From: a virus | Reading direction: 5' to 3' (one strand) | DNA length: 64,000 nucleotides | IMG/VR virus record: IMGVR_UViG_3300033553_000478 | Span: 1-64,000 of that record | Shown here: positions 1-64,000 of the stretch, in pieces | How the letters are laid out: each line of letters opens with the position of its first letter | How positions within the stretch are numbered: position 1 is the first letter of the stretch | Position numbers and translations under genes: made by a program | The notes under the pieces: model-generated | Told to the model about the DNA's origin: nothing | Database searches by the model: none | The model's input: the letters and a program-made list of their open reading frames with translations, nothing else

Positions 1-34
1 CAATCCAGAAACCTCAGCTGAGGTTTCTGGATTG
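1..34. repeat. Perfect 34-bp palindrome at the very start of the window
   Basis: Bases 1-17 are the exact reverse complement of bases 18-34, with the dyad centre in CAGCTG and no unpaired loop. It lies inside the partial ORF and keeps that frame open. A perfect palindrome starting exactly at base 1 may be a fold-back or contig-end artefact, or a true structure at a genome position. Confidence 0.9.
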
Positions 35-1074
35 ATAAGATTGATTTTAATCTTAGCCATTTTCCCGGTAGTTTCTCCGTAGTTACCACCTCTAAACCTG
101 ATATCTTCATTTTCAGGAAGAATATCAGCATAAAAAGAGGAAGGGGAAAATTCAGATACCTGTCCTTGCTCTGAAATGATGCGATAGATATACATCACCT
201 TCATAGCTTTTAGCTGTCCACCATTTAAGATAGCGGTTACCTCTGCCTGCAGCAGGATATTATTTAAGATCTGGTTAAACTCTTCCGGATTCCTATTTGA
301 AAGGGAAGTGTCTTTACGGTTCATCACCCTTCGGGGATTCACCGCATCAGAATAGTATACTCTTTTGTAAAATTCATTTTCCTCTACTCCCTCTGCAGTG
401 ATCTTTCCTTCCAGTGGCCAATTTTGTGCCCCGGTCCATATTCTTTGTCCGGAAAGAACGCCCTCATCATTTAAGGTGAAGCTAATGATCGTGTCGTAAT
501 ACACCAGGTTATTAATTGGAACTTCATTAAGATTGATGTTACACAATCCAAATTCAGCCACATTAACCCTCTCATCGTAATATTCCCCAAAGTCAACCGA
601 AGAACTTTCTGATACTACTTCAGAATAAGGAACCTGAAATTCCGTAGGATCCACTACAGGAGTTATAATGGTATATGTGCTTTCAATTATACTGGAGTTG
701 GCTAATATCACTCCAGGAGTATTTTCTATAATAAGTCCGGCTGTTACATCAGAAGTCAAAGCAGATCCTTCAGAAGAAATTATCTTCTCTGTAATTTCCT
801 GCTCTACACCTTCTCCTGCTCCGGCAGGTTTTCTGCATTTAGCAAATACGATCGCTTCATCTCTGAATGAAAAGAAGCCCAGGTATTTTACAATATCAGC
901 GTTCTGGTAAGCTAATTTACTTCCATCAATAGCGGTAAAAGAAAAAACTCCATTCTTGGAGTAGATTCTACCATTAAGACCTCTGGTGAATGTATTTTTC
1001 TTTTCTACATTCTCGGTAAGGTCCTTTGAATTCCCACCTTCAAAAGTATTTAAAGTAGTGAAATTGATACTCAT
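1..1074 (-). CDS. Structural-block protein of unknown function, C-terminus outside the window
   Basis: This ORF starts at ATG 1074 and stays open for 358 codons to base 1, so the C-terminal part lies beyond the window. It begins MSINFTTLNTFEGGNSKDL and is rich in beta-prone stretches, with no signal peptide or membrane segment. It sits just downstream of the 333-aa gene in the leftward late block, with a 2-bp gap. A large virion protein is the natural guess from position and size, but I recognise no family. Confidence 0.7.
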   Translation of the reverse strand, partial: MSINFTTLNTFEGGNSKDLTENVEKKNTFTRGLNGRIYSKNGVFSFTAIDGSKLAYQNADIVKYLGFFSFRDEAIVFAKCRKPAGAGEGVEQEITEKIISSEGSALTSDVTAGLIIENTPGVILANSSIIESTYTIITPVVDPTEFQVPYSEVVSESSSVDFGEYYDERVNVAEFGLCNINLNEVPINNLVYYDTIISFTLNDEGVLSGQRIWTGAQNWPLEGKITAEGVEENEFYKRVYYSDAVNPRRVMNRKDTSLSNRNPEEFNQILNNILLQAEVTAILNGGQLKAMKVMYIYRIISEQGQVSEFSPSSFYADILPENEDIRFRGGNYGETTGKMAKIKINLINPETSAEVSGL

Positions 1075-1076
1075 TC

Positions 1077-2078
1077 TTAGAAGTTTGAAACGATTGATAC
1101 TGTGTTGGCTGTTCCGGAAACTAAGGCCGGATCCTGATTGATACTTAAAAGCGTGACATCTATTTGACCTGTCTCGCTGGCATCATCTTTTACAATTTTA
1201 CTTGTAACTTTTACTTGAGCATACCCATTTTCATTTAAATTGGCTGCGGCATTAACTGTCCCATTAGCCACATTTAAATATTCAATTCCATTAACTTCAA
1301 TGCTAACTTCGCTTTGTTTATCTACAGAAGTTGATGTAAGAAAAGGAGCATTGATTACAAAGCTTAATTCTGCAGTACCTCCCTGATATCCTTTTTTGAT
1401 ATCAATTAAAGTTGTTTCATAAATAACAGGTAATTCTTCAATACCTCCTGCCCCATTATCAAATTGCTCGATAAAGGTTTCTGATGTTTGAGATATACTG
1501 ATCATTTCAGCTATAGATATAACATTGACTGTTAAAGTATATTCTACAGCTTCAGAAATATTATTTCTTCCGGCTTTATAAGTGATCACTGCATACGGAA
1601 AACCACCACCTTCAAGATTTGTTTCATAAATTGCTTCAAGCATTTCTTTTGGTTCCAGCCTTTGGCCTGGTGCCAAAAGAGAACCTTTATGAAATAAATT
1701 ATTTACTCCGGAGATTGATACTATTTCTATAAATTCCACAGCTCCATTAATTGGAAGTGTAGGAAGTAGGTTTACAGATTGATCATTCAACATTTCTAAA
1801 ATGATAACCCCGGAAGTCGGCAAGATGCCCAGATCGTTTTCTTTCCAAGTCAGATCTATTTGAGCTTCATTGCCGTACTTCTGAAGGGATTCATCATAGG
1901 CTTTAAATTTGACATTCTCAGAAACATAAAGACCGTCTAATGACGGTATTCTCTCAAACTTCAAATTGCTTTCCATTGCGATATCATAAAGCTGATTAAT
2001 CGCTAATGACATTAAACCAATTTTAGGAGTAACAGATGTGTCTGGTAAACGGGTAATTATGAAATGAGATATTGCCAT
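1077..2078 (-). CDS. Hypothetical structural protein, beta-rich, 333 aa
   Basis: The protein starts MAISHFIITRLPDTSVTP and is dominated by short beta-strand-like segments rich in V, I, T and S, typical of phage tail or fibre accessory proteins. Two internal stretches (about 135-215 and 215-333) look like consecutive Ig-like beta domains by residue pattern only. There is no membrane segment or recognisable catalytic motif. It lies between the lysis genes and the partial large ORF and is probably co-transcribed. Function unknown. Confidence 0.75.
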   Translation of the reverse strand: MAISHFIITRLPDTSVTPKIGLMSLAINQLYDIAMESNLKFERIPSLDGLYVSENVKFKAYDESLQKYGNEAQIDLTWKENDLGILPTSGVIILEMLNDQSVNLLPTLPINGAVEFIEIVSISGVNNLFHKGSLLAPGQRLEPKEMLEAIYETNLEGGGFPYAVITYKAGRNNISEAVEYTLTVNVISIAEMISISQTSETFIEQFDNGAGGIEELPVIYETTLIDIKKGYQGGTAELSFVINAPFLTSTSVDKQSEVSIEVNGIEYLNVANGTVNAAANLNENGYAQVKVTSKIVKDDASETGQIDVTLLSINQDPALVSGTANTVSIVSNF

Positions 2079-2084
2079 GGTATT

Positions 2085-2507
2085 TTATTCGTTTTCTACT
2101 GCGGTTGCTCCGGCTAATGTAGGTTTTAATAATCCTTTGATAGCGGTCTGAGCAGCTGCGAATAATGCTGATGCTGTAACTTCTGTAAAATCGGATTCTG
2201 TAATTGTTTCGAGTACCGGTTTGAGCATTGGAACAAAAGCCAGGATAAAGTACATCGCGATTGATAACACTACTGTTAACCCAAATGGTAAGGCATTACT
2301 TTTTAAAAATAGATTCCAATCCCAGTCAGGAGATTTCCAGTGCTTTTTCGCCTGAACGAAAAGCAACCCTATACCACTAAGTATGGCCGGGAGGAATAAT
2401 GATTTGACTGCGCTGAAGGAAGTGTCGAGTTCTATCTCTGCTGTTTCCTGGGAGAAGCCGAAGCTTACTGCGAATAATGCGATAAAAATGGTAAGGACTG
2501 TTTTCAT
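2085..2507 (-). CDS. Small membrane protein with signal peptide, holin-like candidate
   Basis: I place the start at ATG 2507 (MKTVLTIFIALFAVSFGFSQ) because the longer frame to 2600 overlaps the spanin-like gene and adds a non-protein-like N-terminus. The 140-aa product has an N-terminal hydrophobic signal ending near GFSQ, then two further hydrophobic spans (about 37-52 and 71-93) and a C-terminal helix rich in alanine. Its place beside an endolysin and a spanin-like gene suggests a role in lysis. Family not identified. Confidence 0.7.
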   Translation of the reverse strand: MKTVLTIFIALFAVSFGFSQETAEIELDTSFSAVKSLFLPAILSGIGLLFVQAKKHWKSPDWDWNLFLKSNALPFGLTVVLSIAMYFILAFVPMLKPVLETITESDFTEVTASALFAAAQTAIKGLLKPTLAGATAVENE

Positions 2508-2526
2508 ATTTATAATTATTAAGGGG

Positions 2527-3213
2527 TTAAAATTCTGTGAGTTTAAATCCGAAGAATGGACCAAAGTACCAACCGTGAACAGGGTTCCATCCACCACCAA
2601 GGGAAACTACCCAATGCTTCTTAGGCATTTCAATCACTTGGCCCTCTAAATTTTCGGTAACGATGAACGGATTTGAATTTGTTATCGTTGCGGTAGCCCT
2701 TCCTTTCACGTAACCGACTACCAGTCTTTGTTCGTTTGGAAATGAGGGCGAATTTAATTTTACTCCAAATTTGTTCACTTCTCCGCTGATCGAATACCAT
2801 GGGTGTTGTTTATTAAAGGTTCGTACAAAATCCATTTCTAAAGGCCCCTCTGCATAAGGGAAGAATACTGTATCAAATACAGTTCGGGTTTTCCACTTAA
2901 TTACCGCTACGGGGTTTTTAATTTTTTCGAGCAAAACTTTAATAGTATCATCCTTCATATAGATCTGCTGGCGAAGCTGTTTTTCTGTACTTACCAAAAT
3001 AGCTTTCTGAGTAGCCAGTTCTCCATTTTTCAAATTCAAATTGTACTGTTTGCTATTCATAGCCACCAGATTGTTTTCGTACGTTTTTTCAGCTTTAGCT
3101 CCATCTGTACAGCTTTCAACATATAAAAGCATAAAAACCACTAATAGAATTAATGGTAGAATCCGGAATATCGTTTGCTTGTAAGTATCCCAATAACTTT
3201 TTATTGTACTCAT
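2527..3213 (-). CDS. Spanin-like protein: N-terminal membrane anchor, coiled coil, beta-rich C-terminus
   Basis: Residues about 17-33 form one transmembrane segment (ILPLILLVVFMLLYVESC), followed by a Lys/Glu/Gln-rich region likely to be coiled coil (about 40-100) and then a beta-rich domain. The last residues (GWYFGPFFGFKLTEF) end in an aromatic residue like the final strand of an outer-membrane barrel. That topology fits an Rz-type inner spanin or a one-piece unimolecular spanin bridging inner and outer membranes. It lies next to the endolysin. Assignment rests on topology and context, not on sequence similarity. Confidence 0.6.
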   Translation of the reverse strand: MSTIKSYWDTYKQTIFRILPLILLVVFMLLYVESCTDGAKAEKTYENNLVAMNSKQYNLNLKNGELATQKAILVSTEKQLRQQIYMKDDTIKVLLEKIKNPVAVIKWKTRTVFDTVFFPYAEGPLEMDFVRTFNKQHPWYSISGEVNKFGVKLNSPSFPNEQRLVVGYVKGRATATITNSNPFIVTENLEGQVIEMPKKHWVVSLGGGWNPVHGWYFGPFFGFKLTEF

Positions 3214-3268
3214 TTGTTTGGTTTTTTAGGTTTCTGCCATCTGGCAGGAATATCTACTCTTGGCGCTG

Positions 3269-3940
3269 TCATTGTGCTGTAAGTATTTTATAAAACTTTT
3301 CAGTTTGTATAATTCTTTCTTTTAAGTGATTAGGTTTCCCTTTGGAATACGCATTTCCTAAATTCACTGCCCTGGAAACAGCAAGTATTGTAGAAGCGTT
3401 AACCCGGTCGCAATGCTTCCAGATGTTATTTGCATTGAAGAAAAACAAAGCGCTTTCAAAATAATATTTGGTAATGATCAAGTTTGGATTTTCTACAACA
3501 CAAGGATCATTTACAAATTCAGCAAAAGCTTCAAAGTTTCCTCTACCGGTTAAGTGCAATGGTCCGTGGCCACGAAATTTATAACCATCACCTGGTTCAG
3601 TATTTCCAAGATTTATTCTTCCCCATTCGCCACCATAAATAATATTTCCGATAGCTACCTGATCAGCTCTTTGCTTTGAAGTGCGGCCATATTTTACACA
3701 GTCAGCTTCACTTATCCTATGGCGACCGAAAGTCGCCATTAAACCCTCTACACTATAATTCAGGTTTTCTTTTGATTTGGTAAACTGAGAAGATTCGTGA
3801 GCACACTGTCCAACATAATGAGCTAAATGCTCCTTTTTAGGAATATTTAGGACCACCTTCATTTTATCTAAGGTGAACCGTCCAAGATCTCCATCAGGAC
3901 TCAAGCCATTTACTTTTTGAAAATCTATTAGCTTGCTCAT
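3269..3940 (-). CDS. Endolysin, GH19 chitinase/lysozyme-like
   Basis: The glycoside hydrolase family 19 signature is visible: CAHESSQFTKSKENLNY with the general-acid Glu of AHES (about residue 49), then IYGGEWGRINLGNTEPGDG, then GYKFRGHGPLHLTGRGNF. The N-terminal 25 residues (FQKVNGLSPDGDLGRFTLD) resemble a truncated peptidoglycan-binding repeat. Phage members cleave cell-wall glycan at the end of infection. The usual RGRGLIQLTGR motif is altered here to RGHGPLHLTGR. No signal peptide, so export depends on a holin. It sits between a holin candidate and the spanin-like gene. Confidence 0.88.
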   Translation of the reverse strand: MSKLIDFQKVNGLSPDGDLGRFTLDKMKVVLNIPKKEHLAHYVGQCAHESSQFTKSKENLNYSVEGLMATFGRHRISEADCVKYGRTSKQRADQVAIGNIIYGGEWGRINLGNTEPGDGYKFRGHGPLHLTGRGNFEAFAEFVNDPCVVENPNLIITKYYFESALFFFNANNIWKHCDRVNASTILAVSRAVNLGNAYSKGKPNHLKERIIQTEKFYKILTAQ

Positions 3941-3942
3941 TA

Positions 3943-4602
3943 TTACTGGGGATTTTTAGGATTATGTCCATCTGTAGGAGTAGTGTTTCCATACATCTTT
4001 AAAATCTTAGGCTCTACAATCCTTTCTATTATTCTGAAAATGGAAGCTTTTTGATTAAAAATATATTCTGAATTTTCTCCAATACTTTTGAATTCGTAGT
4101 ACCAGAATAAAAATATGGGGATCCTGATTAGTGATTCTGTACCAAAAGACAAAGCCAGAATAAACCATTCAGCTCCTGTAGGGTGATCACTGGTTAAAGC
4201 TTTTACTACTAACAGATAACTGAGAAATGCAAAAGATTTAAAGAATACGAAATACAGTTTCTTTATATCAAACTCATGAGCTTTCCAACGCATGGTGTTA
4301 AGTTTCCATTCTTTAGTATTTGGCTCATACTGCTGAGAACGACAAAAAAAGATATTTGCTTTCTTTTTGTTTTTCACTACTCCGGAAACAGCATTGGCGA
4401 ATAGTGTTAAGTGTACTAATAGTAAAACTAAGTAAGTTGTTCCGAACCAACTTTGATCAAGTAGAACTTGTGATATTACAGCAGTACCGCTTATAAATCC
4501 GGATGTAATTATTGCGGTGCCTCTATTATTCAGAGCTAATTCTATAAAATCCGTAGTCCAAGTCTTGAAGGCGCAGAAGATAAAGGTAGATTTGAAGTCC
4601 AT
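3943..4602 (-). CDS. Holin candidate, multi-span membrane protein
   Basis: The 219-aa protein has several hydrophobic stretches: about 30-50 (GTAIITSGFISGTAVISQVLL), 55-75, 115-135 and 145-165, with a charged hydrophilic C-terminus. It ends 2 bp upstream of the endolysin start, the usual holin position. It may be a large phage holin of the type found in Bacteroidota phages. The exact family was not recognised. Confidence 0.65.
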   Translation of the reverse strand: MDFKSTFIFCAFKTWTTDFIELALNNRGTAIITSGFISGTAVISQVLLDQSWFGTTYLVLLLVHLTLFANAVSGVVKNKKKANIFFCRSQQYEPNTKEWKLNTMRWKAHEFDIKKLYFVFFKSFAFLSYLLVVKALTSDHPTGAEWFILALSFGTESLIRIPIFLFWYYEFKSIGENSEYIFNQKASIFRIIERIVEPKILKMYGNTTPTDGHNPKNPQ

Positions 4603-4649
4603 TTAAGGAGTTGTTTTTAGGGGGTAAAACAATATTTTGGGCAAACAGA

Positions 4650-5264
4650 TTAAAGCCGCTTTTCCAGCGGCTTTTCATCTGCAAGTAATAAGAAGAATCT
4701 GGACCTTTGTTCCGGGTGTGTGCGGATCCTCTTAGCCAGTACTTCGTGTTTTTCGTCAAGATCCCAACAAGGACTCATTATTTCGTGGGAATGTTTATTG
4801 CCAGACTTTACAGTATATAGTTTTCCCATTTGCCTGAGAAACACTATCCGGGCAAGATTGGGATATTTGAGTAGTTCACTGTTAAGCCTGATCACGGATC
4901 CATCTTTGGAAACATCACCTAAGAAACCATAATTATCAGTATCTATAAAAATGACTTCCTTAAGCTTATTGAATTCGGGAGTATAATTTACTTTGTAATA
5001 AATAGCTCCGTCTTGGAATTCTTTAAGAAATGCTTTAAGGATTTCATCATTTATGTTGATGATATCGTTTTGGTTTCTGGTAAGAGCAGCTGGAAAAGTT
5101 CTGCCTGGGAGGTTTGATCCTTTAGCTCTTGCATAAGCAGCATAAGCATCTGCTTCAAGTTGAATTCTTTCTTCGTAGTCAATTTTGACCATTTTTTTAG
5201 AAGATTGAGCGAATGAGAGAGAGAAACAAAAAAGGGCGATGAGCAGGGTGAATTTTTTCATCAT
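4650..5264 (-). CDS. Secreted protein resembling a degenerate zincin metalloprotease
   Basis: A clear signal peptide (MMKKFTLLIALFCFSLSFAQ) precedes a 180-residue domain. The segment LARIVFLRQMGKLY followed by HSHEIMSPCW has the layout of a metzincin-like site (helix, then IMS Met-turn), but the expected HExxH is replaced by RQMGKLY. Bacteroidota phages and hosts often carry small putative zinc metallopeptidases with a HELGH...IM layout. If this belongs to that family, the zinc ligands are lost. It lies upstream of the holin candidate in the same transcript direction. Confidence 0.55.
   Translation of the reverse strand: MMKKFTLLIALFCFSLSFAQSSKKMVKIDYEERIQLEADAYAAYARAKGSNLPGRTFPAALTRNQNDIININDEILKAFLKEFQDGAIYYKVNYTPEFNKLKEVIFIDTDNYGFLGDVSKDGSVIRLNSELLKYPNLARIVFLRQMGKLYTVKSGNKHSHEIMSPCWDLDEKHEVLAKRIRTHPEQRSRFFLLLADEKPLEKRL
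4652..4674 (-). terminator. Hairpin at the 3' end of the degenerate-protease gene
   Basis: A 9-bp perfect stem (652-660 with 666-674, GC-rich core) with a 5-nt loop overlaps the last codons and stop of the preceding gene. Only a weak T-run follows on the minus strand, so partial termination or mRNA end protection is more likely than full termination. Confidence 0.45.
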
Positions 5265-5300
5265 TTCAGGGGGTGTTAAAATTGGTTAAAAATCTCTTAA

Positions 5301-5888
5301 TTAATACACAATAAAAGTAAACAAAAATATTAACGCTATCACAAAACTTATTTCTCCTTTGAATTCTTTCCACCATATTCTTGGGAATTTGTGATTTAAA
5401 ACAGTTAATATGCCGTCAACACTGATTTTTTCACAATGATTCATTTTCCTTCTTTTGAAAAGCCAACAATAAGGAGTATGCGGAAAAGAAGCTATTACCA
5501 GTAGTATAAACCTTACAGTTCGATGCCAACTGCCTTTATGCTGCCGATGCATTTCGTTTCTGAATAACTGATCAACTCTCCACCGATATGCAAGATTTCC
5601 GGCACAGTTATAATTGATATACAGATAATCGTGAAGCATTGCACACAATTCAAGTCTGCCGATATCCGGAAGATCCTCAGTCATTGTCGCACCATCAAAC
5701 TCAAGAGGGAAGTTTACAAAGTAGTCATAGGCTCCCAGATAGATTGAAACCTGTGCGGAGTTGTATCTCTTCATATTTGTGAGATACTGGCGTATGTGTT
5801 CACGGTTTACCTGAAGAACTTCACGGGGCTGATCAAAATAATTATTCTCGCTGTTGAACAGCTTCAGGAAGGGGAGTGATGTTGTCAT
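5301..5888 (-). CDS. DUF1353-like phage protein with C-terminal membrane segment
   Basis: The core around residues 68-110 (DLPDIGRLELCAMLHDYLYI, then a Tyr/Trp/Arg-rich helix) resembles DUF1353, a phage family with an aromatic AxLHDYLY helix. A hydrophobic segment at the extreme C-terminus (ISFVIALIFLFTFIVY) anchors it in the membrane. DUF1353 genes often lie near lysis or tail genes, as here. Molecular role unknown. Confidence 0.6.
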   Translation of the reverse strand: MTTSLPFLKLFNSENNYFDQPREVLQVNREHIRQYLTNMKRYNSAQVSIYLGAYDYFVNFPLEFDGATMTEDLPDIGRLELCAMLHDYLYINYNCAGNLAYRWRVDQLFRNEMHRQHKGSWHRTVRFILLVIASFPHTPYCWLFKRRKMNHCEKISVDGILTVLNHKFPRIWWKEFKGEISFVIALIFLFTFIVY

Positions 5889-5916
5889 AAAATGGGAGGA
5901 TCATAAAGGTTAGGTT

Positions 5917-6303
5917 TTATTCAATATTAATATCAGCTTCCCAGTCACCGGGAAGAGTGCCGTAATTTTGTCCTGTTTCCTGTTGCTGTTGTAATTCAAA
6001 AAATTCTTCTAAGCGTTGCATTACATTTTCATATAGGTTAGCAGAAGAAGCCAAAGGAGCAACCATTTGGTTGTTTTCTATCTGAATAATAACATCCCAC
6101 AACTGATAAGCTTTAGGGCCTATATCGCAAAGTTTTACAACCAACCCATTTTCATTTAAATAATAGTAATAACCTTTAGGAGTAATTCCATTTTTATCTA
6201 TCTCAATTTTATCTATAATAATACGGAGAATAATATCAACAGTTCCTCTCAAAGGAAGTTGAGCAGGTACTGTCTTGACTGTTTTGGTTCTTAGTTTTAG
6301 CAT
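5917..6303 (-). CDS. Hypothetical protein, 128 aa
   Basis: Small soluble protein with basic N-terminus (MLKLRTKTVKTVPAQLPLRG), a central beta-rich stretch containing KGYYYYLNENG, and an acidic C-terminus with a Gln-rich patch. It lies between the adhesin and the DUF1353-like gene. It could be a small tail or fibre assembly factor, by position only. Confidence 0.65.
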   Translation of the reverse strand: MLKLRTKTVKTVPAQLPLRGTVDIILRIIIDKIEIDKNGITPKGYYYYLNENGLVVKLCDIGPKAYQLWDVIIQIENNQMVAPLASSANLYENVMQRLEEFFELQQQQETGQNYGTLPGDWEADINIE

Positions 6304-6310
6304 AGTTATT

Positions 6311-7936
6311 TTATATTAAATGTTCTCCATTAATTAATTTGTTGTGTATCTCTAAAGCTTGATCATCTGTTAAATCTGTGGTTATTAACACGAATTCATC
6401 CAGATCACCCTTCGTTCTTGTGGTAGTTCCAGCACCTCTTACTCCACCTAATGTGTTTCCTGCAATTCCCGGATTTCCAAATGCGCCCATTGCTTTAGTG
6501 CTAACTAAAATTCCTTGGAAATAAACTTTATAATGTAAATTTTGGGTGACAGAAAGAATCAGTGTGAATTTATTAGTAAGAGTGTAACCCGTTACTAAAA
6601 CTTGATTTGAAGACGGACTCCAAATATCTATAACCATTCTGTTAGCTCCCCCTGAATTTGCTCTTACTGAAACATAGGGAAAACCTCCTGCGTTTAATTC
6701 TAAATTCCTATACTCCGCTAAAGTGTCTGTCATTTTTCCAACATAAGCCACAGCGAAATTTGTTGGATTATTAATTATGGTTTGCGGTAAAGCTACTGAT
6801 CCAGTTCCGGGAAAATTCAAGGATTTATTAACCAGTACATTGTTTACATAATTTAATCCTGAACCTTGAAAACTTGAGTTATCAAAATTTGAAAAACTAT
6901 CATTCAGATTGTCTTCAAGTTTAAGATACATCGCGATTTTACCTGTGGGGTATAATTCTGTTGAGGCTGTAGTAATTGAAACAGTTTGTAAATCAGATTT
7001 ACTTTCAAAAATATCAACTTTTTTACAAGTTATTTGATAGGTAGTATTTAATGTCAACCCTCCAATAAACCTATTAACTTTCACATCTGGTCTTGCTACT
7101 CCATCAACTTTAACTTCTGTAAATCTTACAATTGAATTAACACTACTATTATCATCAATTAATTGAATTGAAGTACCATAAATACTGCCAACATTTGAAA
7201 CTGAAAATTCATTAGGCGGGGTTATAAAATCAGGAATTACACCGCTATAATCAATATTCGCCAGCTTTGTAGAACGCGCATAAGCTAAATCCCCTTCCTC
7301 TGCTCCAGCGTTCGAGGTTTGCAGGAAAATATTAGCCCAAATATTTACTCCATTAGGGCAGTTACTAAAGTGGTTATTATTACCAGTTGTACCTCCAATT
7401 TCAATAGCCTCTGGAATAATAATATTTTTAGCACCTCCAAAAATTGGACTGGAGCTTCCTGCATTTGTGTGATATTTATATTTTGGTAAATAAATAAGTT
7501 CAGCATTGGTTCCTCCAAACGGATGGAAATTCTCCATATACTGAGAATTTCTAAATAAGGCTCTTTTTAATCCTGAATTCAAAAACATTGATTGTCTTAT
7601 TACAATATCATTTTGAAATTCAGCCCTTATAAAATTGGAAGCACCCCAGAAAATATGGGTTCCAGTACTTATACACTTGCCTTCTGAAGTTTCAATAAAA
7701 GAAGTAATACTTAAATCATCCTTAAAGGCATCATTTGGGATTGAATAATTCACATCAATCTTAGCTTCAATGTTAGTTCCTTCAATATTAAAATAAGAAA
7801 TGTTAGAACTTGAAATATTTAATTTCGCAGCTAAAGTCTCTTTATTAGGAATAGAAGTTGCCACACCTCCTATAAAGGTGTTTGGGGTAAGATTACCACG
7901 CTTTCTACCATATTCAAAAAACTGTATAGGATTCAT
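6311..7936 (-). CDS. Putative tail adhesin: BspA-type leucine-rich N-terminus, FN3-like middle, LamG-like C-terminus
   Basis: Residues about 60-230 carry repeated short motifs (LTSFIETS, FLNSGLKRALFRNSQYME, NIIIPEAIEI) of the BspA/LRR_5 kind. The middle, about 235-330, is fibronectin-III-like. From about 335 (GKIAMYLKLEDNLNDSFSN) to the end (GDLDEFVLITTDLTDDQALE) it matches a LamG/concanavalin A-like jelly roll. Such combinations bind surface glycans or proteins, so this is a good receptor-binding candidate. It starts 1 bp after the big appendage protein ends. Confidence 0.7.
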   Translation of the reverse strand: MNPIQFFEYGRKRGNLTPNTFIGGVATSIPNKETLAAKLNISSSNISYFNIEGTNIEAKIDVNYSIPNDAFKDDLSITSFIETSEGKCISTGTHIFWGASNFIRAEFQNDIVIRQSMFLNSGLKRALFRNSQYMENFHPFGGTNAELIYLPKYKYHTNAGSSSPIFGGAKNIIIPEAIEIGGTTGNNNHFSNCPNGVNIWANIFLQTSNAGAEEGDLAYARSTKLANIDYSGVIPDFITPPNEFSVSNVGSIYGTSIQLIDDNSSVNSIVRFTEVKVDGVARPDVKVNRFIGGLTLNTTYQITCKKVDIFESKSDLQTVSITTASTELYPTGKIAMYLKLEDNLNDSFSNFDNSSFQGSGLNYVNNVLVNKSLNFPGTGSVALPQTIINNPTNFAVAYVGKMTDTLAEYRNLELNAGGFPYVSVRANSGGANRMVIDIWSPSSNQVLVTGYTLTNKFTLILSVTQNLHYKVYFQGILVSTKAMGAFGNPGIAGNTLGGVRGAGTTTRTKGDLDEFVLITTDLTDDQALEIHNKLINGEHLI

Positions 7937-7937
7937 A

Positions 7938-10900
7938 TTATACCGCGTTTGAAATTCTTAATGAAACTACATTACCTACAACAGAAACAGTGGCGGTACT
8001 GCCTACTGCCCCATTTAAAACTGCCGTTGCATCAACAGCTCTTATCGTCTTTCCTGAACTTGCTAAAAATGTAATCGCTCCTGTTCCCTCCTTTTGATAA
8101 CTCGCCACAAAATTTGCGGTGGCTCCTACTGTGATATTAATTGCATTTGTACTGTTGGCTATAAGCACGTTCTTTCCATTCTGTGAATATCCTCCATCGC
8201 TTAATGTTTCAGAAGTAAAAGAAGTAGTAGTGGTCTTGGTTACTTGTGTTGGTTCTGCTACTGTAGCTGAGGGGGTATCAATCCATTCTATTGCACCACC
8301 AGCTAAAGTGCGTGGCATCTTTCCTGCTGTAGTAGGAGTAACCCACTTTGTTAAATGATTAAGAACATTCTGCCCGTTGGTTGTTACCCAAGTTGAAGCG
8401 TTGTCATACGCTGTTTTTAATGCTGTGGTGAAAATAGCTGTGATGCTATCCAACTTATCTTTATAAGCTGTAGTAAATTCTTCAGTTCCAGCATTACTTA
8501 AATACTTTGTACGAATGCTTTCTGCTGTTTCTCCGGCAATAGTTCCTGTAGAAGAAACCCATCCTTCCTGGGCATCCCATATATATCTCTTAGCTGGTAC
8601 TCCTGCTCCTGCATCAACATCAGCATACCAACCCGCTTGACCAGATGGCCACGCAGTATTTAAAGCTGTAGTGTTTAAAAAGGTTCCTTTGAATTTGGTA
8701 CCTTCCATCGTAGCCAGCTTGTCTTTTTCAGCCTGGGTATAGTTAGTATCTGAAAGACCTTTTCCAGCCACCTTATCTACCTTCGTATCAAGTCCAGACT
8801 GCAATTGGGCTGGTGTCACATAATTACCTGTAGGTTGTGGAGCTGCTACGCCTCCGGATAATTTTATATTGTCCAGATAAAAACCATAACCGTTTTTAGT
8901 AGGAGCAAAAGTTAAGAACCTGATCTTAGTAACATTCACAATTAGTGAAGCTGGAATCTTGGCAATTAAATTTTGATAGGTACTGGTGTTCGCTAAATCA
9001 AACGTAGGATCATCCTGTAGATAAATAAATTGAAAAGAGCCCTGAGCATCTGTACCATGGAATTGAATTCTATGAGTAGGGTTTTTCATTCCTCCATAGC
9101 TTCCAGGCTTTTGCCTGAAATCATAAAGCATTCTTTCGTAATTGGCTATAGGGAATGGTGCGGCTGGTATAAATTCTACAGCATCGTATAATTGAAGGTT
9201 TGTACCTTCAATTACTTTAGTGCCTAAAGAAGGAATAGTTTGAGCAGCCAGATTAAATCTGGTACTTGATGCCGGATAATTTGAAGTATTAAATTCTCCG
9301 CCGGCTACCTGAGTATTTTCATTATAGACTAAAGCAGAAGTTACTCCCGAAGGTTGAGTAGTAGCAGCTTCTATAATTATAAAAGTACCTTCAATTTGAG
9401 TGGTAGGATCTATCGCTGCCTTAATCGGGTTTGCTGCTGGTCCTTCCGTAAGAGCCAAAATATCTCCAGTATCGGTTAAAGCATATACAATGATCGTATC
9501 ATTAGTAGCATCAGCCGGACCGTGATTAAACCTCTTTTTTAAAGTAAATGTATTTCCATTTATAATCCAGGAAGCTGTAACATCATATTCGTGGTTTTGA
9601 ACGTGAGCTACATCAATACTAAAAACTTTGTTTTCAAGTGATGTATTACCACCTCCCAATAAAGCTACATTTAAAAATGGACGCAGATCAGTACCTATTG
9701 TAAGTGCGTTATTTGGATCCCAGGAAACCTGACTATCACCTTTAATATTTACAATATCATCATCACCAGTAATGTGATAAACTTTATTGAACATATATGA
9801 TTCAACAAATCTGTTCGCTCCAAAATATCCTTTGGCAGTTACTATTCTTGGATTCTGAAGGAAATAACTTAAAGTAGCCGGATCATATTCATAGGTTTCA
9901 TAATATGCTCCATGATCCCAGAAAATATAATCTATCAATCCTGTAAAGACGATATCTGAAAAGTAAGCATCCTGTTGAGATTTTGCAGCAAAAGCTACTT
10001 TACTTGCTACTTTAAAATCCTGAAGCGTAGGATAATCATCAAGATTTACATTAAGGATTGTATTGTTATCTAAAATTTCACTTCCAAATTGACTTGTTTT
10101 GATTACATAATTATTGAAAGTTCTTACAATAGATACTCTTGTTGGACCATTAGTGTTCCATCCTCCTGCAGATCCTGGAGCAATTGGAGCAAGTGGAGTT
10201 GCATCTATAATTACCTCTTCAGTCATTTGACTAAAGTTTCTTACCAAGGCATAATTATACTTTCCTTGACCAGATAATGTAGCCATTGTTCTAACTACCG
10301 AAAGAGTATGCTCATAACCGGTAACAGGATCTACCCAAAAACCGATAACAAGTGCCATCCAATCATCATCACTGTTTGGAGAACTGAATGTGGCTTCAAA
10401 AGTATAATTAGAAAATTCCCTTGGAGAAAGGAAACCTGTATAAGGATCGTAATTCTTAGATAAGAATATACGATCGTTTACAGAGTCATAACCCCAAGCT
10501 GTTCTATTGTAAAATTCATCTGCAGTAAGTAACTGAGAAGGAATATTGATATCGGTGTTTAAAGCCGGGAAATATGGTGGAGATACATATTGTGATGGAG
10601 CGTGTTTACCATTATGGTGAGAAAACATTTGCCAGCTTTTAAATACTTCTTCAAGATTTACAGCTGCAGTAGAAGCTACTACATATTCTTTTTCAGTTTG
10701 AACGATAACACCTCTACGCATCATCCAATCTGGAACAACTTCATTGGTTCCCTCTTCAGTAATATAATAGATCTGATCTTTCCTTCCAGGAGGAAGAATC
10801 TGTCCAAGTGAGGGGAGATTTATTAAGTCATTATAATTATTTGTAATTGCTACTTTTGACAGATTCAATATCAAAGTATCTCCCTGAAACAGATCTACGG

Positions 10901-11948
10901 AACCATCAGGATTAACTACGGCAGAATTTTGATATTGTGCAAAGCTTACTTCGTGAACAGTATTATCTGTTTCAACCAGGAATAAAATATTTGGATCCAC
11001 AAGATCCCAATAGAAATCATCAATATTTATATCGGTATCTGCAGGAAGTAATGGAGTAAGGTTCAAGGAAACTTCCTGAACGATACCAGCTTCATTTTGG
11101 TACTTCCAGATTATAGTGTTTGGATTGACAGGATCTATTACAGGCTGTACTAAAGCTGTAAGTGTTTCAAATATCTGCTGAGCGTTTACCGCAGCAATAG
11201 CTTTCCTGTTAGGGTAAGTGTTGAGGTCTTCTACATTTACTACAGCTTCAGCTGCTACTTCCCAACTTTGAGTAAGTTCAATATTATCTGACCTTCTTAT
11301 TACAGCTGTCCGTGTAGTTCCTACCGTTGAAACTGTAAATCCAGAAATATATACATCACCTGCTTCTGGGGCCGGGGCTGCAGTAGTAAGAATATAATTT
11401 GGTTTCAGGTTTACATTCTCCCATGGAAGAAGTGAAAATATAGCTTCATTACTTTCAAGTCCGGACTGAGTAGAAGTAACTGTAAATTTAAACTGCAGAT
11501 CTTCTTCTCTTATTCCTGTTCCGTGAATAGCTATAAGATCGCTGAGGTTATTGGGATCCAGAAAAACTAAAACTCCTTGCCAGTTATCAATAAGCCTTCT
11601 TCCAAGGGCAAGCTGTTCTGCTATAATAGCATCAATGCTTTGAGTGAATTCGTAAAGTACGCCATTGTGGATGGCGTACTTATCTTCGAGAACTATCCCT
11701 ACATTTTGAGCTGTGATCGCATTGAAAGTATCTCCAATGTTTAAAAGAATTTCACCTCCCTGCAGCAGTGGCAAATAAGGAAGACTTATTAATTTCACTA
11801 ATCCCGGGTTTCCTTTCATAGGATCCACGAACATATTAGTGAACGAGTCAGAATTAAACTGGAAAACTTGAGTGTTTAACAGTTTTGAATTTCCTTTTAC
11901 TGAAGGTCTGTATATACTACCCTGCGATATCGCGTTTAATTTTGCCAT
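7938..11948 (-). CDS. Large tail appendage or fibre protein, 1336 aa
   Basis: The largest complete gene in the late block. The N-terminal 100 residues (FQFNSDSFTNMFVDPMKG) may be the attachment domain. The middle (about 450-960) contains jelly-roll-like carbohydrate-binding segments. The stretch near 1080-1200 (NYTQAEKDKLATMEG, WDAQEGWVSSTG, TAYKDKLDSI) is typical of Bacteroidota phage fibre shaft or tip connectors, and the C-terminus is small-residue-rich beta structure. No enzyme motif was recognised. It precedes the LamG adhesin, likely as a fibre-tip pair. Confidence 0.75.
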   Translation of the reverse strand: MAKLNAISQGSIYRPSVKGNSKLLNTQVFQFNSDSFTNMFVDPMKGNPGLVKLISLPYLPLLQGGEILLNIGDTFNAITAQNVGIVLEDKYAIHNGVLYEFTQSIDAIIAEQLALGRRLIDNWQGVLVFLDPNNLSDLIAIHGTGIREEDLQFKFTVTSTQSGLESNEAIFSLLPWENVNLKPNYILTTAAPAPEAGDVYISGFTVSTVGTTRTAVIRRSDNIELTQSWEVAAEAVVNVEDLNTYPNRKAIAAVNAQQIFETLTALVQPVIDPVNPNTIIWKYQNEAGIVQEVSLNLTPLLPADTDINIDDFYWDLVDPNILFLVETDNTVHEVSFAQYQNSAVVNPDGSVDLFQGDTLILNLSKVAITNNYNDLINLPSLGQILPPGRKDQIYYITEEGTNEVVPDWMMRRGVIVQTEKEYVVASTAAVNLEEVFKSWQMFSHHNGKHAPSQYVSPPYFPALNTDINIPSQLLTADEFYNRTAWGYDSVNDRIFLSKNYDPYTGFLSPREFSNYTFEATFSSPNSDDDWMALVIGFWVDPVTGYEHTLSVVRTMATLSGQGKYNYALVRNFSQMTEEVIIDATPLAPIAPGSAGGWNTNGPTRVSIVRTFNNYVIKTSQFGSEILDNNTILNVNLDDYPTLQDFKVASKVAFAAKSQQDAYFSDIVFTGLIDYIFWDHGAYYETYEYDPATLSYFLQNPRIVTAKGYFGANRFVESYMFNKVYHITGDDDIVNIKGDSQVSWDPNNALTIGTDLRPFLNVALLGGGNTSLENKVFSIDVAHVQNHEYDVTASWIINGNTFTLKKRFNHGPADATNDTIIVYALTDTGDILALTEGPAANPIKAAIDPTTQIEGTFIIIEAATTQPSGVTSALVYNENTQVAGGEFNTSNYPASSTRFNLAAQTIPSLGTKVIEGTNLQLYDAVEFIPAAPFPIANYERMLYDFRQKPGSYGGMKNPTHRIQFHGTDAQGSFQFIYLQDDPTFDLANTSTYQNLIAKIPASLIVNVTKIRFLTFAPTKNGYGFYLDNIKLSGGVAAPQPTGNYVTPAQLQSGLDTKVDKVAGKGLSDTNYTQAEKDKLATMEGTKFKGTFLNTTALNTAWPSGQAGWYADVDAGAGVPAKRYIWDAQEGWVSSTGTIAGETAESIRTKYLSNAGTEEFTTAYKDKLDSITAIFTTALKTAYDNASTWVTTNGQNVLNHLTKWVTPTTAGKMPRTLAGGAIEWIDTPSATVAEPTQVTKTTTTSFTSETLSDGGYSQNGKNVLIANSTNAINITVGATANFVASYQKEGTGAITFLASSGKTIRAVDATAVLNGAVGSTATVSVVGNVVSLRISNAV

Positions 11949-11949
11949 T

Positions 11950-13146
11950 TTAATTTACCCAATTACCGTTAACAGAATCCCTTACTGAGAAGTACAATAC
12001 ATCGTGATTGAAGTCGCTCTCATTCCAGGCTATATGAATTAATTCTCCAGCATCGAAATTTGCTTTGAATAGAATTTCTCCGAATTCAAGTTCGATGCCC
12101 ACTTCTTTCCCTTGATAGAACCATTTCCCTTTATTATCGAATTTCAATCCATCCAATCTCACTGCATCCATAAGATCATTCTCAGTATCGTTGTAAGGTG
12201 CCGGAGCTCCTTCAACAAACATTGCCCAAGTGATAGGAGTAGTGAATCCAGATGTAGTGTAGAAAGTGATATCGTCGATTGTTGGGGGTTGATTAACTGG
12301 TTCAGTTGGATCTGTAGGATCAGTTGGCTCATTAGGATCAACTACGATAGGTGGTTCGTAAGAACCATTACCATCTGTACCTCCGCCACCATCACCAGAA
12401 CCACCTCCACCGGGTGCGCCTGTAGCTGGTCCTGTATATCCTCCGCCACCGCCAGTAGTTCCTCCAGGATCTACCACAGAAGTAAGAATGCTTTCAGGGA
12501 CTTCACAGAAACATCTTTCTGTTTCAGAATAAAGTAAAGTGTCTCTGGAAGACCAACGAAGCATTGAAGCAGCTCTGGACCATTCCTCTATTGTAGATGG
12601 CCAGAAATCATCACCACGAGCTTCACCTATTCGATCATGGTAATACTCTTCCATATCTTTATAAGTGGCTCGGCTTCCTTTGTCGTTGAACCTCTTTGCT
12701 CGATATAAATACATAGATACTCCTGAGGCGACAGCCTCGAAGTGGTTTTCCGTGGTAACCGGGTTTCCTTCTCCATCAGTCAGTAGGGTGTAATAAAGCA
12801 GTGAAAAACCAGTAATTTTATGACCTTTGCAAAAGAACATCCAGTTTCCTTGTATACGGTAATCTCCGGGGCAGACCTGATCCTCTTGGCACATTCCTAT
12901 TGCTTCAAGGTGGACCACATCATTTGGAAGTTTTAATTTGTATTGATAGCCATCAAAAAGAATTGTTCCGGCTTCTACTGAATATTTAACCCGGCGAAGT
13001 AATACACTTCCACCGTACCCTATCTCGTGCTCAACTCTATAGATCAGTCGGCGAATTTTGGGGAGTAAATTTCTAAGGCTGGTTATTCCGGTATCGTCTT
13101 TAATTCGTTCCAGAATATTTTCAAAAGGCACTATGTTAGAGTACAT
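11950..13146 (-). CDS. Neck or tail-stabilisation protein with Gly/Pro linker and C-terminal Ig-like domain
   Basis: Residues 1-215 look like a podovirus head-tail adaptor or ring component (helical start, beta-rich centre, then ATYKDMEEYYHDRIGEARGD). A very flexible Gly-rich linker follows (about 228-262), then a Pro/Thr/Asp repeat (PTDPTDPTEP), and a C-terminal beta domain of about 110 residues. The linker-tethered domain probably projects from the neck. It overlaps the upstream 180-aa gene by 16 bp. Confidence 0.65.
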   Translation of the reverse strand: MYSNIVPFENILERIKDDTGITSLRNLLPKIRRLIYRVEHEIGYGGSVLLRRVKYSVEAGTILFDGYQYKLKLPNDVVHLEAIGMCQEDQVCPGDYRIQGNWMFFCKGHKITGFSLLYYTLLTDGEGNPVTTENHFEAVASGVSMYLYRAKRFNDKGSRATYKDMEEYYHDRIGEARGDDFWPSTIEEWSRAASMLRWSSRDTLLYSETERCFCEVPESILTSVVDPGGTTGGGGGYTGPATGAPGGGGSGDGGGGTDGNGSYEPPIVVDPNEPTDPTDPTEPVNQPPTIDDITFYTTSGFTTPITWAMFVEGAPAPYNDTENDLMDAVRLDGLKFDNKGKWFYQGKEVGIELEFGEILFKANFDAGELIHIAWNESDFNHDVLYFSVRDSVNGNWVN

Positions 13147-13673
13147 AAATAGAGGGTTTTATTATCCTTCGCCTTCCTAAGTTCCTGGTTAAAGATAGGT
13201 AAAAGATCCTTGTTAAAATTATTAACATAAACTTTTTCGATATCAGGTATTCTATTGGACGAACCGGTTAATTTTTTGATTGAAACGAGATAGTACATTT
13301 TCATACTTGGCCTAACAAACCAGAAGAGTCCGAGAGCATTATTACCTCCGGAAATTCTCTTTTCAGATTTTCCTTTGGCCATAAATCTTACCCATTTTGG
13401 ATATGTTACTTTTTTCATAAAACCACCCAAAGGAAAGTATATTGGAAATGGCTTCATATAGAAATCCCAGAAGTACAATTTCAGATACTCCAGGACAATT
13501 TTTTTATATAGGGAAAGTGAAACAGGTTTAGGCCTTTTGCGTTTGGTCTTTTCCCCAACGCAAAAAAGAGAAGGGGCGTACCTTCTCTTTTCGTGCTCGA
13601 ATTTTTCATACAAAGCTCCGATGTTGATTACCTCAACTTCAGAACTCCTGGCTTGTATCTTGTGCCTTCGCAT
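13131..13673 (-). CDS. Conserved-looking neck-region protein of unknown function, 180 aa
   Basis: Basic, aromatic-rich protein with segments YFPLGGFMKKVTYPKW and NALGLFWFVRPSMKMYYLVS. No membrane segment. The gene overlaps both neighbours (35 bp upstream, 16 bp downstream), which argues that it is real and translationally coupled. Genomic position between neck proteins suggests a virion assembly role. Confidence 0.65.
   Translation of the reverse strand: MRRHKIQARSSEVEVINIGALYEKFEHEKRRYAPSLFCVGEKTKRKRPKPVSLSLYKKIVLEYLKLYFWDFYMKPFPIYFPLGGFMKKVTYPKWVRFMAKGKSEKRISGGNNALGLFWFVRPSMKMYYLVSIKKLTGSSNRIPDIEKVYVNNFNKDLLPIFNQELRKAKDNKTLYLCTLT
13562..13591 (-). terminator. Intragenic terminator-like hairpin in the 180-aa gene
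   Basis: An 11-bp perfect stem (13564-13574 with 13581-13591) and 6-nt loop is followed on the minus strand by six T residues. It lies within coding sequence, so it may attenuate downstream neck and tail expression or be chance in an AAG/GAG-rich segment. Confidence 0.4.
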
Positions 13674-14349
13674 CGTTTCTTAGATCTGCTGTTTCATCAG
13701 ATTTTACTCTAAGAAACAAGTTAAACTCTCTGGCATTCACAGAATTTATCAAGTCCTCTACTAATTCGTCTGGGAGGGGGTAGGGGGAGCTGGTAAAATC
13801 ATAACCTGGTTCATCATCCGGATCTACTAAAACTGCCTGAACATTTATAGGGATTGTAGATTCAATGGCTACATTTCCTAAAAGGTTCACTACAGTATTC
13901 AATTCAGATCCTTCAAAATTATCAAGTTGGTTCGGTTGGTTTAACCCGGGGGAAAGTACCATATGATTATTTATAAATTTAATCAATGGGTGATGGCGGT
14001 TAAACCTATCTTTTCTGGCATTACGCCAAGATTCAGAATTTACTACAGAAACAGGGTAGCCTTGAATATCTACCATAAATCCAAAGTTATCTCTGAACCG
14101 GTGTGTTTTTGGTAACATAGGAGATAGAAACTCCCCTTCAGCTTTAGCAGTAAAGGGAATGGCACCCAAGTACTGGAAAACCTCATCAGGGAGTTCTGCT
14201 CCTTCAGTATATGATCTAAATAGCAATTTCCCTCGGTGTATCCGAAGGAATGCTCTAAGTAATCTTTCATTTGCCGGATCGTCCTGGTTGAATTCTCCAC
14301 CGCGAACTATATCCCAGATGCTATAAATGATATCTTCTTCCGTTCTCAT
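13639..14349 (-). CDS. Putative head-tail connector or ring protein, 236 aa
   Basis: Starts MRTEEDIIYSIWDIVRGGEF, a helical opening common in podovirus neck proteins, then a mixed beta domain. Start codon overlaps the stop of the 215-aa gene by one base. Located between capsid genes and the appendage protein, where crAss-like phages carry ring and adaptor proteins. Assignment is by synteny. Confidence 0.6.
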   Translation of the reverse strand: MRTEEDIIYSIWDIVRGGEFNQDDPANERLLRAFLRIHRGKLLFRSYTEGAELPDEVFQYLGAIPFTAKAEGEFLSPMLPKTHRFRDNFGFMVDIQGYPVSVVNSESWRNARKDRFNRHHPLIKFINNHMVLSPGLNQPNQLDNFEGSELNTVVNLLGNVAIESTIPINVQAVLVDPDDEPGYDFTSSPYPLPDELVEDLINSVNAREFNLFLRVKSDETADLRNDAKAQDTSQEF

Positions 14350-14996
14350 TATTTGCTAAATTTTCTAAAAGCTTCCTGCAGCTGATAGTTGGATTGTGTT
14401 CTTTGATCTCCAGTGCTGTTAAACAATCTGGTAACAACGCTCAGCATAATCTTTTCAATAGCTTCGTCCGGAAGGTTTACGACTCTCACTTCTTTATTGG
14501 CCACAGTTGCAAAACTTGGCTTTTTACAATAAGTGATCTTTAAAAATTCAGGAATGTTACCTGTCCCGGAGTCTATCTGGAACAGGTTGTTTTCCTGCAA
14601 AATAATTGGGTAGTGTTTAGTTGGCCTTTTATTGGGATTTAATACAGCCGCACTATATTCACCGTGTCTAAGTAGGTCAGCTCTCCTGCAGCGAGTGTTA
14701 TCGTCATAAAGGACATCATAGCTCACTAATCGGAAATACTTCAAAGGAAGGGCTGCAATCCATCGTGTGGCATCATTAGGATCCTTAGCGATAGGCAGCT
14801 TCCCATTCGTAATAAGTGGCCGAATATCATCGACCACCTCTTGCGTTTTTTCAATTTCTTTCACTCTCTCTGCTACAAAGTCCAGAGTACAAGTATGAAA
14901 GTAGTTCAATAAAACCGGCAACGGGAAATAGTCGGAACCCATTTTGTCGGTAAATTGCTTTAATTTACGATCGACTTCTGATAGCTTATAGTCCAT
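14349..14996 (-). CDS. Putative head-tail connector or ring protein, 215 aa
   Basis: Opens with a helical segment (KLSEVDRKLKQFTDKMGSDY) and a mixed beta region. It contains LPLKYFRLVSYDVLYDD and a C-terminal helix (LPDEAIEKIMLSVVTRLF), a layout seen in phage adaptor proteins that dock on the portal. Translationally coupled to the following 236-aa gene. No enzyme motif. Confidence 0.6.
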   Translation of the reverse strand: MDYKLSEVDRKLKQFTDKMGSDYFPLPVLLNYFHTCTLDFVAERVKEIEKTQEVVDDIRPLITNGKLPIAKDPNDATRWIAALPLKYFRLVSYDVLYDDNTRCRRADLLRHGEYSAAVLNPNKRPTKHYPIILQENNLFQIDSGTGNIPEFLKITYCKKPSFATVANKEVRVVNLPDEAIEKIMLSVVTRLFNSTGDQRTQSNYQLQEAFRKFSK

Positions 14997-15026
14997 TGCC
15001 GGAGTATTAGGGGGATAGGGGGTTTA

Positions 15027-15854
15027 TTAAATTTCAGATTTCAGTTTCTTATACAGCTGGCTGGATAGCTCAGCATAAAATTCTGGATCATTTTTAAAGA
15101 AACCTATAATGCTATCAAAAGAAATTCCAAGGCCATTTCCATTGTAACGGTACATACCATCACTTACAGAAACAATACCTGTTCTAACCATTTCTTTGAT
15201 CTCATAAGTGTACTTGGCATTCTCGATATTATCAAGGATCCTGTTCACTTCTTTAGCATTATCGTAAGAAGATCTTACGTGGTTTTTCAACTTACTACGA
15301 AGCTTGGAAATTTCAATCTCCGGCTTAGTGATCAGTCTTTCATCACGGTAATCTAAATGCAATGCAGATAATATGAATCTCAGCTTTTCAAGGCTGAAAG
15401 CTCCTTTACCTGAATCGTCAGCAATCTTACCGATTAATTTATCGATGTAGTCTTCTTCTACAAGATCTACAACACTTTGATGGTCTAAATTCACAAGGGT
15501 AATCCTTGGGTTTTTGTCCTTACGTTCAAAATATCTGCTATCAGCTTTTGTTTGTTCCTGTAGAACTCCAACCAGTGGATGCCCTACAAGGAAATCTATG
15601 ATAAGCCTGTGAGAAGGATTTCTGGAGTCAAGATTGGTTACTTGCTTTTCGATCATATAACCGGCAAGTCTTTGACCATTCACGTTAACCAGGCATCGTT
15701 CTTTTAATGTGATTGCATCGGGATAATCACCTAACATACGGCCGCTGAAACCTTCAACGCCTAAGTCATTAACCAATGTGTACTTTAATTGCCAAATACC
15801 ATCAATGAGCCCTTCCGCTTTCATTACTGGTACATACTTTTCTGTTGTTTCCAT
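15027..15854 (-). CDS. Hypothetical virion-associated protein, 275 aa
   Basis: Soluble, mixed alpha/beta protein without membrane or signal segments. A segment near 180-215 (EIEISKLRSKLKNHVRSSYD) is probably a long helix. It is the first gene after the strong terminator that follows the major capsid gene, so it needs read-through or its own promoter. A head accessory or neck function is plausible; not recognised. Confidence 0.65.
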   Translation of the reverse strand: METTEKYVPVMKAEGLIDGIWQLKYTLVNDLGVEGFSGRMLGDYPDAITLKERCLVNVNGQRLAGYMIEKQVTNLDSRNPSHRLIIDFLVGHPLVGVLQEQTKADSRYFERKDKNPRITLVNLDHQSVVDLVEEDYIDKLIGKIADDSGKGAFSLEKLRFILSALHLDYRDERLITKPEIEISKLRSKLKNHVRSSYDNAKEVNRILDNIENAKYTYEIKEMVRTGIVSVSDGMYRYNGNGLGISFDSIIGFFKNDPEFYAELSSQLYKKLKSEI

Positions 15855-15871
15855 ATACTGATTTGAATAAT

Positions 15872-15901
15872 AAAAAGGCTACCCGCGTAGTGCGGGTAGC
15901 C
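15872..15901 (-). terminator. Intrinsic terminator after the major capsid gene
   Basis: Perfect 10-bp GC-rich stem (15877-15886 with 15892-15901), 5-nt loop, then five T residues on the minus strand. It lies 10 bp beyond the capsid stop codon. A textbook Rho-independent terminator. Confidence 0.88.
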
Positions 15902-15911
15902 TAAATTTAAC

Positions 15912-17585
15912 TTAGAAAGTGAATGATGTTGCTTTTTGAGTAGCAAGTGTATGACCTACAAGGTCTCCACCAGCCCAAGCTGCAGACGCTTTCAAGATAC
16001 CACAAGAGCGAGTATCGTAAAGAACTGCCATAAGCTCAGAAAGCATATGGATAGAACATCCATCAAAACCAGAAGAGGCAGAGTTACCATTCTCATTAGC
16101 TGGGTTGAAAGAAGTCATACCGTCTACAAACTTACGTTTGAAGCCTCTGTCTTGACGAGAGAATACTTCAAAGTTTGGCACACCATCCACAGGAGTAGTG
16201 TTCAAGATGTAGATGTTTCCAGTACCTACCAATCCACCATTTGTTGGGTATAACCCTGGGTGGTTGAATAGTTCGTCTTCGATAAGTACAAACTTGTTTC
16301 CAAGGTACTCATAGGTAGTCACTTCGAAACCAAGAGTCATGTTCTGACCAGTAGTAACGTTGTAAACAATGTTAGACGCTCCACCAGCGGTAGAGTCATA
16401 CTGCATCAACTTTTTCATACCGGCATCAAAAGCAGTACGGCCGATACGGTCAGTAATTGCTAAAAATGTGTTTCCGGAAGAACCTTCAGGAGATCTTACC
16501 GCCAATGTGTTGGTGATAGCCTCGATCATTGTATGAGCCAAACCGTTGTTTGGGTTATAATCGAAAGTGGCGTTATCCTGAATTTCAGGAATCCAACCGT
16601 TTCCGATTACCGGCGCAGCAATACCAGACTCTTGTTGGAATCCATCAAGAGTAAGTTTGTTGGTACCGTAATTCTCATACCAAGCGTGAGAGCTTGGATC
16701 CATAGAAGAACGAGAGAATCTAAGAGCCTGCTCATTCAACATTCTGAAGATACGCTCACCTCTTAAAACTTCAGCGAATTCCCAAGCAGAGTTGGACTGA
16801 TCACCACCGTTGTAGATGTTAGCGATTTTCTGCTTCTGAGCAGAACCTGTCATTGTAAGGGTGTAACGAGTAATGAAAGAGTAGTTAATTCTCCATTTGT
16901 TTCTCGCAGTCCTTTGGTAACCTTTCAAAGATCCCTCTCCGAAAGCAGAACCACCTTCACCGAAAACTACACCATTGGCGAAGTCTGTTTCAGCAAAAAG
17001 GGCCTTGTTACCGATAGTCTTACCATCGTACACGAAGTGATCTCCAGTACTGGCTTTTCTACCTGGACGGGTGATGATCACGTTCAAACCAAGACCGTTT
17101 CCTAATGGAATCTTGTCGTTAGGGTTGTACTTATCACCGAAAATACCATTCACTGGATCGTGCTGAACAGAAACAGATATCAAAGTATCAGTCTCAATAG
17201 TCAACGCTGTTTTCCCATTTGCATAGGTAACTCCAGCTAAGGCCGTCATGTTAGGAGTCGGGTTTGCTCCGTCGTGCCATCCACCTACAACCGCTTTACC
17301 AAAAGAGTATGCCGGTAGGATATCCATACCTTCATAAGAAATTCGGTAAGCATTGTCGTTGATAGAAGTGTCGGAATTCGACTTCTTCATTTTTCCTTTT
17401 CTTACTCCCTGGTTCACACGTCCAGTGTAATACATCCAAGATTGGAACTTGTTGTATTTTTTGAAAAGGTCGAAAGACTTTCTTTCGATTTCGAAGTGTT
17501 TCTTCATCAACGTGGTCAATGAATTAGCTTCAGTGTGGATTTGAGGGTTGAAACGCTCTTCAGCGCCTCTTAATAGTAATCCCAT
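15912..17585 (-). CDS. Major capsid protein
   Basis: The 557-aa product directly follows the scaffold and portal genes. An N-terminal helical arm (about 10-70) leads into a long beta/alpha body, and the end (FEVFSRQDRGFKRKFVDGM, FDGCSIHMLSELMAVLYD) is of the style seen in HK97-fold capsid proteins of crAss-like phages. Soluble, no membrane segment. It has its own candidate promoter, a 5' inverted repeat and a strong terminator, consistent with very high late expression. Identification is by position and size; the fold is inferred. Confidence 0.8.
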   Translation of the reverse strand: MGLLLRGAEERFNPQIHTEANSLTTLMKKHFEIERKSFDLFKKYNKFQSWMYYTGRVNQGVRKGKMKKSNSDTSINDNAYRISYEGMDILPAYSFGKAVVGGWHDGANPTPNMTALAGVTYANGKTALTIETDTLISVSVQHDPVNGIFGDKYNPNDKIPLGNGLGLNVIITRPGRKASTGDHFVYDGKTIGNKALFAETDFANGVVFGEGGSAFGEGSLKGYQRTARNKWRINYSFITRYTLTMTGSAQKQKIANIYNGGDQSNSAWEFAEVLRGERIFRMLNEQALRFSRSSMDPSSHAWYENYGTNKLTLDGFQQESGIAAPVIGNGWIPEIQDNATFDYNPNNGLAHTMIEAITNTLAVRSPEGSSGNTFLAITDRIGRTAFDAGMKKLMQYDSTAGGASNIVYNVTTGQNMTLGFEVTTYEYLGNKFVLIEDELFNHPGLYPTNGGLVGTGNIYILNTTPVDGVPNFEVFSRQDRGFKRKFVDGMTSFNPANENGNSASSGFDGCSIHMLSELMAVLYDTRSCGILKASAAWAGGDLVGHTLATQKATSFTF

Positions 17586-17588
17586 TTT

Positions 17589-17631
17589 TTAAAGATTTTT
17601 TGTTGTTAAATTGTTTTTCAAAAATCTTTAA
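17589..17631 (-). promoter_or_regulatory. Inverted repeat in the leader of the major capsid gene
   Basis: A perfect 12-bp inverted repeat (17589-17600 with 17620-17631, core AAAGATTTTT) begins 3 bp upstream of the capsid start codon with a 19-nt loop. In the mRNA it would form an A/U-rich hairpin abutting the AUG and could control ribosome access or mRNA stability. Confidence 0.55.
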
Positions 17632-17714
17632 CCTCATTACCATTGGGCTGTTCAGTTAAAGGGGGGCAATATGACTTTGGCTTCTGTGTCGTTGGCTCTT
17701 CCACCATTATCGGG

Positions 17715-17722
17715 CAAACTTA
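17715..17722 (-). promoter_or_regulatory. Candidate promoter -7 element for the major capsid gene
   Basis: The minus strand reads TAAGTTTG, matching the Bacteroidota -7 consensus TAnnTTTG. It overlaps the scaffold stop codon and would give a leader of about 125 nt. No clear -33 TTTG is present at the standard spacing. Confidence 0.4.
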
Positions 17723-18754
17723 TTTTCCTGGTTCTTTATCTGACAATAAAGATCCAAGTAATCCTTTGGAACCATCTGAGCCCCCAGACGTGCCTCTTTT
17801 TTGGGCCTTAGTCATGGGCGAACCAGAATCTTTACTCTTAGAGTCGAAATCTTCGGTGGCCGCTTTTAATCCATCACTAAATGTTAATCCGGTTGCTTTT
17901 TTGTAAACCTGAGGTTTATATGCCAGCAACACAGCTAACTCTGCTTGAGCTTTTTTATCAGATCCAAGTTTCCTTAGGAACTCACCAGAACTTACATCTT
18001 TGTAAACCTGAGAAAGTACTTTCTTTTCGGTTTTTACACCGAAGTAATCTTTTTGAAATATTTCAGCCAGGGTAGATTCAAGAACCTCCCTGTCTGTTTT
18101 TTCAGCTGCAGCTTTCGCCTCAGCTCTTTGATTGTCAATAGAAGTCTTTTTGTTAAGGGCCGGAGAGATCAACTTATTGTTGATCTCATCCCTTAAATTT
18201 TTCGCGTGAAGAGATATTGTTCTGGAATCGATAAGGTCCTGAACCTGATCTTCGATCTCAGCGGCAACTTCCTCATCATTGATATCCTTACCTTTTTGAA
18301 TGGCAATAGTTTCAAACTGCCTGCGCATTAAAGGTTCATCATCAAGTTTTACAATGGCCGTAAACTGATCAACAGTATCTGAAGCAGTTTGATATTCATC
18401 TTCTTCAGCTTTGGCATCTTTTGGATCAACAGCATCTTTCTTCAAAAAGTCTTTCAGTTCCTGAGCTGTTTTGAAATCGGTATCGAGTTTTTTATTGAAA
18501 CTTTTCAGTTCCTCATCGGTTATTTCATCTTCTTCCTCTTCCTCTTCACCAAATTTCAAAGTTTCCGCTTTTTCTTCTTCCTCTTCATTTTCTTCTTCCT
18601 CTTCAGCGTCTTCAGTATCTTCGGAACCTTCTGAATCACCCCGGAATAACTTCTGGGCTAAATCATCATCAGCTTCCTGCTCATCATTAAGATTAGAACT
18701 AAAAAGTTCATTCTCATCAATTCTGTTTTCGTCTTCTTGTGTTTCTGTTGCCAT
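17720..18754 (-). CDS. Scaffolding protein candidate, extremely acidic
   Basis: The 344-aa protein lies between portal and major capsid genes, the usual scaffold position. The first 110 residues are almost all Glu/Asp with runs such as EEEEENEEEEEKAE. The remainder is helical and coiled-coil-like, ending in a basic Lys/Gly/Ser tail (about 310-344) suited to binding the capsid protein. No protease motif was seen. Low-complexity sequence limits family assignment. Confidence 0.75.
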   Translation of the reverse strand: MATETQEDENRIDENELFSSNLNDEQEADDDLAQKLFRGDSEGSEDTEDAEEEEENEEEEEKAETLKFGEEEEEEDEITDEELKSFNKKLDTDFKTAQELKDFLKKDAVDPKDAKAEEDEYQTASDTVDQFTAIVKLDDEPLMRRQFETIAIQKGKDINDEEVAAEIEDQVQDLIDSRTISLHAKNLRDEINNKLISPALNKKTSIDNQRAEAKAAAEKTDREVLESTLAEIFQKDYFGVKTEKKVLSQVYKDVSSGEFLRKLGSDKKAQAELAVLLAYKPQVYKKATGLTFSDGLKAATEDFDSKSKDSGSPMTKAQKRGTSGGSDGSKGLLGSLLSDKEPGK

Positions 18755-18775
18755 TTATGTAAAAATTATGTTAAA

Positions 18776-18783
18776 CAAATCTA
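18776..18783 (-). promoter_or_regulatory. Candidate promoter -7 element for the scaffold gene
   Basis: Minus strand TAGATTTG (TAnnTTTG type) in the portal-scaffold gap, with the scaffold ATG about 22 bp downstream. Supports a separate scaffold/capsid transcript. No obvious -33 element. Confidence 0.4.
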
Positions 18784-18798
18784 TATAAAAAATTCTTA

Positions 18799-21036
18799 TC
18801 ATTCTGATGCTGAGGTCTGTTTTTGTGCGGCAACCTCTAATTCAGCTGCTTTTATCTTCTCTGCGGAGGTTACTTTTAATCCCTCTGTCAGGGCCTTATT
18901 GTTAGCGTAAATAGTGGCTACAACTTTTTCAGTTTCATTGCCTTCTCTGGCCTTCAACATATCCTGATCTCTCAATTCTTTCTCTGCAGCGGCTTGTGCT
19001 TCAGCTTGCTTAGCAGCATTTTCAGCAGCTTCAGCACGAAGTTTCTCTAAAGCATTAAGCATTCTCTGGAATACAGCTTTTTTCTCAGAAGCAGATTCTC
19101 CCTCAAAAACTTCAATCAATCCCATTATCATATCTGGGGCAGATTGTCCGGCATTACCCAGGGCAACTTCAGCTGCGGCATCAATACGATCAGAGGCCTC
19201 TTTATCTTTCCTACCATCGGAAAGATAAAGTCCGTAATCAGAATCAAAGAATTCCTTGAACATCTTCATGAACTTGGTCTTCATTTCTCCGAAAACGAAT
19301 TGAATCAATTCACCTTCTTCATAATCATATTTGCCTTTCATTATCACAGCTTCGCACAGAGCCTGTACAAAATCATCGAAAGGACCATAGATTATTTCTG
19401 TTCTGGCAGTACTTCCGCGGATAGCTTTATCTGTACCGGTAGCAGTTTGATACTGCCCGATCTGTCCTTCCCTCTCCGGAGAAATACCAACAAACTTTGC
19501 AGCAAGATCTTCTATAATGGCAAGTCCATTAAACAAATCCTGAATAGATCCCTTTTGAGATAAGTCAAGGGAAGTAAATTGGTTAAAGGTGTGCTTATTG
19601 GATTTTTTCTCTGCAGAGTTAATGATCATCAACTTATCTTTTTTGATGTGATGCATTACCCTGTTCAATCCATTTTCATAGGATCCTTTTGAAAATGCTT
19701 TCGGAGTCTGGGCAGCATCGTACACGAGTACCCGGCTATTTCCCGCAGACTTTAAAGCAAGACGTATTTCAAAAAGAACCTCCGAAGCAATTTCCTGCAG
19801 TTGATATAATTTAGCAGCTACAGATTTTATGTGAGAAGTACCGGTAGTATTATCCCTGATAATTGATATTACAGGAAGTTTACACTCATACGGATTTAGT
19901 TTGGTAGAATATCTGTGAGGCATTAACCCCCAATCCAGGCAAATATCTGGACCAATCATAATACAGAAACGTGGCATTTCGCCATCGATATGTTTTACGG
20001 TATCTGTCTTGCGGATCTCCTTTTCACTTTTCAGTTTTCGGTAAACCTTTTCTCCAGTTTTTTTGTTCTCGGCAATTTTAATGGAAACTCTTTTTCTGGA
20101 CTTCCACATTGCGTTAACCACTCTGATACGGCCAACCTTATTTGAAGTCTGGAACCATCCATTAGCTTTAGAAGTAACTCCCAGAGCTGAAGAGTCCATA
20201 TCTCCCTCGGTAGGAGTAGATAAGGTTTCAAAGTGTTTTTTTATTTTAGCTTTTTTATCTGCATCTAAAGTGAAGCTGTTGTAAACTTCATTTTCAGTAA
20301 GCCAATAATTCTCAAAGAAATATTCGTGATTCGCCTGTACAACACTGTAAGGATCTATATCGTAATCGGCATCTAAAGGATGCACGTTACGAGCTGTAGT
20401 GTAACCGTGCTTTTTGTCAAGGATCGCGTGGCATCTATCAGTAATACAGTAATTGATAAAAAGCTGAGGTAGCTTTTGCTTTTCCTTGCGAACGTCCAGG
20501 AATAATGAAAGCAGATTGTCCGCTACTTCCTCACCCAACATTTTGAAGTCTTTTTCAAAGAATTCTTCAATGTCTTTTGGTAATGGAACTTCAGGGTTTT
20601 CAGTTTCCGGAGTATACCCAAGATCTGCCTGCATCTTTTTGGTAAGATCCCGCATAATTTCTTCGCTGATCAGCTTTAGCTTTTCCTCGAATTTTGCGTT
20701 CATAGACTTCTTATCCACTACATAAGCCTTTCTCCGGATTGGACGTAACAGATATTCCCCAACGATCTGTTCCACCTTATTCTGAATAAGTGGGTAAACT
20801 ACATACTCAATCCCAAGGTCAGTACCATTAGGACAGGTAATAGCTTTTATTTTTGCCTGTTCCTCAGGACTCAACTCGCAGTTGTAGGCCCTGTAGTACT
20901 TGAGCATATTTGCTTTCTCGCTGTTATAATCTTGTGATAAAGAGAATTGAGCATACTGCAGCGGGTGTAACATATGCCATACTTCATCCTTTTCTGTTTC
21001 AGGAATGGTTTGATCGGGGAGAGAAAGAAGACTCAT
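18799..21036 (-). CDS. Portal protein
   Basis: The 745-aa protein follows TerL in the packaging cluster. The pattern is that of a phage portal: N-terminal helices, a mixed wing and clip region around 180-420 (LNPYECKLPVISIIRDNTTG), a stem and crown part with long helices (LYQLQEIASEVLFEIRLALK), and an Ala/Glu-rich coiled-coil C-terminus (about 660-745). The length is in the range of portals of large podoviruses. It forms the dodecameric DNA entry ring. Identification rests on synteny and architecture. Confidence 0.82.
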   Translation of the reverse strand: MSLLSLPDQTIPETEKDEVWHMLHPLQYAQFSLSQDYNSEKANMLKYYRAYNCELSPEEQAKIKAITCPNGTDLGIEYVVYPLIQNKVEQIVGEYLLRPIRRKAYVVDKKSMNAKFEEKLKLISEEIMRDLTKKMQADLGYTPETENPEVPLPKDIEEFFEKDFKMLGEEVADNLLSLFLDVRKEKQKLPQLFINYCITDRCHAILDKKHGYTTARNVHPLDADYDIDPYSVVQANHEYFFENYWLTENEVYNSFTLDADKKAKIKKHFETLSTPTEGDMDSSALGVTSKANGWFQTSNKVGRIRVVNAMWKSRKRVSIKIAENKKTGEKVYRKLKSEKEIRKTDTVKHIDGEMPRFCIMIGPDICLDWGLMPHRYSTKLNPYECKLPVISIIRDNTTGTSHIKSVAAKLYQLQEIASEVLFEIRLALKSAGNSRVLVYDAAQTPKAFSKGSYENGLNRVMHHIKKDKLMIINSAEKKSNKHTFNQFTSLDLSQKGSIQDLFNGLAIIEDLAAKFVGISPEREGQIGQYQTATGTDKAIRGSTARTEIIYGPFDDFVQALCEAVIMKGKYDYEEGELIQFVFGEMKTKFMKMFKEFFDSDYGLYLSDGRKDKEASDRIDAAAEVALGNAGQSAPDMIMGLIEVFEGESASEKKAVFQRMLNALEKLRAEAAENAAKQAEAQAAAEKELRDQDMLKAREGNETEKVVATIYANNKALTEGLKVTSAEKIKAAELEVAAQKQTSASE

Positions 21037-21062
21037 TTTGTGATAATTTTAAGTTAAAAGTA

Positions 21063-23249
21063 TTAATTAATATTCATATTCCGCTTATGCTCTTCCAGAA
21101 TGAATGCGAAAGTATCATTCCCATACTTGGCCATTATCTCATCACGTTCCTCTTTTACTTTCTGTACAGCACTATTTTTAGATTCCTGGTATTGGCGTTT
21201 TTCATCACCTTCCAGATCATATTCCGGATCAAATATTGATCTCGACTCATTGTAATCATAAGGGTTATTATCCCGGTAATCTTCAGCGTAACTTTTAAAT
21301 TTATATTCTCCATTCTCAATTACCCAAGTTCCCATATCATCGATAATATCTCCATCTCTGGAGTCTTCATCAATACCATCGGAAATTTCACCAAACATTT
21401 CCAACTTATAGAACATACACATTGCATAAGCAGAACCTAAATCCGAGTTCTTATCACCGAAATCAATAAGGTGGTCTAAGATCTCTTCAAACCAAATATT
21501 GTTGAAGTTCTGGTTCACCTCTTTTTTCATTAGCCTGGTGGCAAAATTGAAAGCATACTGGTTCGGCATTTTTAAACCATACTGGTTTACAGCTCTGGAA
21601 TTATAACCGTGCTCCCCAAGATCTGGCCGAGCTTTCAAATGCTTCTCTCCATTGATATCAAGGAAATAATTTTTTATGGAAATTTTGGTATGCTCCAGTA
21701 ACATTTCAGAATCGTAGTAGACAGATAGCCTGAAAGTATTTGAGTAAAATTCATCGTCATTATCTGAGCTTCCCCTATCAAGGATATATGCTACTGGTAA
21801 ATCAAATTCTTTATTTGGACCACTGAATAATCGATATACAATAGTTGCCCCCAGCGATCCTGTTCCTTCGATCACATCATCATCATAACTATCACAACCA
21901 ATAATATCCGGATTGAATGGTAATCTTGAGTGGTCGATAGGATCCAGGATTTTTTTAATAGTTCCAAACTTCTCATTCTCCATAAATTTTATTGAAGAAC
22001 CTCTGTTGAAATGTATCTTATCAATTTCCTTTAAATCTTTTGCCCTGGAAACAAGCATTTTTGTTTGACTATCCTTAGGTACCCATTCCAAAGTTCCGGT
22101 TACGATTGGATAAGGACAATTTTCTAAATTGTTCTTTTGAGCATTAAGCTTTTTACGGTTTAATAAACCTCCGGAGTTTTTAATGAAGATATCAGACTCT
22201 TTCAGCGGATAGGATTGAATGTGTTTTACATATCCTTCCGCTCCCTCTTTTTCAGCACGTTCTTTTAGAATGTGCTTCAAAGCAGCCTCTTTGTTTGTAC
22301 GTCCGGTTTTGAAATCAAAGAATGAAATCTTCTTTCCGGTTTTTTCATCAGCAACACCATCCCCAGGATAGAAATCTGTAGAAGAAACGAATATCTTCTT
22401 CAGGTTATATTTCTCCGGGTTATCCCACATAATTTTATAACCCTTGGATCCTTTTTCAATTTCTCCACCGGTACCATAAATAAGCGGAGTTCCAAACTGA
22501 TCAGCTCCGTTTCTAAAACAAGGTTCAGTCGATTTGTAGGCAGCAATGATATCATCGAACAAACCGGCTTCCTCAAATACAGCCATTGAAAGAGTCTTAC
22601 CCTCGAATCCTGTTGGCTTGGCATACATCGTCTTCATATACATTGAAGACATAAGGCCACCCTCTTTCTGCTGTTTGTTCTCGGTATACCAGTAGCTTAA
22701 ACGAATTTCATCTTTGTTTTTTACACTGGTAGCTGCGCGATATTCTTCGCGAACATTGTCAAGGATATACCGAACTTTCTCATAGAAATCCTGAGCTTTA
22801 TCATCCTGTCCGGCAGCTACTCCAATCCTGTTGCCTTTGTAAAAAAGCAATTCGTATGCGCAAGCAGAGGATCCGAACCAGGACAATCCCACTCGACGTG
22901 GCTTACCTATGATCAGTCCATACATTCCACGCTTGGCATCATCCAGCGCATTGTACAAAACCCTGTCAAGTTCCCTGTAAAAAGGAGAACCCATAGTTTT
23001 CCGAGTTGCCCCGGGTTCCATGAGTTCTATATTACAGTTATTCAGGTAAAAATAATGCACCCCTGTTATCGACGGCATAAATGGCTTAGGCCGATATCCA
23101 GTAATACATCTGAGATCTTGTAAATCCCAGAAATCATCGTATGCTATAGTCCCTGGATTATAGTCAGGAATCTCCATATGAACCAATGGTTTATAGAGAT
23201 TACTGTCAAATTTATTCCAGTCAATGTTAACTTGCATATTGGGGGGCAT
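21063..23249 (-). CDS. terL: Terminase large subunit
   Basis: The 728-aa packaging ATPase-nuclease has a Walker A-like GKPRRVGLSW near residue 112, a Walker B-like MAVFEEAGLF near 221 and a coupling motif region (IFVSSTDFYPGDG). The RNase H-like nuclease half starts near 440 with the metal-binding Asp in DIIGCDSYDDD. It powers DNA translocation through the adjacent portal and cuts the concatemer. The start at 23249 (MPPNM) could alternatively be Met5. A terminator-like hairpin lies just upstream. Confidence 0.92.
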   Translation of the reverse strand: MPPNMQVNIDWNKFDSNLYKPLVHMEIPDYNPGTIAYDDFWDLQDLRCITGYRPKPFMPSITGVHYFYLNNCNIELMEPGATRKTMGSPFYRELDRVLYNALDDAKRGMYGLIIGKPRRVGLSWFGSSACAYELLFYKGNRIGVAAGQDDKAQDFYEKVRYILDNVREEYRAATSVKNKDEIRLSYWYTENKQQKEGGLMSSMYMKTMYAKPTGFEGKTLSMAVFEEAGLFDDIIAAYKSTEPCFRNGADQFGTPLIYGTGGEIEKGSKGYKIMWDNPEKYNLKKIFVSSTDFYPGDGVADEKTGKKISFFDFKTGRTNKEAALKHILKERAEKEGAEGYVKHIQSYPLKESDIFIKNSGGLLNRKKLNAQKNNLENCPYPIVTGTLEWVPKDSQTKMLVSRAKDLKEIDKIHFNRGSSIKFMENEKFGTIKKILDPIDHSRLPFNPDIIGCDSYDDDVIEGTGSLGATIVYRLFSGPNKEFDLPVAYILDRGSSDNDDEFYSNTFRLSVYYDSEMLLEHTKISIKNYFLDINGEKHLKARPDLGEHGYNSRAVNQYGLKMPNQYAFNFATRLMKKEVNQNFNNIWFEEILDHLIDFGDKNSDLGSAYAMCMFYKLEMFGEISDGIDEDSRDGDIIDDMGTWVIENGEYKFKSYAEDYRDNNPYDYNESRSIFDPEYDLEGDEKRQYQESKNSAVQKVKEERDEIMAKYGNDTFAFILEEHKRNMNIN

Positions 23250-23250
23250 T

Positions 23251-23288
23251 TAAAAAGGTAAAGACACCGGCTCTTTCGAACCGATGCC
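23251..23288 (-). terminator. GAAA-loop hairpin upstream of terL
   Basis: On the minus strand an 11-bp stem including three G-U pairs encloses a GAAA tetraloop (23263-23288), followed by a T-rich stretch. It separates the 207-aa gene from terL by 2 bp and could act as an attenuator or processing site. Confidence 0.5.
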
Positions 23289-23318
23289 TCTACAGGAAAC
23301 AAAGAAGGATCGTAATCA

Positions 23319-23942
23319 TCATCGTTTTTCCTTATAAAATGAGTTTTTCTTCTCTATTTTCTGCTCAAGCCTGGATAGCTTATATCCATTTCTCACAGGA
23401 GATTTTTCATAAACATCTTTACCTTGAATTATTTTTTCATATTCTTTGATATCATTGTTTACATCTCGGAGACTGGCAGCTACATTTTTCGGATTTTCAA
23501 AAAGGATTTCTTTTCCATTTTCATCCTTAATCCCTTTATTATATTTTTCTTCAGCTTCTCTAAGCCGCTCCATCATAGTGACTTTTCGCTGGTAATGGAT
23601 TTTTCCTTCTTCTAAAGTAGGATCATACTGCAGTTCATCATATCGTTTTAGAGCAATCTGTATTGGATCGTAAGGCCAATTAAAAGCTTCACGTTTCCCG
23701 GTAACTTCTTCCATGGCAGCTTTAGGTCTATCCTTCTCACTATAAAACCTGACCACTGAAAGGTTATCTACCACAAGTGCAATAGCAGTCATACAATGAA
23801 TTCCGGGGTATTCTTCTTTAGAATCAAACCTTAATGACTCATCCATAAGCACATCACGAAAAGCTTTGACGGCAAAAATACCGTCATACTCTCCTTCGTA
23901 ATAAAGAAGTCCTGTTTTCTTGTTAATTTCTGTTAAATACAT
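23319..23942 (-). CDS. Hypothetical protein upstream of terL, 207 aa
   Basis: The N-terminal half is a mixed fold containing YPGIHCMTAIALVVDNLSVVRFY. The C-terminal half is highly charged and helical (about 110-207), ending in a Lys-rich tail. The position immediately before TerL makes a packaging partner possible, but no small-terminase HTH is visible. A terminator and -7 promoter element lie directly upstream, so this gene opens a new transcription unit with an almost leaderless start. Confidence 0.65.
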   Translation of the reverse strand: MYLTEINKKTGLLYYEGEYDGIFAVKAFRDVLMDESLRFDSKEEYPGIHCMTAIALVVDNLSVVRFYSEKDRPKAAMEEVTGKREAFNWPYDPIQIALKRYDELQYDPTLEEGKIHYQRKVTMMERLREAEEKYNKGIKDENGKEILFENPKNVAASLRDVNNDIKEYEKIIQGKDVYEKSPVRNGYKLSRLEQKIEKKNSFYKEKR

Positions 23943-23947
23943 CTTAA

Positions 23948-23955
23948 CAAATGTA
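23948..23955 (-). promoter_or_regulatory. Candidate -7 promoter element before the packaging unit
   Basis: Minus strand TACATTTG (TAnnTTTG). It lies 5 bp upstream of the ATG at 23942, so the mRNA would be leaderless or nearly so, directly after an upstream terminator. Confidence 0.4.
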
Positions 23956-23988
23956 AAAAAAAAGAGATAGCGTTAACTATCTCTTTTT
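23955..23988 (-). terminator. Intrinsic terminator, likely bidirectional
   Basis: An 11-bp stem (23960-23970 with 23977-23987), 6-nt loop, flanked by A and T runs on both sides. It ends the unit containing the 100-aa and 131-aa genes. Confidence 0.75.
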
Positions 23989-24002
23989 CAATTCTTATGA
24001 AA

Positions 24003-24305
24003 TTAATTTTCAAGGAACTTTTTTACGTGCCTTTCGATCTGTCTACGGCTCAGAAATATGAGGTATCTTTTCTCAAGTATTTCATATATCTCTTGCCGGG
24101 TTTTATTGGGGTAAAGTTTTTTTAGGAATTCTGTGAGAAACCCAATTCGATAAGTCTGTTTACCCTCTATTCTTTCCGGAATTCTGAATTGAAGTTTCAT
24201 TTCTTCTTCAAGATCAATGAGGACTTCTAAATGTTCAGGCCGTAAATCACCAAGTTCAGGCTTATCAAATCGTAATGTTATTTCTCCTTTCTCTCCGAAT
24301 ATCAT
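24003..24305 (-). CDS. Small protein with HTH-like C-terminus, small-terminase candidate
   Basis: The 100-aa product has an acidic N-terminal half (LRPEHLEVLIDLEEEMKLQF) and a C-terminal helical part (KTRQEIYEILEKRYLIFLSRRQIERHVKKF) whose spacing suggests a DNA-binding helix-turn-helix. It overlaps the 131-aa gene by 4 bp. Located two genes upstream of TerL, it could be the small terminase subunit. This is an inference from size, place and helix pattern. Confidence 0.5.
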   Translation of the reverse strand: MIFGEKGEITLRFDKPELGDLRPEHLEVLIDLEEEMKLQFRIPERIEGKQTYRIGFLTEFLKKLYPNKTRQEIYEILEKRYLIFLSRRQIERHVKKFLEN

Positions 24306-24697
24306 ACCCTTTTTTCCTTTGAACGTTTGTTCAATTTCATAACTTTCTTTTCCTCCTTAGGCGTTAGAGGTTCTTTCTCTTTAGGAGCATGCTCAACTTT
24401 TTCATTTTCAAAAGCTGTCACCAAAGAAAGCATAACCTTAGGAGTGGTACCGCCAAAATCTCTTTCAATTCTACCGAAGATCTCTTTATCAAGCTCATCT
24501 ACAATTTCATTGTTCTTAGTGATTTTACCTCTCAGATTCATTTCAAGTCGAGATTTATAACTCAAACTCACTTTACCTTCCTGGTAAGCTTTTTCTACGG
24601 ATCCAAAGAAACCGTGCATTTGCTCACTACCCATTTGAATAATCTGCTGAGCAGATATCAGTAATGTAGTTGGCTGATCTTTTAGTTGTTTTCCCAT
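24302..24697 (-). CDS. Hypothetical protein, 131 aa
   Basis: Helical protein with Lys/Glu-rich C-terminus (KEKEPLTPKEEKKVMKLNKR). It overlaps both neighbours by one to four bases, so it is translated in a chain with the KTSC gene and the HTH-like gene. Unknown role; a nucleic-acid-associated packaging factor is possible from the basic tail. Confidence 0.6.
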   Translation of the reverse strand: MGKQLKDQPTTLLISAQQIIQMGSEQMHGFFGSVEKAYQEGKVSLSYKSRLEMNLRGKITKNNEIVDELDKEIFGRIERDFGGTTPKVMLSLVTAFENEKVEHAPKEKEPLTPKEEKKVMKLNKRSKEKRV

Positions 24698-24948
24698 TAG
24701 ATAGATTTGTATTTAATTTTCTTATTTCCTTTAATGTGCTTGACAAAGTACCCGCTTGAGCTGGGTGCATCGTACATAGTTTTCCATTGTCCTGCAGATA
24801 CAGGAATATAACTGTAAACACTATCATTCGTTTTGAAATGAACATATAATGTTTGTGCTGCAGGGTTGTAAACTACCTCTTCAATAAGAGAGCTTTCAGG
24901 TGTCTTTTTACGTGGCCAGTCAGGGTTCACGGGTACTTTATGGTCCAT
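24697..24948 (-). CDS. KTSC domain protein
   Basis: The 83-aa protein matches the KTSC domain pattern: SSLIEEVVYNPAAQTLYVHF near the N-terminus, a Tyr-x-Tyr strand (VYSYIPVSAGQW), then SSSGYFVKHIKG, with the Lys, Thr/Ser and Cys-site region at the end. KTSC proteins are small beta domains, sometimes next to nucleic-acid enzymes; function unknown. Start codon overlaps the GroEL stop. Confidence 0.75.
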   Translation of the reverse strand: MDHKVPVNPDWPRKKTPESSLIEEVVYNPAAQTLYVHFKTNDSVYSYIPVSAGQWKTMYDAPSSSGYFVKHIKGNKKIKYKSI

Positions 24949-26597
24949 TAATAACCAGGGGGATTTTGAAATTTCTTATATACTTCAGGATCTACGATAA
25001 CACATTCCGTAGTAAGTAGCATTCCGGCTATAGAGGCAGCACTTTCCAGCGCAACTCTTGTAACCTTTACAGGATCCATAATGCCGGAAGCGATCATATC
25101 ATCGCAAACTTTCCCGGTTCTGGCATCATAACCAGCACTGAAATTATCTGCAATTTTCCTGAAATCCATTTCCTCTAAATCTACTCCAACATTTTCAATG
25201 ATCATTCCGAAAGGTTCGCGTATAGCTCTAAGAACAATATTTGCTCCATACATTTTACTGGCATTTCTTTCTTTGGTGTCAAACTCAATAGTCGAAAGAG
25301 TTAATAATGCAGCTCCACCTCCAGGAATAATCCCTTCTTCATTTGCGGACTTTACCGCGTACAAAGCATCCTGAATCCTTCCTTGTTTCTCGATATATTC
25401 AGAATCGGAACGAGCGCCTATATTGATATAAGCAATTCCGTCTGATATCCTGGAGATACGAGTCTGCAATTGTGACTTCTCAAACTGCTGAGTAGTATTT
25501 TTCAAAACTTCCCGTAAATGATCAGCACGATCGGCCATTCTTTTCTGAATAACCTCATCCTCTTCATCGGAAACTCCAAAGGCACCTTTGATAGAAGTTA
25601 CCTGTTCCTGAACAGTAACTTCTTCAGACTGGGGAAGGTAATTGAAAATCTCTGCCGTAGGAAGATCTTCAAACTGTGTTCCTTCATTTTCAATGAAAGG
25701 ATCCTTACCCAATACAGCTCCTAAATCCCGAAGTAATTCCTCAGTTTCATTTCCGAAACCTGGGGCCCTTACTACACAACATTTGAAACCAGCTCTGGTA
25801 ACATTGTAGATAAGCATATCCTGAATGAGATCGTCAATGCCTGGGCAAATGATCAGTAAAGCTTTTTGAGTTCTACCACATTCCATTATCAGATGTTCCA
25901 AATTTGGCTCCATTTTGGAAAGCTTCTTATTGGTCATAAACACATAAGGCTCTTCCAAAATACAAGTTTCCTCTTTGTGGTTGTTTATGTAATATCTGGA
26001 ACGGTACCCGGTAGGTAAGGTCATACCTTCGATACTTGTCATATGCGTGACATAATCATTCGACCGCTTAATGTTTACAATTCCTTGTCTTCCTGCTACC
26101 TTAAAAGCTCTGGTCACAATATCTGCAGCTTCCTCATCATTGTTGGAAGCAACCAGGGCAACCTTTTTGAGCATTTCCAAATCATTCTCAACCGGCTTTG
26201 CTTTTTCAAGAAGCTGTTGAACGATTAATTCTACCGCTTCGTCGATACCCTTCTTAATATCGAGTAGGTTCAGTTCCTCAGGGAAATTTAATCCCTGTTG
26301 CAATATAGCTTCAGCAATAACAGTGGCGGTGGTAGTTCCATCTCCGGCTTTATTGTCGGTATTGTTGGCGATATCCTGCAGCGACTCAATGGCCACCATC
26401 TCAATAGGATCATCAGACCAAACCTGTCCGGCAACCGTTACTCCATCCTTGGTTGAGAATGGGCGGCTTTCCTGTCCGTTTCTAATTAAAACATTACGGC
26501 CAGATGGTCCTAATGTTACTTTTACTGCTCGGGCTATTTTATTGGCGCCCGCCAATAGGTTTTGGCGGGCCTCCAATGAATACATTGTTTTTTTCAT
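24948..26597 (-). CDS. groL: Phage-encoded GroEL chaperonin (HSP60)
   Basis: A near full-length group I chaperonin of 549 aa. Hallmarks: VKVTLGPSGRNVLI at 26-39, KDGVTVA near 50, GDGTTTAT at 85-92 containing the catalytic Asp, the APGFGN motif in the apical domain, EEGIIPGGGAAL around 418-428, and GIMDPVKVTRVALESAAS near the end. It lacks the usual C-terminal GGM repeat, ending instead in KKFQNPPGY. It should fold phage proteins such as the capsid. It is followed by KTSC and packaging genes; a GroES-like gene lies 0.9 kb upstream in the same transcript. Confidence 0.95.
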   Translation of the reverse strand: MKKTMYSLEARQNLLAGANKIARAVKVTLGPSGRNVLIRNGQESRPFSTKDGVTVAGQVWSDDPIEMVAIESLQDIANNTDNKAGDGTTTATVIAEAILQQGLNFPEELNLLDIKKGIDEAVELIVQQLLEKAKPVENDLEMLKKVALVASNNDEEAADIVTRAFKVAGRQGIVNIKRSNDYVTHMTSIEGMTLPTGYRSRYYINNHKEETCILEEPYVFMTNKKLSKMEPNLEHLIMECGRTQKALLIICPGIDDLIQDMLIYNVTRAGFKCCVVRAPGFGNETEELLRDLGAVLGKDPFIENEGTQFEDLPTAEIFNYLPQSEEVTVQEQVTSIKGAFGVSDEEDEVIQKRMADRADHLREVLKNTTQQFEKSQLQTRISRISDGIAYINIGARSDSEYIEKQGRIQDALYAVKSANEEGIIPGGGAALLTLSTIEFDTKERNASKMYGANIVLRAIREPFGMIIENVGVDLEEMDFRKIADNFSAGYDARTGKVCDDMIASGIMDPVKVTRVALESAASIAGMLLTTECVIVDPEVYKKFQNPPGY

Positions 26598-26598
26598 A

Positions 26599-27486
26599 TT
26601 ATACTTTCTGGGCTCCTAAGATTACTCCAAGGTGGAATTTTGCCTGTTGTGCGTGCACATAGGCCTGGGTTCTACAAATGGCTGCATTTCTGGAATTGTA
26701 ACCAAGATCGAAATAGTTCAAATCTACAGAGTCGATCCAATCAATGATTTTATCAAGATCTTTTCTCAGCTGAATAGTAGCTTTGAAAGTATCAACCAGG
26801 TTAAAGCGATTAAGCTCTGCCTTGAAGTGATTGCTATCATCGTGATCTGCAGTAGCAGGAATTTCATTTCTTCCCTGAATTTTATCCTCTCCGGAGTAAG
26901 GGTTCTCAGAACCAAATGCTGCAAGGAGTTTACCCAACCAGGCTTTAGCTAAGAAAATATCTGTTTCCGGAGTGGCATTAATCCTGTGATGCGCCTGAAG
27001 GAAATGAAATAATTTGTCAAGATCCAGCCTATAGCCTTTTATCTCAGCAATCATTTCCTGCTTAGCTTCTTCATTTGCCTGGTCAATCGCAGCCTGCTCT
27101 TCCTCAGTAATCTCTTCATCATTTACCTGAAGCTGCTGCTGATCTGCAACCACATTAGGATTGGCGAATTTTGATTCGTCGTCCTCGGTACCAGGATTAG
27201 CATCTTTGATATCCTGAATACGTTTGTCGATCATTTCAAATGCACCTTTACGGTGATCATCACGAAGTTCAATCTCACGAAGCTGCTCAAGTTGAGCTAT
27301 ATCATTGATATCATCTACTTCTTTTTGAAACTCCGGAAGGAAATTATCTTGAATCTCTTCAAGATCTTTCTTCTCTGGCTGCTCATCGCCCGCAAGGACT
27401 TTAGCATCACTTGATGGTTGAACTTCTTTAGTAGCTTCTACCTTTGCGGGAGCTGGGGTTGTGGTTTTCTTAGTGGCTTTGGCCAT
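26599..27486 (-). CDS. Hypothetical acidic protein between GroES-like and GroEL genes, 295 aa
   Basis: The N-terminal 170 residues are low-complexity and acidic, opening with an Ala/Pro/Lys segment (TKKTTTPAPAKVEATKE) and containing Glu/Gln-rich coiled coil. The C-terminal 110 residues look globular and helical (LFHFLQAHHRINATPETDIF, YNSRNAAICRTQAYVHAQQA), and that part could be a phage assembly helper. The gene ends 1 bp before GroEL starts, so the two are tightly co-expressed. Not recognised. Confidence 0.65.
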   Translation of the reverse strand: MAKATKKTTTPAPAKVEATKEVQPSSDAKVLAGDEQPEKKDLEEIQDNFLPEFQKEVDDINDIAQLEQLREIELRDDHRKGAFEMIDKRIQDIKDANPGTEDDESKFANPNVVADQQQLQVNDEEITEEEQAAIDQANEEAKQEMIAEIKGYRLDLDKLFHFLQAHHRINATPETDIFLAKAWLGKLLAAFGSENPYSGEDKIQGRNEIPATADHDDSNHFKAELNRFNLVDTFKATIQLRKDLDKIIDWIDSVDLNYFDLGYNSRNAAICRTQAYVHAQQAKFHLGVILGAQKV

Positions 27487-27504
27487 CGTTTTTGAATTTA
27501 AAGA

Positions 27505-27804
27505 TTAATGATTGTTTTTATCCTGGTCCATACGCACCAGATATTTGTAGGCATCAGCAACCAATTCATATTTGCCAATGCCTTTAATCTCAATTTTATC
27601 GGAAAGATCAGTCTTGTAGTAAATGATCTTTCCTTCCCTGTCCTGGGGCAGATCTTCACCTACTTTTTCGATAATTCCAACGTGAACCGGCATAGTTTCA
27701 AGTATACGGGTTGAAAATTCTCCTTCCGGAACAGCGAAATAGTCCTTCAGGCGAGTAACTAAGTACTCTTTTGGGTTGATAACAATTTGCGAAACGTCTG
27801 GCAT
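27505..27804 (-). CDS. GroES/gp31-like co-chaperonin candidate
   Basis: Start chosen at ATG 27804 (MPDVSQIVINPKEYLV), giving 99 aa, the GroES length; the longer frame would overlap the upstream gene. The sequence shows the co-chaperonin order: N-terminal strand, a mobile-loop-like stretch at 26-39 (PEGEFSTRILETMP) with hydrophobic IL, then VHVGIIEKVGEDLPQDREGK like the GroES strand GxVxxVGxG, and a C-terminal YELVADAYKYLVRM strand. It precedes a GroEL gene in one operon. Similarity is weak, so structure prediction would decide. Confidence 0.6.
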   Translation of the reverse strand: MPDVSQIVINPKEYLVTRLKDYFAVPEGEFSTRILETMPVHVGIIEKVGEDLPQDREGKIIYYKTDLSDKIEIKGIGKYELVADAYKYLVRMDQDKNNH

Positions 27805-27814
27805 TAATTTAAGT

Positions 27815-28273
27815 TTATTGGTTATAATTAAATTCAATAATAGTCCAATCATCAGCAATCATATCTGTCTGAGAAGCCAGCCAACCATTTACTATGGTGT
27901 TATCTGCAGCTTTCATGCAGATATAAGCTGTAACCTTTACCTCTGTTTCCTCGCTTCCGTGAACGAAAAACTCTTTCACTTTCCTTGGAATAGAAACAGC
28001 TCTTTCAACTATTGACATTGGAAGAGTATCTTCTGGCCGAATAAACAGGAACATATTTTTCCCATTCCATCCAGATCTTTTAACCATACAGCCATCTTTT
28101 AAAGCTGCAATAGCTTCACCGAAATTACCCCGGCCAAGGTGTAATGATCCGTAAGGACCAGGAGAAGCTTGAGAGTCTAAATGATCAATAGCTTCTTGAA
28201 CTAAATCAAGGGCGTTACCTCCATCGCCCGGAGATCTTAATGCGTGTCGAATGTCTAACAGTCTTTGTTTCAT
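27815..28273 (-). CDS. DUF2829/Tad2-like protein, candidate Thoeris antagonist
   Basis: Residues 49-150 match the DUF2829 (Thoeris anti-defence 2) pattern: NFGEAIAALKDGCMVKRSGW then NGKNMFLFI, and a C-terminal NGWLASQTDMIADDW. Characterised Tad2 proteins form tetramers that sequester the gcADPR signal made by Thoeris. Many DUF2829 phage proteins are untested, so activity is inference. It has an extra helical N-terminus of about 45 residues (MKQRLLDIRHALRSPGDGG). It overlaps the exoribonuclease gene by 4 bp. Confidence 0.75.
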   Translation of the reverse strand: MKQRLLDIRHALRSPGDGGNALDLVQEAIDHLDSQASPGPYGSLHLGRGNFGEAIAALKDGCMVKRSGWNGKNMFLFIRPEDTLPMSIVERAVSIPRKVKEFFVHGSEETEVKVTAYICMKAADNTIVNGWLASQTDMIADDWTIIEFNYNQ

Positions 28274-29070
28274 AATGTTGAAAATTGAAGTTTATTTAAA
28301 AATTTATGTAAAGCTTTATTCCACCTGGCATCAGCCAGCGCGTTATGTTCATCTTTTTGTTGGGGATAATCAGGTAATGTTTTTACCCATTTATGGTGAT
28401 CCTCCCGGGATATTGGAAAAGTTCCATTTTCGTGCATTCTCGCTCTTTCTGGCATTTCAATATGCCACATAGTAGCTTGAAGGGTAATTTCATCTTGCAG
28501 CTGCTTCAAGTCCAAGCAATACATAGGAAAACCCTTAGGCAGATCCATCATTGTACCGAATAACTGGCAGAAAACAACCCAATCATAATCGGCATAATAC
28601 GCCCAGAACTCAGGTTCAGCAGGTATCTTAATCTCTTCCGGTGGATTCACAAACATCAACACTTCTGTAGCAATTTTCTTATTGCTTTTCCCGTAAAAAT
28701 TGATCAATAATTTCAGGTGATATTTAGTAAAACCTGCACCAGCTGTACCAAAATACCTTCTAACAAAATTTTGATCGTGAATTGATTCTGCTTTAAACTC
28801 CCGAAATATTGGAAGCAGTACATTCTTCCGGATCCATTTGTTTTTCCAGGCGTGGTCCAGATTAAAATCTTTGGAAACAGCATAATACTCTCTGGAAGAT
28901 TTATACTTATCAGAAGTATGTCCCTCCCGGGTACTAAACAGAGGCGCTTCCTCTGAAACAATCCCTATACTTATCAGATCAATAGTTGGTTTGGTCTTGC
29001 CATAAGTGTAACCAAAAAACTTTTTAGGTTGGGGCCCCTCAATAAATTCAGTGTCTAAATAATATCTCAT
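28270..29070 (-). CDS. DEDD-family 3'-5' exoribonuclease (Rv2179c-like)
   Basis: The 266-aa protein has the exonuclease motifs: DTEF at 6-9 (Asp and Glu metal ligands), YADYDW near 160 (second Asp), and DEHNALADARW near 243 (His and Asp of the DEDDh type). The opening YLDTEFIE followed by IDLISIGIV is characteristic of the Rv2179c-like exoribonuclease family. It may degrade host RNA or trim tRNA. An insertion of about 60 residues follows the first motif. Coupled to the Tad2-like gene. Confidence 0.8.
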   Translation of the reverse strand: MRYYLDTEFIEGPQPKKFFGYTYGKTKPTIDLISIGIVSEEAPLFSTREGHTSDKYKSSREYYAVSKDFNLDHAWKNKWIRKNVLLPIFREFKAESIHDQNFVRRYFGTAGAGFTKYHLKLLINFYGKSNKKIATEVLMFVNPPEEIKIPAEPEFWAYYADYDWVVFCQLFGTMMDLPKGFPMYCLDLKQLQDEITLQATMWHIEMPERARMHENGTFPISREDHHKWVKTLPDYPQQKDEHNALADARWNKALHKFLNKLQFSTL

Positions 29071-29082
29071 TTTTCTTCTTTG

Positions 29083-29238
29083 TTACGCAAACCAAATCAC
29101 TACCAGTCCTACACCGATAGCACATATAATTACAAAATACAAGTAAGTAATCCTCTCAAGATTGCGACGCCAGAATTTCTCCCAATTCATTTTCATTACA
29201 TCATCTATCTTAAGTTCCACTTCTTTACTTCTTCTCAT
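29083..29238 (-). CDS. Small single-span membrane protein, 51 aa
   Basis: Reading from ATG 29238: a charged N-terminus (MRRSKEVELKIDDVMKMNW) and a C-terminal transmembrane helix (ITYLYFVIICAIGVGLVVIW). It lies in the gap between the exoribonuclease and the 80-aa gene, with 3 bp to the upstream gene. Unknown role; a holin-like or anti-superinfection peptide is possible. Confidence 0.6.
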   Translation of the reverse strand: MRRSKEVELKIDDVMKMNWEKFWRRNLERITYLYFVIICAIGVGLVVIWFA

Positions 29239-29241
29239 TCT

Positions 29242-29484
29242 TTACTTTTTTTCCTTCCCCACAAAAGAGTTGAATAGATTTGATGTTATCTGTGGGTACT
29301 GGTACTCTAAAAACTCTACCTCTGGGGTAGAGTTTAAGAGGATAATACCTTGGGTTTTCCAGCGTTTCATAAATTCATCCACGTCGAAGTCTTCTGGTAT
29401 TTGAGCTACAGGATAAACCAATATACTTGCATCCTCAAAGGTTAGATACTGCAGTCCTAAAATCGGGTGATAGTGAAAGAACAT
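29242..29484 (-). CDS. Hypothetical protein, 80 aa
   Basis: Small soluble protein (MFFHYHPILGLQYLTFEDAS). Start overlaps the stop of the 95-aa gene by one base, supporting translation. No known domain. Confidence 0.6.
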   Translation of the reverse strand: MFFHYHPILGLQYLTFEDASILVYPVAQIPEDFDVDEFMKRWKTQGIILLNSTPEVEFLEYQYPQITSNLFNSFVGKEKK

Positions 29485-29771
29485 TAATGCCTCGGCTTAA
29501 TTAAAATGGATCCCTCGTGATTTTTATTTGTGATAAATCCGCGATGCTCAGCCAAAAGCCTACGAATAATCGTATCTCTTAAGTGGTCTTGACAGTGATT
29601 TCCGTATTCTGCGTCAGGATCAATAAATACTTGGTCTTTTTTGAAGCCATATACTTTTGCTTCATTATTTCTATCCAAATGTGGCACTATAATTAGCCCT
29701 TTATTCTCAGGCTTGAAAATAGCTTGAATAGCTTCATCTACTGTTCTGGTAGTTTTTCCGTCTCTGCGCAT
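29484..29771 (-). CDS. Hypothetical protein, 95 aa
   Basis: Mixed-charge protein containing KGLIIVPHLDRNNEAKVYGF and a helical C-terminal half (DHLRDTIIRRLLAEHRGF). Overlaps the downstream gene start by one base, and its ATG abuts the stop of the 41-aa gene upstream. No family recognised. Confidence 0.6.
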   Translation of the reverse strand: MRRDGKTTRTVDEAIQAIFKPENKGLIIVPHLDRNNEAKVYGFKKDQVFIDPDAEYGNHCQDHLRDTIIRRLLAEHRGFITNKNHEGSILIKPRH

Positions 29772-29897
29772 TTATTTAAGTTTGTATTGGTTGATTTTCT
29801 TACGCATATCTGAAGCCACACCCAGCTTCAATCTCCAATCCTTAGATAGTTTCACCCCCAGTTTAAACTTGCTGAGCAGCTTTTTAAACTTTCTCAT
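29772..29897 (-). CDS. Small basic protein, 41 aa
   Basis: From ATG 29897: MRKFKKLLSKFKLGVKLSKD, then a further basic helix. Strongly cationic and amphipathic. It overlaps the 65-aa gene by 14 bp and its stop abuts the ATG of the 95-aa gene. It might bind nucleic acid or membrane. Short length keeps confidence moderate. Confidence 0.5.
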   Translation of the reverse strand: MRKFKKLLSKFKLGVKLSKDWRLKLGVASDMRKKINQYKLK

Positions 29898-30081
29898 TGT
29901 CCAGACAGTATACTAATTTGTTAATACAGTTTTGCACAGACTTCAGATCATCTACAGAAACTTCTTTGTTTCTGAAAGCAATATCGAATCTTAATTGATT
30001 CTTATCGTAAAATAGAACCGCATTGCCATGATCAAATCTATAGAGGCCAACACCTCTTTCCAATGAATTGTCCTCAGCCAT
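29884..30081 (-). CDS. Hypothetical protein, 65 aa
   Basis: Compact acidic/aromatic protein (GVGLYRFDHGNAVLFYDKNQ). Its start codon shares one base with the stop of the 49-aa gene. Second gene of the leftward block; unknown function. Confidence 0.6.
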   Translation of the reverse strand: MAEDNSLERGVGLYRFDHGNAVLFYDKNQLRFDIAFRNKEVSVDDLKSVQNCINKLVYCLDNEKV

Positions 30082-30230
30082 TACTTACGCTTCTTTTTCT
30101 TAGGAGTAGTATTTGAACCGCGGCGATACTTCCCGTATTTAGCATCATTAGATTCCTTTTCGACTTCATTTTTGTAATCTTCTTCTTCTGTAAAGATCTC
30201 AGGATTATTATAGCCTCTATTTGTATTCAT
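30081..30230 (-). CDS. Small protein with acidic centre and Lys-rich tail, 49 aa, first gene of the leftward block
   Basis: From ATG 30230: MNTNRGYNNPEIFTEEEDYK, ending SNTTPKKKKRK. The Lys/Arg C-terminus suggests nucleic-acid contact. Nearest gene to the divergent control region. Confidence 0.55.
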   Translation of the reverse strand: MNTNRGYNNPEIFTEEEDYKNEVEKESNDAKYGKYRRGSNTTPKKKKRK

Positions 30231-30300
30231 AACTTAACAATGTTTTGGCTAATGTAGTTAAAAACGTCATAATGTCGCAAGGGCAAGTGTAAAAATTTCA

Positions 30301-30333
30301 AAAAAAAATGCCCGTAGCAATAACTACAGGCAT
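30301..30333 (-). terminator. Intrinsic terminator after the tRNA-like gene
   Basis: A 10-bp stem with one C/A mismatch (30308-30317 with 30324-30333), 6-nt loop, followed on the minus strand by a run of eight T. Ends transcription of the tRNA before the first protein gene of the leftward block. Confidence 0.75.
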
Positions 30334-30335
30334 TG

Positions 30336-30440
30336 TGCAGAGGGCAGGGATCGAACCTACACGATAAATTTGTCTATTGCTACCTATCAAGCCAACCGTT
30401 GCGACCGGTACACTGCGGCTTCCACTTTCGCCACCTCTGC
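30336..30440 (-). tRNA. Atypical class II-like tRNA (Leu-type D arm), oversized
   Basis: On the minus strand the acceptor stem is perfect (GCAGAGG with CCTCTGC, discriminator A), the T arm is GTAGG-TTCGATC-CCTGC, and the D arm (GGTGGCGAAAGTGGAAGCCGC) closely resembles bacterial tRNA-Leu. The part between them is 53 nt, longer than anticodon plus variable arm usually need. The best anticodon stem is ACCG-GTCGCAA-CGGT, which would give anticodon CGC, unexpected with a Leu-type body. A GATA/TATC pair may close the long variable arm. CCA is not encoded. It may be an unusual tRNA, a tRNA with an insert, or a pseudo-tRNA. Confidence 0.6.
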
Positions 30441-30693
30441 CATATATCGTTTTAACCCTTTAGCTTCGATCGAATTCGATTTCGTGAGCTAAGGTACTCT
30501 GCGACAGATTGACGCGCAAGAAAAATCTCGAAAAATTTCAAAAAAAATTTCCAGAATTTGTACGGGCGAGTGGTTAATAGTGAATTATCCCCCACCCTTC
30601 TTTCGTTTTTGGGGTGCCCCCGGCTTCGCCGGAAACTCAAAAAAGAGAGTCCGATAGGGTATCGGGCGATATAATCTCATAAACATAAATCAA
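30441..30693. promoter_or_regulatory. Divergent control region between late and early blocks
   Basis: This 253-bp gap lies between the leftward tRNA and the first rightward gene. It holds a perfect 12-bp palindrome (30469-30480, ATCGAATTCGAT), A-rich tracts at 30517-30550, and two hairpins in the likely early leader: CCGGC-TTC-GCCGG (30620-30632) and CCGATA-GGG-TATCGG (30651-30665). No clear TAnnTTTG element was seen, so promoters here may use a different recognition sequence. No convincing gene. Confidence 0.55.
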
Positions 30694-30963
30694 ATGAGAA
30701 ATCCATTCACTTCCAGCGCCATTAGGCGCAACACTGCAACTGTAATCTCTACGGTTGCCAAGCACTCACACTTCATAGTTCAGTCTTCAGCTGATGCTAT
30801 TGCACACACTGAGGGCTACCTCAACAGCAAGCTCACAGCTATCAACGCTGAGCAATCTGTCAACCATCGCAGGTTATCTACCAAGATCACCCAAGCAGCC
30901 ATCCAACAGAGGGCAGCTAAATTGACTAATAACCTTACCTCACGCTTCACAGCAGCTGAGTAA
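30694..30963 (+). CDS. Small early protein, paralogue of the 104-aa protein at 34127
   Basis: The first rightward gene, 89 aa. It starts MRNPF and contains VISTVAKHSHFIVQSSADAI and a KLTA segment that align with the 104-aa protein further on (VISHVMGDFHFLFKTSADIT, KLTG). Helical and Ser/Thr/Ala-rich, no membrane segment. It is followed by a small membrane protein, as is its paralogue. Likely an immediate-early host-interaction protein; no known family. Confidence 0.7.
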   Translation: MRNPFTSSAIRRNTATVISTVAKHSHFIVQSSADAIAHTEGYLNSKLTAINAEQSVNHRRLSTKITQAAIQQRAAKLTNNLTSRFTAAE

Positions 30964-30994
30964 ACTCAATAACAAATCACTTAAATCATTTATT

Positions 30995-31144
30995 ATGACA
31001 ACTATCTATCAAGTATTGAAAGCATTCGCCCTATTAACATTCGTATTCATCTGTCTATGGACAGGATACCTGTATGTTCCACTCATCGTAATGATGTGCC
31101 TTGGCATCTGGGCAATAGTATTAACCTTCAAAACTTCCAAGTAA
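30995..31144 (+). CDS. Small membrane protein, 49 aa
   Basis: Two closely spaced hydrophobic helices (VLKAFALLTFVFICLW and VPLIVMMCLGIWAIVLTF) with a short TSK tail. Its stop overlaps the next start (TAATG). Too short to name. Confidence 0.6.
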   Translation: MTTIYQVLKAFALLTFVFICLWTGYLYVPLIVMMCLGIWAIVLTFKTSK

Positions 31145-31287
31145 TGGACCAACATCTATTCTCCGCACCAAGCTATCCTGAAAGGATCATCACCACTGTT
31201 CGAGCTGTTCACAAGTTCGACACACGTGAAGAGGCAATTGCGTGGCTCGCAAGCAAACCAGCCGATAAAACTCAAGAAGAGGCATAG
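31144..31287 (+). CDS. Hypothetical protein, 47 aa
   Basis: Start set at ATG 31144, which overlaps the previous stop; a longer frame back to 31057 is shadowed by the membrane gene. Sequence MDQHLFSAPSYPERIITTVR, then FDTREEAIAWLASKP. No family recognised. Confidence 0.55.
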   Translation: MDQHLFSAPSYPERIITTVRAVHKFDTREEAIAWLASKPADKTQEEA

Positions 31288-31331
31288 CCTCATTAATAAA
31301 CTCAAGAATAATAACTATTAAATTCAAGATT

Positions 31332-31754
31332 ATGAAAACTTCAAGACCGCGTATCAATCGTTATGACCACATCAACGTACTTCACGAAGATGCACCCATC
31401 TACATTCTGGACAACACCAAGCGCAAGCGCAGGATCCCAGCTGTAGTAGTAGCATCACTACGTGATAACCAACGTATGCCATCATACACCAAGGCCTGCA
31501 ATGATCTATTCCCATATCGCAAGATATCTGCAATGATCATCAGAGCCATCAACAAAGGCAAAGCCTTCACCTATCGTAATGATAACCTCAGCGATGAGGT
31601 AGCACTCGATACCACTCCTGTTCACAGAACAGCAAACATCACCCAGGAGTTCATCGAGCGGCAACGCGAGAGCATCAAGAACTACGGCAAGCGACTTCCC
31701 AAGAATGAAGAAAGCCAGGCATCAGCCCAGCTTCCTATTCTTCAAGTTGCGTAA
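31332..31754 (+). CDS. Hypothetical basic protein, 140 aa
   Basis: Lys/Arg-rich protein (LDNTKRKRRIPAVVVASLRD) without membrane segments. The middle (FPYRKISAMIIRAINKGKAF) may be a nucleic-acid-binding helix. It is the last rightward gene before the reversed winged-helix gene. Unknown. Confidence 0.65.
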   Translation: MKTSRPRINRYDHINVLHEDAPIYILDNTKRKRRIPAVVVASLRDNQRMPSYTKACNDLFPYRKISAMIIRAINKGKAFTYRNDNLSDEVALDTTPVHRTANITQEFIERQRESIKNYGKRLPKNEESQASAQLPILQVA

Positions 31755-31829
31755 CCAGCGCCAGAAAATCAGATGTCGAAGACAATGAATTAAACAGGAA
31801 CCAGTAAAGAAGAGCAACAAATATAATGA

Positions 31830-32228
31830 TTATTTATAATCAAGCTGGCCCATATTAACAGGTTTTTCACGCTTTAGCTTAAACAATCTGTGCAAATAAT
31901 CCAGCTGCCTTCTACTGGTGTATCTAATCCGCAACGGACTAACATAATGGTCCTTGCCCTGATACACTATGAAGCCTGTATCTACAAGCTCCTTCCTATA
32001 CTTAGAGAAATGCTGAGATCTTTCGAAGCCAAAATCACTGTAATCACCTGTAACTATCAGGTCTTGCACATCAAGGCCAGCTCCAATACGCTGTATAATA
32101 TCCATTAGGAGCTTACGAGCAGCCTTGCTGAGGTTCGCATAAGCCTCAAGGCTATCAGCACATAACTCAAAAGTTCTCTTGCGGTTTATTAAGTCTGAGG
32201 TAACTCTGTTCTTAATCATATCGACCAT
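31830..32228 (-). CDS. Winged-helix DNA-binding protein, replication initiator- or repressor-like
   Basis: The only clear minus-strand gene in the rightward block. The region 33-105 (LSKAARKLLMDIIQRIGAG ... SQHFSKYRKELVDTGFIVYQ) has the pattern of a winged helix seen in plasmid RepL-like and RepA-type initiators, followed by YVSPLRIRYTSRRQ as the wing. Its start faces a 590-bp region with three 20-bp palindromes and phased repeats. It is therefore a good candidate for a regulator or initiator that binds those sites. Family assignment is by pattern only. Confidence 0.6.
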   Translation of the reverse strand: MVDMIKNRVTSDLINRKRTFELCADSLEAYANLSKAARKLLMDIIQRIGAGLDVQDLIVTGDYSDFGFERSQHFSKYRKELVDTGFIVYQGKDHYVSPLRIRYTSRRQLDYLHRLFKLKREKPVNMGQLDYK

Positions 32229-32366
32229 AATTTAGCGGGGGAGGAAATTTCCTATTTAATTATTAATATTCATTTGTCTTCATTTCAATTAATCTTCATC
32301 TTGTCTGATTACGCAGTAGCAAATATAGAATTATTTAATTCATATCTGCAAATCAATTAAAAAAAA

Positions 32367-32455
32367 GTTACACAAATCTATGTAACTATTGCAAAAAAAA
32401 AGTTACACACATCTGTGTAAGTCCTGAATATAAAAGTTACACACATCTGTGTAAC
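32367..32455. repeat. Three 20-bp palindromic sites, candidate operators or iterons
   Basis: Sites at 32367-32386, 32402-32421 and 32436-32455 share GTTACACA-NATC-TGTGTAAC. The third is a perfect 8-bp dyad with a 4-bp centre; the others have one mismatch. They are spaced 35 and 34 bp apart and each is preceded by an A-run. This layout suits a dimeric DNA-binding protein. Confidence 0.85.
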
Positions 32456-32652
32456 CGATATCGCCGCAATCGACTGACAATCAATACATTCTAAAAATAA
32501 ATTTGAACGTATTACTATATATGTCTGTCAAGGACAGGATAAATCTTGTACACACAAGCTCAAATCAATCTCAATAAATACATCTTGAGAATATCTGTAG
32601 AATGTCTGTAAACAAACGGTAAGCGCTACACGCTTTTCTCTTGGGGAATTCT

Positions 32653-32695
32653 CTTGAGAAACACCTTGAGAAGTATCTTGAGATAACTCTTAAGA
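32653..32695. repeat. Four CTTGAGA-type repeats at exact 12-bp spacing
   Basis: CTTGAGA at 32653, 32665 and 32677, then CTTAAGA at 32689, all starting 12 bp apart. An additional CTTGAGA lies at 32584. The phasing recalls iterons bound on one face of the helix. Confidence 0.75.
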
Positions 32696-32816
32696 ACATC
32701 GGTTGCAACATCTATCAAGCATCTATCGAAATATCTATGATAATTCGGTAATCAATCTCGTATGGCTATAGTAGTCATACGCTCAAAAATTGTTGAATCA
32801 TTTAAGTTAAAACGTT

Positions 32817-33278
32817 ATGAACAATTCAGTAAGCATCCACGAAGTAGTAATTGGTTACAAGGTTACATCTGTAAACTTTGCTAAGCAAGTCTGTAATGTC
32901 ACTGTCTTCGTAGACAGGGATAAGTCTGGTACTGGTAAGGAGCAGAACTTTAAGAAAGTGAAGCTATCAAGTCTATTGGCTTGGAGGCTTCAACACCAAG
33001 AAGATCGTTACACGATCGGGAAATGGTATTGTGGTTACAATACCTCTGAGAACAGGAAAGAGAATCCTTTCCAAATAATTAAATATACTGATAAGGTCAC
33101 CTTTGAAGAATGTTTAATGATCGCTCCTGTGGAACAAAGGAGCAAATACACTCCTGTCAGCTATGATGCCTTTGGCAACAAGATGGTAGGAGATATTAAG
33201 TACAGATTTCATAAACGAGAGTTTTATACTCGATGGAGAAATTTAGTACGAACAAATAAAAAGTTTGAGAAAGCTTAA
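32817..33278 (+). CDS. Hypothetical early protein, 153 aa
   Basis: Basic, beta-rich protein (VVIGYKVTSVNFAKQVCNVT) with a C-terminal Arg/Lys-rich segment (RFHKREFYTRWRNLVRTNKK). It is directly downstream of the repeat-rich control region and is closed by its own terminator, so it forms a monocistronic unit. Possibly a regulator; not recognised. Confidence 0.7.
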   Translation: MNNSVSIHEVVIGYKVTSVNFAKQVCNVTVFVDRDKSGTGKEQNFKKVKLSSLLAWRLQHQEDRYTIGKWYCGYNTSENRKENPFQIIKYTDKVTFEECLMIAPVEQRSKYTPVSYDAFGNKMVGDIKYRFHKREFYTRWRNLVRTNKKFEKA

Positions 33279-33290
33279 ATAAATAACAAT

Positions 33291-33326
33291 GCCCTTCACC
33301 CCTTACGGGGGTGAGGGCTTTTGTTT
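33291..33326 (+). terminator. Intrinsic terminator
   Basis: Stem of 11 bp with one bulged T (33291-33302 with 33308-33318) and T-rich tail (TTTTGTTTT). Ends the 153-aa gene. Confidence 0.85.
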
Positions 33327-33439
33327 TACTTCCCTTTAATAAACTCATAAACACCTATCCTCTGTGACATATCGCAGTGGATCCTATTACCAATCAATAA
33401 TTATTCTATAAGCTGGCGAGCATAGTACGCCTCAAGATT

Positions 33440-34099
33440 ATGAAAACTACAATCCTTGTATCCGCTAAATTCATTGAAGTAACAATCTCTGGTATCACTA
33501 TCGTGATCAATCCAAAGAATCTATTCAAAGATCTGCAAACTCTCAAAGCATTCTGGAATAACATTATTCCGGAAGAGCGCAAAGAGAGTGTAGCTGGTTT
33601 TGGCTTCGATGAGTTCCTTGAGAACATCGAGAAATACAAACCATTTGTTGAGACCTTTATGGAATGCTTCACATTCCAGGACGGGGCCAAATCAACAATG
33701 ATCATAAATGAAGATGGCACAGTTAATATGCATAGCACTGCTCAGTCAGCCACATTCAACTTCAAAAAATACATCCAGCTGCTATCTGATATCAGTAAGC
33801 TGCAGGAGGAATCATTCAAAGCTAAATACGAAGCTGAGGAATCCGAAGAAGAAGAGCACAGGTACTGGTTCCAAGTGGAATCTTGTACTCAACCTGTAAC
33901 AGCTCATAACCTTGCTGAAGCATTAGAGTTTGACGTAGATCAAATCCTCGAAGCTGTAACAGAATTCGCTGATGAGAATGTACATCCTCACGAGCATTTA
34001 ACCAGAACTAAAATACATATGTTCTCTGAAGCATTCAGATGGAAATGCATTATACAACGTGATGGTGAGGTAACAATCATTAACACCTCAGCTGAATAA
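33440..34099 (+). CDS. Hypothetical protein, 219 aa
   Basis: N-terminal beta-rich part (TILVSAKFIEVTISGITIVI), a middle helical region, an acidic run (EAEESEEEEHRYWF) near 135-150, and a C-terminal part with DVDQILEAVTEFADENVHPH. No membrane segment. Unknown. Confidence 0.65.
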   Translation: MKTTILVSAKFIEVTISGITIVINPKNLFKDLQTLKAFWNNIIPEERKESVAGFGFDEFLENIEKYKPFVETFMECFTFQDGAKSTMIINEDGTVNMHSTAQSATFNFKKYIQLLSDISKLQEESFKAKYEAEESEEEEHRYWFQVESCTQPVTAHNLAEALEFDVDQILEAVTEFADENVHPHEHLTRTKIHMFSEAFRWKCIIQRDGEVTIINTSAE

Positions 34100-34126
34100 T
34101 AACTATTAATCCTTAATTCAATTCAA

Positions 34127-34441
34127 ATGAAAAATCCATTTAAAAAAGGCACTAAGCTTGCCACCGTTACCAGTAAAGTTATATCTCACGTAATGGGAGA
34201 TTTTCACTTCTTATTCAAAACCTCAGCTGACATAACAGCCAGGGCTGAATCAAAGATCGTGAACAAACTTACCGGACGTGCACCTTCCTCAGTCATTGAG
34301 GACAGGCACAATCGTACTGAGGCCACTCAGACGATGATCATTGACAAGTCTAAACAACTTGGCAAAACCCTCACCTCATTCTTCCACGCAGTGGATGATG
34401 CAGCTGTGGACGCAGTTCAACAAACTGAATTCAATAACTAA
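34127..34441 (+). CDS. Small protein, paralogue of the 89-aa protein at 30694
   Basis: 104 aa, begins MKNPF. VISHVMGDFHFLFKTSADIT and KIVNKLTG align with the 30694 protein. It has a longer C-terminal tail (FHAVDDAAVDAVQQTEF). Its stop overlaps the start of a membrane protein. The duplicated pair suggests dosage or diversification of a host-interaction factor. Confidence 0.68.
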   Translation: MKNPFKKGTKLATVTSKVISHVMGDFHFLFKTSADITARAESKIVNKLTGRAPSSVIEDRHNRTEATQTMIIDKSKQLGKTLTSFFHAVDDAAVDAVQQTEFNN

Positions 34442-34797
34442 TGAAGAAGTCAACTAAAGGTGGCCTGATGTTCCTTGGAATAATCGTGGCTGCCTTTATG
34501 ATTGGCGACTATATCCTATCAGCAACATTCTTTGGAATCGTTATGCTGGTAGGCTTAGTCGTCCTCGTAGAATCAATGAGCCCATTAAAATGGTTCGTAA
34601 GAAAAACATCAAAAATAATTGATGTATTAATCTTCGGAGTAACCGCAATATCAATGGCCTCTTTCGGACTCAATATGACCGCCGCTCTAACAATAGCAGG
34701 GGTGGGATATACTTTAGTCTATGCACCCTACTTGCGTGAGCAATCACCTAAGAAACAGCCAAGAGCTGATTACAGTCAAAACTTCAATCGTAAATAA
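34441..34797 (+). CDS. Membrane protein with about four spans, 118 aa
   Basis: Hydrophobic segments at about 8-24 (LMFLGIIVAAFMIGDYIL), 30-46, 60-76 and 80-96, and a basic hydrophilic tail (REQSPKKQPRADYSQNFN). Coupled to the paralogue gene upstream. Possible superinfection-exclusion or membrane-modifying protein, by analogy only. Confidence 0.65.
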   Translation: MKKSTKGGLMFLGIIVAAFMIGDYILSATFFGIVMLVGLVVLVESMSPLKWFVRKTSKIIDVLIFGVTAISMASFGLNMTAALTIAGVGYTLVYAPYLREQSPKKQPRADYSQNFNRK

Positions 34798-34799
34798 TT

Positions 34800-35039
34800 A
34801 TGTATACAGACAGTAGCACAACTGACCAATTTCCTAAAACACTGCTTATTCATAACACCAAGGGTGGAGCAGTATGGCAAGTGTATCACGTTCAAGCTGA
34901 ACACGAAGCTGAAAAACTATCCAGCAATGCTGATAAGAATGGCTTTCAGTACAGGGAACTTGTAGACCATACCAACGAAGAAGAAACATTTCCTGACTGG
35001 AGAGAAACACCAGGAGGGAAAGAAATAATTCAACCGTAA
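34800..35039 (+). CDS. Hypothetical protein, 79 aa
   Basis: Small acidic soluble protein (AVWQVYHVQAEHEAEKLSSN), starting 2 bp after the membrane gene. Unknown function. Confidence 0.6.
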   Translation: MYTDSSTTDQFPKTLLIHNTKGGAVWQVYHVQAEHEAEKLSSNADKNGFQYRELVDHTNEEETFPDWRETPGGKEIIQP

Positions 35040-35044
35040 ATAAA

Positions 35045-35206
35045 ATGGGAGATAGAATTCAAGTCCAGTTTAACAATGATAAACTGATCAAGAAAACAGG
35101 ATATATAGATGGTTACATCTTCATTCCTTTCAAAGGTATTCACGCTCTTGTAATATCTGAAAATCTAATCGTCGAAGTCCATATCGACGCAATAATAGTT
35201 TACTAA
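35045..35206 (+). CDS. Small beta-rich protein, 53 aa
   Basis: ATG 35045: MGDRIQVQFNNDKLIKKTGY then a beta-rich second half. The pattern suggests a small SH3-like or Sm-like barrel. Sits between two tightly packed genes. Unknown. Confidence 0.55.
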   Translation: MGDRIQVQFNNDKLIKKTGYIDGYIFIPFKGIHALVISENLIVEVHIDAIIVY

Positions 35207-35208
35207 TT

Positions 35209-35484
35209 ATGGCAAATGAAGATAACAAGAAGCCTCTGAATATATCAGTGGCTTACATCACAAAGGAGCTCAAGAAAGACAACAGGATCTATCGCGGAGT
35301 TATGTATTACGGCGAAGATAATCGCCCCAAATATATGCGAGCAGTAGAATTCAAGACCGATGGCTACGGCCAATTCGTAAAGCATTGCTTCGATGAAGCA
35401 TTCAGGTTTGTAGGTGGAGAAGATAAATACTATCTCGGAACCTCAGACTTTCACAACATTGAAACCTTTAATCCCGGAACATAA
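35209..35484 (+). CDS. Hypothetical protein, 91 aa
   Basis: Soluble protein (NISVAYITKELKKDNRIYRG). Stop overlaps the start of the RadC-like gene (TAATGA). Unknown. Confidence 0.6.
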   Translation: MANEDNKKPLNISVAYITKELKKDNRIYRGVMYYGEDNRPKYMRAVEFKTDGYGQFVKHCFDEAFRFVGGEDKYYLGTSDFHNIETFNPGT

Positions 35485-35936
35485 TGATCACTTACCAAAC
35501 ACCTTGTTACAAATTCAGGATTATAAAAGAGCCTAATATGAAAGCTGCAAGATGCAAAATACAAAGCTCTTCCTGCATTTCAGAATATATGAAGGCATAT
35601 CATTATGCCGATGATATCTCAGTATATGAATCCTTCTGGATCATACTTCTGAATAACGCGAATAATACAATGGGATCCCATTTAATCTCAAGCGGTTCAA
35701 TAACAGGATGCCTGGTGGATATAAGACTTATAGCGAAATATGCGCTGGAAGTTCTGGCCACCTCAATCATTCTGGTGCACAATCACCCAAGTGGTAATTT
35801 GCACCCCAGTGAAGCTGACAAGCAAATCACCAAGAAAATAATGACTGGTCTCGAAAATTTAGACATAAAAGTTCTGGACCACATCATTGTAACTGATGAA
35901 AGCTATTTCAGCTTTGCAGATGAAGGCTTACTTTAG
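35484..35936 (+). CDS. RadC/JAB-domain metalloprotease-like protein
   Basis: 150 aa. The JAMM signature is clear: HNHPSGNLHPSEAD with metal-binding His99 and His101 and Asp112, and a likely catalytic Glu49 (YESFWIILLN). RadC-type JAB domains occur on phages, plasmids and islands; their substrate is unknown. JAB proteins of the deubiquitinase superfamily also accompany ubiquitin-like systems, and one lies about 7 kb downstream (42.8-47.7 kb). The N-terminal HhH part of full RadC is missing. Confidence 0.82.
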   Translation: MITYQTPCYKFRIIKEPNMKAARCKIQSSSCISEYMKAYHYADDISVYESFWIILLNNANNTMGSHLISSGSITGCLVDIRLIAKYALEVLATSIILVHNHPSGNLHPSEADKQITKKIMTGLENLDIKVLDHIIVTDESYFSFADEGLL

Positions 35937-35940
35937 CAGA

Positions 35941-36012
35941 ATGAAAAGAGAAGATGTAATCTTTGTGGCTGCCATCTACATAGGTTTGTGGATACTGAAC
36001 TTAATGTGTTAA
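35941..36012 (+). CDS. Tiny hydrophobic peptide, 23 aa
   Basis: MKREDVIFVAAIYIGLWILN then LMC. A single hydrophobic helix with a charged start, 4 bp after the RadC-like gene. Its size makes this tentative. Confidence 0.35.
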   Translation: MKREDVIFVAAIYIGLWILNLMC

Positions 36013-36021
36013 ATATTTCTA

Positions 36022-36029
36022 TATATTTG
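36022..36029 (+). promoter_or_regulatory. Candidate -7 promoter element TATATTTG
   Basis: Matches TAnnTTTG and lies 36 bp before the ATG at 36066. The same TATATTTG octamer precedes the genes at 42511 and 49590. No clear -33 at standard spacing. Confidence 0.5.
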
Positions 36030-36065
36030 TTACTCATTGAATTCAATAACTCAAATCTATTAATT

Positions 36066-36422
36066 ATGGGAGCCTCTCCAAGAAAAGATTACGGCGCTGC
36101 TGCAGTAGTGCCGTTATCAAATCCAACCGTTAAGCGTGTAATGACGCAAAACGCCCCCTTCTCAATTCAGGCAACAGGTCACGATCTTGTACCAGGGAAA
36201 CATATTCCCCTGACAAGCGAGAATCTTGACGCCTTGGTAACAGGTACGCGAGTACTTGATGTACCTCAAGAGAAGTATGTCAAAGCTGTAACCTCAAACT
36301 TAGGGGTGTTAACCTCTGCAGATATTGGGCACAGAAATGACAAAGGTGAAGAAGTCGTAAAGACTTATACCAAAGCAGAATTATTAGCATCTACGACAAT
36401 ATTTTTGGCGAAGGTTATATAA
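36066..36422 (+). CDS. Hypothetical protein, 118 aa
   Basis: Start set at ATG 36066 (MGASPRKDYGAAAVVPLSNP) because the extension to the GTG at 35988 runs over the promoter element. Mixed fold with HDLVPGKHIPLTSENLDALV, no membrane segment. It forms a monocistronic unit with its own promoter and terminator, suggesting strong independent expression. Not recognised. Confidence 0.65.
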   Translation: MGASPRKDYGAAAVVPLSNPTVKRVMTQNAPFSIQATGHDLVPGKHIPLTSENLDALVTGTRVLDVPQEKYVKAVTSNLGVLTSADIGHRNDKGEEVVKTYTKAELLASTTIFLAKVI

Positions 36423-36442
36423 TTCTTAAATCAATTATTCAA

Positions 36443-36470
36443 GGGAGCTGTATCAACAGCTCCCTTTTAA
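36443..36470 (+). terminator. Intrinsic terminator
   Basis: Perfect 9-bp stem (36443-36451 with 36456-36464), 4-nt loop ATCA, then TTTT. Closes the 118-aa gene unit. Confidence 0.88.
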
Positions 36471-36483
36471 TTTAATTAAAACT

Positions 36484-36918
36484 ATGACTACAATTCAAGT
36501 TGCACCAACAAAATTCAATAGCAGAATCCTACACCTATACTCACAGGGATTACCATATCACAAGATCCAGAAAATTCTCAAAGTAGAATTCGATGAAGAT
36601 CTTGATGCGAAATGCCTGGGAGAAATAATGGGAGAGATCAAAAAAGAAATGGGATGCGCTACGCAATTCCAGATGGGTTGGCAGTATGCCCACCAGACAA
36701 TACAGGGAATCTTCGAAAGTATGAAAGAAGATCATGCACGGAAGCTTCAAGAGGAAGTGCAAGAAAGCTATCTTAGAGGAACTACATTCGGAAGAGATCA
36801 GGCTTTAATAATGCTCTCAGGTAGAGACCTCAACAAAGGAGTAATTGCTGGCCTTGTGGCAGCAACATTCTTTTGGGTAGTAATGATCATTGCATACTAC
36901 TACGTTTACCTGACCTAA
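36484..36918 (+). CDS. HTH-like protein with C-terminal transmembrane anchor
   Basis: The N-terminus (SRILHLYSQGLPYHKIQKIL) resembles a helix-turn-helix of the Hin/resolvase type. A central coiled-coil-like helix follows (about 65-105), and residues 118-142 form one transmembrane helix (GLVAATFFWVVMIIAYYYV). A tail-anchored DNA-binding protein could tether DNA to the membrane. Function unknown. Confidence 0.6.
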   Translation: MTTIQVAPTKFNSRILHLYSQGLPYHKIQKILKVEFDEDLDAKCLGEIMGEIKKEMGCATQFQMGWQYAHQTIQGIFESMKEDHARKLQEEVQESYLRGTTFGRDQALIMLSGRDLNKGVIAGLVAATFFWVVMIIAYYYVYLT

Positions 36919-37033
36919 AATAAGCCGCTCTAAGCGACGATCTCCCCTTCCCACTACATAGGAGTAGGGAAACCCAAGAACATCAAGATTTCAATAACGT
37001 CTGAGTCAGCTCAGGCATAAATTCAAGTTGCAA

Positions 37034-37375
37034 ATGGTTTACCAATTCACAGTACACGGCAATCTACCAAAAGGTAGTGCGTGTCCTCAGCACGAAATGT
37101 TCACTCTTTACGGAAAGCTGTTAAAGGGTGACAAGATATCCAGTCACGATAAGCAATATATAGCTGATCACCTCTGGGGAACCTTTGGCGCAAACTCCAG
37201 TACATATAGACTCGGTGGTTTCGCAGCACATTTTTCCGAAGTTCTTCCAAGGATCCTTGTAAAACAACATGGAGATTGGAGAGAATATGTAGCTCCAAAT
37301 AAATCAACATTAAGAAATGCCCTATATGGCCACATCGATGAGATGCACTATGTAGGCAAAATCCAAGCAGTATGA
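37034..37375 (+). CDS. Hypothetical protein, 113 aa
   Basis: ATG 37034 is preferred over the upstream TTG. Soluble basic protein with His/Tyr-rich segments (HDKQYIADHLWGTFG). Overlaps the next gene by 4 bp (ATGA). Unknown. Confidence 0.6.
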   Translation: MVYQFTVHGNLPKGSACPQHEMFTLYGKLLKGDKISSHDKQYIADHLWGTFGANSSTYRLGGFAAHFSEVLPRILVKQHGDWREYVAPNKSTLRNALYGHIDEMHYVGKIQAV

Positions 37376-37782
37376 AATACTTACAAGATTATATGGACAA
37401 TAAACAATCAGCTTTGTTTCAGGAGTCCTCAGCGTTCTTTGCTTTTAGCAATGAACAATTAAAAGAAGGACTTCAAAAGTTCGATTTGAAAGACACGAAA
37501 GCCATTGTCTCAATGGGAGCTGGCTTATATGTCAAGCGTGAAAATGCAAAATCATTATCTGAAGGATTAGATAAAATCTGGAATGATGCTGTTGCACAGG
37601 ATATCGCTGATCACGGACTTGAAAGAATTATTCTTAGAGAGCTTGGCAATCACGAAGCCTGGTATACCGGTGACACCGAATCTACTTGGGATGCCCTTGA
37701 GGGATATCCCGGGATTAAGAGAGAGTACGTCGATAAATTACATCGTAACCGTAACTACAAAATCCCAACAGATGAGCAGTAA
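37372..37782 (+). CDS. Hypothetical protein, 136 aa
   Basis: Helical, acidic protein (FSNEQLKEGLQKFDLKDTKA). Contains LRELGNHEAWYTGDTEST. Overlaps neighbours on both sides. Unknown. Confidence 0.62.
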   Translation: MKYLQDYMDNKQSALFQESSAFFAFSNEQLKEGLQKFDLKDTKAIVSMGAGLYVKRENAKSLSEGLDKIWNDAVAQDIADHGLERIILRELGNHEAWYTGDTESTWDALEGYPGIKREYVDKLHRNRNYKIPTDEQ

Positions 37783-37924
37783 GCTTTATTATCGAGCCTA
37801 TAAGTTTCTTAAACTTCGGGCAAAAACGGAAGATCCGTTCAAAGCTATAACTGATTTGTCTTATACGAATCAAGGTAAAATCATTGATTTCCTGAAAAGG
37901 AACCATCAAGTTAAATTCCTGTAA
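37772..37924 (+). CDS. Small basic protein, 50 aa
   Basis: Start at ATG 37772 (MSSKLYYRAYKFLKLRAKTE), overlapping the preceding gene by 11 bp. Lys/Arg-rich. The longer frame back to 37583 is a shadow of that gene. Confidence 0.5.
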   Translation: MSSKLYYRAYKFLKLRAKTEDPFKAITDLSYTNQGKIIDFLKRNHQVKFL

Positions 37925-37926
37925 TT

Positions 37927-38316
37927 ATGAATAAAGGTGAATTAATGAAGCTTGTATATGGAAGCACATCAAATATAGATAGTGCTATCCCTTCAGCTTA
38001 CTGGAATAAACTTAATACCAGAATCCACGTAATGAATTACAGAGGCTTAGGACTCGGTGAAATTCAGAACCTTTATAAGCAGGCTATTAAAAAAGGCCTG
38101 CAGATAGATTACTCTGAAGAATATGCGAAATGCGTAGAATCTGACGAGTACTTCTACAACAATTATTGTTGGCAGGAAGGAATGGAATTCTATACTCCGG
38201 ATGTGTTTGAAAAATATATCACAGGCATCCGTGATATCCGGGACCAGGACTTCAAAGATCAAGCTGAGGATATGTTCAAAGCATATCCCATTAAACCACA
38301 AGACGCAAATGATTAG
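37927..38316 (+). CDS. Hypothetical protein, 129 aa
   Basis: Helical protein with aromatic-rich middle (DEYFYNNYCWQEGMEFYTPD). Starts 2 bp after the previous gene. Unknown. Confidence 0.6.
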   Translation: MNKGELMKLVYGSTSNIDSAIPSAYWNKLNTRIHVMNYRGLGLGEIQNLYKQAIKKGLQIDYSEEYAKCVESDEYFYNNYCWQEGMEFYTPDVFEKYITGIRDIRDQDFKDQAEDMFKAYPIKPQDAND

Positions 38317-38320
38317 ACTT

Positions 38321-38674
38321 ATGAAAAAGTACGATATAAAGTTCAAGAATTGGAAATGTAATATTGAGTACGGACAGTACGGAACGGGAGCCACAGCTTT
38401 AAGCTTAATCGACCACGTAGATGGTGAGCCAGTGGCCACCGCTTCGGTAAACCTTATGAAGGAAGATATTGATCCACGTATCAGAGTAGATGTTCAATCC
38501 TCTGCAGAACTTCCCAAAGACCACGTTTATATAAAAACCTGGTCTGAAAATGAGGGAATGGTAGAAGCATTAATTGAAGCCGGAATTGTTGTTAGTCAAC
38601 ATAAGGTTGTGCCGGTAGGCCCATATGGTTCACAAGCTGTTGAAGTAAAAATTCTCAATATGCCTCAGCAATAG
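38321..38674 (+). CDS. DUF4313-like protein
   Basis: 117 aa from ATG 38321 (ATG 38309 is also possible). The layout YGQYGTGATALSLIDHVDGE, ATASVNLM, then SENEGMVEALIEAGIV resembles DUF4313, a small family common in Bacteroidota mobile elements. Function unknown. It precedes the helicase-methyltransferase gene by 6 bp. Confidence 0.6.
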   Translation: MKKYDIKFKNWKCNIEYGQYGTGATALSLIDHVDGEPVATASVNLMKEDIDPRIRVDVQSSAELPKDHVYIKTWSENEGMVEALIEAGIVVSQHKVVPVGPYGSQAVEVKILNMPQQ

Positions 38675-38680
38675 ATAAAT

Positions 38681-41287
38681 ATGTCTAATATTGCTGAAAA
38701 AGTACAGCTTTTGTTTGATGTCGGAGAATTTGAGGTGAAACCCCCTAAGCCCGTAGTTCCTATTCCTAAGATGGAAATAGTAACCAGTGTTCCCTACATA
38801 GAGGTGGACATTGGTAACATCAGGCAAATGCTCCCAAAACTCTACGATCATCAGCAACAGGATGTGCTGAAAATAGAGAAACGATTTCAAGTAGGAAAAG
38901 GATATCTGTGTACCAACGGTACTGGTACAGGAAAAACATTCGTTGGACTCGGAACAGTTAAACGGTTCTGGGCAAAAGGATGTAGAAATATTCTTATTGT
39001 TACTCCTACTGAAACGAAGTGTGGTGACTGGATTGATGAAGGCAAGCACGTTAACCTGAAGCTTTATAAGCTGGAAGGTGTAAACGACAAAGGCCACAAT
39101 ATCCGCGTCACAACGTATGCTAACTATTATCAGAACGATGAGTTAGATACGGTTATATGGGATCTCGTAGTCTACGATGAATCTCATTACCTCAACCAAA
39201 ACTCCAAAGGAAATGAAACTGCTTATTTAACCAAGCATAAATTCATTACCAATCTGCCCTCTTCTGTAAAGAACAGAGCTGGAGATATTGTTGGTGATAA
39301 ACCCAAGTATGAACTTGGGAATGATTACGAACTATATCAATGGCAGCTCGATGCCTGGAGGAATCAAATGCGGACTTACATATTTGATACAGTCGGCAAG
39401 ACCAAAGTGTTATTCCTTTCAGCTACTCCATTCGCTTACCATAAATCAATCAAGTATGCGGATGGCTGTTTGTTCGATATCACAGAGTGTATAGAGGAAC
39501 AGGAAAACCCGAGATCTGGTTATTATAATGAACCATCTCCCTGGGAGAAGTTTATGATGGAGCATTTCGGTTACCGAATGAAACATAATAAGCTGACCAT
39601 TCCAGAAACAGGAGTAGATCAAAACCTTTTAGAACGTGCGTTCTTTGAGAACCACGTTCAAAAGGGTGTAATGTCAACCAAAATATTGGAATTGGATTAC
39701 GATTACTCCCGCGACTTCTTCCTTGTAGATAGTGAGCTTGGTCACTTCATAAACTCAGGAATTGAGATGTGGTGGAATAAGGATGTTTACGAGAAATATC
39801 CTCTTATGGCTAAAGTGGTACCGAAGAAATACCGGTACCTCTACATCAATCAACTTCTGGAAGCTATTAAAGCTAAGGAGATACTTGACAGGATCCAGCA
39901 ACATCTGGACCTTGGCCGCAAGGTTGTAATCTTTCATAGTTACAATCACGCTACCGTAGAGCATCCCTTCAGGTTCAATGAAGATAAGCTTACTACAGCA
40001 GACGAAGAATGGTGGAGATCTGACCTTCGGGATGAGATACAGAAATGGTATCAGCAATTCCCGCAGTATGCAAACCTCAGCTTAAAAGGATTGAATAACT
40101 GCAGGGCTACAATCCGTGAACGCTTTCCGGATGCATTAGAATTCAATGGTACCATATCCAAGAAAAAGAAGAAGCAAAATATTGAGCTCTTCAATGATGA
40201 TAACTCCGGATATGATATAATCATTGTTCAATCTAAGGCTGGCCGTGAGGGGATATCCCTTCACGACAATAAAGGTGGCAAGCCAAGGGTATTGATCAAT
40301 CAATCATTACCAGTGGCACCAACTGAAGCTATCCAAACTGAAGGTAGAATCTACCGAAGTGGTTTGCAGAGTAACGCGATGTTTGAATATCCTGTTATTC
40401 ACACAAGCTTTGAAATGGTAGCTTTCGCAACCACGATAGCATCAAGAGCCAAGACTGCAGAAAACCTGGCAATGGGCAATTACGCCCGAGATCTGGAAAC
40501 TGCATTCAAGGAAGGCTATATGAATGCGACAATTGAAGCTCCAAGCTTGGAGCAAGGAGTTGGCGGTAAAGAGAGTGATCGTAAGCTTCTGGAAATATCT
40601 GAGTTCGACAAAGCCAAAACATATTACTGGTCCAGAGCGAAAAAGAATTCCAAGAATAAGGCAGCTGAAGGAGTTGACTACTTCGCTACGCCTGAGCCGT
40701 TAGGTATGAAGATGGTAGAGTGGTTGGATCCACAACCAGACGAGCACGGTTTAGAACCTTCGGTTGGTCACGGAGCAATCGGAAGATGGTTCCCCGGATT
40801 TAGCAACAATGTATTCGTTGAGCCAAGTTTAAAGCTATTCGGAGAAATGGCAATAAACTGTACAGGCCGTCACGAGAATGTCACCTTTGAAGAATTTAAA
40901 ATAATAAACAAAGCTGACTTCATTGCAATGAATCCACCATTCGGACACCAGGGCAGGACTGCTATTGAGCATATTCAAAAAGCTCTGATACATATGAATC
41001 AGAGATCGATGAAAGGCGCAAGACTTCTGGCCATTATTCCTAATGGTCCAGCTATGGAAAAGAAACTTGATATCCTTATGGAGCATAAAATATTCAATAG
41101 CTTCAGGTATACAGGTGAGATCTTACTCCCAGAGGTTACTTTCAAGAGAGCCGGTACCGGTGTAATGTGTAGGATTATTAAAATCGAGCACGTCAACACA
41201 GGTAACGAGCAATTCAGGAGAATTGACTTATCACGTTGCTCAACTATCGAAGAGTTCTTCGACGAGATTGAGCATTTAAATTTCTAA
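38681..41287 (+). CDS. SF2 helicase fused to a DNA methyltransferase-like domain
   Basis: 868 aa. The N-terminal half is an SF2/SNF2-type motor: Walker A GTGTGKT at 80-86, DESH box near 165, LFLSATPF motif III, and QTEGRIYRSG motif VI near 552. The C-terminal third resembles an N6-adenine methyltransferase: FATPEPLGMKMVEWL, motif I EPSVGHGAIGRWF near 690, and NPPF motif IV near 750. Helicase-methylase fusions such as P1 DarB protect phage DNA from restriction. A target-recognition domain is not obvious, so modification is inferred. Confidence 0.82.
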   Translation: MSNIAEKVQLLFDVGEFEVKPPKPVVPIPKMEIVTSVPYIEVDIGNIRQMLPKLYDHQQQDVLKIEKRFQVGKGYLCTNGTGTGKTFVGLGTVKRFWAKGCRNILIVTPTETKCGDWIDEGKHVNLKLYKLEGVNDKGHNIRVTTYANYYQNDELDTVIWDLVVYDESHYLNQNSKGNETAYLTKHKFITNLPSSVKNRAGDIVGDKPKYELGNDYELYQWQLDAWRNQMRTYIFDTVGKTKVLFLSATPFAYHKSIKYADGCLFDITECIEEQENPRSGYYNEPSPWEKFMMEHFGYRMKHNKLTIPETGVDQNLLERAFFENHVQKGVMSTKILELDYDYSRDFFLVDSELGHFINSGIEMWWNKDVYEKYPLMAKVVPKKYRYLYINQLLEAIKAKEILDRIQQHLDLGRKVVIFHSYNHATVEHPFRFNEDKLTTADEEWWRSDLRDEIQKWYQQFPQYANLSLKGLNNCRATIRERFPDALEFNGTISKKKKKQNIELFNDDNSGYDIIIVQSKAGREGISLHDNKGGKPRVLINQSLPVAPTEAIQTEGRIYRSGLQSNAMFEYPVIHTSFEMVAFATTIASRAKTAENLAMGNYARDLETAFKEGYMNATIEAPSLEQGVGGKESDRKLLEISEFDKAKTYYWSRAKKNSKNKAAEGVDYFATPEPLGMKMVEWLDPQPDEHGLEPSVGHGAIGRWFPGFSNNVFVEPSLKLFGEMAINCTGRHENVTFEEFKIINKADFIAMNPPFGHQGRTAIEHIQKALIHMNQRSMKGARLLAIIPNGPAMEKKLDILMEHKIFNSFRYTGEILLPEVTFKRAGTGVMCRIIKIEHVNTGNEQFRRIDLSRCSTIEEFFDEIEHLNF

Positions 41288-41288
41288 A

Positions 41289-41576
41289 ATGAGAAATAGA
41301 GAAAAGGACAGCATCAACTGGTTAATGAATCAGGAAGATGCCAGAGCCCTTATTCAGGTAATTAATCCAAGGGATTTTACTATTATCGAAGCGGTAACAC
41401 TTCACGTTGGAGCCGTAGATCAAGAGGAAGTAATTTCCGAAACCAGTGAAATGGTTCAATGGAAAAGAGAAGAAGCCGAACAAAAGCTTCGTATCTGGAT
41501 CAATAAAGTGAATGATATTCACGGTCATAAAGTTGGAGAGAAATACATATACTTCCGATTTAAAAAATGGAACTAA
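41289..41576 (+). CDS. Hypothetical protein, 95 aa
   Basis: Charged helical protein (ETSEMVQWKREEAEQKLRIW). Its stop overlaps the start of the next gene. Unknown. Confidence 0.6.
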   Translation: MRNREKDSINWLMNQEDARALIQVINPRDFTIIEAVTLHVGAVDQEEVISETSEMVQWKREEAEQKLRIWINKVNDIHGHKVGEKYIYFRFKKWN

Positions 41577-41821
41577 TGAAAAAAATAATCTTAGTGCTAT
41601 TCATAGTAATTAGCTGTGCTTGGCAAACTCCGGATTTAAGTAAAGCCTGGCAATCAGGTTACATTGTTGGATGGTGTTACCACCAAGAGTATTGCATTGA
41701 GCCAATACCACCAGTGGCACCAATCCCGCGGATACAGGACACAACATATAAAATGATGTACAACCGCGGGTTTATAACAGGACTCAAAGCTTATGAAAAG
41801 CAAAGAACAGGTAGAAAATAA
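41576..41821 (+). CDS. Small exported lipoprotein candidate
   Basis: Start at ATG 41576 (MKKIILVLFIVISCAWQT), overlapping the preceding stop. The hydrophobic signal ends in ISC, a possible lipobox. The mature part is Pro/Tyr-rich (IEPIPPVAPIPRIQDTTYK). Could modify the host envelope early in infection. Confidence 0.55.
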   Translation: MKKIILVLFIVISCAWQTPDLSKAWQSGYIVGWCYHQEYCIEPIPPVAPIPRIQDTTYKMMYNRGFITGLKAYEKQRTGRK

Positions 41822-41966
41822 GATCGCCATTCTAAAATCAGAACTTGAAACCCTTGACGCTATTGCGGCCAAGGGTTTTTCATTTCCTGCAGACAGGAAA
41901 CATAATGTAGAGCAGCGCCAAGTTAGGCAAGCTCTTATTGTTGGACTTAAATGGGTATTAAAATGA
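41793..41966 (+). CDS. Small protein, 57 aa
   Basis: MKSKEQVENKIAILKSELET: helical and Lys/Glu-rich, likely coiled coil. Overlaps both neighbours. Unknown. Confidence 0.5.
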   Translation: MKSKEQVENKIAILKSELETLDAIAAKGFSFPADRKHNVEQRQVRQALIVGLKWVLK

Positions 41967-42193
41967 GCAATACAATTGAATGGCACGATGCCTACGACAA
42001 AAATTCCAAGGCTGAACAAGAACGCCTGGAGAGAGAGGAAAGAGATCGTAAGGAATACGATGAAAACCTCGATAGAGCAAAAGACGAAATGTGGGATGCT
42101 CTTGGAACAGATGATTTCAGAACTTCAGATTTTGATGATATCTGTTCAAATTACGGTATAGATCCTGACGATCTAATTGACGAATTAATTTAA
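41963..42193 (+). CDS. Acidic helical protein, 76 aa
   Basis: Start ATG 41963 (MSNTIEWHDAYDKNSKAEQE), overlapping the previous stop by 4 bp. Highly charged helix followed by an Asp-rich tail (DDFRTSDFDDICSNYGIDPD). A DNA-mimic role is conceivable from charge only. Confidence 0.55.
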   Translation: MSNTIEWHDAYDKNSKAEQERLEREERDRKEYDENLDRAKDEMWDALGTDDFRTSDFDDICSNYGIDPDDLIDELI

Positions 42194-42197
42194 AGCT

Positions 42198-42488
42198 ATG
42201 ATTAAATTTGAAGAGCTCCGACCGGAGCTGGTAGAAATCCTCAAAGAAAACAGTATTGAGGAAAAGGATCTGGAGAATAACTATTCAGATCTATACATTG
42301 GCTGCAGTTCTTTTGACCAGGCTGGAAAAATAAGATCTAAAATTCCGAAGCACGCAGCCCTAACAAGTACCTTCTTTCCGCAGGAAGGTAGCAGTATGGA
42401 CCACCACAAAATATGTGTAGAGGTGGCATTCGGCTATATGGATGGGTACTTTGATAAAAAATATGGAAAGCGCAATAAATCCACTTAG
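42198..42488 (+). CDS. Hypothetical protein, 96 aa
   Basis: Soluble mixed protein (SDLYIGCSSFDQAGKIRSKI). Contains SMDHHKICVEVAFGYMDGYF. No recognised family. Confidence 0.58.
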   Translation: MIKFEELRPELVEILKENSIEEKDLENNYSDLYIGCSSFDQAGKIRSKIPKHAALTSTFFPQEGSSMDHHKICVEVAFGYMDGYFDKKYGKRNKST

Positions 42489-42493
42489 AATGT

Positions 42494-42501
42494 TATATTT
42501 G
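42494..42501 (+). promoter_or_regulatory. Candidate -7 promoter element TATATTTG
   Basis: Lies 9 bp before the ATG at 42511, in the gap between two genes, so a nearly leaderless mRNA would start here and run into the PRTRC cassette. Confidence 0.5.
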
Positions 42502-42510
42502 TAACTTCTT

Positions 42511-42735
42511 ATGGAAGAAAATGAGAAGCCTACCAGAATTTATCTGGTAGATGGAAAACGAGTTGCGATAATCAAGTCAAACACACATACATATAATGTG
42601 CGCTTTGTCAAGTCTGGAATATTTATGGAAGTGTATAAAAAATATGTGATTAGTTGGTTTCCAAAACCCACTAAAAAATCTTCCACACCTATTCCCAAGA
42701 AACCAAAAAATTCACAAACCTCGCTGGACTTTTAG
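42511..42735 (+). CDS. Small basic protein with clamp-binding-like tail, 74 aa
   Basis: Beta-rich start (RIYLVDGKRVAIIKSNTHTY) and a basic Lys/Pro-rich C-terminus ending SQTSLDF. QTSLDF resembles the bacterial sliding-clamp-binding motif Q-x-x-L-x-F. It opens the transcription unit containing the PRTRC genes. Confidence 0.6.
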   Translation: MEENEKPTRIYLVDGKRVAIIKSNTHTYNVRFVKSGIFMEVYKKYVISWFPKPTKKSSTPIPKKPKNSQTSLDF

Positions 42736-42756
42736 TCCGGCATAATACAATTCAAT

Positions 42757-44709
42757 ATGGAACAAATGACCAAAGAGCAGTATATGGAAATGCTTAACTG
42801 GGATCAATCCCTTTACAAAATCATATCTGGTGAGGAAGCCGAACCTTTGTTAAAAATCGGTGGCCACCAGAATTATGTTTATGCTGTTTCGCCTAAAGGT
42901 GAGAAAGCATTTGGTAAAGGATCCAAGGTTGTCAAGATTGATTGGGCAGAAAAGCATTCAGCCCCAGCCGTAGAGCAAACTCCTGCTGCAGCAATTCCAC
43001 CGCCACCGGCAAACATACCACCCGCCCCGGCCGCTGCAAGCATACCACCTCCACCAGCTACGGAAGCTGCTATTCCACCGCCTCCGGCACAGGAAGAAAA
43101 GCCAGTAGAAGATAACTCCGTTTATGAATTGAGATTGGCGCAGCTGAAATCAATTGGATGGAATCAGGTAAGTGATAATGTCCTTGAACGTAAAGACGGT
43201 AAGAGGGTAAGTAATGATTACCTGAAGATGATGAATGATGATGCATTTATGGATCTTATGAAAGCTCCCCTGGAAACTCCTAAAGAGGAACCAGTGAAGG
43301 AAGAAGTTAAACAGGCTGAGCCTGCTTGGGAACCATACATAAAAACCCGAGTGGCTAATTTAATTAGCCAAGGCTGGAAAGCCGATCAGAACGGCAATTC
43401 CGTTGTTATTTCCCCTGAAGGGAAATACTACGGATTTATGGAGATAGGTGAGCTCAGCAATAAAGATTACACCGATCTTATCAAAAAGCCGGAAGTTCCT
43501 GCAGAGATCAAAGAGATCGCAGATGCCTCTCCGAATGTGCATATAGTTACTATGCCTAAGGATGATGAACCTACGGCTGAAGATATCGCGAAAGAGAAAG
43601 CTAATAAGCTTTTACAAATTCGCAGAATTGCACTTTCAGCACTTGGTTTTACCAATGCTCCTGGAGCTGCTATGTGGCAATCTGATATCAATCACAACGT
43701 GAGCGATAAAGAAGTGATCGCAATGGGAGAAGATGAATTCAAAGACTTCCTGAAACTTATGGATGGTAAAATAGTTACCGTCAAAGCTCAGAAAGCCAGT
43801 GAAGATCGTCAGGCCAAAAATGAAGAAATCCGGAAGCAGAAAGAAGCTGAACAGTCTAATCCTGATGTAGGAGTTGAAATAGCAAATGAAGCTGCTGAGG
43901 TTGCCGAGAAGTCAATAAATGAAATGGCAAATGAAACCGAAGGTATGTCAGCTGTAGAATTGGATGAACACGATGTTCGTAAACTTGCTATTGAGCAAGC
44001 TCAGAAACGTGATGATGCCGAGATCGATAAGTATGAGGCTGAGAAGAAAATGGATGAATTGATGGAGAAGCTTCAAAAAGAGAATGATGCTCACAAGGAG
44101 CAATTCGAGAAATGGAAGCAAGATCTCATTGCTGAAACTGAAGCGGAGAAAAAGAAAATCCGTGAAGAGTATCAGCAAAAAGAATCTCCAATGACCACCG
44201 GAGATGCTGGTGGCTTCTTCGGTTTGCTTGCAGAGCTGGGTTTTGGGCAGCTGAATTTATCAGTGACAAAGTTGGAAAGCAATAAGTTCAGCGTTATCGT
44301 GAAGCCTCAAAACTTCTCAGGCGATCCAGCGTTGGATGAAATTCGTCCAATGACTTTAAGCGGTTCTCCTGCAGAATTAGATGAAGGTTTCTTCGCTGCT
44401 ATCAGCCAGCCATTACAGAAAGTCCACGGTGTTATGAGTAACGCCCAGGCTGTGATCGCTGATCTGGAAGAGAAAGCCAAGAAAACCAAGGCTGCAGAGG
44501 AAGAGAAAAAGAAAGTCACCAAAGCTGTAGAAAAAGCTAAGAAGCATCATGATGATAAAGATTTTGATGCAAAAAGTGATGCCTCTCTGAAAACTGCAAA
44601 GAAGAATTGGGATGCTGTACTGGCATTGGATCCTGGTAATAAGGATGCAAAGGCCGGACTTGATAAGCTGGAGAAGCAAATCAAGGAGAATGCTGAAACT
44701 CTTCTTTAA
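42757..44709 (+). CDS. PRTRC system protein E, with long proline-rich and coiled-coil N-terminus
   Basis: 650 aa, far longer than a usual protein E. Residues about 484-590 carry the E domain: FFGLLAELGFGQLNLSVTKL, FSVIVKPQN, then MTLSGSPAELDEGFFAAISQ. Before it come a linker with IPPPP repeats (about 75-118), repeated small domains each near SIGWNQVSDNVLERKDGKRV, and a charged coiled coil (380-480). After it come a Lys/Glu helix and a TPR-like tail (ALDPGNKDAKAGLDKLEKQ). E is a core component of the ParB-related ThiF-related cassette; its biochemical role is unknown. Confidence 0.8.
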   Translation: MEQMTKEQYMEMLNWDQSLYKIISGEEAEPLLKIGGHQNYVYAVSPKGEKAFGKGSKVVKIDWAEKHSAPAVEQTPAAAIPPPPANIPPAPAAASIPPPPATEAAIPPPPAQEEKPVEDNSVYELRLAQLKSIGWNQVSDNVLERKDGKRVSNDYLKMMNDDAFMDLMKAPLETPKEEPVKEEVKQAEPAWEPYIKTRVANLISQGWKADQNGNSVVISPEGKYYGFMEIGELSNKDYTDLIKKPEVPAEIKEIADASPNVHIVTMPKDDEPTAEDIAKEKANKLLQIRRIALSALGFTNAPGAAMWQSDINHNVSDKEVIAMGEDEFKDFLKLMDGKIVTVKAQKASEDRQAKNEEIRKQKEAEQSNPDVGVEIANEAAEVAEKSINEMANETEGMSAVELDEHDVRKLAIEQAQKRDDAEIDKYEAEKKMDELMEKLQKENDAHKEQFEKWKQDLIAETEAEKKKIREEYQQKESPMTTGDAGGFFGLLAELGFGQLNLSVTKLESNKFSVIVKPQNFSGDPALDEIRPMTLSGSPAELDEGFFAAISQPLQKVHGVMSNAQAVIADLEEKAKKTKAAEEEKKKVTKAVEKAKKHHDDKDFDAKSDASLKTAKKNWDAVLALDPGNKDAKAGLDKLEKQIKENAETLL

Positions 44710-44873
44710 TGCTGGTATTAAAAGGCATTATCGTAGAGCAAAAGATCGAGTTCGGTAGGGGAGAGTCCAGAAACTTCTCCCCTGTCCTCGATACTTTAGA
44801 GAAAACTTATGAGCTGTCCGAAGAATTCAGACCGCACATTGGAAGAAAAATGACAATTATAATACAAGATTAA
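44709..44873 (+). CDS. Small protein inside the PRTRC cassette, 54 aa
   Basis: ATG 44709 overlaps the E stop codon (TAATG), and the stop is 1 bp before the protein C start. Sequence MLVLKGIIVEQKIEFGRGES then a C-terminal strand (KMTIIIQD). The beta-rich pattern suggests a small compact fold. I do not recognise it as a known PRTRC component. Confidence 0.55.
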   Translation: MLVLKGIIVEQKIEFGRGESRNFSPVLDTLEKTYELSEEFRPHIGRKMTIIIQD

Positions 44874-44874
44874 T

Positions 44875-45081
44875 ATGGCTTTAGAAACCGCAGAATTAAA
44901 GAGAGTATTCAAACACAAAGATGTTGAATTGGAAGATGTACCAGGTGCATCTTTGAAGGAAGTTTCAAAGATCTATTCAGGTGTATATCCTGAATTACTC
45001 AATACGATGCCTACATATAAGGATATCGTTGATGGAGTAGAGATTTATGAGTTCAATGCCAAAGTTGGCCTGAAAGGTTAA
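44875..45081 (+). CDS. PRTRC system protein C, ubiquitin-like
   Basis: 68 aa. The pattern matches PRTRC protein C: LKRVFKHKDVELEDVPGASL, EVSKIYSGVYPELLNTMP, then GVEIYEFNAKVGLKG. This family is classed in Pfam as a prokaryotic ubiquitin-like (Prok_Ub) domain. The protein ends in a free glycine, the residue an E1 enzyme would adenylate. It lies between protein E and the E2-like and E1-like genes. Conjugation activity has not been shown for PRTRC C and is inference. Confidence 0.85.
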   Translation: MALETAELKRVFKHKDVELEDVPGASLKEVSKIYSGVYPELLNTMPTYKDIVDGVEIYEFNAKVGLKG

Positions 45082-45083
45082 TT

Positions 45084-45278
45084 ATGTCATTTCTCAAAAA
45101 GTTCAGAGAATTATCAAAAGAGTCCGATTGGGGTAACCCCATCGGACTTTTAAATGATGAACAATCCAGAGAGTTATGCGAAGTAATAATAAGAAATCAG
45201 CAGAAAAAAGTCCAAAGCCAAAGCCGGCAGAAACGAGTAGATCCTACACAAATATCACGGAATATCTTTCTCACTTAG
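45084..45278 (+). CDS. Possible small protein overlapping the protein F start, 64 aa
   Basis: Starts 2 bp after protein C (MSFLKKFRELSKESDWGNPI). Its last third overlaps the protein F frame by 103 bp and becomes low in quality there. A strong hairpin lies inside it. Could be a real overlapping gene or a leader read-through frame. Confidence 0.4.
   Translation: MSFLKKFRELSKESDWGNPIGLLNDEQSRELCEVIIRNQQKKVQSQSRQKRVDPTQISRNIFLT
45118..45151 (+). terminator. Terminator or attenuator between PRTRC C and F
   Basis: Perfect 12-bp stem with one bulged T (45121-45133 with 45137-45148), 3-nt loop TAA, followed by TTTT. It would uncouple high expression of E and C from F, B and ThiF. Confidence 0.7.
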
Positions 45279-46339
45279 CGCCAATACATCATTATAGTAA
45301 GCTTGAGGTAATGGAGCAATTCGAGCCATTTAATTTCAATGGCATATCGAAAGAAGATTTTGAAAAGTTCCTCGAGAAGTTTGATGTAATGCTAAAGAAC
45401 AGTGGCTACGATCTGGATGATGATATAGAGAATATAGACTGCTTCAGTGACTTCTACAAATATCTTGGGCAATTCGCAAATAAGCTGAATTGTCATTATG
45501 ATATTGAGTATGAAGAATTGATGAGGTTCACTGGTGATTTACCTATTCAAGAAACAAACATTCAATCTATAAATACATATTGGGTTGAGAAGCTGATAGA
45601 TATTTTACCGCCAGACATAGCGCTGTATTTGGATTACACTTGTTTTGTAATCCTTCAGAGAGCTACCAAAGTTATGCATTATGATTACCACCTTGCGGAA
45701 GAACCTCTGGAGTATAAGTACGATGAAGAGGAAGAATATGCCGATCAAATACAGATGTGGCATAAGCTTAATAGTTACACTATTGTCCTGTACAAGAAGT
45801 TTATCAAGGACAAAAAAACCATAGTTTCACCTTGCCCGGTTATGAAAGGCAGGCCAGAGAAGGAGCAGCAAATAATTAAGATCTGCAAGTTCCTGGTGAA
45901 TCATAATGAATATATGGCACTTCAATTTATGCCGGTAAAATTCTACTTGCAGTGTTGCGGAGAGTCGCATGACGAAGATAGTGAGGAAATGAGCCATATA
46001 GCTACACAGCTTATTGATGGCGACGGAGAGTATGCCGTAGATGCATATTACAATGCTTATTACGTGCTGACTTATGATAACGGGAACAGCTCATTAATAG
46101 ATGATTATTGTGAGTTCCTGAACCAGGCATATCAAATGAATGAATGGTACCACGAAATGAGCAAGATTGTCAAGGTCAATCACAAGAATGAATTTATTCC
46201 TGTAAACAAGAAAGCCGCCAGAACAGTTGTAAAATATCACGACTCATTTGGCGATTTAAACGAACTTTTAAAAGCATATTACGATGAGAGAGTTGGTGCA
46301 AACAATGAAGCCTGTATCGCTGTTGACAGTGTACGATAG
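45176..46339 (+). CDS. PRTRC system protein F candidate
   Basis: 387 aa, helical, with a basic disordered start (MRSNNKKSAEKSPKPKPAET) and a folded body containing IDILPPDIALYLDYTCFVIL and a long acidic segment. Position between protein C and protein B, and the length, match PRTRC F. I could not verify individual signature residues, so the call leans on synteny. No membrane segment. Confidence 0.6.
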   Translation: MRSNNKKSAEKSPKPKPAETSRSYTNITEYLSHLAPIHHYSKLEVMEQFEPFNFNGISKEDFEKFLEKFDVMLKNSGYDLDDDIENIDCFSDFYKYLGQFANKLNCHYDIEYEELMRFTGDLPIQETNIQSINTYWVEKLIDILPPDIALYLDYTCFVILQRATKVMHYDYHLAEEPLEYKYDEEEEYADQIQMWHKLNSYTIVLYKKFIKDKKTIVSPCPVMKGRPEKEQQIIKICKFLVNHNEYMALQFMPVKFYLQCCGESHDEDSEEMSHIATQLIDGDGEYAVDAYYNAYYVLTYDNGNSSLIDDYCEFLNQAYQMNEWYHEMSKIVKVNHKNEFIPVNKKAARTVVKYHDSFGDLNELLKAYYDERVGANNEACIAVDSVR

Positions 46340-46907
46340 TGGCTATATAGATTACCGAGATGTATTGGAAGCGGGAAAGGTTTCAGCTTCCAGACCATTA
46401 TACCAGGAAACCATAAATGATATTTTCGCAAATCTGAGAGGTGATCATAACCTTAAAAGATTTGAAGGTGTCATTCCAAACAAAATGGTTTATGTGGATC
46501 CAATGAGAGATCTATTTGTCTGGACCAGAAAAGCGGAAGTCCGGGAACTTCTACATACAACAAAGAAACATTCCGGAAAATATGCTATTCCTACTCTTGT
46601 ATTTCGCATTGAGAAGGGCAGTGTGAGTGTTGTGGCCATAAAGAAATTGGCTATCAATTCTCCTGTATATATTCCCCCGTTTACAAACACAGCAAATGGC
46701 GATGTTTGTATGGGTTCCGCTTCTCTGAAAACCGAGACTTGCGACTGCATTGAAGATCTGGTTGAATATGCCGAAAACCAATTCTACAATTCCTATTTCA
46801 CTCATTCCCCGACTGAGTACCAGCTTTTGGGAAAAGGTAAATCTACCTTCCCCAAAAAGGAACTGAAGGCAATGGGTATTAACCTAAAGCAATTTATAAA
46901 TGGATAG
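46305..46907 (+). CDS. PRTRC system protein B, E2-like
   Basis: 200 aa from ATG 46305; ATG 46284 would add 7 residues, and both overlap protein F. The protein has PLYQETINDIFANLRGD, VDPMRDLFVWTRKAEVREL, and the conserved core PVYIPPFTNTANGDVCMGSA followed by FYNSYFTH. PRTRC B is the prokaryotic E2 family D (Prok-E2_D). Cys135 in DVCMGSA is the likely thioester cysteine and His167 in YFTH a conserved partner. It overlaps the E1-like gene by 8 bp. Confidence 0.83.
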   Translation: MKPVSLLTVYDSGYIDYRDVLEAGKVSASRPLYQETINDIFANLRGDHNLKRFEGVIPNKMVYVDPMRDLFVWTRKAEVRELLHTTKKHSGKYAIPTLVFRIEKGSVSVVAIKKLAINSPVYIPPFTNTANGDVCMGSASLKTETCDCIEDLVEYAENQFYNSYFTHSPTEYQLLGKGKSTFPKKELKAMGINLKQFING

Positions 46908-47682
46908 CTTGAAAGTTGATCCGTATTTAATAAACGGACAGCACAGAATAACTGTGCTCGTAGTGGGAGCTGGTGGAACTGGTGGAAAGGTACTTACCAA
47001 GCTTATAGCTTTACACGAAGCTTTGACAAGAATGGACCATCCTGGTCTATACGTTACAATGGTGGATCCTGACATAGTAGAGGATCACAATGTAGGCCGG
47101 CAATCAAATTTCAGTGCTGCAGATGTAGGCTACTACAAAGCTGATGCGCTGATTAGCAAAGTGAATGCCGCTTTCGGATATGATTGGGATTGTGAGAATG
47201 TACCATATAGCAATGCTCACGCTGCCAACATAGTATTTTCCTGTGTAGATAATGCTGAAGCCAGAGCCAAAATATTGGATGCATTTTTCAAAAGGCAGCA
47301 GATGTATGATACCAGGAAAGGCTTTTACATATTTGATTGCGGTAACGCCCGGGATTATGGCCAAGTCATTCTGACTGACCAGAAGCACACCCTGAAGCAT
47401 ATTGGTGATATTGTCCCGGATTGGGATAAGCAAGATACTGTAGAGCAGCAGGGAGAATCCTGTAGCTATGCTGAAAGCTTACGAAAGCAAGACCTATTCA
47501 TTAATGATTGGGTTGCTCTGTATGCAGTGAATCTCTTCAAAGAATTACTATTCAAAAAGGAGATTGATTACCAAGGAGTATTTTTCAATACTGCAGATTT
47601 TGATGCAGTTAAAATCAAGATTAACAATGGCAGTAAGAAACGGAGAAAGACTCGTAACAAATTGGTGGACCGAAAAAACTGA
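46900..47682 (+). CDS. PRTRC system ThiF-family protein, E1-like
   Basis: 260 aa. Rossmann ATP-binding loop VVGAGGTGG at 21-29, the E1 signature VDPDIVEDHNVGRQSNF with acidic and Arg adenylation residues near 55-71, CVDNAEAR near 113, and the PRTRC ThiF motif ESCSYAESLRKQDLFINDW with a candidate cysteine near 189. ThiF/MoeB/E1 enzymes adenylate the C-terminal glycine of ubiquitin-like proteins. A basic tail ends the protein. Overlaps protein B and the following small gene. Confidence 0.92.
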   Translation: MDSLKVDPYLINGQHRITVLVVGAGGTGGKVLTKLIALHEALTRMDHPGLYVTMVDPDIVEDHNVGRQSNFSAADVGYYKADALISKVNAAFGYDWDCENVPYSNAHAANIVFSCVDNAEARAKILDAFFKRQQMYDTRKGFYIFDCGNARDYGQVILTDQKHTLKHIGDIVPDWDKQDTVEQQGESCSYAESLRKQDLFINDWVALYAVNLFKELLFKKEIDYQGVFFNTADFDAVKIKINNGSKKRRKTRNKLVDRKN

Positions 47683-47833
47683 TTTGATCAATCCTGAAAT
47701 ATATGATAGGATTGATGGGAATGCAAGACGTAGAATTTATACAAGAATAGCCAAAGGAGAGTCCTTTGGAAATGAAACAGATGAAATCGATGGCTTTAAA
47801 TACGAATGCCATTGGTCTATTAGAAAATCGTAA
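47627..47833 (+). CDS. Small protein after ThiF, 68 aa
   Basis: ATG 47627 (MAVRNGERLVTNWWTEKTDL), overlapping the ThiF end by 56 bp. Mixed-charge soluble protein ending FKYECHWSIRKS. Unknown. Confidence 0.5.
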   Translation: MAVRNGERLVTNWWTEKTDLINPEIYDRIDGNARRRIYTRIAKGESFGNETDEIDGFKYECHWSIRKS

Positions 47834-47836
47834 ACA

Positions 47837-48091
47837 ATGGCTGAAACATTGGAAGATTTGAAGAAGCTTAAACAAGAATATGTTGAAGCTGAGGCTCAGA
47901 AGATCGTTGATTATATGGTCAAAAGAGAGCTGATTGAAACTCAGGAACAAACTTGTGATCATAGAAATTGGGATACGAAGAAACATACTCACTTCCCCGA
48001 GATAGCTGAAAGACTTAGGAAAGAATATGGGTTGCTGGTACTCAGCAAAGTTCGCCACGGCGTAACTGAATGGGATATAAGAATTAGATAA
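47837..48091 (+). CDS. Hypothetical protein, 84 aa
   Basis: Helical N-terminal half (LEDLKKLKQEYVEAEAQKIV) and a C-terminal part with KEYGLLVLSKVRHGVTEWDI. Its stop overlaps the dnaB start by one base, suggesting a helicase partner. Unknown. Confidence 0.6.
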   Translation: MAETLEDLKKLKQEYVEAEAQKIVDYMVKRELIETQEQTCDHRNWDTKKHTHFPEIAERLRKEYGLLVLSKVRHGVTEWDIRIR

Positions 48092-49545
48092 TGGATGCAG
48101 AAAATGAGGAATTTCAAATACCGCCACCACCGGTAGATATTCCTAAACCCCCACTTCCGGAAATAATATATCGGAAGGATCCTGAATATCCACCGCTTGA
48201 CAAAGGCAAAATACCGCCTCAAGCGGTAGACTTAGAGGAAGTGGTAATTGGAGCTCTTATGATTGACAAGCGGGCAGCGCCCGAGATAATGGGGTTTATG
48301 ACTCCAGATGTTTTCTATAAGAATGCACACCAAAATGCTTTTCAAGCCATACAGACCTTGTACGAGAAGGAATTACCCATCGACTTACTTACAGTCGTTG
48401 AGGAACTAAGACGTACAGGGAAGCTTGCTATTGTAGGTGGAGAGTATTATTTGATACAGCTTACTCAAAAGGTAAGTTCTGCAGCTCATATAGAATTTCA
48501 TTCTCGAATTATTTTACAGAAGTATGTACTTCGTAGAATGATACAGCTGGGAAATGTAGTCATTGAAGAAGCTTACAATCAAGATCCGGACATATTCGAT
48601 CTGATGGATAAGTTTGAAAATGATGTGCTGGATATTTCCAATACTGCCCAGAAAGGCAAAAAGGAATCCGGCCCTGCAGATCCTGGAGAGGAACTTCGAG
48701 AAAAGGTTAGACTTAAGAGAGAAGGAAAGACAATTGGATATCCTTCGGGAATTGAAGAGTTCGATAATTGGGCGGGTGGCTTCCTGAAAAGGTGGCTTTT
48801 CATATTGGGAGCCCGACCAGGTATGGGAAAGACTTCATTCATTGTTGCAGTCATATATCACTTAGCTTTCGAGAGAGGTGTAAAGGTTGCATTCTTTTCC
48901 CTTGAAATGGCAGCTATCGATATTAAGTATCGATTAGCTGCCAGGATCCTCGATATTCCATTCAGTAGAATAAATCTTGGAGAGCTCACAGATGAAGAAC
49001 TTGAAGAGGTAACTGAGATAGTATCAAAAATTGAGGACTATGGAATCAACATAATTGACAACGTAAGGAACCTCAGCAAGATTACTGTTGAAACCAAGAA
49101 GCTGAAAGAAGAAGGTTTTGAAATCTTCTTTTTGGATTATTTACAGCTGGTAGAGATATCCGGAACTTCCAAGGATTTAACTGGAGAGATGGTGATCATT
49201 ACCAGAACATTCAAATCACTTAAAAACGATTTAAACATTCCGTTCATTGCGCTATCACAGATTGACAGAATAGTGGATAAGCGGCCCGGTCATAGACCAT
49301 TAATTTCAGATCTTAAACAGGCAAGTTCTATAGAGCAGGATGCTGATATAGTAGCTTTCATTGTGAGGCCAGAGTATTATAATGAGAATAAAAGCAAGAT
49401 ACCTTTGCCACCAGGCAAACCGAATCCTGAATTTATTGCTCAGTTTATTATTGCAAAAGGAAGGAGTACCGGACTGAAAGATTTTGATATATATCTGGAT
49501 CTTTCAAAATTTATTTTGAAATCTGGTCATTCAGTACCTTTTTAA
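48091..49545 (+). CDS. dnaB: Replicative DNA helicase, DnaB-like
   Basis: 484 aa. A proline-rich start (FQIPPPPVDIPKPPLPE) precedes the DnaB N-terminal domain (EEVVIGALMIDKRAAPEIMG, GGEYYLIQLTQKVSSAAHIE) and the RecA-like motor with Walker A GARPGMGKTS near 240-249, SLEMAAIDIKYRLAAR (motif H1a), and the Walker B-like FFLDYLQLVE. Motif H4-like DLKQASSIEQDADIV follows. It forms a hexameric 5'-3' fork helicase. No primase gene was found beside it, so primase may be the host's. Confidence 0.93.
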   Translation: MDAENEEFQIPPPPVDIPKPPLPEIIYRKDPEYPPLDKGKIPPQAVDLEEVVIGALMIDKRAAPEIMGFMTPDVFYKNAHQNAFQAIQTLYEKELPIDLLTVVEELRRTGKLAIVGGEYYLIQLTQKVSSAAHIEFHSRIILQKYVLRRMIQLGNVVIEEAYNQDPDIFDLMDKFENDVLDISNTAQKGKKESGPADPGEELREKVRLKREGKTIGYPSGIEEFDNWAGGFLKRWLFILGARPGMGKTSFIVAVIYHLAFERGVKVAFFSLEMAAIDIKYRLAARILDIPFSRINLGELTDEELEEVTEIVSKIEDYGINIIDNVRNLSKITVETKKLKEEGFEIFFLDYLQLVEISGTSKDLTGEMVIITRTFKSLKNDLNIPFIALSQIDRIVDKRPGHRPLISDLKQASSIEQDADIVAFIVRPEYYNENKSKIPLPPGKPNPEFIAQFIIAKGRSTGLKDFDIYLDLSKFILKSGHSVPF

Positions 49546-49548
49546 TTT

Positions 49549-49556
49549 TATATTTG
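49549..49556 (+). promoter_or_regulatory. Candidate -7 promoter element TATATTTG
   Basis: TAnnTTTG match immediately after dnaB, 33 bp before the IHF-like start at 49590. Would give strong separate expression of the DNA-bending proteins and SSB. Confidence 0.5.
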
Positions 49557-49589
49557 TTAACGATAAATACATCTACAAAGTATAAAATT

Positions 49590-49877
49590 ATGGTCAAAAA
49601 ACAATTAGTATCTGAAGTCGCAAAGCAATCAGGTGTTAGTAAAAAGGACACTGCCCTGGTCATTGATACAATGATCGAAACAATTAAGAGGCAATTATTG
49701 ATTGGAGTGAATGTCAAAATAACTGACTTCATAGACTTCAAGAGAGAAATTTCCCCGGAGAGAAAAGGCTTCAACCCGAACACTAAGGAAGAAATAATCA
49801 TTCCTAAAAAGTGGAGGGTGAAGGTTACTCTTCCGAAAGCTTTCGTTGAAAAGATTAAGGCAAAACCTATTCACTAA
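49590..49877 (+). CDS. IHF/HU-family DNA-bending protein
   Basis: 95 aa from ATG 49590 (MVKKQLVSEVAKQSGVSKKD). Matches the HU/IHF fold: two N-terminal helices with SGVSKKDTALVIDTMIETIK, strand region VNVKITDFIDFKREISPERK, the beta-arm GFNPNTKEEIIIPKKWRVK and the terminal helix. Acts as a dimer that bends DNA in replication, packaging or transcription. Tandem IHF-like genes are known in crAss-like phages. Overlaps the next gene by one base. Confidence 0.88.
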   Translation: MVKKQLVSEVAKQSGVSKKDTALVIDTMIETIKRQLLIGVNVKITDFIDFKREISPERKGFNPNTKEEIIIPKKWRVKVTLPKAFVEKIKAKPIH

Positions 49878-50161
49878 TGAAAGCAGCAAGGAAGTACATA
49901 TTTAGAAATCCTCTTAAAAATATTTCAAGGGAGAGTATAGATCAGTACTTGCACACGAATGTATTCAGCACGCCTGAATTTGGCATTCACGTTAAACAAG
50001 TTGCGTTAAACCTCAGACTCGACGATCGTATTGTGAGGGATGTTCTCATAAGCTATTTCAGCAATGTGATGTACATTATCAATACCGTCAGGAAATTAAG
50101 AACCAAAATCAACATCTATGGTTTCTTTTCCATTATAGTGGAAAAGGGAGATAGGTACTAA
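49877..50161 (+). CDS. Divergent IHF/HU-like second subunit
   Basis: 94 aa. The order fits a degenerate HU/IHF subunit: helix with IHVKQVALNLRLDDRIVRDV, a second helix (LISYFSNVMYIINTVRKL) and a strand KINIYGFFSIIVEKGDRY that corresponds to the GFGxF strand; the DNA-binding arm is reduced. Gene overlap with the IHF-like gene supports a heterodimer. Similarity is weak. Confidence 0.55.
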   Translation: MKAARKYIFRNPLKNISRESIDQYLHTNVFSTPEFGIHVKQVALNLRLDDRIVRDVLISYFSNVMYIINTVRKLRTKINIYGFFSIIVEKGDRY

Positions 50162-50173
50162 TTCATTTTTATT

Positions 50174-51214
50174 ATGGAAAATTTTCAATTTACCGCCCCG
50201 GTTGGAGGCGACAGCAAGAGAATTGATGATGTTGCATTAATCCCTTCAGGGATGCGACTTTGTACGTTCTATGGACTTGCAGATCTTGGTACCCAAGACA
50301 GTAAAAACTTTGGGCCAAAACACAGATGCCAGCTGGCATTTGAATTCCCTCAAGAATTGAGGATATTTTATGAAGGTGATATTCATAAGCCTTCAGTGAT
50401 CTGGAGTGAGGAAACTTTCTCAATGGCACCAAAAGCCAATTTGAGAAAGCATTACGTTCACGGTATGCTTGGCCGTAATCTTAGTGATGAAGAAGCGGCG
50501 AAATTCAACATAGCTTCCCTATTAGGAAAGCCATTTGTTGCCACCATTTCTCATACTGCAGATGGTAAGTATGCGAACATCACTTCTATTACTCCATTGA
50601 GTGATCAGAACAGATTGATGTTTGGATTGCAGGATATGAATGTACCTGTGATCAATGATATCTTTGCATATCATATGAGCCAGGGCTTTATTAGTGAGAA
50701 CTTCAAGAAGCTTCCAAAATTCATTAGAGAAAAAATAAAAAACTCTGAGGAAGGTGAAGCTCACAAAAAGTCTGGAGGAACATTCCTTGAACCGGATCCA
50801 AGTGATTTCAAAAATGCTGGCAAAAAACTTAAGATGCTGCCTAATGCAGAGTTCACATACGAACAGTATAAAGCAGCAGAGTGGACTGACCAGATGTTGG
50901 TTGATAACGGTAAAGCAGTATGGGAAGCTCCCGTTGCTCCACCAGCTCCGGTAGGTGCACCAGCAGCTCCACAGGCACCAATCGCCCCAGCTGCTCCGGT
51001 TGCTCCACAAGCAATGCCAGCTGCACCGTCAGCAATACCACCTGCAATGCCAGCTGCTACACCGCCAGCTCCCGCATTGAATCCTCAGGACACCAATGGT
51101 AGAATTACCCTTGTACCTGAATGGAGAGGGAAGCAGTCTGTTGCTGAATGGTTAGCTTCAGGATGGACTGAGGAAGCAATGTTAGCCAAGGGCTACGCTG
51201 TTCCAGTAAAGTAG
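50174..51214 (+). CDS. SSB-like phage ssDNA-binding protein (zero-frame product)
   Basis: 346 aa. The N-terminal 150 residues (IPSGMRLCTFYGLADLGTQD, KHRCQLAFEFPQELRIFYEG, WSEETFSMAPKANLRKHYVH) form an OB-like phage domain often annotated as ssDNA-binding. A long Ala/Pro-rich linker (about 255-300) leads to a small C-terminal motif (EWRGKQSVAEWLASGWTEEA). The zero frame ends at TAG 51212, just after AAG. An acidic SSB-type tail lies in the -1 frame immediately downstream. Located with the IHF-like and helicase genes. Confidence 0.75.
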   Translation: MENFQFTAPVGGDSKRIDDVALIPSGMRLCTFYGLADLGTQDSKNFGPKHRCQLAFEFPQELRIFYEGDIHKPSVIWSEETFSMAPKANLRKHYVHGMLGRNLSDEEAAKFNIASLLGKPFVATISHTADGKYANITSITPLSDQNRLMFGLQDMNVPVINDIFAYHMSQGFISENFKKLPKFIREKIKNSEEGEAHKKSGGTFLEPDPSDFKNAGKKLKMLPNAEFTYEQYKAAEWTDQMLVDNGKAVWEAPVAPPAPVGAPAAPQAPIAPAAPVAPQAMPAAPSAIPPAMPAATPPAPALNPQDTNGRITLVPEWRGKQSVAEWLASGWTEEAMLAKGYAVPVK

Positions 51215-51348
51215 AAGGAGTAGGGGAATCAACTCAGCAGCCTACTGCTCCACCCGCACCAGCTGAGAAAATTGAAGATCAATTTCCTGCTAACTTCAGC
51301 GTGGCTCAAGACGAGCCAGATGAAGAGCACGATGATCTTCCATTCTAA
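51211..51348 (+). CDS. SSB-type acidic tail encoded in the -1 frame
   Basis: From 51211 the -1 frame reads 45 residues beginning VEGVGESTQQPTAPPAPAEK and ending DEPDEEHDDLPF, then TAA. DDLPF is the classic C-terminal tip of bacterial SSB that recruits partners. No start codon is present, so it must be joined to the upstream ORF. Its TAA overlaps the next ATG (TAATG), the standard junction in this operon. The shift point GTA-AAG-TAG allows tRNA-Lys to slip from AAG to AAA. A homopolymer sequencing error would look the same. Confidence 0.75.
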   Translation, partial: VEGVGESTQQPTAPPAPAEKIEDQFPANFSVAQDEPDEEHDDLPF

Positions 51349-51692
51349 TGCACCAGTTTATTTGTAAGGCGAAGTCCGGAGAGCCAATCCCGACTTCGCC
51401 TAATAAACTGGAACTTCTGAAAAAGCTTTTAGATCATTATGAGAAAACAAATATGTCTTTCAAGTTATCGATCGAACCTATTCAGAAGAATATAAATGAA
51501 CAGCAGGAATCTTTATACAAGGCGTTCATTTTAAAAGCAGCAAATCATTTTGGCAACACCTTCCCAGAAATGGAAAACATACTTCGAAATTTAATGCCGG
51601 AAGGTCCCAGAGAAAGGTGGAGCACTAATCAATTAGATGATTTTATAACCAAGTCCACTGCCTATTTAGGGCAGCACGGATTTCATTTTTAA
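51348..51692 (+). CDS. Hypothetical recombination-associated protein, 114 aa
   Basis: Helical protein containing NMSFKLSIEPIQKNINEQQE and a terminal motif (RWSTNQLDDFITKSTAYLGQ) faintly like NinB-type phage recombination proteins. Coupled to the SSB tail by TAATG. Weak assignment. Confidence 0.6.
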   Translation: MHQFICKAKSGEPIPTSPNKLELLKKLLDHYEKTNMSFKLSIEPIQKNINEQQESLYKAFILKAANHFGNTFPEMENILRNLMPEGPRERWSTNQLDDFITKSTAYLGQHGFHF

Positions 51693-51695
51693 TTT

Positions 51696-51887
51696 ATGAT
51701 ATACTTAATAATGGCGCAGATCTGTAGGATCGGAGTCGTATGGACAACGAGTATGGTTTTCCGAAAAATATTTCGGACAGCTGCTATTTCATTTGTCGGT
51801 ATGTACCTGGTTGAAAGAGTTCACCGTCAACAAAAAAGAGAGCAACAATATATAGATGGAGACAGCAGCAGACATAGACTTAACTAA
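51696..51887 (+). CDS. Uncertain small ORF, 63 aa
   Basis: MIYLIMAQICRIGVVWTTSM with one hydrophobic segment (TAAISFVGMYLVERV). It overlaps the helicase gene by 32 bp and has unusual codon use. A competing reading in another frame begins at ATG 51740 (MDNEYGFPKNISDSCYFICR) and would need a frame change near 51808 to reach the TAG at 51853-51855, one base before the helicase ATG. Which is real is unclear. Confidence 0.35.
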   Translation: MIYLIMAQICRIGVVWTTSMVFRKIFRTAAISFVGMYLVERVHRQQKREQQYIDGDSSRHRLN

Positions 51888-53217
51888 AAGTCAGGAACAG
51901 CTTTTACCAAAATTTAAAGCGTTCCTTGACGGTCCTGAGAAATTCTTTCTCTTGACCGGCAAGCCTGGTGTTGGAAAAACATTCATAACCAAATTACTTC
52001 TGAAAGCATACATAGATGCTGATAGGGAGAATGGAGGTCACGGAATGGATATTAACGTTGCAGGGATTTGTTTAGCACACCAAGCCAAGAATGTACTTGG
52101 TGTGCACATCCCGCGCGTTTTTACTTTCGCTAAGGCGTATGGATTGAAGGAGCATACCGATGATTATACTGGAAAAAGGACATTCGTTTACGATAAATTC
52201 CACGATGGAGTTATTATAGGCGACCAGCCAATACCGGTATTTGTTCACGATGAAGTTTCTCAATATACCGAAGAGATGCTGGAGATTGTGTTCTCACGAA
52301 CATCAATGTTTAGTAAGATCATATTTATTGGAGATAGGGCACAGCTCCCGCCAATCGATCCTGAAAATAAATTAGGAAAGGATGCGGACTCCCCAATATT
52401 TATGTATGATATACCAGATAACTGTAAGCACGAACTTACGGAGAGGGTAAGACAGGAGGAAGGAAATAAGATCCTGCAGCTTTCAGATGTAATCCGGGAA
52501 GAGATATTCGGACTCCAGAGAGTCGGTCTTGTGCGTGAAGCTATGGCTAAGCCTCAAATGGAGGGAGGAATGGGATATGATTGGGTAACCAAGAGTGAAC
52601 TGATGTTCGATTTAGAACGAAGGAATGTACTTGATACCAAAGTGATCGCTCATACAAATGATGCGGTTAACAGGCACAATCCTGATATAAGGAATTTCCT
52701 TATGCAGAATCCGGATAATTTCTTAGTTGAAGATGATATTGTAGCAATGACAGATAGCTTCTATAGTATGGATGAATTTGGATTTGTGAAGTATGTACTT
52801 TTTAATTCAGAGGTATTCAGAATAAAGGAGATCTACACTACTGTAATTCAGTATGAGGCATTCAGTAAAAAATATAAGATTGATGCTATGGTAGCCAATA
52901 TCGAGAATAAGGTAGGACAATTCATTATTCCTTCGGAGTATGGCTATGAATTACTGCAGGAGTATTTGAGAGAGATTGCAGATGCCTGTAAATCTCATAG
53001 GAACTGGGGGCCGTTCTGGGACTTCAGGAAGAAGTTCTGTGAATGGACTTACGGTTATGCCACAACTTGCTACAAAGCGCAGGGAGGCACGTATGAGACT
53101 GTTTATGTAGATGTGAATGATATATTCGGCTGTAGGCCATTATCACGTAAGAGGCAACTGCAGACAGTTTACACCGCTATTACCAGAGCGAAGAAAGATG
53201 TTTACTTTATAAAGTAA
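51856..53217 (+). CDS. SF1 DNA helicase, Dda/RecD-like
   Basis: 453 aa. Walker A GKPGVGKT at 35-42, Walker B VFVHDEVSQ near 130, motif III IFIGDRAQLPPID, and C-terminal motifs V/VI (YATTCYKAQGGTYETVYVD, VYTAITRAKKDVYFI). Resembles 5'-3' SF1B helicases such as T4 Dda. It could load on forks or remove proteins during replication and recombination. First Met is METAADID. Confidence 0.88.
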   Translation: METAADIDLTKSQEQLLPKFKAFLDGPEKFFLLTGKPGVGKTFITKLLLKAYIDADRENGGHGMDINVAGICLAHQAKNVLGVHIPRVFTFAKAYGLKEHTDDYTGKRTFVYDKFHDGVIIGDQPIPVFVHDEVSQYTEEMLEIVFSRTSMFSKIIFIGDRAQLPPIDPENKLGKDADSPIFMYDIPDNCKHELTERVRQEEGNKILQLSDVIREEIFGLQRVGLVREAMAKPQMEGGMGYDWVTKSELMFDLERRNVLDTKVIAHTNDAVNRHNPDIRNFLMQNPDNFLVEDDIVAMTDSFYSMDEFGFVKYVLFNSEVFRIKEIYTTVIQYEAFSKKYKIDAMVANIENKVGQFIIPSEYGYELLQEYLREIADACKSHRNWGPFWDFRKKFCEWTYGYATTCYKAQGGTYETVYVDVNDIFGCRPLSRKRQLQTVYTAITRAKKDVYFIK

Positions 53218-53221
53218 TATT

Positions 53222-53371
53222 ATGAGAGATAATATTTATTACCGATGGTTCAAAAAAAGTCTTAGGGATGATCAAGAAAAAGATTATCGAGAAATGAGTA
53301 TCAATCAACAAAAAGATTGGTATATCTCATATTTAGAAGAACATTTTGATGCCAAGAAAATAAAATCTTAA
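53222..53371 (+). CDS. Small protein, 49 aa
   Basis: MRDNIYYRWFKKSLRDDQEK: highly charged helical peptide beginning 4 bp after the helicase. Unknown. Confidence 0.5.
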   Translation: MRDNIYYRWFKKSLRDDQEKDYREMSINQQKDWYISYLEEHFDAKKIKS

Positions 53372-53373
53372 CT

Positions 53374-53595
53374 ATGGCATATTCAACTTCAGGTGAAACC
53401 TTCCACTTTATATGTAAAGTGGAAGACACCATTAACGATAATCGCATTGTGGCCAATCCATATTGTGATGTTAGAACCCGCAGGCAAGCGGAGATAGAAT
53501 TTCGGAGAATGCCCCAGGTAAAGAAATACCTTGGAAACCCGAGATACAGGATTTCCTTCAGGGAAAATTCAGTATTAATTCAAGACAAAGAGTAA
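53374..53595 (+). CDS. Hypothetical protein, 73 aa
   Basis: Basic beta-rich protein (GETFHFICKVEDTINDNRIV). Stop overlaps the exonuclease start. Unknown. Confidence 0.6.
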   Translation: MAYSTSGETFHFICKVEDTINDNRIVANPYCDVRTRRQAEIEFRRMPQVKKYLGNPRYRISFRENSVLIQDKE

Positions 53596-54452
53596 TGGAA
53601 ATAGTACCATTTATAGCGCCATCATATCACGATGAGCATTTCGCTACGAAACGCTTTCCGAATAAGGTTGCGCTAATCGACGCAGACCGTTACAAGCACG
53701 TTGTAACGTATAGAGTATTTCAAGAATTAGAAAAAGGAAGGGAGCACGGTAAGGAGCTGTTAGATGAATTGATCAGCGAGTACCTGCATACCGATATCTT
53801 TTCCAAGTTTGAGGCTAAAGCATACATATTCTGCTTTTCCTCACCTTCAAAAGATGTATTCCGGAACTTTATAACTCAGGAGAAAGAGTATAAGGGAAAC
53901 CGGAAAGGCCGTGATGATGCTTACTTCTACGAAGGGAAGTATCAGGATATGGCTTATGTTTTCAAATATTGTGAAAGCAGATATCCAACTTTGAACTTTT
54001 CAGATTTGGAAGCAGATGATATTTTATCGATGCTGCAGGATCCTGAAGATACATTCATTTTCTCTCACGATAAGGATTTGAAACAGGTGGTAGGATTTCA
54101 TTATAATATGAACCGCCATATGTTAGAGTATACCTCGGAAAGTGAAGGGTTCTGTATGTTACTGAACCAGATGCTCACCGGAGATAGCACAGACAACATA
54201 CCTGGTCTTGCTGGCTTCGGTCCTAAAGCTTTGGAGAAGTTTCAGGAGAAGTGTACCAATATGGGAGATATGGAGCGCCTGATTATGTGCATCAAGGAGT
54301 ATGTAGATAAAAAGGGTATCCTTCACGGAATGGATGTGTTTGCAGAAATGTGGACTCTTTTATCAATGAGATTGAATCGCGGAGAATATTGCCAGCTTAA
54401 ATATAAGAAGGGCTTTGATCTGGTGCGATCATTCATAGAAAGGGAAGAGTAA
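53595..54452 (+). CDS. 5'-3' exonuclease / flap endonuclease-like
   Basis: 285 aa. Metal-binding Asp residues in LIDADRY (29-33), DLEADDIL (near 138), SHDKDLKQV (near 158), and the helix-hairpin-helix GDSTDNIPGLAGFGPKA (near 195-211). This is the order of the FEN/RNase H family (T4 RNase H, T5 exonuclease). It removes RNA primers or resects DNA ends. No polymerase domain is attached. Confidence 0.88.
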   Translation: MEIVPFIAPSYHDEHFATKRFPNKVALIDADRYKHVVTYRVFQELEKGREHGKELLDELISEYLHTDIFSKFEAKAYIFCFSSPSKDVFRNFITQEKEYKGNRKGRDDAYFYEGKYQDMAYVFKYCESRYPTLNFSDLEADDILSMLQDPEDTFIFSHDKDLKQVVGFHYNMNRHMLEYTSESEGFCMLLNQMLTGDSTDNIPGLAGFGPKALEKFQEKCTNMGDMERLIMCIKEYVDKKGILHGMDVFAEMWTLLSMRLNRGEYCQLKYKKGFDLVRSFIEREE

Positions 54453-54712
54453 TGGAGCAAGCGGAATTCAGAATGTTAGATGCATACAAGATCTTTCCTT
54501 TCTATCCGGATAGAGTTTTACTCTCGCCTCTTTATGATGATTTCAGTGGCAAATATGCTATGATGATCAATGAGATGCTTCCGAGTGGTAGACCAGGACA
54601 AACATTATTCGCTACCACAAAAGCCGTATTTGATAATGAAGAACAGGCAGTATTTTCAACATCGAAAATGCTGAAAATGACAATGCAAGTTGTAAAAATA
54701 TCTATGAACTAA
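54452..54712 (+). CDS. Hypothetical protein, 86 aa
   Basis: Soluble protein (RVLLSPLYDDFSGKYAMMIN) overlapping both neighbours by one base. Unknown. Confidence 0.6.
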   Translation: MEQAEFRMLDAYKIFPFYPDRVLLSPLYDDFSGKYAMMINEMLPSGRPGQTLFATTKAVFDNEEQAVFSTSKMLKMTMQVVKISMN

Positions 54713-55623
54713 TGGAATTAGATTTTGAAAAATATGGACAGCAGTTAACCGTCCTGTCCTTTGGAGCAGGACAGGACAGTACCGCAATACTTGTGCGTAT
54801 AATTGAAGATGCTCGCTTTAAAAGAGATTATGTGGTAGGTCAACTTATAGTTGTATTTGCCGATACCAAGAATGAGCACGCTCATACCTATGCTTATATC
54901 AGCTACATAAAGATGATTTGCAAGGTGGCTAAAATACCATTCGTTGTGGTAGAGCCTGAGAAGTGGGCAGGAGGAAAATGGAAGCAAGGTCTGGTTGGGT
55001 TCTGGAAGCAAAATAAAGCTGTAGGATCCAAAGCCTTTCCAAAAACCTGTACTGATCAATTAAAGATTAGGCCAATTTATAAGTGGCTGGAAGAGTTCAT
55101 TCATATCACTTTTGAAACCAAGAGTGTTGGGAAGAAGAAAGCTTTTTACGAGTACTTCTATAAATATGGAAAAGTTCGCGTACTGATCGGTATAGCATCC
55201 GGAGAGGAAAGCAGAGCTTCAAATGAACCTACCGGAATGAAATGGTTCGATGAGTGTGTTGAGAAGATCTACCCACTTATAGAGCAGAAAATGGATAGGG
55301 AAGCTTGTCAGCAGACAATTAACGCGTATGGGTATGTAGTGCCGAAACCGTCAAATTGTATGTTCTGCCCATTCCTATCGCTTCAGGAGTTACTTTATTT
55401 ATCAATGAAGGATCCCGGAGCATTTTTAGAATGGGTTGAAATAGAAGCTGAGAAGCTGAAAAACAATGAGCATAAAGGAGAAAAGAATCTTACAGTCTGG
55501 GGAACCAGAAAGACTCTTCCTGAAATGCGTGAGATAGCAATGGAAAAATATGGCCATTGGACTATGGAACAATTAGAAGAATATAAAATGTCACATGGAC
55601 ATTGTGTAAAAAGTAAATACTAA
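54712..55623 (+). CDS. PAPS reductase-like PP-loop protein
   Basis: 303 aa. PP-loop motif VLSFGAGQDSTAIL at 14-27 binds ATP. The protein shares the adenine-nucleotide alpha hydrolase fold with CysH and DndC. Cysteines in PKTCTDQLKI and SNCMFCPFLS suggest a metal or Fe-S site or sulfur chemistry. Such phage proteins may thiolate or modify nucleic acids or counter defence; none of this is shown. A typical CysH C-terminal ECGIH is absent. Confidence 0.75.
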   Translation: MELDFEKYGQQLTVLSFGAGQDSTAILVRIIEDARFKRDYVVGQLIVVFADTKNEHAHTYAYISYIKMICKVAKIPFVVVEPEKWAGGKWKQGLVGFWKQNKAVGSKAFPKTCTDQLKIRPIYKWLEEFIHITFETKSVGKKKAFYEYFYKYGKVRVLIGIASGEESRASNEPTGMKWFDECVEKIYPLIEQKMDREACQQTINAYGYVVPKPSNCMFCPFLSLQELLYLSMKDPGAFLEWVEIEAEKLKNNEHKGEKNLTVWGTRKTLPEMREIAMEKYGHWTMEQLEEYKMSHGHCVKSKY

Positions 55624-55625
55624 TT

Positions 55626-55784
55626 ATGTCAAGATACAAAACCACAAAAGTCTTTAAAAAGACTGGTTACCGTAAAACCATTGAAACAGGACTCACTAAA
55701 GATGAGGCACAAAAAGCTGTAGACAAAGACCTTGAGAATAATCCCAAGGCTCTTAGATATATGCTTGTTTATGACGAACAATAA
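55626..55784 (+). CDS. Small basic protein, 52 aa
   Basis: MSRYKTTKVFKKTGYRKTIE then TKDEAQKAVDKDLENNP. Lys-rich, possibly nucleic-acid binding. Starts 2 bp after the PP-loop gene. Confidence 0.55.
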   Translation: MSRYKTTKVFKKTGYRKTIETGLTKDEAQKAVDKDLENNPKALRYMLVYDEQ

Positions 55785-55793
55785 TTAACACTT

Positions 55794-56030
55794 ATGGAAG
55801 TAATATTGAATATACTTTGGTTTGGCTCAATAGGATTACTCTTTTTGGGTGGATTGAGATTGGTTTTAATTGCCTTGGCCAAAGCATCATATAAAGGATC
55901 CAGAGAAGAAATGTTTCATTTAATGCAAGGGAAACGTCGGAATTTTATAAAGTCGACTTCCAATTCTTTATGGATGATCGCTGTAGGAGGTTTAGTGCTT
56001 TTGGCATTTGCTATTTCTAATGGGTTTTGA
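55794..56030 (+). CDS. Membrane protein with two spans, 78 aa
   Basis: Hydrophobic segments ILNILWFGSIGLLFLGGLRL and LWMIAVGGLVLLAFAI separated by a basic loop. Unknown. Confidence 0.6.
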   Translation: MEVILNILWFGSIGLLFLGGLRLVLIALAKASYKGSREEMFHLMQGKRRNFIKSTSNSLWMIAVGGLVLLAFAISNGF

Positions 56031-56487
56031 ATTACCAGATAAAGTATTCTATTTCGCTATAAAAGCTCACTCTAAATATAGAGCGCTTCCGCCGGATGAA
56101 TTTTATCTATGGGAAGATGCAAACCCTGAAAGGTTTTTTCGCTGGATGTGGTACTTTAAATATAGAGCTGCATTACTCACTGTGAAATATCCAAGAGGAA
56201 CCATTATCGTAGACCAGGGAAGTAGACAGCCTAAATGCGAAGAAGAAGTGAACTTTATTGCAATCACTAAGCTCAGAAATAGAGTGAGAGCGAAGAAAGG
56301 GAAAATTACAGAGTACCGGAATAAGATAAAGCAATTTGAAGAAGGCTGGAAGGAAAGGTACCCGATAGCCGGATTGGTCCCTATCGATAACGATGAGGGA
56401 TATAATAATGCCAGAGAAAAAGTATTTCGCCTGCAGGGAGAATTACTATCGATGGAGCACGAACTTAAAATTTTAGAAGATGAGTGA
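56020..56487 (+). CDS. Coiled-coil protein, 155 aa
   Basis: ATG 56020 (MGFELPDKVFYFAIKAHSKY), overlapping the membrane gene by 11 bp. The C-terminal half is a long charged helix (LRNRVRAKKGKITEYRNKIK). Unknown. Confidence 0.6.
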   Translation: MGFELPDKVFYFAIKAHSKYRALPPDEFYLWEDANPERFFRWMWYFKYRAALLTVKYPRGTIIVDQGSRQPKCEEEVNFIAITKLRNRVRAKKGKITEYRNKIKQFEEGWKERYPIAGLVPIDNDEGYNNAREKVFRLQGELLSMEHELKILEDE

Positions 56488-56914
56488 TCAAAAATATGTG
56501 TTTTTCAAAAGTCGCGAAGGAGGTAAATCTGAGCGAATTGAAAAAACTGAAGATGAATTAACCAAGGAGGAAAAGGATCTGATTTATGGTAATCTGATCA
56601 ATACTTGGAATAATTGTCCTAAAGAAATTCAAATGAAATTTATGCAGGAATGTATAAGCATTGCTGGAGAAGATTTTGAATTACGTTTCCAAAGTACCAG
56701 AAATGCTTTTGAAGAAAGGATTGAGCTTGATGCTCGTATCACAGATATGGTGAATGAATGGCGCAAGGACAGATCTGGAACAGAATTATTTCATACAATG
56801 ATGAAGGTGTTACATAAAAACTATTCATATGTAGAGATAACCACTGTTGGTGGACCTTTTAAACAACCAACCCTGTACGTGAAAATTCACGATGGATTAC
56901 AAACTTTTAATTAA
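56480..56914 (+). CDS. Hypothetical protein, 144 aa
   Basis: Acidic helical protein (TEDELTKEEKDLIYGNLINT) with a C-terminal beta stretch. Overlaps the previous gene by 8 bp. Unknown. Confidence 0.6.
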   Translation: MSDQKYVFFKSREGGKSERIEKTEDELTKEEKDLIYGNLINTWNNCPKEIQMKFMQECISIAGEDFELRFQSTRNAFEERIELDARITDMVNEWRKDRSGTELFHTMMKVLHKNYSYVEITTVGGPFKQPTLYVKIHDGLQTFN

Positions 56915-56931
56915 CCCTTAATTATAAATCA

Positions 56932-58044
56932 ATGTCAAACAAAGAAGAACAAATCGAAGAAGTAGAAATCGTAATCATTACCGATGAGCAAGTTGATGCT
57001 CTTCCTCAAAAAGCTGTAGCTACGGTAAGGAGTCTTAAAGGATCCTTACCTCACGCTCAGCTGCAAATTTTTATACCGGTAGTTCAAAAATATATTGAGC
57101 TTCGGGAAATGGCTTCCAAATTGAAATTGGAGCGTGATGAAAATGGAGAGATAAAAAAGGAATGTATCGAATCCTATAAAGAAGTAAAAAAATCTATTGG
57201 CTCTTTCAATGGTGATTTGAAACGTGAAATCAAGAAAATTAAGGATCCTTTGAATTCTATTAAATCAGATGTAATTTCTGTGGAAAATACATTTAAGGAA
57301 GAGTCTGACGAAATAAAAGAAGCTGTTCTGGAAGAGTTTAAGGAATATGAAGATGCTGAAACCAAGAGAAAAGAGGAAGCCAAAAAGAAAAAAGATGCGG
57401 CCCTGTTAGCTCAGATTGAAGAAGCTAATGAGGAAACTGAAGCTTTGAAACTGCAGCAGGATAAAATGAATATCTATAATGAGATCCGGGTAAACAGAAT
57501 TACCAAGGATATTACAGATGCTACTGCAGATGCTCTGGATGAAATGAATGAACTATCCCTGGAAAGATTGAAAGCTGGTATTGCCCAAAAGACTTGGGAA
57601 ACGATCACAGCTAATCAAAAGGTGGAACTTCTGGATGAGGATGTTCAGTCCGAGCTTATCACTGCTTTTGATAAAGCCAAGCAAAGAGCAATCGCTTCTA
57701 TTGATGATAAGCTTCAAAAATATGAGGATGAGAGAGAGAAGGAAGTTACCGAGAGAGTTGAGAAAACTTCAATTCCACCGGCACCAAGCTCCAATCATAT
57801 TGGAGGCTTTGGAGGTCCAAGCATTCCACCGCCACCTTCTCCGGAAGAAGAACAGCACATTCAGACTGTGGCCACCAACGTTGTGGAAATTCACAAGAGA
57901 TCTGAGCCCGATTTCATTAAGTATATCGTGGATAAGATTGCAGCCTATGAAATGGCCGTTGATATTAAAGTTCAACAGGATGGGGCAACGCCTGGTCTTG
58001 TTACTTTGAAGAATAGATTTGTCAAATTTAACTCTGAACTGTAA
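56932..58044 (+). CDS. Coiled-coil protein with IPPPP linker, 370 aa
   Basis: Long Lys/Glu-rich coiled coil (about 55-280) with a globular N-terminus (DALPQKAVATVRSLKGSLPH). A linker near 285-310 contains SIPPAPSSNHIGGFGG and SIPPPPSPEEE, and the last 55 residues are a small domain. Could be a recombination or replication scaffold; the overall plan resembles phage DUF1351-type proteins weakly. Overlaps the following gene by one base. Confidence 0.62.
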   Translation: MSNKEEQIEEVEIVIITDEQVDALPQKAVATVRSLKGSLPHAQLQIFIPVVQKYIELREMASKLKLERDENGEIKKECIESYKEVKKSIGSFNGDLKREIKKIKDPLNSIKSDVISVENTFKEESDEIKEAVLEEFKEYEDAETKRKEEAKKKKDAALLAQIEEANEETEALKLQQDKMNIYNEIRVNRITKDITDATADALDEMNELSLERLKAGIAQKTWETITANQKVELLDEDVQSELITAFDKAKQRAIASIDDKLQKYEDEREKEVTERVEKTSIPPAPSSNHIGGFGGPSIPPPPSPEEEQHIQTVATNVVEIHKRSEPDFIKYIVDKIAAYEMAVDIKVQQDGATPGLVTLKNRFVKFNSEL

Positions 58045-58889
58045 TGCTGAAAGACGTTAAGTTAACTCTGAAATTTCCGAAGCTTGATAAAGCTTTGGCG
58101 AAAGACAAGGATATGAGAGCCGATGATCCCCGCAAGGGTATCATCGTGCTCAATAATAATGCGATTGTAATGAATTACAATTTCTGTATTGTTATTGACC
58201 TTATGGATTATTTTACGATCGACTGTGGTATCGACGATGATCAGGAGATTGCCGAATTAAAGAAGATCTTGTTTTATATGGATGAGAAGGTTTTCAATAA
58301 GGAATATTGGGGAGAGCTCACCAATGGAGCAAATATGAAAATGAATGGTGACTCCCTGTTTATTGAAACCCCGAAGTACTCCAAGGATCTTCATTACAAA
58401 CATCTGGAGGTAGATTTACTTGAGCCGTTGGAAAACATCAAAGCTGTATCTGAATCTGATCAGAATCTTGTAAGTACTATCGCTTTGCCGTTTGCCGCAA
58501 TCAGTCAGATATACAATGTGCTATCTGCAGACTTCAAAGGTGATTATATCATATTTGAATTTGCGGACCAGACAAGGCCTGTGAAGTTTACTTTCAGGAA
58601 TCGTAAGCACGTATACGGGTACATATATCCGCATTATGATGCAGCTCAGGAAGGTTTCAAGTTTGAAACTATGAAGGAGTTCATAAGGGATGAGTATGTG
58701 CGTGATGTTCTTTCTGAACTTCAGGAGAAAAAGAAAAAGTCTTTAGCTCCACCGCCACCACCGCCAACGGAATTGATTGAGATCCCTGCAGACGAGAACC
58801 AGACAGATATGTTTGGAGGTGATATCCTTTCAGGAAAGTCCTGGCAGAGAGTTAATATGACTGTTGTAAAACCAGATGATAATGACTAA
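58044..58889 (+). CDS. Hypothetical replication-associated protein, clamp-like features, 281 aa
   Basis: Alpha/beta protein whose later part (FKGDYIIFEFADQTRPVKFT, KHVYGYIYPHYD) faintly recalls the last domain of beta-type sliding clamps. A PPPPPP linker (near 240) precedes a tail with NQTDMFGGD, similar to clamp-binding motifs. Size is below a full clamp (about 370 aa). Function uncertain. Confidence 0.5.
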   Translation: MLKDVKLTLKFPKLDKALAKDKDMRADDPRKGIIVLNNNAIVMNYNFCIVIDLMDYFTIDCGIDDDQEIAELKKILFYMDEKVFNKEYWGELTNGANMKMNGDSLFIETPKYSKDLHYKHLEVDLLEPLENIKAVSESDQNLVSTIALPFAAISQIYNVLSADFKGDYIIFEFADQTRPVKFTFRNRKHVYGYIYPHYDAAQEGFKFETMKEFIRDEYVRDVLSELQEKKKKSLAPPPPPPTELIEIPADENQTDMFGGDILSGKSWQRVNMTVVKPDDND

Positions 58890-59601
58890 TATTTCTGCCA
58901 ATACAAATAGCACGAAAGAAAATCCGGATGAACTATATTTCACCTGGTACTTAGATGAATTAATGCATTATGGTTTCCTGAAAAATTATGACAGGGAGCC
59001 AGAAACATTAATTGTACTCCCTGCCTATGAGCATTTAAGGCAGAAGCATTTTCAGACAAAGGCAAATGAGAATGAGAACTTTAATTTGACTCAGCCTTTG
59101 ACATATACTTATGATTTCAGATTGATCTGGGAGGAAGCTGCTATTCATATTTTCACTGAAGCATTCAGGAAGGGTTTACCCTTTAAATATGGAGAACCTA
59201 CATTCGTTTCGCATTACATAAAACTGCATGGCGGAGTAGAGCTGGTATCTTTTGTAGATGTAAAGCCACACGTTTCAGCTGCTAATTTTGGTGGAGGTAA
59301 ATTATCTACATATTACACTTTTCCATTAATTCAGAAATTCTTAATGGCCACAAGGAACCTTTATATAAATAAGGTTATTCCGAAGAACCAAGGGAAACAC
59401 GGAATCAATACTTGTCTATTTGCCAAGACGTTCACGCCGAACCGGTATGAGTATACAGATGAAGCTAGAACCTTCAGGAAAATTCCCTGGAAGAAAACTT
59501 CAATAACTTCTTATGTAAATAAACAGAGGAATGTTCTTGATATGTTGGAGGCACAGGAAAATAAAAAGAACGCTAAAAATAATCAGCAAACTTTATTGTA
59601 A
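58876..59601 (+). CDS. PD-(D/E)XK-like phage nuclease, DUF1064-like
   Basis: 241 aa. The region YTYDFRLIWEEAAIHIFTEA supplies a D-containing first motif, and VELVSFVDVKPHVSAANFGG contains D-V-K as the (D/E)xK motif. The layout is like Holliday-junction or replication-intermediate nucleases of phages. The protein ends QQTLL, possibly a clamp-binding tail. Second Met at 58882 is an alternative start. Confidence 0.6.
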   Translation: MIMTNISANTNSTKENPDELYFTWYLDELMHYGFLKNYDREPETLIVLPAYEHLRQKHFQTKANENENFNLTQPLTYTYDFRLIWEEAAIHIFTEAFRKGLPFKYGEPTFVSHYIKLHGGVELVSFVDVKPHVSAANFGGGKLSTYYTFPLIQKFLMATRNLYINKVIPKNQGKHGINTCLFAKTFTPNRYEYTDEARTFRKIPWKKTSITSYVNKQRNVLDMLEAQENKKNAKNNQQTLL

Positions 59602-59828
59602 TGAAGATAGTCCACAATGCTCGGCCGAGAATTGCCGGAATGACAAGGGCAGCAGTTATGAGTGTAGCATTAACGTTGTATGGTACCAACCGTACAGCGT
59701 TAATTATCACTAAAGGAGATCCTTTCCTTTACCTTAGATTGCTCAAAGAGTATGGAGTTCAGGCGAAAGCTATTCCAATTCGTAGAGATCAAAGATTAAT
59801 CGGTTATAAATTCAAAAACGTATCATAA
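59601..59828 (+). CDS. Small basic protein, 75 aa
   Basis: MKIVHNARPRIAGMTRAAVM, mixed fold, overlapping both neighbours by one base. Unknown. Confidence 0.58.
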   Translation: MKIVHNARPRIAGMTRAAVMSVALTLYGTNRTALIITKGDPFLYLRLLKEYGVQAKAIPIRRDQRLIGYKFKNVS

Positions 59829-60250
59829 TGAAAAACAAATTTTCCTCCGCATTGTATATTCCTTCAGGATTGATTGTAGGATATATAATATTATTTCTAT
59901 TCTTATTTCTTTCCTGTTCAGTTAATGATCATCCACCTGAAAATAAACATAGCGTGATTATTGACCTGGACAATCTTGAAACATATCAATTCGCAGATCT
60001 TAATGAAACTGATTTTGACGATATGATCAAAGAGAATGGAGCAAAATTATTCAATGGCCATAGTTACAGCTATACCATTGAAGGAGATCGTATCACTTTA
60101 GAAACTGGATTGAGGCCCCTTGAAATAAGGTTGTTTACAAATGCCATTACTCCAGAGTATAGATTGTTAGAAATAAGTGATAATAACACTGTCACTTACA
60201 GGCGCACATTGTATGAATATGTTGTGCCTGTTTATCCCTGGAGTAATTAA
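59828..60250 (+). CDS. Putative lipoprotein, 140 aa
   Basis: N-terminal hydrophobic signal (YIPSGLIVGYIILFLFLFLS) ending in a lipobox-like LSC, then an Asn/Asp-rich mature part. Likely exported to the host envelope. A role in superinfection exclusion is possible by analogy. Confidence 0.6.
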   Translation: MKNKFSSALYIPSGLIVGYIILFLFLFLSCSVNDHPPENKHSVIIDLDNLETYQFADLNETDFDDMIKENGAKLFNGHSYSYTIEGDRITLETGLRPLEIRLFTNAITPEYRLLEISDNNTVTYRRTLYEYVVPVYPWSN

Positions 60251-60261
60251 AAATTATAAAA

Positions 60262-60894
60262 ATGAAAAAACAAAAACCGCCTATAGGATTGTTCCCTCGA
60301 AAACTTCACGAAGAAGATAGGTACAAAAAAGTATCTGATGCTATTTTAAGACGTATTTCAGCTGGATTGGAAGTATCTGAAGATTGGCTACAGGAATACA
60401 ACGAGCTTGTAGTGAAAATGGAATTTAAGGAAGAAGAAGATGGAGAATTGATAATTCACGATCATCCCTTGAAGCCATCTGAATCAGCTAAGTTGAATCG
60501 TGGAGAATCTTTAAATGAAGAATCTGAATGGACTCCTAAGAAACATCGAGAAAATTTGTTGTTTGCTATTAGGAACGATTTTGGCCCCGGGTGCGAAGCA
60601 ATCTGTAAAGAACGCGCCAGACAGAAAGAGGTGAAAAATTTTCACGTTCATAGGGATGAGCAGCTTTATAAAAATGAACAGCTTGCTCAGGCAGCAGTAT
60701 CATATGCATTGCATCCAAATCATTTGTATTTGGAAGAAAATCATACTGATAGAATGAGTCAATTTTGGCCTTGGGATCAAAAATATTGGAAGCCTACTCC
60801 TGAAGATCGCTATACAGAATTTAAAAAAGCCGGCGCTTTATTGGCTGCGCAAATTGATGTAACCATAGCTCAGAAAAGTGAAGGCCGTAATTAA
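60262..60894 (+). CDS. Phage protein with conserved ERxRQ-type C-terminal domain, 210 aa
   Basis: The C-terminal half (AICKERARQKEVKNFHVHRD, LAQAAVSYALHPN, QFWPWDQKYWKPTPEDRYTE, KAGALLAAQIDVTIA) matches a domain widespread in phages and prophages, with unknown enzymatic role (sometimes annotated with nucleotide hydrolases). N-terminus is basic and charged. Confidence 0.7.
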   Translation: MKKQKPPIGLFPRKLHEEDRYKKVSDAILRRISAGLEVSEDWLQEYNELVVKMEFKEEEDGELIIHDHPLKPSESAKLNRGESLNEESEWTPKKHRENLLFAIRNDFGPGCEAICKERARQKEVKNFHVHRDEQLYKNEQLAQAAVSYALHPNHLYLEENHTDRMSQFWPWDQKYWKPTPEDRYTEFKKAGALLAAQIDVTIAQKSEGRN

Positions 60895-61021
60895 TCCGGA
60901 AACAGGAATCTTAGAGATTACTCCGGAGAATAAAGCAGAAAAATATTTATTAAATGGGTGGCATTCTGAGAACAAATCAAATCTCTTAAGTCACCACGTA
61001 ACTATAATTGATAAGAAATGA
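60878..61021 (+). CDS. Small protein with GTG start, 47 aa
   Basis: GTG 60878 gives KAVINPETGILEITPENKAE then LLNGWHSENKSNLL. It overlaps the preceding stop region and ends on the ATGA junction of the MazG-like gene, which supports a real coupled ORF. Confidence 0.5.
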   Translation: MKAVINPETGILEITPENKAEKYLLNGWHSENKSNLLSHHVTIIDKK

Positions 61022-61419
61022 ATAAAGATAAATCACAATTGCATTCAGAAGTTTTAGCTTCTCAAGGAATAAAAGAATTAATGGAAATCTGTCACTTAGC
61101 TTCCCGAAATGGAGGTTGGTGGCACGATCTCAAAACAGGTGAGAAGCTTCAGCGAAATAAAGGTGAAATGCTTTGCCTTATTCATAGCGAGATATCCGAA
61201 GCTATGGAGGGAGAGCGCAAGGGCCTTATGGATGATAAACTTACCCACCGCCCAATGGCTGAGGTAGAACTTGCTGATGCTGTAATCAGAATTATGGATT
61301 ATGCTGCAGGGTTTAATTATGATCTGGCCGGAGCAATCATTGAAAAAATAGAATTCAATGCTCACAGAGCTGATCATAAACCTGAGAACAGATCAAAGGA
61401 AGGAGGTAAGAAGTTCTAA
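61018..61419 (+). CDS. MazG-like all-alpha NTP pyrophosphohydrolase
   Basis: 133 aa. Conserved HLASRNGGWWHDLKTGE, then LCLIHSEISEAMEGERKGLM and MAEVELADAVIRIMDYA, giving the E-x-x-E and E-x-x-D metal sites of phage MazG-like enzymes. Hydrolyses nucleotides to monophosphates and may adjust pools or (p)ppGpp-type signals. Ends in a GGKKF tail. Confidence 0.85.
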   Translation: MNKDKSQLHSEVLASQGIKELMEICHLASRNGGWWHDLKTGEKLQRNKGEMLCLIHSEISEAMEGERKGLMDDKLTHRPMAEVELADAVIRIMDYAAGFNYDLAGAIIEKIEFNAHRADHKPENRSKEGGKKF

Positions 61420-61562
61420 TGAAAAGAGTAAAACTAACTCACGGGACAGCTCGGGTATCTGAGGATTGTCCTGATGAGGTAATTGATATGCTGGACAAAT
61501 TGTCCAGATTAGTCTATATGAAAAATATAGAAACCGTAGAATTTGATAATAAAAAAGAATGA
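61419..61562 (+). CDS. Small protein, 47 aa
   Basis: MKRVKLTHGTARVSEDCPDE and a helical C-terminal part. Junctions on both sides overlap. Unknown. Confidence 0.55.
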   Translation: MKRVKLTHGTARVSEDCPDEVIDMLDKLSRLVYMKNIETVEFDNKKE

Positions 61563-61915
61563 CTACAGGAGAAAAAAGATTGGTACTGGAGAATATAATC
61601 AGTGCCACCCACACACTTCATAAAATTCAAGAGCTGCAAATTTTACCCCCTTGGCAGAAACAAATGAAGAATTATGGAAATTTATTTCTTAAAGAACTTC
61701 TTAGAGTTGAAGGATATTTTAATCAACTTGATAATGAAACTCCGGAAGCTGTAGAACTTTATGAAGATTACTTTGATGTAATGAAGATTATTTCCAGAGT
61801 AAATATCCATCGTATGGATGATCTGCTGAAAGTGCTTCAGGCCTTTGAGAAAGAGCCCGCAATACTCACAGGAATTTGCCACAACATAATTGAGGAAAAA
61901 CCTGAAGAGTCTTAA
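61559..61915 (+). CDS. Hypothetical protein, 118 aa, last rightward gene
   Basis: Helical protein (LVLENIISATHTLHKIQELQ). Last gene of the early block before the convergent region. Unknown. Confidence 0.6.
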   Translation: MTTGEKRLVLENIISATHTLHKIQELQILPPWQKQMKNYGNLFLKELLRVEGYFNQLDNETPEAVELYEDYFDVMKIISRVNIHRMDDLLKVLQAFEKEPAILTGICHNIIEEKPEES

Positions 61916-61955
61916 ATGTTTGTTAAGTCATTGATAATTATATAATTAGATGAAT

Positions 61956-61963
61956 TAAATTTG
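61956..61963 (+). promoter_or_regulatory. Candidate promoter for the convergent-region RNA
   Basis: TAAATTTG matches TAnnTTTG, with a TTG about 22 bp upstream (61931-61933) as a partial -33. It directly precedes the structured RNA. Confidence 0.5.
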
Positions 61964-62088
61964 ACCACGTTGAAGGTTGCTGGGGGGCATACCAAGACGT
62001 GGTTTCTACCCTTCGGATCTTATACATAAATAAGCTTCCGAAGGTTTTAGAAAGGAAAAACCCGCTGCGTAGGGGTCAGCGGGTTTTT
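61964..62088 (+). ncRNA. Candidate structured small RNA
   Basis: About 125 nt with three hairpins. Stem 1: ACCACGT (61964-61970) with ACGTGGT (61997-62003), enclosing GGTTGC/GCA-ACC with loop TGGGGG. Stem 2: CCTTCGGA (62010-62017) with TCCGAAGG (62037-62044), continued by CTTAT/ATAAG. Stem 3 is a terminator. No ORF of note fits. Promoter, structure and terminator together suggest a free-standing RNA, not recognised as a known class. Confidence 0.65.
62056..62088 (+). terminator. Strong, probably bidirectional terminator between convergent blocks
   Basis: Stem AAACCCGCTG (62058-62067) with CAGCGGGTTT (62077-62086), 9-nt loop, flanked by A and T runs so it can serve both strands. Confidence 0.9.
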
Positions 62089-62130
62089 ATTAATGTCTAT
62101 TTAAACTTAGCCTTGCGAATATAACAAAAT

Positions 62131-64000
62131 TTAAAAGATACTTCCAAGTAAATTATTGGTTGTTTGTATCGCAGGCGCAACCATCTTATTCTCTAACTTT
62201 TCCAAATTCATATAATAATTTGAATCCCAAAACAAGTCGTTCGCCGTATCGCTGGCTAAACTGGCGCCAGCTAATCCAATTATTGTTGTCATTGCCATTC
62301 CTTTCAGACCGCTATCAAGGCGTGCTCTTTGATCTGGTGACAAACTCTTTCTGTACTCAACGAATCCCTGTGGATCATTCATTACGTGACGGACCATTTT
62401 ACCGACGGAGCGCAAGCTACCAATGTGCTGCTTTCCGTAGATATTGATATCCTCTTTTGAGAATCGATCGTGTACCATTGTTGGCAGAAACTTACTAAAC
62501 TGCAGCATCATATTACCCCAGGAGTACATTTGTGCTACTCTCTGGTCAGTAGGCTGATAGCCTCTACCATGGGAAGCTTTTACTTTATCTTCAAGTTCGA
62601 TGAGTCTGTGATTATCTATTGGCCATTCGCCTTCGTGATAGTTTCCATTCTCGTCGAATTTATTTAATTCTTCTTCAGTCAGCAGTCCTATCATATGCAC
62701 TTGCTGAATCCACTTTTCTGAATAGATCATTGGTGATAGAGCCAGATCAGAAAATACCGCATCTAAGCCGTTTTTCTTTTCCATATTTACCTCATCATAT
62801 ACATTGATCTCCATAAAGTTCAGACTCTTCATTATCCCGGCCATTCTTCGCTTCCTTGCGAGTACACCATTCAGGCCACCTTCCAAACCTTTATCCAATC
62901 CCCAGAATCTCTTTTCGCCTTCAATCCATTTTTTACCACCAAGATCTTTGATGTTGTGGTATTTCCCAACCAGTATGTTACCAATGGAATACAATCCGTA
63001 GGTGTTTTTGTTAGCCTGGTAACCCAGAGCATAAAATAAATTGAACCTCGTTAGAGCATTCAGTATTTTATCTCCATCCTTTCCTAAAGCAGACTCTTGC
63101 CTTTCCCCTTTCGTGAAATAATCTTTCCAGACTTTCTGAACGTGGATATTCATATTAGGCAAGTTGTTCTCCCTATTAAATGCAAGTACACCATCGATGT
63201 AACCTTGCAACTTTTCCATTCCTTTAAAATTCTTATTCCCGTTGACAAACAGCGTAGAATGTATGTAATCCCCAAGGGCCTTATTCAAGTCCATTGTGGG
63301 AAGCTCCGTAGCTTTTACAGATCTGTTATTGACAAATCTGTTTATTGCTCCGAATCCTAAAGCTGTTTCCATTCCAACAGTACCGTGAATGATCTTGGAT
63401 CCATCTTCATTCTTTCCAGTTTTCAAAAGCTGTAAAGCTTTTTTCTTCATTTTACGGTATTCCATAATCCTGTTAATGTCATTTTTCCTATGAACATCTG
63501 CAGAATCTCTCTTGAATATATCTTCAATATGTTTGAAGTTCATCAATTTAGTTTCTCCGGAACGTGGATCCTTGTAATTCATTTTCACATCGTAGATAGC
63601 TTCATCATCTCCCCTGGAGTTTACCATTAGTCCCAGAAGTCCTCTTGCTGAGAAAGCTTCAAGCTTGCTCATTGCCGTATGAGGGATGTAATCTTCTTTT
63701 CGCTTCTTAGCCGCTTTAGGCGGCATAAGCTCATTGGTAGTTTTCCTGAAGAAATCATAAAAATCTTTTTCTGTTGCAGAAATATAACCTGCTTTAAATT
63801 CCCTCTCCATTTCATCCTGAGGACGTAATTTGAAATTATAGGTTAGATTGCCCTGCTTGTCTAAAACTTCCTCTCTGGTCACCAAATTGCCATACAGCCT
63901 ATCATAAATCTCAGATTGTCCTATAGTGAACATATCTCGGATCCTTCTGATAGTTCCCATAAAAGTACGCTTGGAGCCATAGCCCAATTTCTCTTTATAG
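62131..64000 (-). CDS. C-terminal part of a large phage protein, runs off the window
   Basis: The frame is open from the window end at 64000 (YKEKLGYGSKRTFMG...) to a stop at 62131, giving at least 622 residues; no convincing start lies inside. Sequence is helical, Lys/Asn-rich (HVQKVWKDYFTKGE) with a hydrophobic segment near the end (GMAMTTIIGLAGASL). It is probably the tail of a giant virion protein; crAss-like phages encode giant virion RNA polymerases or structural polyproteins here, but no polymerase motif is in view. Confidence 0.7.
   Translation of the reverse strand, partial: YKEKLGYGSKRTFMGTIRRIRDMFTIGQSEIYDRLYGNLVTREEVLDKQGNLTYNFKLRPQDEMEREFKAGYISATEKDFYDFFRKTTNELMPPKAAKKRKEDYIPHTAMSKLEAFSARGLLGLMVNSRGDDEAIYDVKMNYKDPRSGETKLMNFKHIEDIFKRDSADVHRKNDINRIMEYRKMKKKALQLLKTGKNEDGSKIIHGTVGMETALGFGAINRFVNNRSVKATELPTMDLNKALGDYIHSTLFVNGNKNFKGMEKLQGYIDGVLAFNRENNLPNMNIHVQKVWKDYFTKGERQESALGKDGDKILNALTRFNLFYALGYQANKNTYGLYSIGNILVGKYHNIKDLGGKKWIEGEKRFWGLDKGLEGGLNGVLARKRRMAGIMKSLNFMEINVYDEVNMEKKNGLDAVFSDLALSPMIYSEKWIQQVHMIGLLTEEELNKFDENGNYHEGEWPIDNHRLIELEDKVKASHGRGYQPTDQRVAQMYSWGNMMLQFSKFLPTMVHDRFSKEDINIYGKQHIGSLRSVGKMVRHVMNDPQGFVEYRKSLSPDQRARLDSGLKGMAMTTIIGLAGASLASDTANDLFWDSNYYMNLEKLENKMVAPAIQTTNNLLGSIF

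Follow-up and report, generated by a model that had tools for sequence, protein, structure and literature searches.

Does a phage that encodes its own GroEL also encode the lid that closes it? The question is raised by a locus in one virus record of 82,833 bases (IMGVR_UViG_3300033553_000478), of which 64,000 bases, referred to here as the window, were analysed. As originally predicted, a complete GroEL gene and a 99-aa gene are present at this locus, within a run of minus-strand genes that leads on to those of the phage head. The reading that we favour, and consider probable, is that the phage encodes a two-part chaperonin of its own, consisting of a 549-aa GroEL-type chamber and a 99-aa divergent Cpn10 that would act as its lid. 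The features concerned are listed below in minus-strand reading order.

27815-28273, minus strand: Tad2-like gene (PF11195, 2e-22)
27505..27804, minus strand: 99-aa predicted divergent Cpn10 (GroES-like co-chaperonin), assigned by profile match, AlphaFold2 model with structure search, and conserved linkage to GroEL
27685..27750, minus strand: putative mobile-loop equivalent, residues 19-40 of the 99-aa protein, placed by low model confidence and loop comparison
26599..27486, minus strand: 295-aa gene between the 99-aa gene and GroEL; its C-terminal half is related to a stretch with a weak match to the Acb2/Tad1 hairpin family
24948..26597, minus strand: GroEL, group I chaperonin by sequence, 549 aa (PF00118, phrog_5725, ATPase residues intact)
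25785..25844, minus strand: apical helix I region of GroEL, residues 252-271, with Tyr at the V264 position (residue comparison; contact residues from PMC3514286)
24697-24948, minus strand: KTSC-domain gene, next after GroEL
Between the KTSC-domain gene and the terminase gene, minus strand: three small conserved genes
21063..23249, minus strand: terminase large subunit (phrog_6681, 1.3e-50; crAss-like at about 25%)
18799..21036, minus strand: portal protein (phrog_6547, 1.7e-41)
15912..17585, minus strand, further on: major capsid protein, Crassvirus type (PF23898, 1.7e-10, above the cut-off)

The Crassvirales markers present are a Crassvirus-type capsid protein (PF23898), the terminase and the portal protein (phrog_6547). 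Given the Crassvirus-type capsid match and a terminase whose nearest relatives are those of crAss-like phages, at about 25% identity, the phage is crAss-like and far from the named ones. Three relatives (L110, L121 and L210) are found on contigs of 82,432, 82,526 and 82,257 bases, near the length of the window record, which suggests that these four are near-complete genomes of one new crAss-like group. The terminase follows the Cpn10-GroEL pair across the lineage, and in the window the portal and the Crassvirales-type major capsid protein come after it on the same strand, in agreement with the claim that the chaperonin genes stand upstream of the head genes. The terminase large subunit and the chaperonin genes are likely part of one late block.

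The chamber is readily recognised, and its sequence indicates a complete group I chaperonin. It matches PF00118 over residues 21-536 (E 2.7e-52; 178.5 bits vs a cut-off of 34.3) and phrog_5725, “chaperonin groEL” (5.9e-123); it keeps the ATP-site residues D52, D87, D398, K51, G415 and D495 (E. coli numbering), and has no GGM-rich tail such as E. coli GroEL carries. It passes the NCBIfam subfamily model PRK12849 (426 bits vs a cut-off of 352) but misses the equivalog cut-off of TIGR02348 (420.8 bits vs 582), and it is thus a GroEL-type Cpn60 and not a GroEL equivalog by NCBI’s rule. The whole 82,833-base record has one GroEL. Its nearest solved relative, as found by phmmer, is a reconstructed ancestral Fibrobacteres-Chlorobi-Bacteroidetes chaperonin, while the nearest cellular GroELs, in one pattern-limited scan of bacterial genome contigs, are at most about 38% identical across the full length. 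Searching bacterial genome contigs with this GroEL returned cellular GroELs only, and no prophage or host copy was found there. In a maximum-likelihood tree, the GroELs of the lineage form one group (100/100 support), separate from those of bacteria and of other phages; long branches make the deeper placements uncertain. The original prediction held a full-length GroEL to be rare in phages, a view that has to be given up: GroEL matches occur in 262 phage records, and in 199 of these the match spans 80% or more of the length; in IMG/VR, at least 593 stretches encode a GroEL.

The 99-aa gene is a real, conserved gene. It has an ATG start and 99 codons, and its relatives favour this start, hence a protein of 99 aa rather than the 117 aa that would result from an upstream TTG. 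Taken alone, the protein matches nothing in Pfam, PHROGs or NCBIfam and nothing meaningful among PDB sequences, tblastn with it found no phage record, and HMM, phmmer and tblastn searches with the protein alone or with a three-sequence profile retrieved no Cpn10. Because the protein is invisible alone, its relatives were gathered stepwise in IMG/VR, with the 99-aa protein, GroEL and a conserved 207-aa gene near the terminase as hooks. The resulting family comprises 11 distinct sequences from environmental viral contigs, of which the 10 others are 26-54% identical to the window copy, and all 11 genes are located upstream of GroEL, either directly or one or two small genes away. The coordinates originally given for the locus are correct, and the gene stands upstream of GroEL as had been proposed, but the arrangement differs from the classical groES-groEL dicistron in that a 295-aa gene (26599-27486) lies between, separated by 18 bases from the 99-aa gene and by 1 base from GroEL. 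This intervening gene is kept across most of the lineage. GroEL is also found with other small upstream genes at L209, L111 and L213, for which a Cpn10 identity could not be shown. At L111, a 120-aa gene directly before GroEL has a GroES-like loop, TKEGFIVIPD, with no Cpn10 identity established.

Even as a family, these proteins escape standard models. No member scanned matched the curated Cpn10 models PF00166 and phrog_3188, the 11-member profile was still unrecognised among PDB sequences, iterated HMM searching seeded with viral Cpn10s failed to retrieve the family, none was found in bacterial genome contigs searched with the family, and no second Cpn10 was found in the phage record. One may argue from the lack of an HMM match, and from a three-sequence AlphaFold2 run with a pLDDT of 42 and no fold match, that the 99-aa protein is not a Cpn10 and that any fold match is an artefact. 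Direct profile comparison points the other way. When the 11-member profile was aligned by hhalign with 14 short viral Cpn10s, it scored 33.05 (probability 83%, P 9.1e-6), with family residues 9-91 placed on columns 4-84 of 84, whereas the best of 500 column-shuffled controls scored 19.1. As decoys, six other gene families from the same loci were compared with these Cpn10s; they were similar in depth to the 99-aa family, apart from a Tad2 set of 3 sequences, and none exceeded a score of 12.9. The match to a broader Cpn10 set was weaker (score 25.3, probability 39%), and E. coli-type Cpn10 was matched less well than short viral Cpn10. With nine family members in the profile, the real score was attained by one shuffle in 600 against the broader set and by none against the short viral set; with only three family sequences, hhalign gave a P of 0.08. 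By these comparisons the 99-aa protein is homologous to viral Cpn10.

Structure prediction leads to the same assignment. The AlphaFold2 alignment consisted of the 11 family sequences, none of which, among those scanned, was called a Cpn10 by the HMM libraries, and the best of five models has a pLDDT of 84.5 and a pTM of 0.78, the other four being weaker (pLDDT 50-78). The predicted fold of the protein alone is a Cpn10 beta-barrel; no other fold, which would have spoken against the original prediction, appeared. In a Foldseek search of the PDB with this model, ranks 1-13 are all Cpn10, GroES or gp31 (probability 0.95-1.00), with weak E-values of 0.005-0.1, the best being 0.005. VIA-align gives Z-scores of 9.1 for Thermus Cpn10, 8.6 for GroES in 4pko and 7.7 for gp31, followed by oxidoreductases at 6.3 and below, and the top matches in a viral structure library are GroES (4.6e-5). 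Model confidence is low around residues 21-40, between strands 13-18 and 40-48, the first two, which is where a mobile loop is expected, and the mobile-loop-like stretch that had been noted is thus in the right place. As to the label “gp31-like”, no particular affinity for gp31 emerged: T4 gp31 gave no profile match to the family, and its structural Z is no better than that of other Cpn10s. The profile test and the structure test, the former with shuffled and real decoys and the latter with an alignment free of recognised Cpn10s, agree and are largely independent, which makes an artefactual fold match very improbable. The 99-aa protein is best regarded as a Cpn10 homologue by profile and predicted fold and not as a canonical GroES, for which both the HMM match and the IVL-type tripeptide failed.

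This tripeptide leads to the question of how such a lid might dock. In E. coli GroES, the loop tripeptide IVL contacts L234, L237 and V264 of GroEL (PMC3514286), and the ordinary viral Cpn10s listed for comparison all carry a hydrophobic triad (GSIIV, GNIVV, SGIII etc.). A hydrophobic tripeptide of the IVL type is missing from 10 of the 11 family members, the remaining one, from L121, having VLL; instead, all 11 carry [DN]-[YF]-[YF] at the loop start, often with an aromatic residue in mid-loop. On the side of the chamber, all 58 viral GroELs that accompany an ordinary Cpn10 have V, M, L or F at position 264. All nine GroELs of the lineage instead have Y, Q, E, R or T there, and in them A258 is also replaced by I, V or Y (9/9) and T261 by M (7/9). 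These substitutions suggest that the docking interface has been rebuilt on both the lid and the GroEL side, and because the lineage is one clade, the change of loop and groove counts as one event. A strict coupling of a polar residue 264 with loss of the tripeptide was weakened by cr108_1 (R264) and L111 (E264), which have more canonical-looking loops, and the idea that the L234 contact has changed too was abandoned, since helix H cannot be aligned unambiguously around a small indel.

Loss of the docking tripeptide could mean that the 99-aa protein no longer binds any GroEL. It might then keep the Cpn10 fold for some other job, for example as a virion or regulatory protein, without capping GroEL, and Cpn10-like barrels do occur in quinone oxidoreductases and ClpP-associated Cpn10-like proteins. 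We regard this as quite unlikely, for the gene stays beside GroEL across divergent phages, the Cpn10 length and a poorly ordered loop are retained, and the GroEL groove is altered as well. With loop and groove both altered, lid and chamber are probably fitted to each other and not to the GroEL and GroES of the host. Where [DN]-[YF]-[YF] replaces the tripeptide and the groove lacks the hydrophobic residue 264 on which such a tripeptide packs, one can tentatively go further and propose a pair orthogonal to the host GroES-GroEL, that is, a naturally private chaperonin system, a proposal about which we remain somewhat doubtful.

Phage GroELs and phage GroES-GroEL pairs are already known, also in crAss-like phages; the novelty here lies in a Cpn10 family that HMMs fail to detect and whose docking loop has changed, together with an altered docking site in its GroEL. 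An ordinary Cpn10 is present at 58 of the 78 viral GroEL loci examined, annotated GroES/GroEL pairs occur in Flavobacterium phages immuto and elemo and in crAss-like cr111_1, and GroES-GroEL pairs in phages are mentioned in a passage of PMC7185714 that cites Marine et al. 2017. In Bacteroidota phages (Flavobacterium immuto and elemo; Bacteroides SJC03/DAC), as here, the Cpn10 gene is directly beside a phage GroEL, which is 29-36% identical to that of the window, but unlike the 99-aa protein their Cpn10s are recognised by PF00166 and have the docking triad intact (GSIII, SGLYL, SGIII). Among Crassvirales, phi14:2, cr108_1 and cr111_1 also have GroEL upstream of the terminase, with that of phi14:2 and cr111_1 placed similarly to the window’s, and these three and phiCrAss001, crAss-like too, have a Cpn10-like gene near the terminase. 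However, their “10-kDa chaperonin”, annotated as such in cr111_1, is another and longer Cpn10-like family (126-136 aa) with no direct match to the 99-aa family, and its gene is on the other side of GroEL.

These comparisons bear on a further explanation, in which the 99-aa protein is an adaptor of the gp31 type that serves as a lid for the host GroEL, and the phage GroEL works lidless like those of EL, OBP and AR9. The lids of T4 and RB49 do act on host GroEL, a co-chaperonin is reported to be dispensable for the giant-phage chaperonins (PMC9598537, PMC7185714), and a 10-kDa chaperonin is found in many crAss-like phages (43 records), with GroEL annotated in few of them. Like the 99-aa protein, T4 gp31 and RB49 CocO are sequence-diverged phage co-chaperonins with a Cpn10 fold, but they are unlinked to any phage GroEL and retain the hydrophobic loop triad (SGLII in gp31) expected for a fit to host GroEL, whereas the 99-aa gene is constantly linked to a phage GroEL across the lineage and its loop has lost the tripeptide. 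As for EL, OBP and AR9, they too encode GroEL homologues, but these are much more distant, the window’s being a group I Cpn60 with a linked Cpn10. We therefore consider a gp31-type adaptor unlikely.

Returning to the phage’s own two-part chaperonin, we infer how it might be assembled, partnered, supplied with clients and made independent of the host from what was computed, namely GroEL identity, intact ATPase residues, Cpn10 homology and fold, conserved linkage, and the changed loop and groove. The 549-aa protein would form GroEL-type rings, bind unfolded phage proteins and hydrolyse ATP, and the 99-aa Cpn10 would assemble as a ring-shaped lid and close the chamber. The lids formed by GroES and gp31 are heptamers. 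Since the chaperonin genes are followed on their own strand by those for terminase, portal and capsid, the most likely clients would be these head proteins, with the major capsid protein as the likeliest one, and capsid folding independent of the host, as proposed in the original prediction, is plausible; that interpretation is on the whole partly supported.

Phage co-chaperonins can thus diverge beyond the reach of standard HMM searches, and it follows that phage GroELs thought to work alone may have unrecognised lids. A distant GroES homologue for phage EL was left open (PMC7185714). If the rebuilt interface is true, it would provide a natural chaperonin/co-chaperonin pair separate from the host’s, useful for studying docking specificity, and would bear on head folding in crAss-like phages.

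Some neighbouring genes deserve mention. The C-terminal half of the 295-aa protein matches a stretch of L111 (hhalign P 9.3e-6, with shuffles far lower) that itself weakly hits the Acb2/Tad1 hairpin family, and the 295-aa protein may consequently be, or be related to, a cyclic-nucleotide sponge. L111, a distant relative, encodes an RyR-domain and Acb2/Tad1-hairpin protein upstream of GroEL (L111:3826-4461 and L111:5378-7422 region). The Tad2-like gene (PF11195), for which an anti-Thoeris function is possible by sequence, immediately precedes the Cpn10 gene both in the window and in L107 (L107:1483-1785), and in L121 it lies just downstream of GroEL (L121:6655-6978). On the plus strand, the window also contains a PRTRC-type set (42757-44709, 46284-46907 and 46900-47682) with a PRTRC protein E domain (3.9e-23), a Prokaryotic E2 family D match (8e-17) and a ThiF/E1-like match (1.1e-13), predicted from these domains to be ubiquitin-conjugation-like enzymes.

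What the first reader, a model, noticed from the sequence alone, without database searches (positions are those of the whole stretch)
27815..28273. Tad2-like (DUF2829) protein: candidate Thoeris antagonist with an N-terminal extension
The domain pattern matches DUF2829, the family of Tad2 sponges that bind gcADPR. An extra 45-residue helical N-terminus is unusual compared with the short Tad2 proteins and may alter assembly or ligand choice.
Basis: partly seen in the sequence, partly recalled or inferred. Interest (0 to 1): 0.7.

Follow-up and report, generated by a model that had tools for sequence, protein, structure and literature searches.

The report
Phage Tad2 sponge with N-terminal extension
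A gene in a crAss-like phage encodes a protein of the Tad2/AcrIIA7 family, which most likely soaks up nucleotide alarm signals that infected bacteria use to trigger defence; the family is known, and only its own N-terminal helices and one changed residue in a signal-binding loop are new.

Summary
Window 27815-28273 (minus strand) is a 152-aa gene. Residues 50-146 match Pfam PF11195 Tad2-like (E 2e-22), and its closest solved relatives are AcrIIA7/HgmTad2 and SptTad2. Every family-invariant residue is kept. It also has the long insertion that the literature links to cyclic-dinucleotide binding. The host is an 82.8-kb crAss-like phage record.

A Tad2-type nucleotide sponge is the best reading, but the target need not be Thoeris gcADPR alone: relatives bind cADPR isomers, His-ADPR or cGG. 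The extension is real (one start codon, gene-like codon usage), yet extensions are common in this family, and a solved AcrIIA7 chain has 46 extra N-terminal residues. Here it has two parts: an orphan helical pair (1-35) and a tail, SPGPxGxLHxGRG (37-49), found in IMG/VR only directly before Tad2 domains.

A sister phage carries a 62%-identical Tad2 core with no extension, so the core probably works alone. Both share a rare Lys-to-Val change in the insertion, which may change ligand choice. Other close relatives lack the gene, so it is accessory. No ligand or activity could be tested. Verdict: a new member of a known kind, of modest interest.

The parts
27815..28273 (-). tad2-like gene, 152 aa, whole ORF including the stop codon
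27833..28126 (-). Tad2 core domain, residues 50-147 (PF11195 match 50-146)
   Evidence: predicted fold matches HgmTad2/AcrIIA7 8kbj at Z 12.5
28169..28273 (-). Orphan N-terminal helical pair, residues 1-35
   Evidence: helices 2-13 and 18/21-35 predicted; no relative found
28127..28165 (-). Conserved tail SPGPYGSLHLGRG, residues 37-49
   Evidence: relatives in alignment A1; all 8 pattern hits in IMG/VR lie directly before a Tad2 domain
27911..28036 (-). Long insertion within the core (about residues 80-121), the segment linked to cyclic-dinucleotide binding in HgmTad2/SptTad2; Val93 replaces the class-conserved Lys of 'KSLP'
28270..29070 (-). Gene directly upstream, overlapping by 4 bases: DEDD-type 3'-5' exonuclease (Rv2179c-like / phage 'RNase H'); probably co-transcribed, functional link not shown
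   Evidence: PF16473 E=2.6e-7, phrog_2259 E=7e-44
24948..26597 (-). GroEL-type chaperonin downstream on the same strand; landmark for synteny

Best explanation
This is a phage signal sponge of the Tad2 family, long-insertion (AcrIIA7/HgmTad2) class. During infection it would assemble through its core, probably as the family's tetramer, and bind the small nucleotide second messengers made by host defence enzymes (cADPR-type Thoeris signals and possibly cyclic dinucleotides of CBASS). It would sequester rather than cleave them, so the effector is not switched on. The N-terminal helix pair and the SPGPxGxLHxGRG tail are accessory and not needed for the basic activity; they may pack on the tetramer or help stability. 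Shown here: family membership, intact invariant core, insertion class, predicted fold, real start codon, accessory distribution, an extension-less relative in a sister phage. Inferred: tetramer, ligand, sequestration, defence target, role of the extension.
For: PF11195 E=2e-22. PDB sequence matches to AcrIIA7 (E 5e-35 and 4e-34), SptTad2 (5e-27) and SPO1/Myroides Tad2. All 16 invariant columns of 28 aligned relatives are kept: A54 G61 R66 G68 W69 N70 G71 K72 M74 F75 W131 S134 Q135 D137 D142 W143. Many of these lie in 'GWNGK' and 'WLASQTD'; I place the published pocket loops there by inference. The predicted monomer matches ligand-bound structures 8kbk/8kbj (1',2'-cADPR, cGG), 8wjd (cGG) and 9eib (hisADPR) with Foldseek E 1e-11 to 1e-7, Z 11-12.5. 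The long-insertion clade has strong support (100/98) and holds the window protein. Review PMC12043709: Tad2 tetramer with two gcADPR pockets, and cyclic dinucleotides bound through the insertion. Sister phage L004 (terminase 66.5% identical, capsid 63% over the 205 residues aligned) has a 107-aa Tad2 starting at the core, 62% identical.
Against: No ligand, oligomer or cell assay is possible with these tools. The host and its defence systems are unknown. Val93 replaces a Lys that is kept in 27 of 28 long-insertion relatives, so cyclic-dinucleotide binding may be weakened or changed. The monomer model says nothing of assembly. Within the family, ligand choice differs from protein to protein (gcADPR, His-ADPR, cGG), so it cannot be read from homology.
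Confidence: 0.72

Rival explanations
1. The extension and the Val93 change re-tune the sponge: the tail and helices alter assembly or cover a pocket, so that this protein prefers a different messenger than HgmTad2.
For: Val93 is shared only with the sister-phage protein L004. The tail SPGPxGxLHxGRG is conserved in sequence, lies directly before the core, and is found only on Tad2 proteins in the collection searched. The tail is predicted partly as a strand (residues 44-49).
Against: The two changes are not linked: L004 has Val93 but no extension, and the tail-bearing L002 and L003 have Lys. Whether residue 93 touches ligand is not known here. The extension is predicted at moderate confidence only.
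Confidence: 0.25
2. Anti-CRISPR: like AcrIIA7, the protein inhibits Cas9 rather than, or in addition to, sequestering messengers.
For: The closest solved relative by sequence is named AcrIIA7. AcrIIA7 was reported to inhibit SpyCas9 in vitro without appearing to bind it (PMC8545432).
Against: A 2026 review lists AcrIIA7 among Acrs with conflicting reports (PMC13131331). AcrIIA7 structures carry cADPR and cGG. No Acr-associated regulator was sought or seen here.
Confidence: 0.08
3. The Tad2 fold is used here for something unrelated to defence, for example binding a nucleotide metabolite for phage replication, or the gene is a decaying remnant.
For: Pfam Tad2-like proteins are widespread (202 phage records match) and, to my knowledge, mostly untested. 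The gene sits next to an exonuclease and near the groEL gene.
Against: Every invariant residue is kept, the ORF is intact, and its codon usage is that of the phage's genes. Its patchy presence among close relatives fits an accessory counter-defence gene better than a replication gene.
Confidence: 0.12

Closest known systems
AcrIIA7 / HgmTad2 (PDB 8kbi, 8kbj, 8kbk; chain 9kzr of 158 aa)
   Same: Core 52-54% identical in structural alignment; long insertion; the same conserved blocks; also a long N-terminal region (46 residues in 9kzr). Structures with 1',2'-cADPR and cGG exist.
   Different: The N-terminal regions are not related by sequence: 9kzr's resembles that of the L014-type relatives, the window's resembles nothing found. 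'KSLP' Lys is Val93 here.
SptTad2 (PDB 8wjd, with cGG)
   Same: Long-insertion class, 48% identical over 101 aligned residues.
   Different: 101 aa, no N-terminal extension; keeps the Lys of 'KSLP'.
SPO1 Tad2 (gp34.65; PDB 8sme/8smf/8smg)
   Same: Family founder; same conserved blocks around GWNGK and SQTD.
   Different: About 90 aa, short insertion, no extension; reported not to bind 3'3'-cGAMP (PMC11722364).
ModTad2/MoTad2 of a Myroides odoratus prophage (PDB 9eib, hisADPR)
   Same: Tad2 fold, Z 11.0; its host Myroides is a member of Bacteroidota (own knowledge).
   Different: Short class; target is His-ADPR of type II Thoeris (PMC13299392).
Tad2 of sister phage contig L004 (IMGVR_UViG_3300025881_000010)
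   Same: 62% identical core, long insertion, shares Val in 'VSIP'; same gene block.
   Different: 107 aa, no helices or tail; lies directly downstream of groEL, whereas the window gene lies upstream of the two genes that precede groEL.

Membership tests
Tad2-like (PF11195) | Profile match above the curated cut-off | tested here: met
   80 bits against a cut-off of 25, residues 50-146
Tad2-like (PF11195) | Invariant core residues kept | tested here: met
   All 16 invariant columns of a 28-sequence alignment
Tad2-like (PF11195) | Tad2 fold | tested here: met
   Predicted model, core pLDDT about 90; Foldseek E 9e-12 to 8kbk, Z 12.5 to 8kbj
Tad2-like (PF11195) | Homotetramer with two messenger pockets | not testable with these tools
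   Only monomers can be predicted here
Long-insertion Tad2 class (HgmTad2/AcrIIA7, SptTad2) | Long insertion between the GWNG and SQTD blocks, clade membership | tested here: met
   59 residues between GWNG and WLASQ (counted from the sequence); 61-76 in nearly all clade members and 37-57 in nearly all other relatives; clade support 100/98
Long-insertion Tad2 class (HgmTad2/AcrIIA7, SptTad2) | Class-conserved Lys of 'KSLP' in the insertion | tested here: not met
   Val93 here and in L004; Lys in 27 of 28 class sequences. This is a sequence trend seen here, not an established defining feature, so class membership is kept
Thoeris antagonist (function) | Binds a Thoeris messenger and rescues phage from Thoeris | not testable with these tools
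   Needs biochemistry and plaque assays
Anti-CRISPR AcrIIA7 (function) | Inhibits Cas9 | not testable with these tools
   Published activity itself is contested

The most novel reading that the evidence does not exclude
The SPGPxGxLHxGRG tail is a portable accessory element of Tad2 sponges that changes assembly or ligand choice; together with the orphan helix pair and Val93 it gives this phage a sponge with a ligand profile not yet seen in the family.
Probability: 0.2. Interest if true: 0.5.

Novelty: new member of a known kind. Interest (0 to 1): 0.33.

Why it matters
It adds a Tad2 sponge to crAss-like phages, with a natural comparison that makes the role of N-terminal extensions directly testable: a sister phage carries the same core without any extension. 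The tail motif, conserved on divergent Tad2 cores and not seen elsewhere in the collection searched, is a specific lead for how these sponges are modified. The Lys-to-Val change is a single-residue test of ligand choice.

Tried and rejected
N-terminal residues 1-49 as a known domain: no match in the PDB (one chance hit to a designed protein, E 0.14), IMG/VR, phage records at E<=10 apart from two chance hits, the rest of the own record, Pfam beyond a chance hit at E 0.23, PHROGs or all fetched loci. Predicted alone, Foldseek returned no PDB chain for it; weak helical rows (Z about 3) are not informative.

A general exonuclease-Tad2 gene pair: considered because of the 4-base overlap. Among about 100 Tad2 loci only L010 carries the exonuclease, on the opposite strand; a mini Tad2-like ORF lies near another homologue in L141. 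Not enough for a system.

Mis-called start (a shorter true protein): rejected, no other start codon before codon 63, and the extension scores as coding.

Window and L004 proteins as proven orthologues: only weak tree support (83/74); kept as likely.

The main Tad2 papers that I tried by identifier are not held, so pocket residues could not be mapped one by one.

Full report
The gene. The ORF at 28273..27815 on the minus strand encodes 152 residues. Its ATG overlaps the stop codon of the upstream gene (ATGA), and no other ATG, GTG or TTG occurs before codon 63. Codon usage of the first 49 codons is that of a real gene: +11.4 bits in frame, against a maximum of 1.5 in 19 open wrong-frame stretches and a mean of 16.4 in 145 stretches of the phage's long ORFs. 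The extension is therefore very likely translated, not a mis-called start.

The core. Residues 50-146 match Pfam PF11195 (Tad2-like) at E=2e-22, two PHROG families of unknown function, and the PDB sequences of AcrIIA7/HgmTad2, SptTad2, SPO1 Tad2 and Myroides Tad2. In an alignment of 28 relatives every invariant column is kept. The predicted structure has high confidence in the core and matches the ligand-bound structures of AcrIIA7/HgmTad2 and SptTad2 best (Foldseek E about 1e-11; Z 12.5 with rmsd 2.4 over 98 residues for 8kbj).

Which class of Tad2. By insertion length and by tree the protein lies in the long-insertion clade (100/98). A review reports that Tad2 is a tetramer with two gcADPR pockets and that Tad2 binds cyclic dinucleotides through a long insertion between strands beta2 and beta5 (PMC12043709). 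SPO1 Tad2, with a short insertion, was reported not to bind 3'3'-cGAMP (PMC11722364), and a Myroides prophage Tad2 targets His-ADPR (PMC13299392). The likely cargo of the window protein is thus a cADPR-type signal, perhaps also cyclic dinucleotides; it cannot be fixed by homology. One caution: the insertion carries 'VSIP' where 27 of 28 long-insertion sequences have Lys in 'KSLP'; the only other Val is in L004, from a sister phage.

The extension. It has two parts. Residues 1-35 are predicted as two helices (moderate confidence), and no relative was found in any search. Residues 37-49, SPGPYGSLHLGRG, recur in relatives such as L002, L003, L019, L031 and, in a variant form, L037, where they lie at the very N-terminus. 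A degenerate DNA pattern for this tail found eight stretches in the viral contig collection, and in all eight the tail sits directly before a Tad2 domain, including a divergent one in L145/L146. On the tree the tail needs four changes and lies in both long- and short-insertion clades, so it has been lost several times or moved between Tad2 genes.

Is an extension unusual? No. Of 88 distinct relatives, 22 have at least 15 extra residues and 8 at least 30, even when the nearest Met is taken as the start (the sample is biased towards the window protein). Several unrelated kinds exist: a type seen in Prevotella-associated loci, which resembles the N-terminus of the solved 158-aa AcrIIA7 chain 9kzr; a 'YIGTK...ISWSP' type; and a second Tad2-like domain (L011).

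Where it sits. The window is part of an 82,833-base virus record. The gene at 15912-17585 matches the crassvirus major capsid family (E=1.7e-10), and portal and terminase families follow, so this is a crAss-like phage. The tad2 gene lies on the strand of the structural genes, after an exonuclease gene and before two uncharacterised genes and a groEL-type gene. In close relatives G003 (capsid 87% identical) and G004 (74%) the same slot is held by other genes, among them a DNA-methylase-like ORF in G004 (my reading of the sequence), and no Tad2 domain was detected in the records. The more distant sister L004 has a Tad2 in the same gene block but between groEL and the KTSC-domain gene. The gene is therefore accessory and has been gained, lost or moved within this phage group, as expected for counter-defence.

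Mechanism. The best-supported account is stoichiometric sequestration of host nucleotide messengers, with the core sufficient and the extension accessory (confidence 0.72 for the sponge reading as a whole). Family, fold, conserved core and distribution are shown here; tetramer, ligand, sequestration and the defence system targeted are inferred. The AcrIIA7 name raises an anti-CRISPR alternative, but reports on that activity conflict.

Verdict. The protein is a new member of a known kind, with an orphan N-terminal helix pair, a family-specific tail and one notable substitution that are worth a bench test.

Noticed in passing
window 30335-30440, minus strand: tRNA-like element at the early/late junction: perfect acceptor stem (GCAGAGG/CCTCTGC) and T-arm, a predicted long variable arm, but a disrupted anticodon stem; followed by a terminator-like hairpin. 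ARAGORN reports it as a gene only when introns are allowed, Rfam not at E<=1, and it is absent from the fetched relatives.
   Followed up: partly
L020, L021, L022, L023, L024, L028, L085, L086, L087 (e.g. L023:7605-8336): In loci that include Prevotella genome contigs, the Tad2 protein is continuous with an upstream hydrophobic, membrane-protein-like segment of about 85 residues in one open frame, in two divergent versions: possibly a membrane-tethered Tad2.
   Followed up: no
L011:7476-8039, L084:5788-6351, L110:2854-3369: Proteins with what looks like a second, divergent Tad2-like domain N-terminal to the canonical one (tandem Tad2).
   Followed up: no
window 24948-26597: Phage-encoded GroEL-type chaperonin (phrog_5725, E=6e-123), conserved in the phage relatives G001, G003, G004, G005 and L004.
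   Followed up: partly
L141:2923-3132 and 3339-3834: A 69-aa partial Tad2-like ORF close to a homologue of the window's exonuclease in an unrelated phage contig.
   Followed up: partly
window 42757-44709: 650-aa protein with a C-terminal PRTRC system protein E domain (E=4e-23), unusual in a phage as far as I know.
   Followed up: no

Follow-up and report, generated by a model that had tools for sequence, protein, structure and literature searches.

Gene content of the locus

The window analyzed here is the 64,000-nucleotide stretch at positions 1–64,000 of the IMG/VR virus record IMGVR_UViG_3300033553_000478. At 42757–47682 it encodes PRTRC protein E, the ubiquitin-like protein C, the E2-like protein B and the E1-like protein ThiF, in conserved order and with intact active-site residues, and all ORFs of the cassette lie on the + strand at the coordinates first claimed. 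HMMs built from relatives, with the window left out, recovered ThiF (2.7e-68), B (6.6e-31), E (4e-20) and C (2.3e-14), and sequence comparison confirmed the PRTRC-type gene set as real. The initial annotation had described a run of consecutive PRTRC genes; this holds for E, C, B and ThiF, which are recognized by profiles (B below the TIGR03737 cut-off), whereas F is assigned by position. The three types of activity read in the set are present as predicted E1-like, E2-like and ubiquitin-like (Ubl) genes.

Protein E (650 aa; 42757–44709) matched Pfam PRTRC_E (PF19556; 3.9e-23) over residues 486–644 of 650, which form its C-terminal domain, and NCBIfam TIGR03741 with 43.9 bits, above the cut-off of 37.95. 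Its long N-terminal extension contains Pro-rich linkers.

Protein C (68 aa; 44875–45081), the predicted ubiquitin-like modifier, matched TIGR03738 (47.1 bits; cut-off, 45.95) and Pfam Prok_Ub (2.4e-11, above the gathering score). Its sequence ends in KVGLKG with the C-terminal Gly already exposed, and this Gly was invariant in the relatives aligned. The ending is K-G and not G-G, a point that we count against a role in conjugation. The AF2 model of C has an E-E-H-E-E arrangement, and its Foldseek neighbours were mostly Ub/SUMO/UBL proteins, none of them significant; the predicted structure is consistent with a beta-grasp fold.

A 64-aa ORF, S (45084–45278, + strand), which was missing from the initial gene list, starts 2 nt past the stop codon of C and lies between C and the F candidate. 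An ORF of 46–76 aa occupies this position in most cassettes, and in some A-bearing phages it is fused in frame with C. Treating S as a single family across all cassettes was rejected; the groups with and without A are only marginally homologous (E 0.05).

The F candidate (387 aa; 45176–46339) matched no profile, and a leave-one-out HMM from other F genes gave E = 200, no better than shuffled sequences; its position and size are therefore all that mark it as a candidate. The F model TIGR03742 was silent in this phage and detected F in Burkholderia phage BgVeeders33, in the record of carrier L030 and in pRK1-1. It also gave no match in pQBR55, a PRTRC plasmid, or in the L022 and L015 carrier records, indicating that the model is narrow.

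E1-like and E2-like proteins

ThiF (46900–47682) matched TIGR03736 at 1.1e-55 with 188.6 bits, above the cut-off of 144.75; the PRTRC_ThiF score of 188.6 bits compares with 21.6 bits for the cap2_3-type model. The protein contains GxGGxG, D56, N64, R67-Q68, K80, D117 and the candidate catalytic C188. These E1 residues and Cys188 were invariant among the relatives aligned, and Cys188 is kept also in diverged phage homologs, crAss001 included. Against the PDB, the ThiF profile matched the adenylation domain of eukaryotic E1s (E 2.7e-10) and, weakly, Cap2. Identity to relatives in plasmids, genomes and phages was at most about 40%, and IMG/VR scans with a single ThiF sequence, from the window or from L022, returned either nothing or the contig of the query alone.

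Protein B (46284–46907) matched Pfam Prok-E2_D (PF14460) at 8e-17, above the gathering score; its TIGR03737 match (2.8e-15) reached 56.3 bits, below the cut-off of 131.45. Its motif reads P132-x-x-N135...C142-x-G144 plus F172-T-H174, and N135 and C142 were invariant in alignments of 20 and 23 rows. When the B profile was compared with all PDB chains, the top matches were UbcH7 chains at an E-value of only about 0.8, with the Cys of B aligned to the UbcH7 active-site Cys. The AF2 model of B was confident (pLDDT 85) and places strands ahead of Cys142 and a helix behind it, an arrangement compatible with a UBC fold. No E2 appeared among the 50 PDB matches that Foldseek listed for this model, none of which was at E <= 0.001, and the matches in the BFVD viral library were for the most part phage proteins that are uncharacterized or lack a name. 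The alignment of B contained no stretch conserved enough for an IMG/VR scan.

Profile searches (PRTRC A–F, Prok_Ub and Prok-E2_D) and fold prediction had been proposed as checks at the outset. The former matched C, B, ThiF and E while the A and F models were silent, and the latter agreed with a beta-grasp C but found no E2 for B among the listed PDB matches.

Missing protein A and the C-terminal tail of C

The model for PRTRC protein A, a JAB protein (TIGR03735), was silent in the 82.8-kb record and rang in three controls. ParB, the protein that gives PRTRC its name, was searched for with TIGR03734, which was silent in this phage and in the BgVeeders33, L022 and L030 records and rang in two plasmids. 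Protein A is also absent from pQBR55 by TIGR03735 and is not annotated in pSMR5; because both plasmids have genes named PRTRC, A is not an obligate part of the system. The phage does encode a RadC-like JAB (JAMM superfamily) protein at 35484–35936 (+ strand; Pfam RadC 7.1e-39), so that a description of it as a phage without any JAMM protein was dropped. This protein is a possible but unproven partner of the cassette; it could act on C, and we count it against our main reading.

Residues past the terminal Gly of C were found in 0 of 39 cassettes without A and in 90 of 122 with A (Fisher p 4e-18 with cassettes counted singly, the loci being related). On the ThiF tree, A changed 6 times, only 2 supported independent pairs were available, and the sign test was not significant. 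The rule that links A to the tail of C rests on few independent changes when phylogeny is taken into account and is only suggestive.

The carrier phage and its gene neighbourhood

The set had been ascribed to a phage, and the record bears this out with terminase, portal and capsid genes. The crAss-type terminase large subunit (21063–23249, - strand; phrog_6681 2.1e-50; about 25% identity to crAss-like phages) and the portal protein (18799–21036, - strand; phrog_6547 1.7e-41; nearest to crAss-like portals) had their best matches in crAss-like phages at an identity of only 21–26%. Judged by these matches, the carrier is a phage of bacteria and appears to be a distant relative of the gut crAss-like phages (Crassvirales). 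The cassette, first placed in the early block, lies in a block with DNA-transaction genes. Upstream is a DarB-like helicase-methyltransferase (38681–41287, + strand; matching phage proteins at about 40% identity over 95%, with three of the matches annotated as DarB-like antirestriction), and downstream is the DnaB replicative helicase (48091–49545, + strand; Pfam DnaB_C 3e-58); an HU-like protein and an exonuclease are encoded in the same block. The earlier term "lytic" agrees with the failure to find a tyrosine integrase or serine recombinase in the 82.8-kb record, but this is its sole basis and the record is possibly incomplete.

Related cassettes in other phages and plasmids

Relatives were encoded at 138 IMG/VR loci, and a terminase (PF03354) was found in 30 of the 50 IMG/VR carrier records tested; PF03237 was abandoned as a terminase marker after matching just 3 of 34 carriers. 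The 139-kb contig on which L022 lies encodes the crAss-type terminase also found in the window, and many A-bearing carriers are records of about 40 kb that resemble prophages of isolate genomes. By sequence relationship, related sets are present in dozens of other phages, several of them cultured, and the window phage is not unique; unrelated phage groups hold the cassette. The same cassette occurs on hundreds of plasmids, in those read mostly beside a ParB-family gene.

Burkholderia phage BgVeeders33 (OK665841), a deposited phage with structural genes, has the same type of cassette in the order E-C-S-F-B-A-ThiF, annotated as hypothetical proteins except for ThiF, which is about 37% identical to that of the window. 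In contrast to the window phage, it has A (TIGR03735 1.2e-66) and a 62-aa tail on C, and it looks temperate, with an ORF resembling an integrase close to its cassette. Among the sets compared, that of BgVeeders33 comes nearest to curated PRTRC. Bacillus phage KLEB27-3, Vibrio phages D69, D148 and D181 and Salmonella phage Arash resemble the window in having Ubl, E2_D-like and ThiF genes in the same order, but differ in that a JAB is present and most parts score under the curated cut-offs. Unlike the window, KLEB27-3 and D69 carry tandem Ubl genes, of 4 and 3 units respectively, each unit ending in G[TV]KG, as one would expect if a precursor were cleaved after Gly. The Arash Ubl is in a frame other than that of the annotated gp251c. 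The Arash virion-proteome table was set aside because the protein numbering of the paper could not be reconciled reliably with that of GenBank. The MT839883 record, a phage by its deposition, was not used as phage evidence; histidine-kinase-like and transposase-like ORFs, judged by reading translations, lie beside its cassette, and it may be bacterial. The set of Acinetobacter phage ME3 was also rejected and looks degenerate, with an E2-like protein without the Cys and a Ubl ending in NKAA.

Discussion

PRTRC of plasmids and ICEs corresponds to group 6d of Iyer et al. (2006; PMC1779556), in which a member from Bacteroides, a JAB, a helical protein that diverges fast and an E2 whose Cys is followed by a His were already included. 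The window shares with it E, C, ThiF and, by its Pfam match, B, as well as the order E-C-F-B-(A)-ThiF, with F assigned by position, and the active-site residues. It differs in being on a phage, in the absence of A and ParB (the positive controls rang), in an F that is not recognizable and in an E of 650 aa as against about 140–180. Bil, Bub and CBASS Cap2/Cap3 (PMC10097602) likewise use bacterial E1/E2/JAB chemistry, which in Bil and Bub includes a Ubl, but are host systems, whereas the window set consists of phage genes.

We consider it fairly likely that the cassette encodes a PRTRC-type (group 6d) ubiquitin-like conjugation pathway by which the phage tags proteins in early infection. The parts needed for conjugation are recognizable in the sequence as a Ubl with an exposed Gly, an E1 with an adenylation site and a Cys, and an E2-like protein with a conserved Cys; enzyme activity, the transfer steps and conjugation are what we infer from them. 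ThiF would adenylate the exposed C-terminal Gly of C using ATP and then hold C as a thioester on Cys188. C would be handed to Cys142 of B, and B, possibly with guidance from E, F and S, would attach it to one protein or several. In many relatives, chiefly proteobacterial phages, C is encoded with a tail and would need the JAB peptidase A for its removal; in the window phage both A and the tail are missing, and C would thus be ready for use once made. Our guess is that phage or host DNA-transaction proteins are the most likely targets, because the cassette adjoins the DarB-like, DnaB, HU-like and exonuclease genes. The end served by such tagging may be replication control, counter-defence or some other role. 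The A/tail pattern, together with the diverged sets in deposited phages, two of them with tandem Ubl genes, supports a working Ubl pathway.

Other uses of the set appear less probable. The phage might tag a host immune protein, or jam Ubl-based host defences such as CBASS Cap2/Cap3 or Bil with a competing modifier. Such counter-defence would fit the adjoining DarB-like gene, whose phage relatives include annotated antirestriction proteins, and the related E1/E2/JAB chemistry of Bil and CBASS, with the weak match of the ThiF profile to Cap2 in the PDB. However, no defence target was seen, and the position of plasmid cassettes beside a ParB-family gene indicates element upkeep as much as immunity, so we regard counter-defence as unlikely. 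More doubtful again is that the set is carried to spoil competing phages, as Bil does by modifying phage tails. The prophage-like A-bearing records and the integrase-like ORF of BgVeeders33 would suit superinfection exclusion, but neither an integrase nor a recombinase was found in the 82.8-kb record of the window phage, and the cassette sits within its replication block.

That C is a ThiS/MoaD-like sulfur carrier, activated by ThiF for thiocarboxylation, seems very improbable. The ThiF and MoeB families are close and a PAPS-reductase-like gene lies at 54712–55623, but sulfur carriers need no E2, whereas C and ThiF are accompanied here by an E2-like protein with an invariant Cys, often by a JAB in relatives, and some relatives have tandem Ubl genes. 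We give equally little credence to a passenger cassette, acquired from a plasmid or ICE and without a role in the phage life cycle. In its favour, F is no longer recognizable, and the source of the cassette is not traceable because ThiF shares at most about 40% identity with any relative found in plasmids, genomes and phages; yet the catalytic residues and the order of the genes have been retained despite this divergence, and the set occurs in unrelated groups of phages.

Beyond the tagging pathway favoured for this phage, it seems to us an evenly balanced proposition that several unrelated phage groups tag proteins with their own Ubl in infection, some by way of tandem precursors that resemble polyubiquitin and are cleaved by a JAB peptidase of the phage, and others, as here, by way of a Ubl encoded in mature form. 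The phage carriers, several of them deposited complete with named hosts, offer a short, synchronous cycle for gene deletion and for catching tagged proteins. Ubiquitin maturation in eukaryotes has direct counterparts, open to testing, in the tandem Ubl genes and in the association of JAB with the tail of C. If active, the pathway would be a case of ubiquitin-like tagging encoded by bacterial viruses and not by host defences.

Genes of the cassette

The initial annotation had named a PRTRC ubiquitin-like conjugation set at 42757–47682, and this assignment was borne out. Six ORFs lie there on one strand, four of which were named by curated profiles: E (only its C-terminal domain), the ubiquitin-like (Ubl) modifier C, the E2-like B and the E1-like ThiF. 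B scored above the Pfam gathering score and below the NCBIfam cut-off, the stricter of the two. HMMs built from relatives only, with the window left out, retrieved E (4e-20), C (2.3e-14), B (6.6e-31) and ThiF (2.7e-68); therefore, a chance match was excluded. The proposed F gene, a 387-aa ORF, stood by position, but its sequence relation to other F genes was undetectable (HMM E = 200, with shuffled sequences scoring above it). An additional ORF of 64 aa (S), absent from the initial list, starts 2 nt past the C stop codon, between C and F. From C on, the genes abut or overlap (S/F by 103 nt, F/B by 56 and B/ThiF by 8). The cassette is a PRTRC variant without ParB and without A, the JAB peptidase (TIGR03735).

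The N-terminal part of E (residues 1–485; 42757–44200) contains short segments that look alike, near residues 7, 123 and 194, and these are separated by Pro-rich linkers; BLAST detected no significant internal repeat there.

Active sites and predicted folds

In both ThiF alignments (10 rows from plasmids and phages; 17 rows mostly from viral contigs), GxGGxG, D56, N64, R67-Q68, K80, D117 and C188 were invariant, and a PDB search with the ThiF profile matched eukaryotic E1 enzymes at their adenylation domain (2.7e-10). B kept P132-x-x-N135...C142-x-G144, with F-T-H in most relatives. When the B profile was compared with all PDB chains, UbcH7 chains ranked top and the Cys of B aligned with the UbcH7 active-site Cys; because E was about 0.8, this resemblance is only suggestive. 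The AF2 model of C (pLDDT 76) had strands and helix ordered as in a beta-grasp, and its nearest PDB structures were mainly ubiquitin, SUMO and UBL domains, all with non-significant E-values. The model of B was confident (pLDDT 85), but E2 was absent among the Foldseek PDB matches listed, and thus the E2 fold of B is unconfirmed by structure.

The carrier phage and the range of carriers

The window belongs to an 82,833-base IMG/VR record that carries genes for a terminase, a portal, a major head protein and a tail fibre, and the closest relatives of its terminase and portal were in crAss-like phages (21–26% identity). The phage setting of the cassette is real, and its carriers ranged more widely than the initial annotation knew. 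That annotation had also called the phage lytic. Neither a tyrosine integrase nor a serine recombinase was found in the record, but the record is linear and possibly incomplete, so a lytic lifestyle is likely rather than firm. The cassette is flanked by a DarB-like helicase-methyltransferase on one side and a DnaB helicase on the other, beyond which lie an HU-like protein, a UvrD-type helicase and an exonuclease. The same early block encodes a RadC-like JAB protein (35484–35936); RadC relatives were also present in PRTRC loci L015, L114 and L161, and RadC may therefore be linked to PRTRC. The phage also encodes a GroEL-like chaperonin (24948–26597; phrog_5725, 6.7e-123). In L002, positions 1–10836 (genome 63001–73836) code for at least 3612 aa of a protein that has a HELSHIYY metalloprotease-like motif and is probably a giant virion protein or a polyvalent one.

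With the window ThiF as query, just two relatives were initially found among INPHARED phages. A profile scan of IMG/VR gave 138 loci, and in most of those examined (the best 80 of the 138) the order E-C-F-B-(A)-ThiF was kept. Terminase was present in 30 of 50 records tested, and a 139-kb contig (L022) carried a crAss-type terminase. Plasmids held hundreds of relatives (356 records). On the ThiF tree, the window fell within a well-supported clade of 19 rows, made up mostly of A-less cassettes on viral contigs plus some of bacterial origin. The branch leading to the window is long, and its precise position within the clade is unsure.

The accessible text of Iyer et al. (2006; PMC1779556) describes this operon type as group 6d, with a Bacteroides member, predicts Ub-like conjugation for such operons, and mentions phages in connection with TAPI, a tail protein. 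In the open-access titles, abstracts and passages covered, PRTRC in phages was not found, nor was a relevant open-access paper joining crAss-like phages with ubiquitin-like systems. The name 'PRTRC system protein A' already appears in the annotation of Acinetobacter phage ME3, and a PRTRC_A note in that of Bacillus phage KLEB27-3; thus, single parts had been noticed by annotators.

Diverged sets in deposited phages

Searches with other relatives as queries exposed diverged ThiF genes in the Bacteroides phage crAss001 and its kin, KLEB27-3, Vibrio phages D69/D148/D181, Salmonella phage Arash and ME3. In KLEB27-3 (OM634661), the Ubl gene (L176:736–1443) consists of four tandem Prok_Ub units (Pfam 5e-27) that recur every 171 bp. 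All four end in GVKG, and the gene adds a tail, MPRIVVK. Judged from its sequence, this gene is a polyubiquitin-like precursor; E2_D-like, JAB and PRTRC_ThiF-like genes lie downstream. Phage D69 has three Ubl-like units separated by spacers (L178:2301–3092), each ending GTKG, followed by E2-like, JAB and ThiF genes. In D69, the homologous ThiF frame starts upstream of the annotated CDS (6103–6858), which takes in only the later portion of that frame.

Arash (OQ632216) carries a previously unrecognised Ubl/E2/JAB/ThiF set at 176281–180718 (L179 and L182), comprising E2-like, JAB and ThiF genes and a 66-aa Ubl-like ORF that ends RTGTKG. This ORF is in a different frame from the annotated gp251c, which appears to be annotated in the wrong frame. 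In crAss001 (gp75–gp79, L175:4241–9463), gp77, a JAB-like protein with a JAMM motif (HSHNNMATFFSGTD), adjoins the ThiF gp76, both located between primase and uracil-DNA glycosylase genes; an E2 was not recognisable in this set. The N-terminus of gp79 has the look of a possible Ubl domain, and a PDB sequence search with it gave no matches. In ME3, the JAB gene (L181:3736–6846) is apparently divided in two by inserted sequence that carries a tRNA and three small ORFs; gp326 and gp131 both matched the PRTRC A HMM.

The A peptidase and the C tail

The end of C was compared across 161 cassettes of phage, plasmid and genome origin. It stopped exactly at the terminal Gly in all 39 A-less cassettes (39/39); residues beyond it, from one to about 97, were present in 90 of the 122 cassettes with A. 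This distribution would be expected if C is matured by A, and if phages that lack A produce it in mature form from the outset. As a caveat, A changed six times on the ThiF tree, with only two independent pairs on well-supported branches; none ran contrary to the rule.

In several phages the C tail resembles ORF S joined in frame, reminiscent of ubiquitin-ribosomal fusions. Such apparent fusions were seen in L028, L033, L037, L048, L053, L063, L076, L081, L084–L086 and L090–L092, with GTKG at the C–S joint.

Proposed function

From the conserved residues and from what E1 and E2 enzymes are known to catalyse, we infer that ThiF would most likely activate C in an ATP-dependent manner, and that C would be handed over to B and attached to proteins. 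The main rival explanation is counter-defence, which the initial annotation had also raised. For the conjugation pathway proposed here, the gene neighbours and the recurrence of PRTRC on replicons lead us to guess that the targets would be DNA-transaction proteins of the phage or the host.
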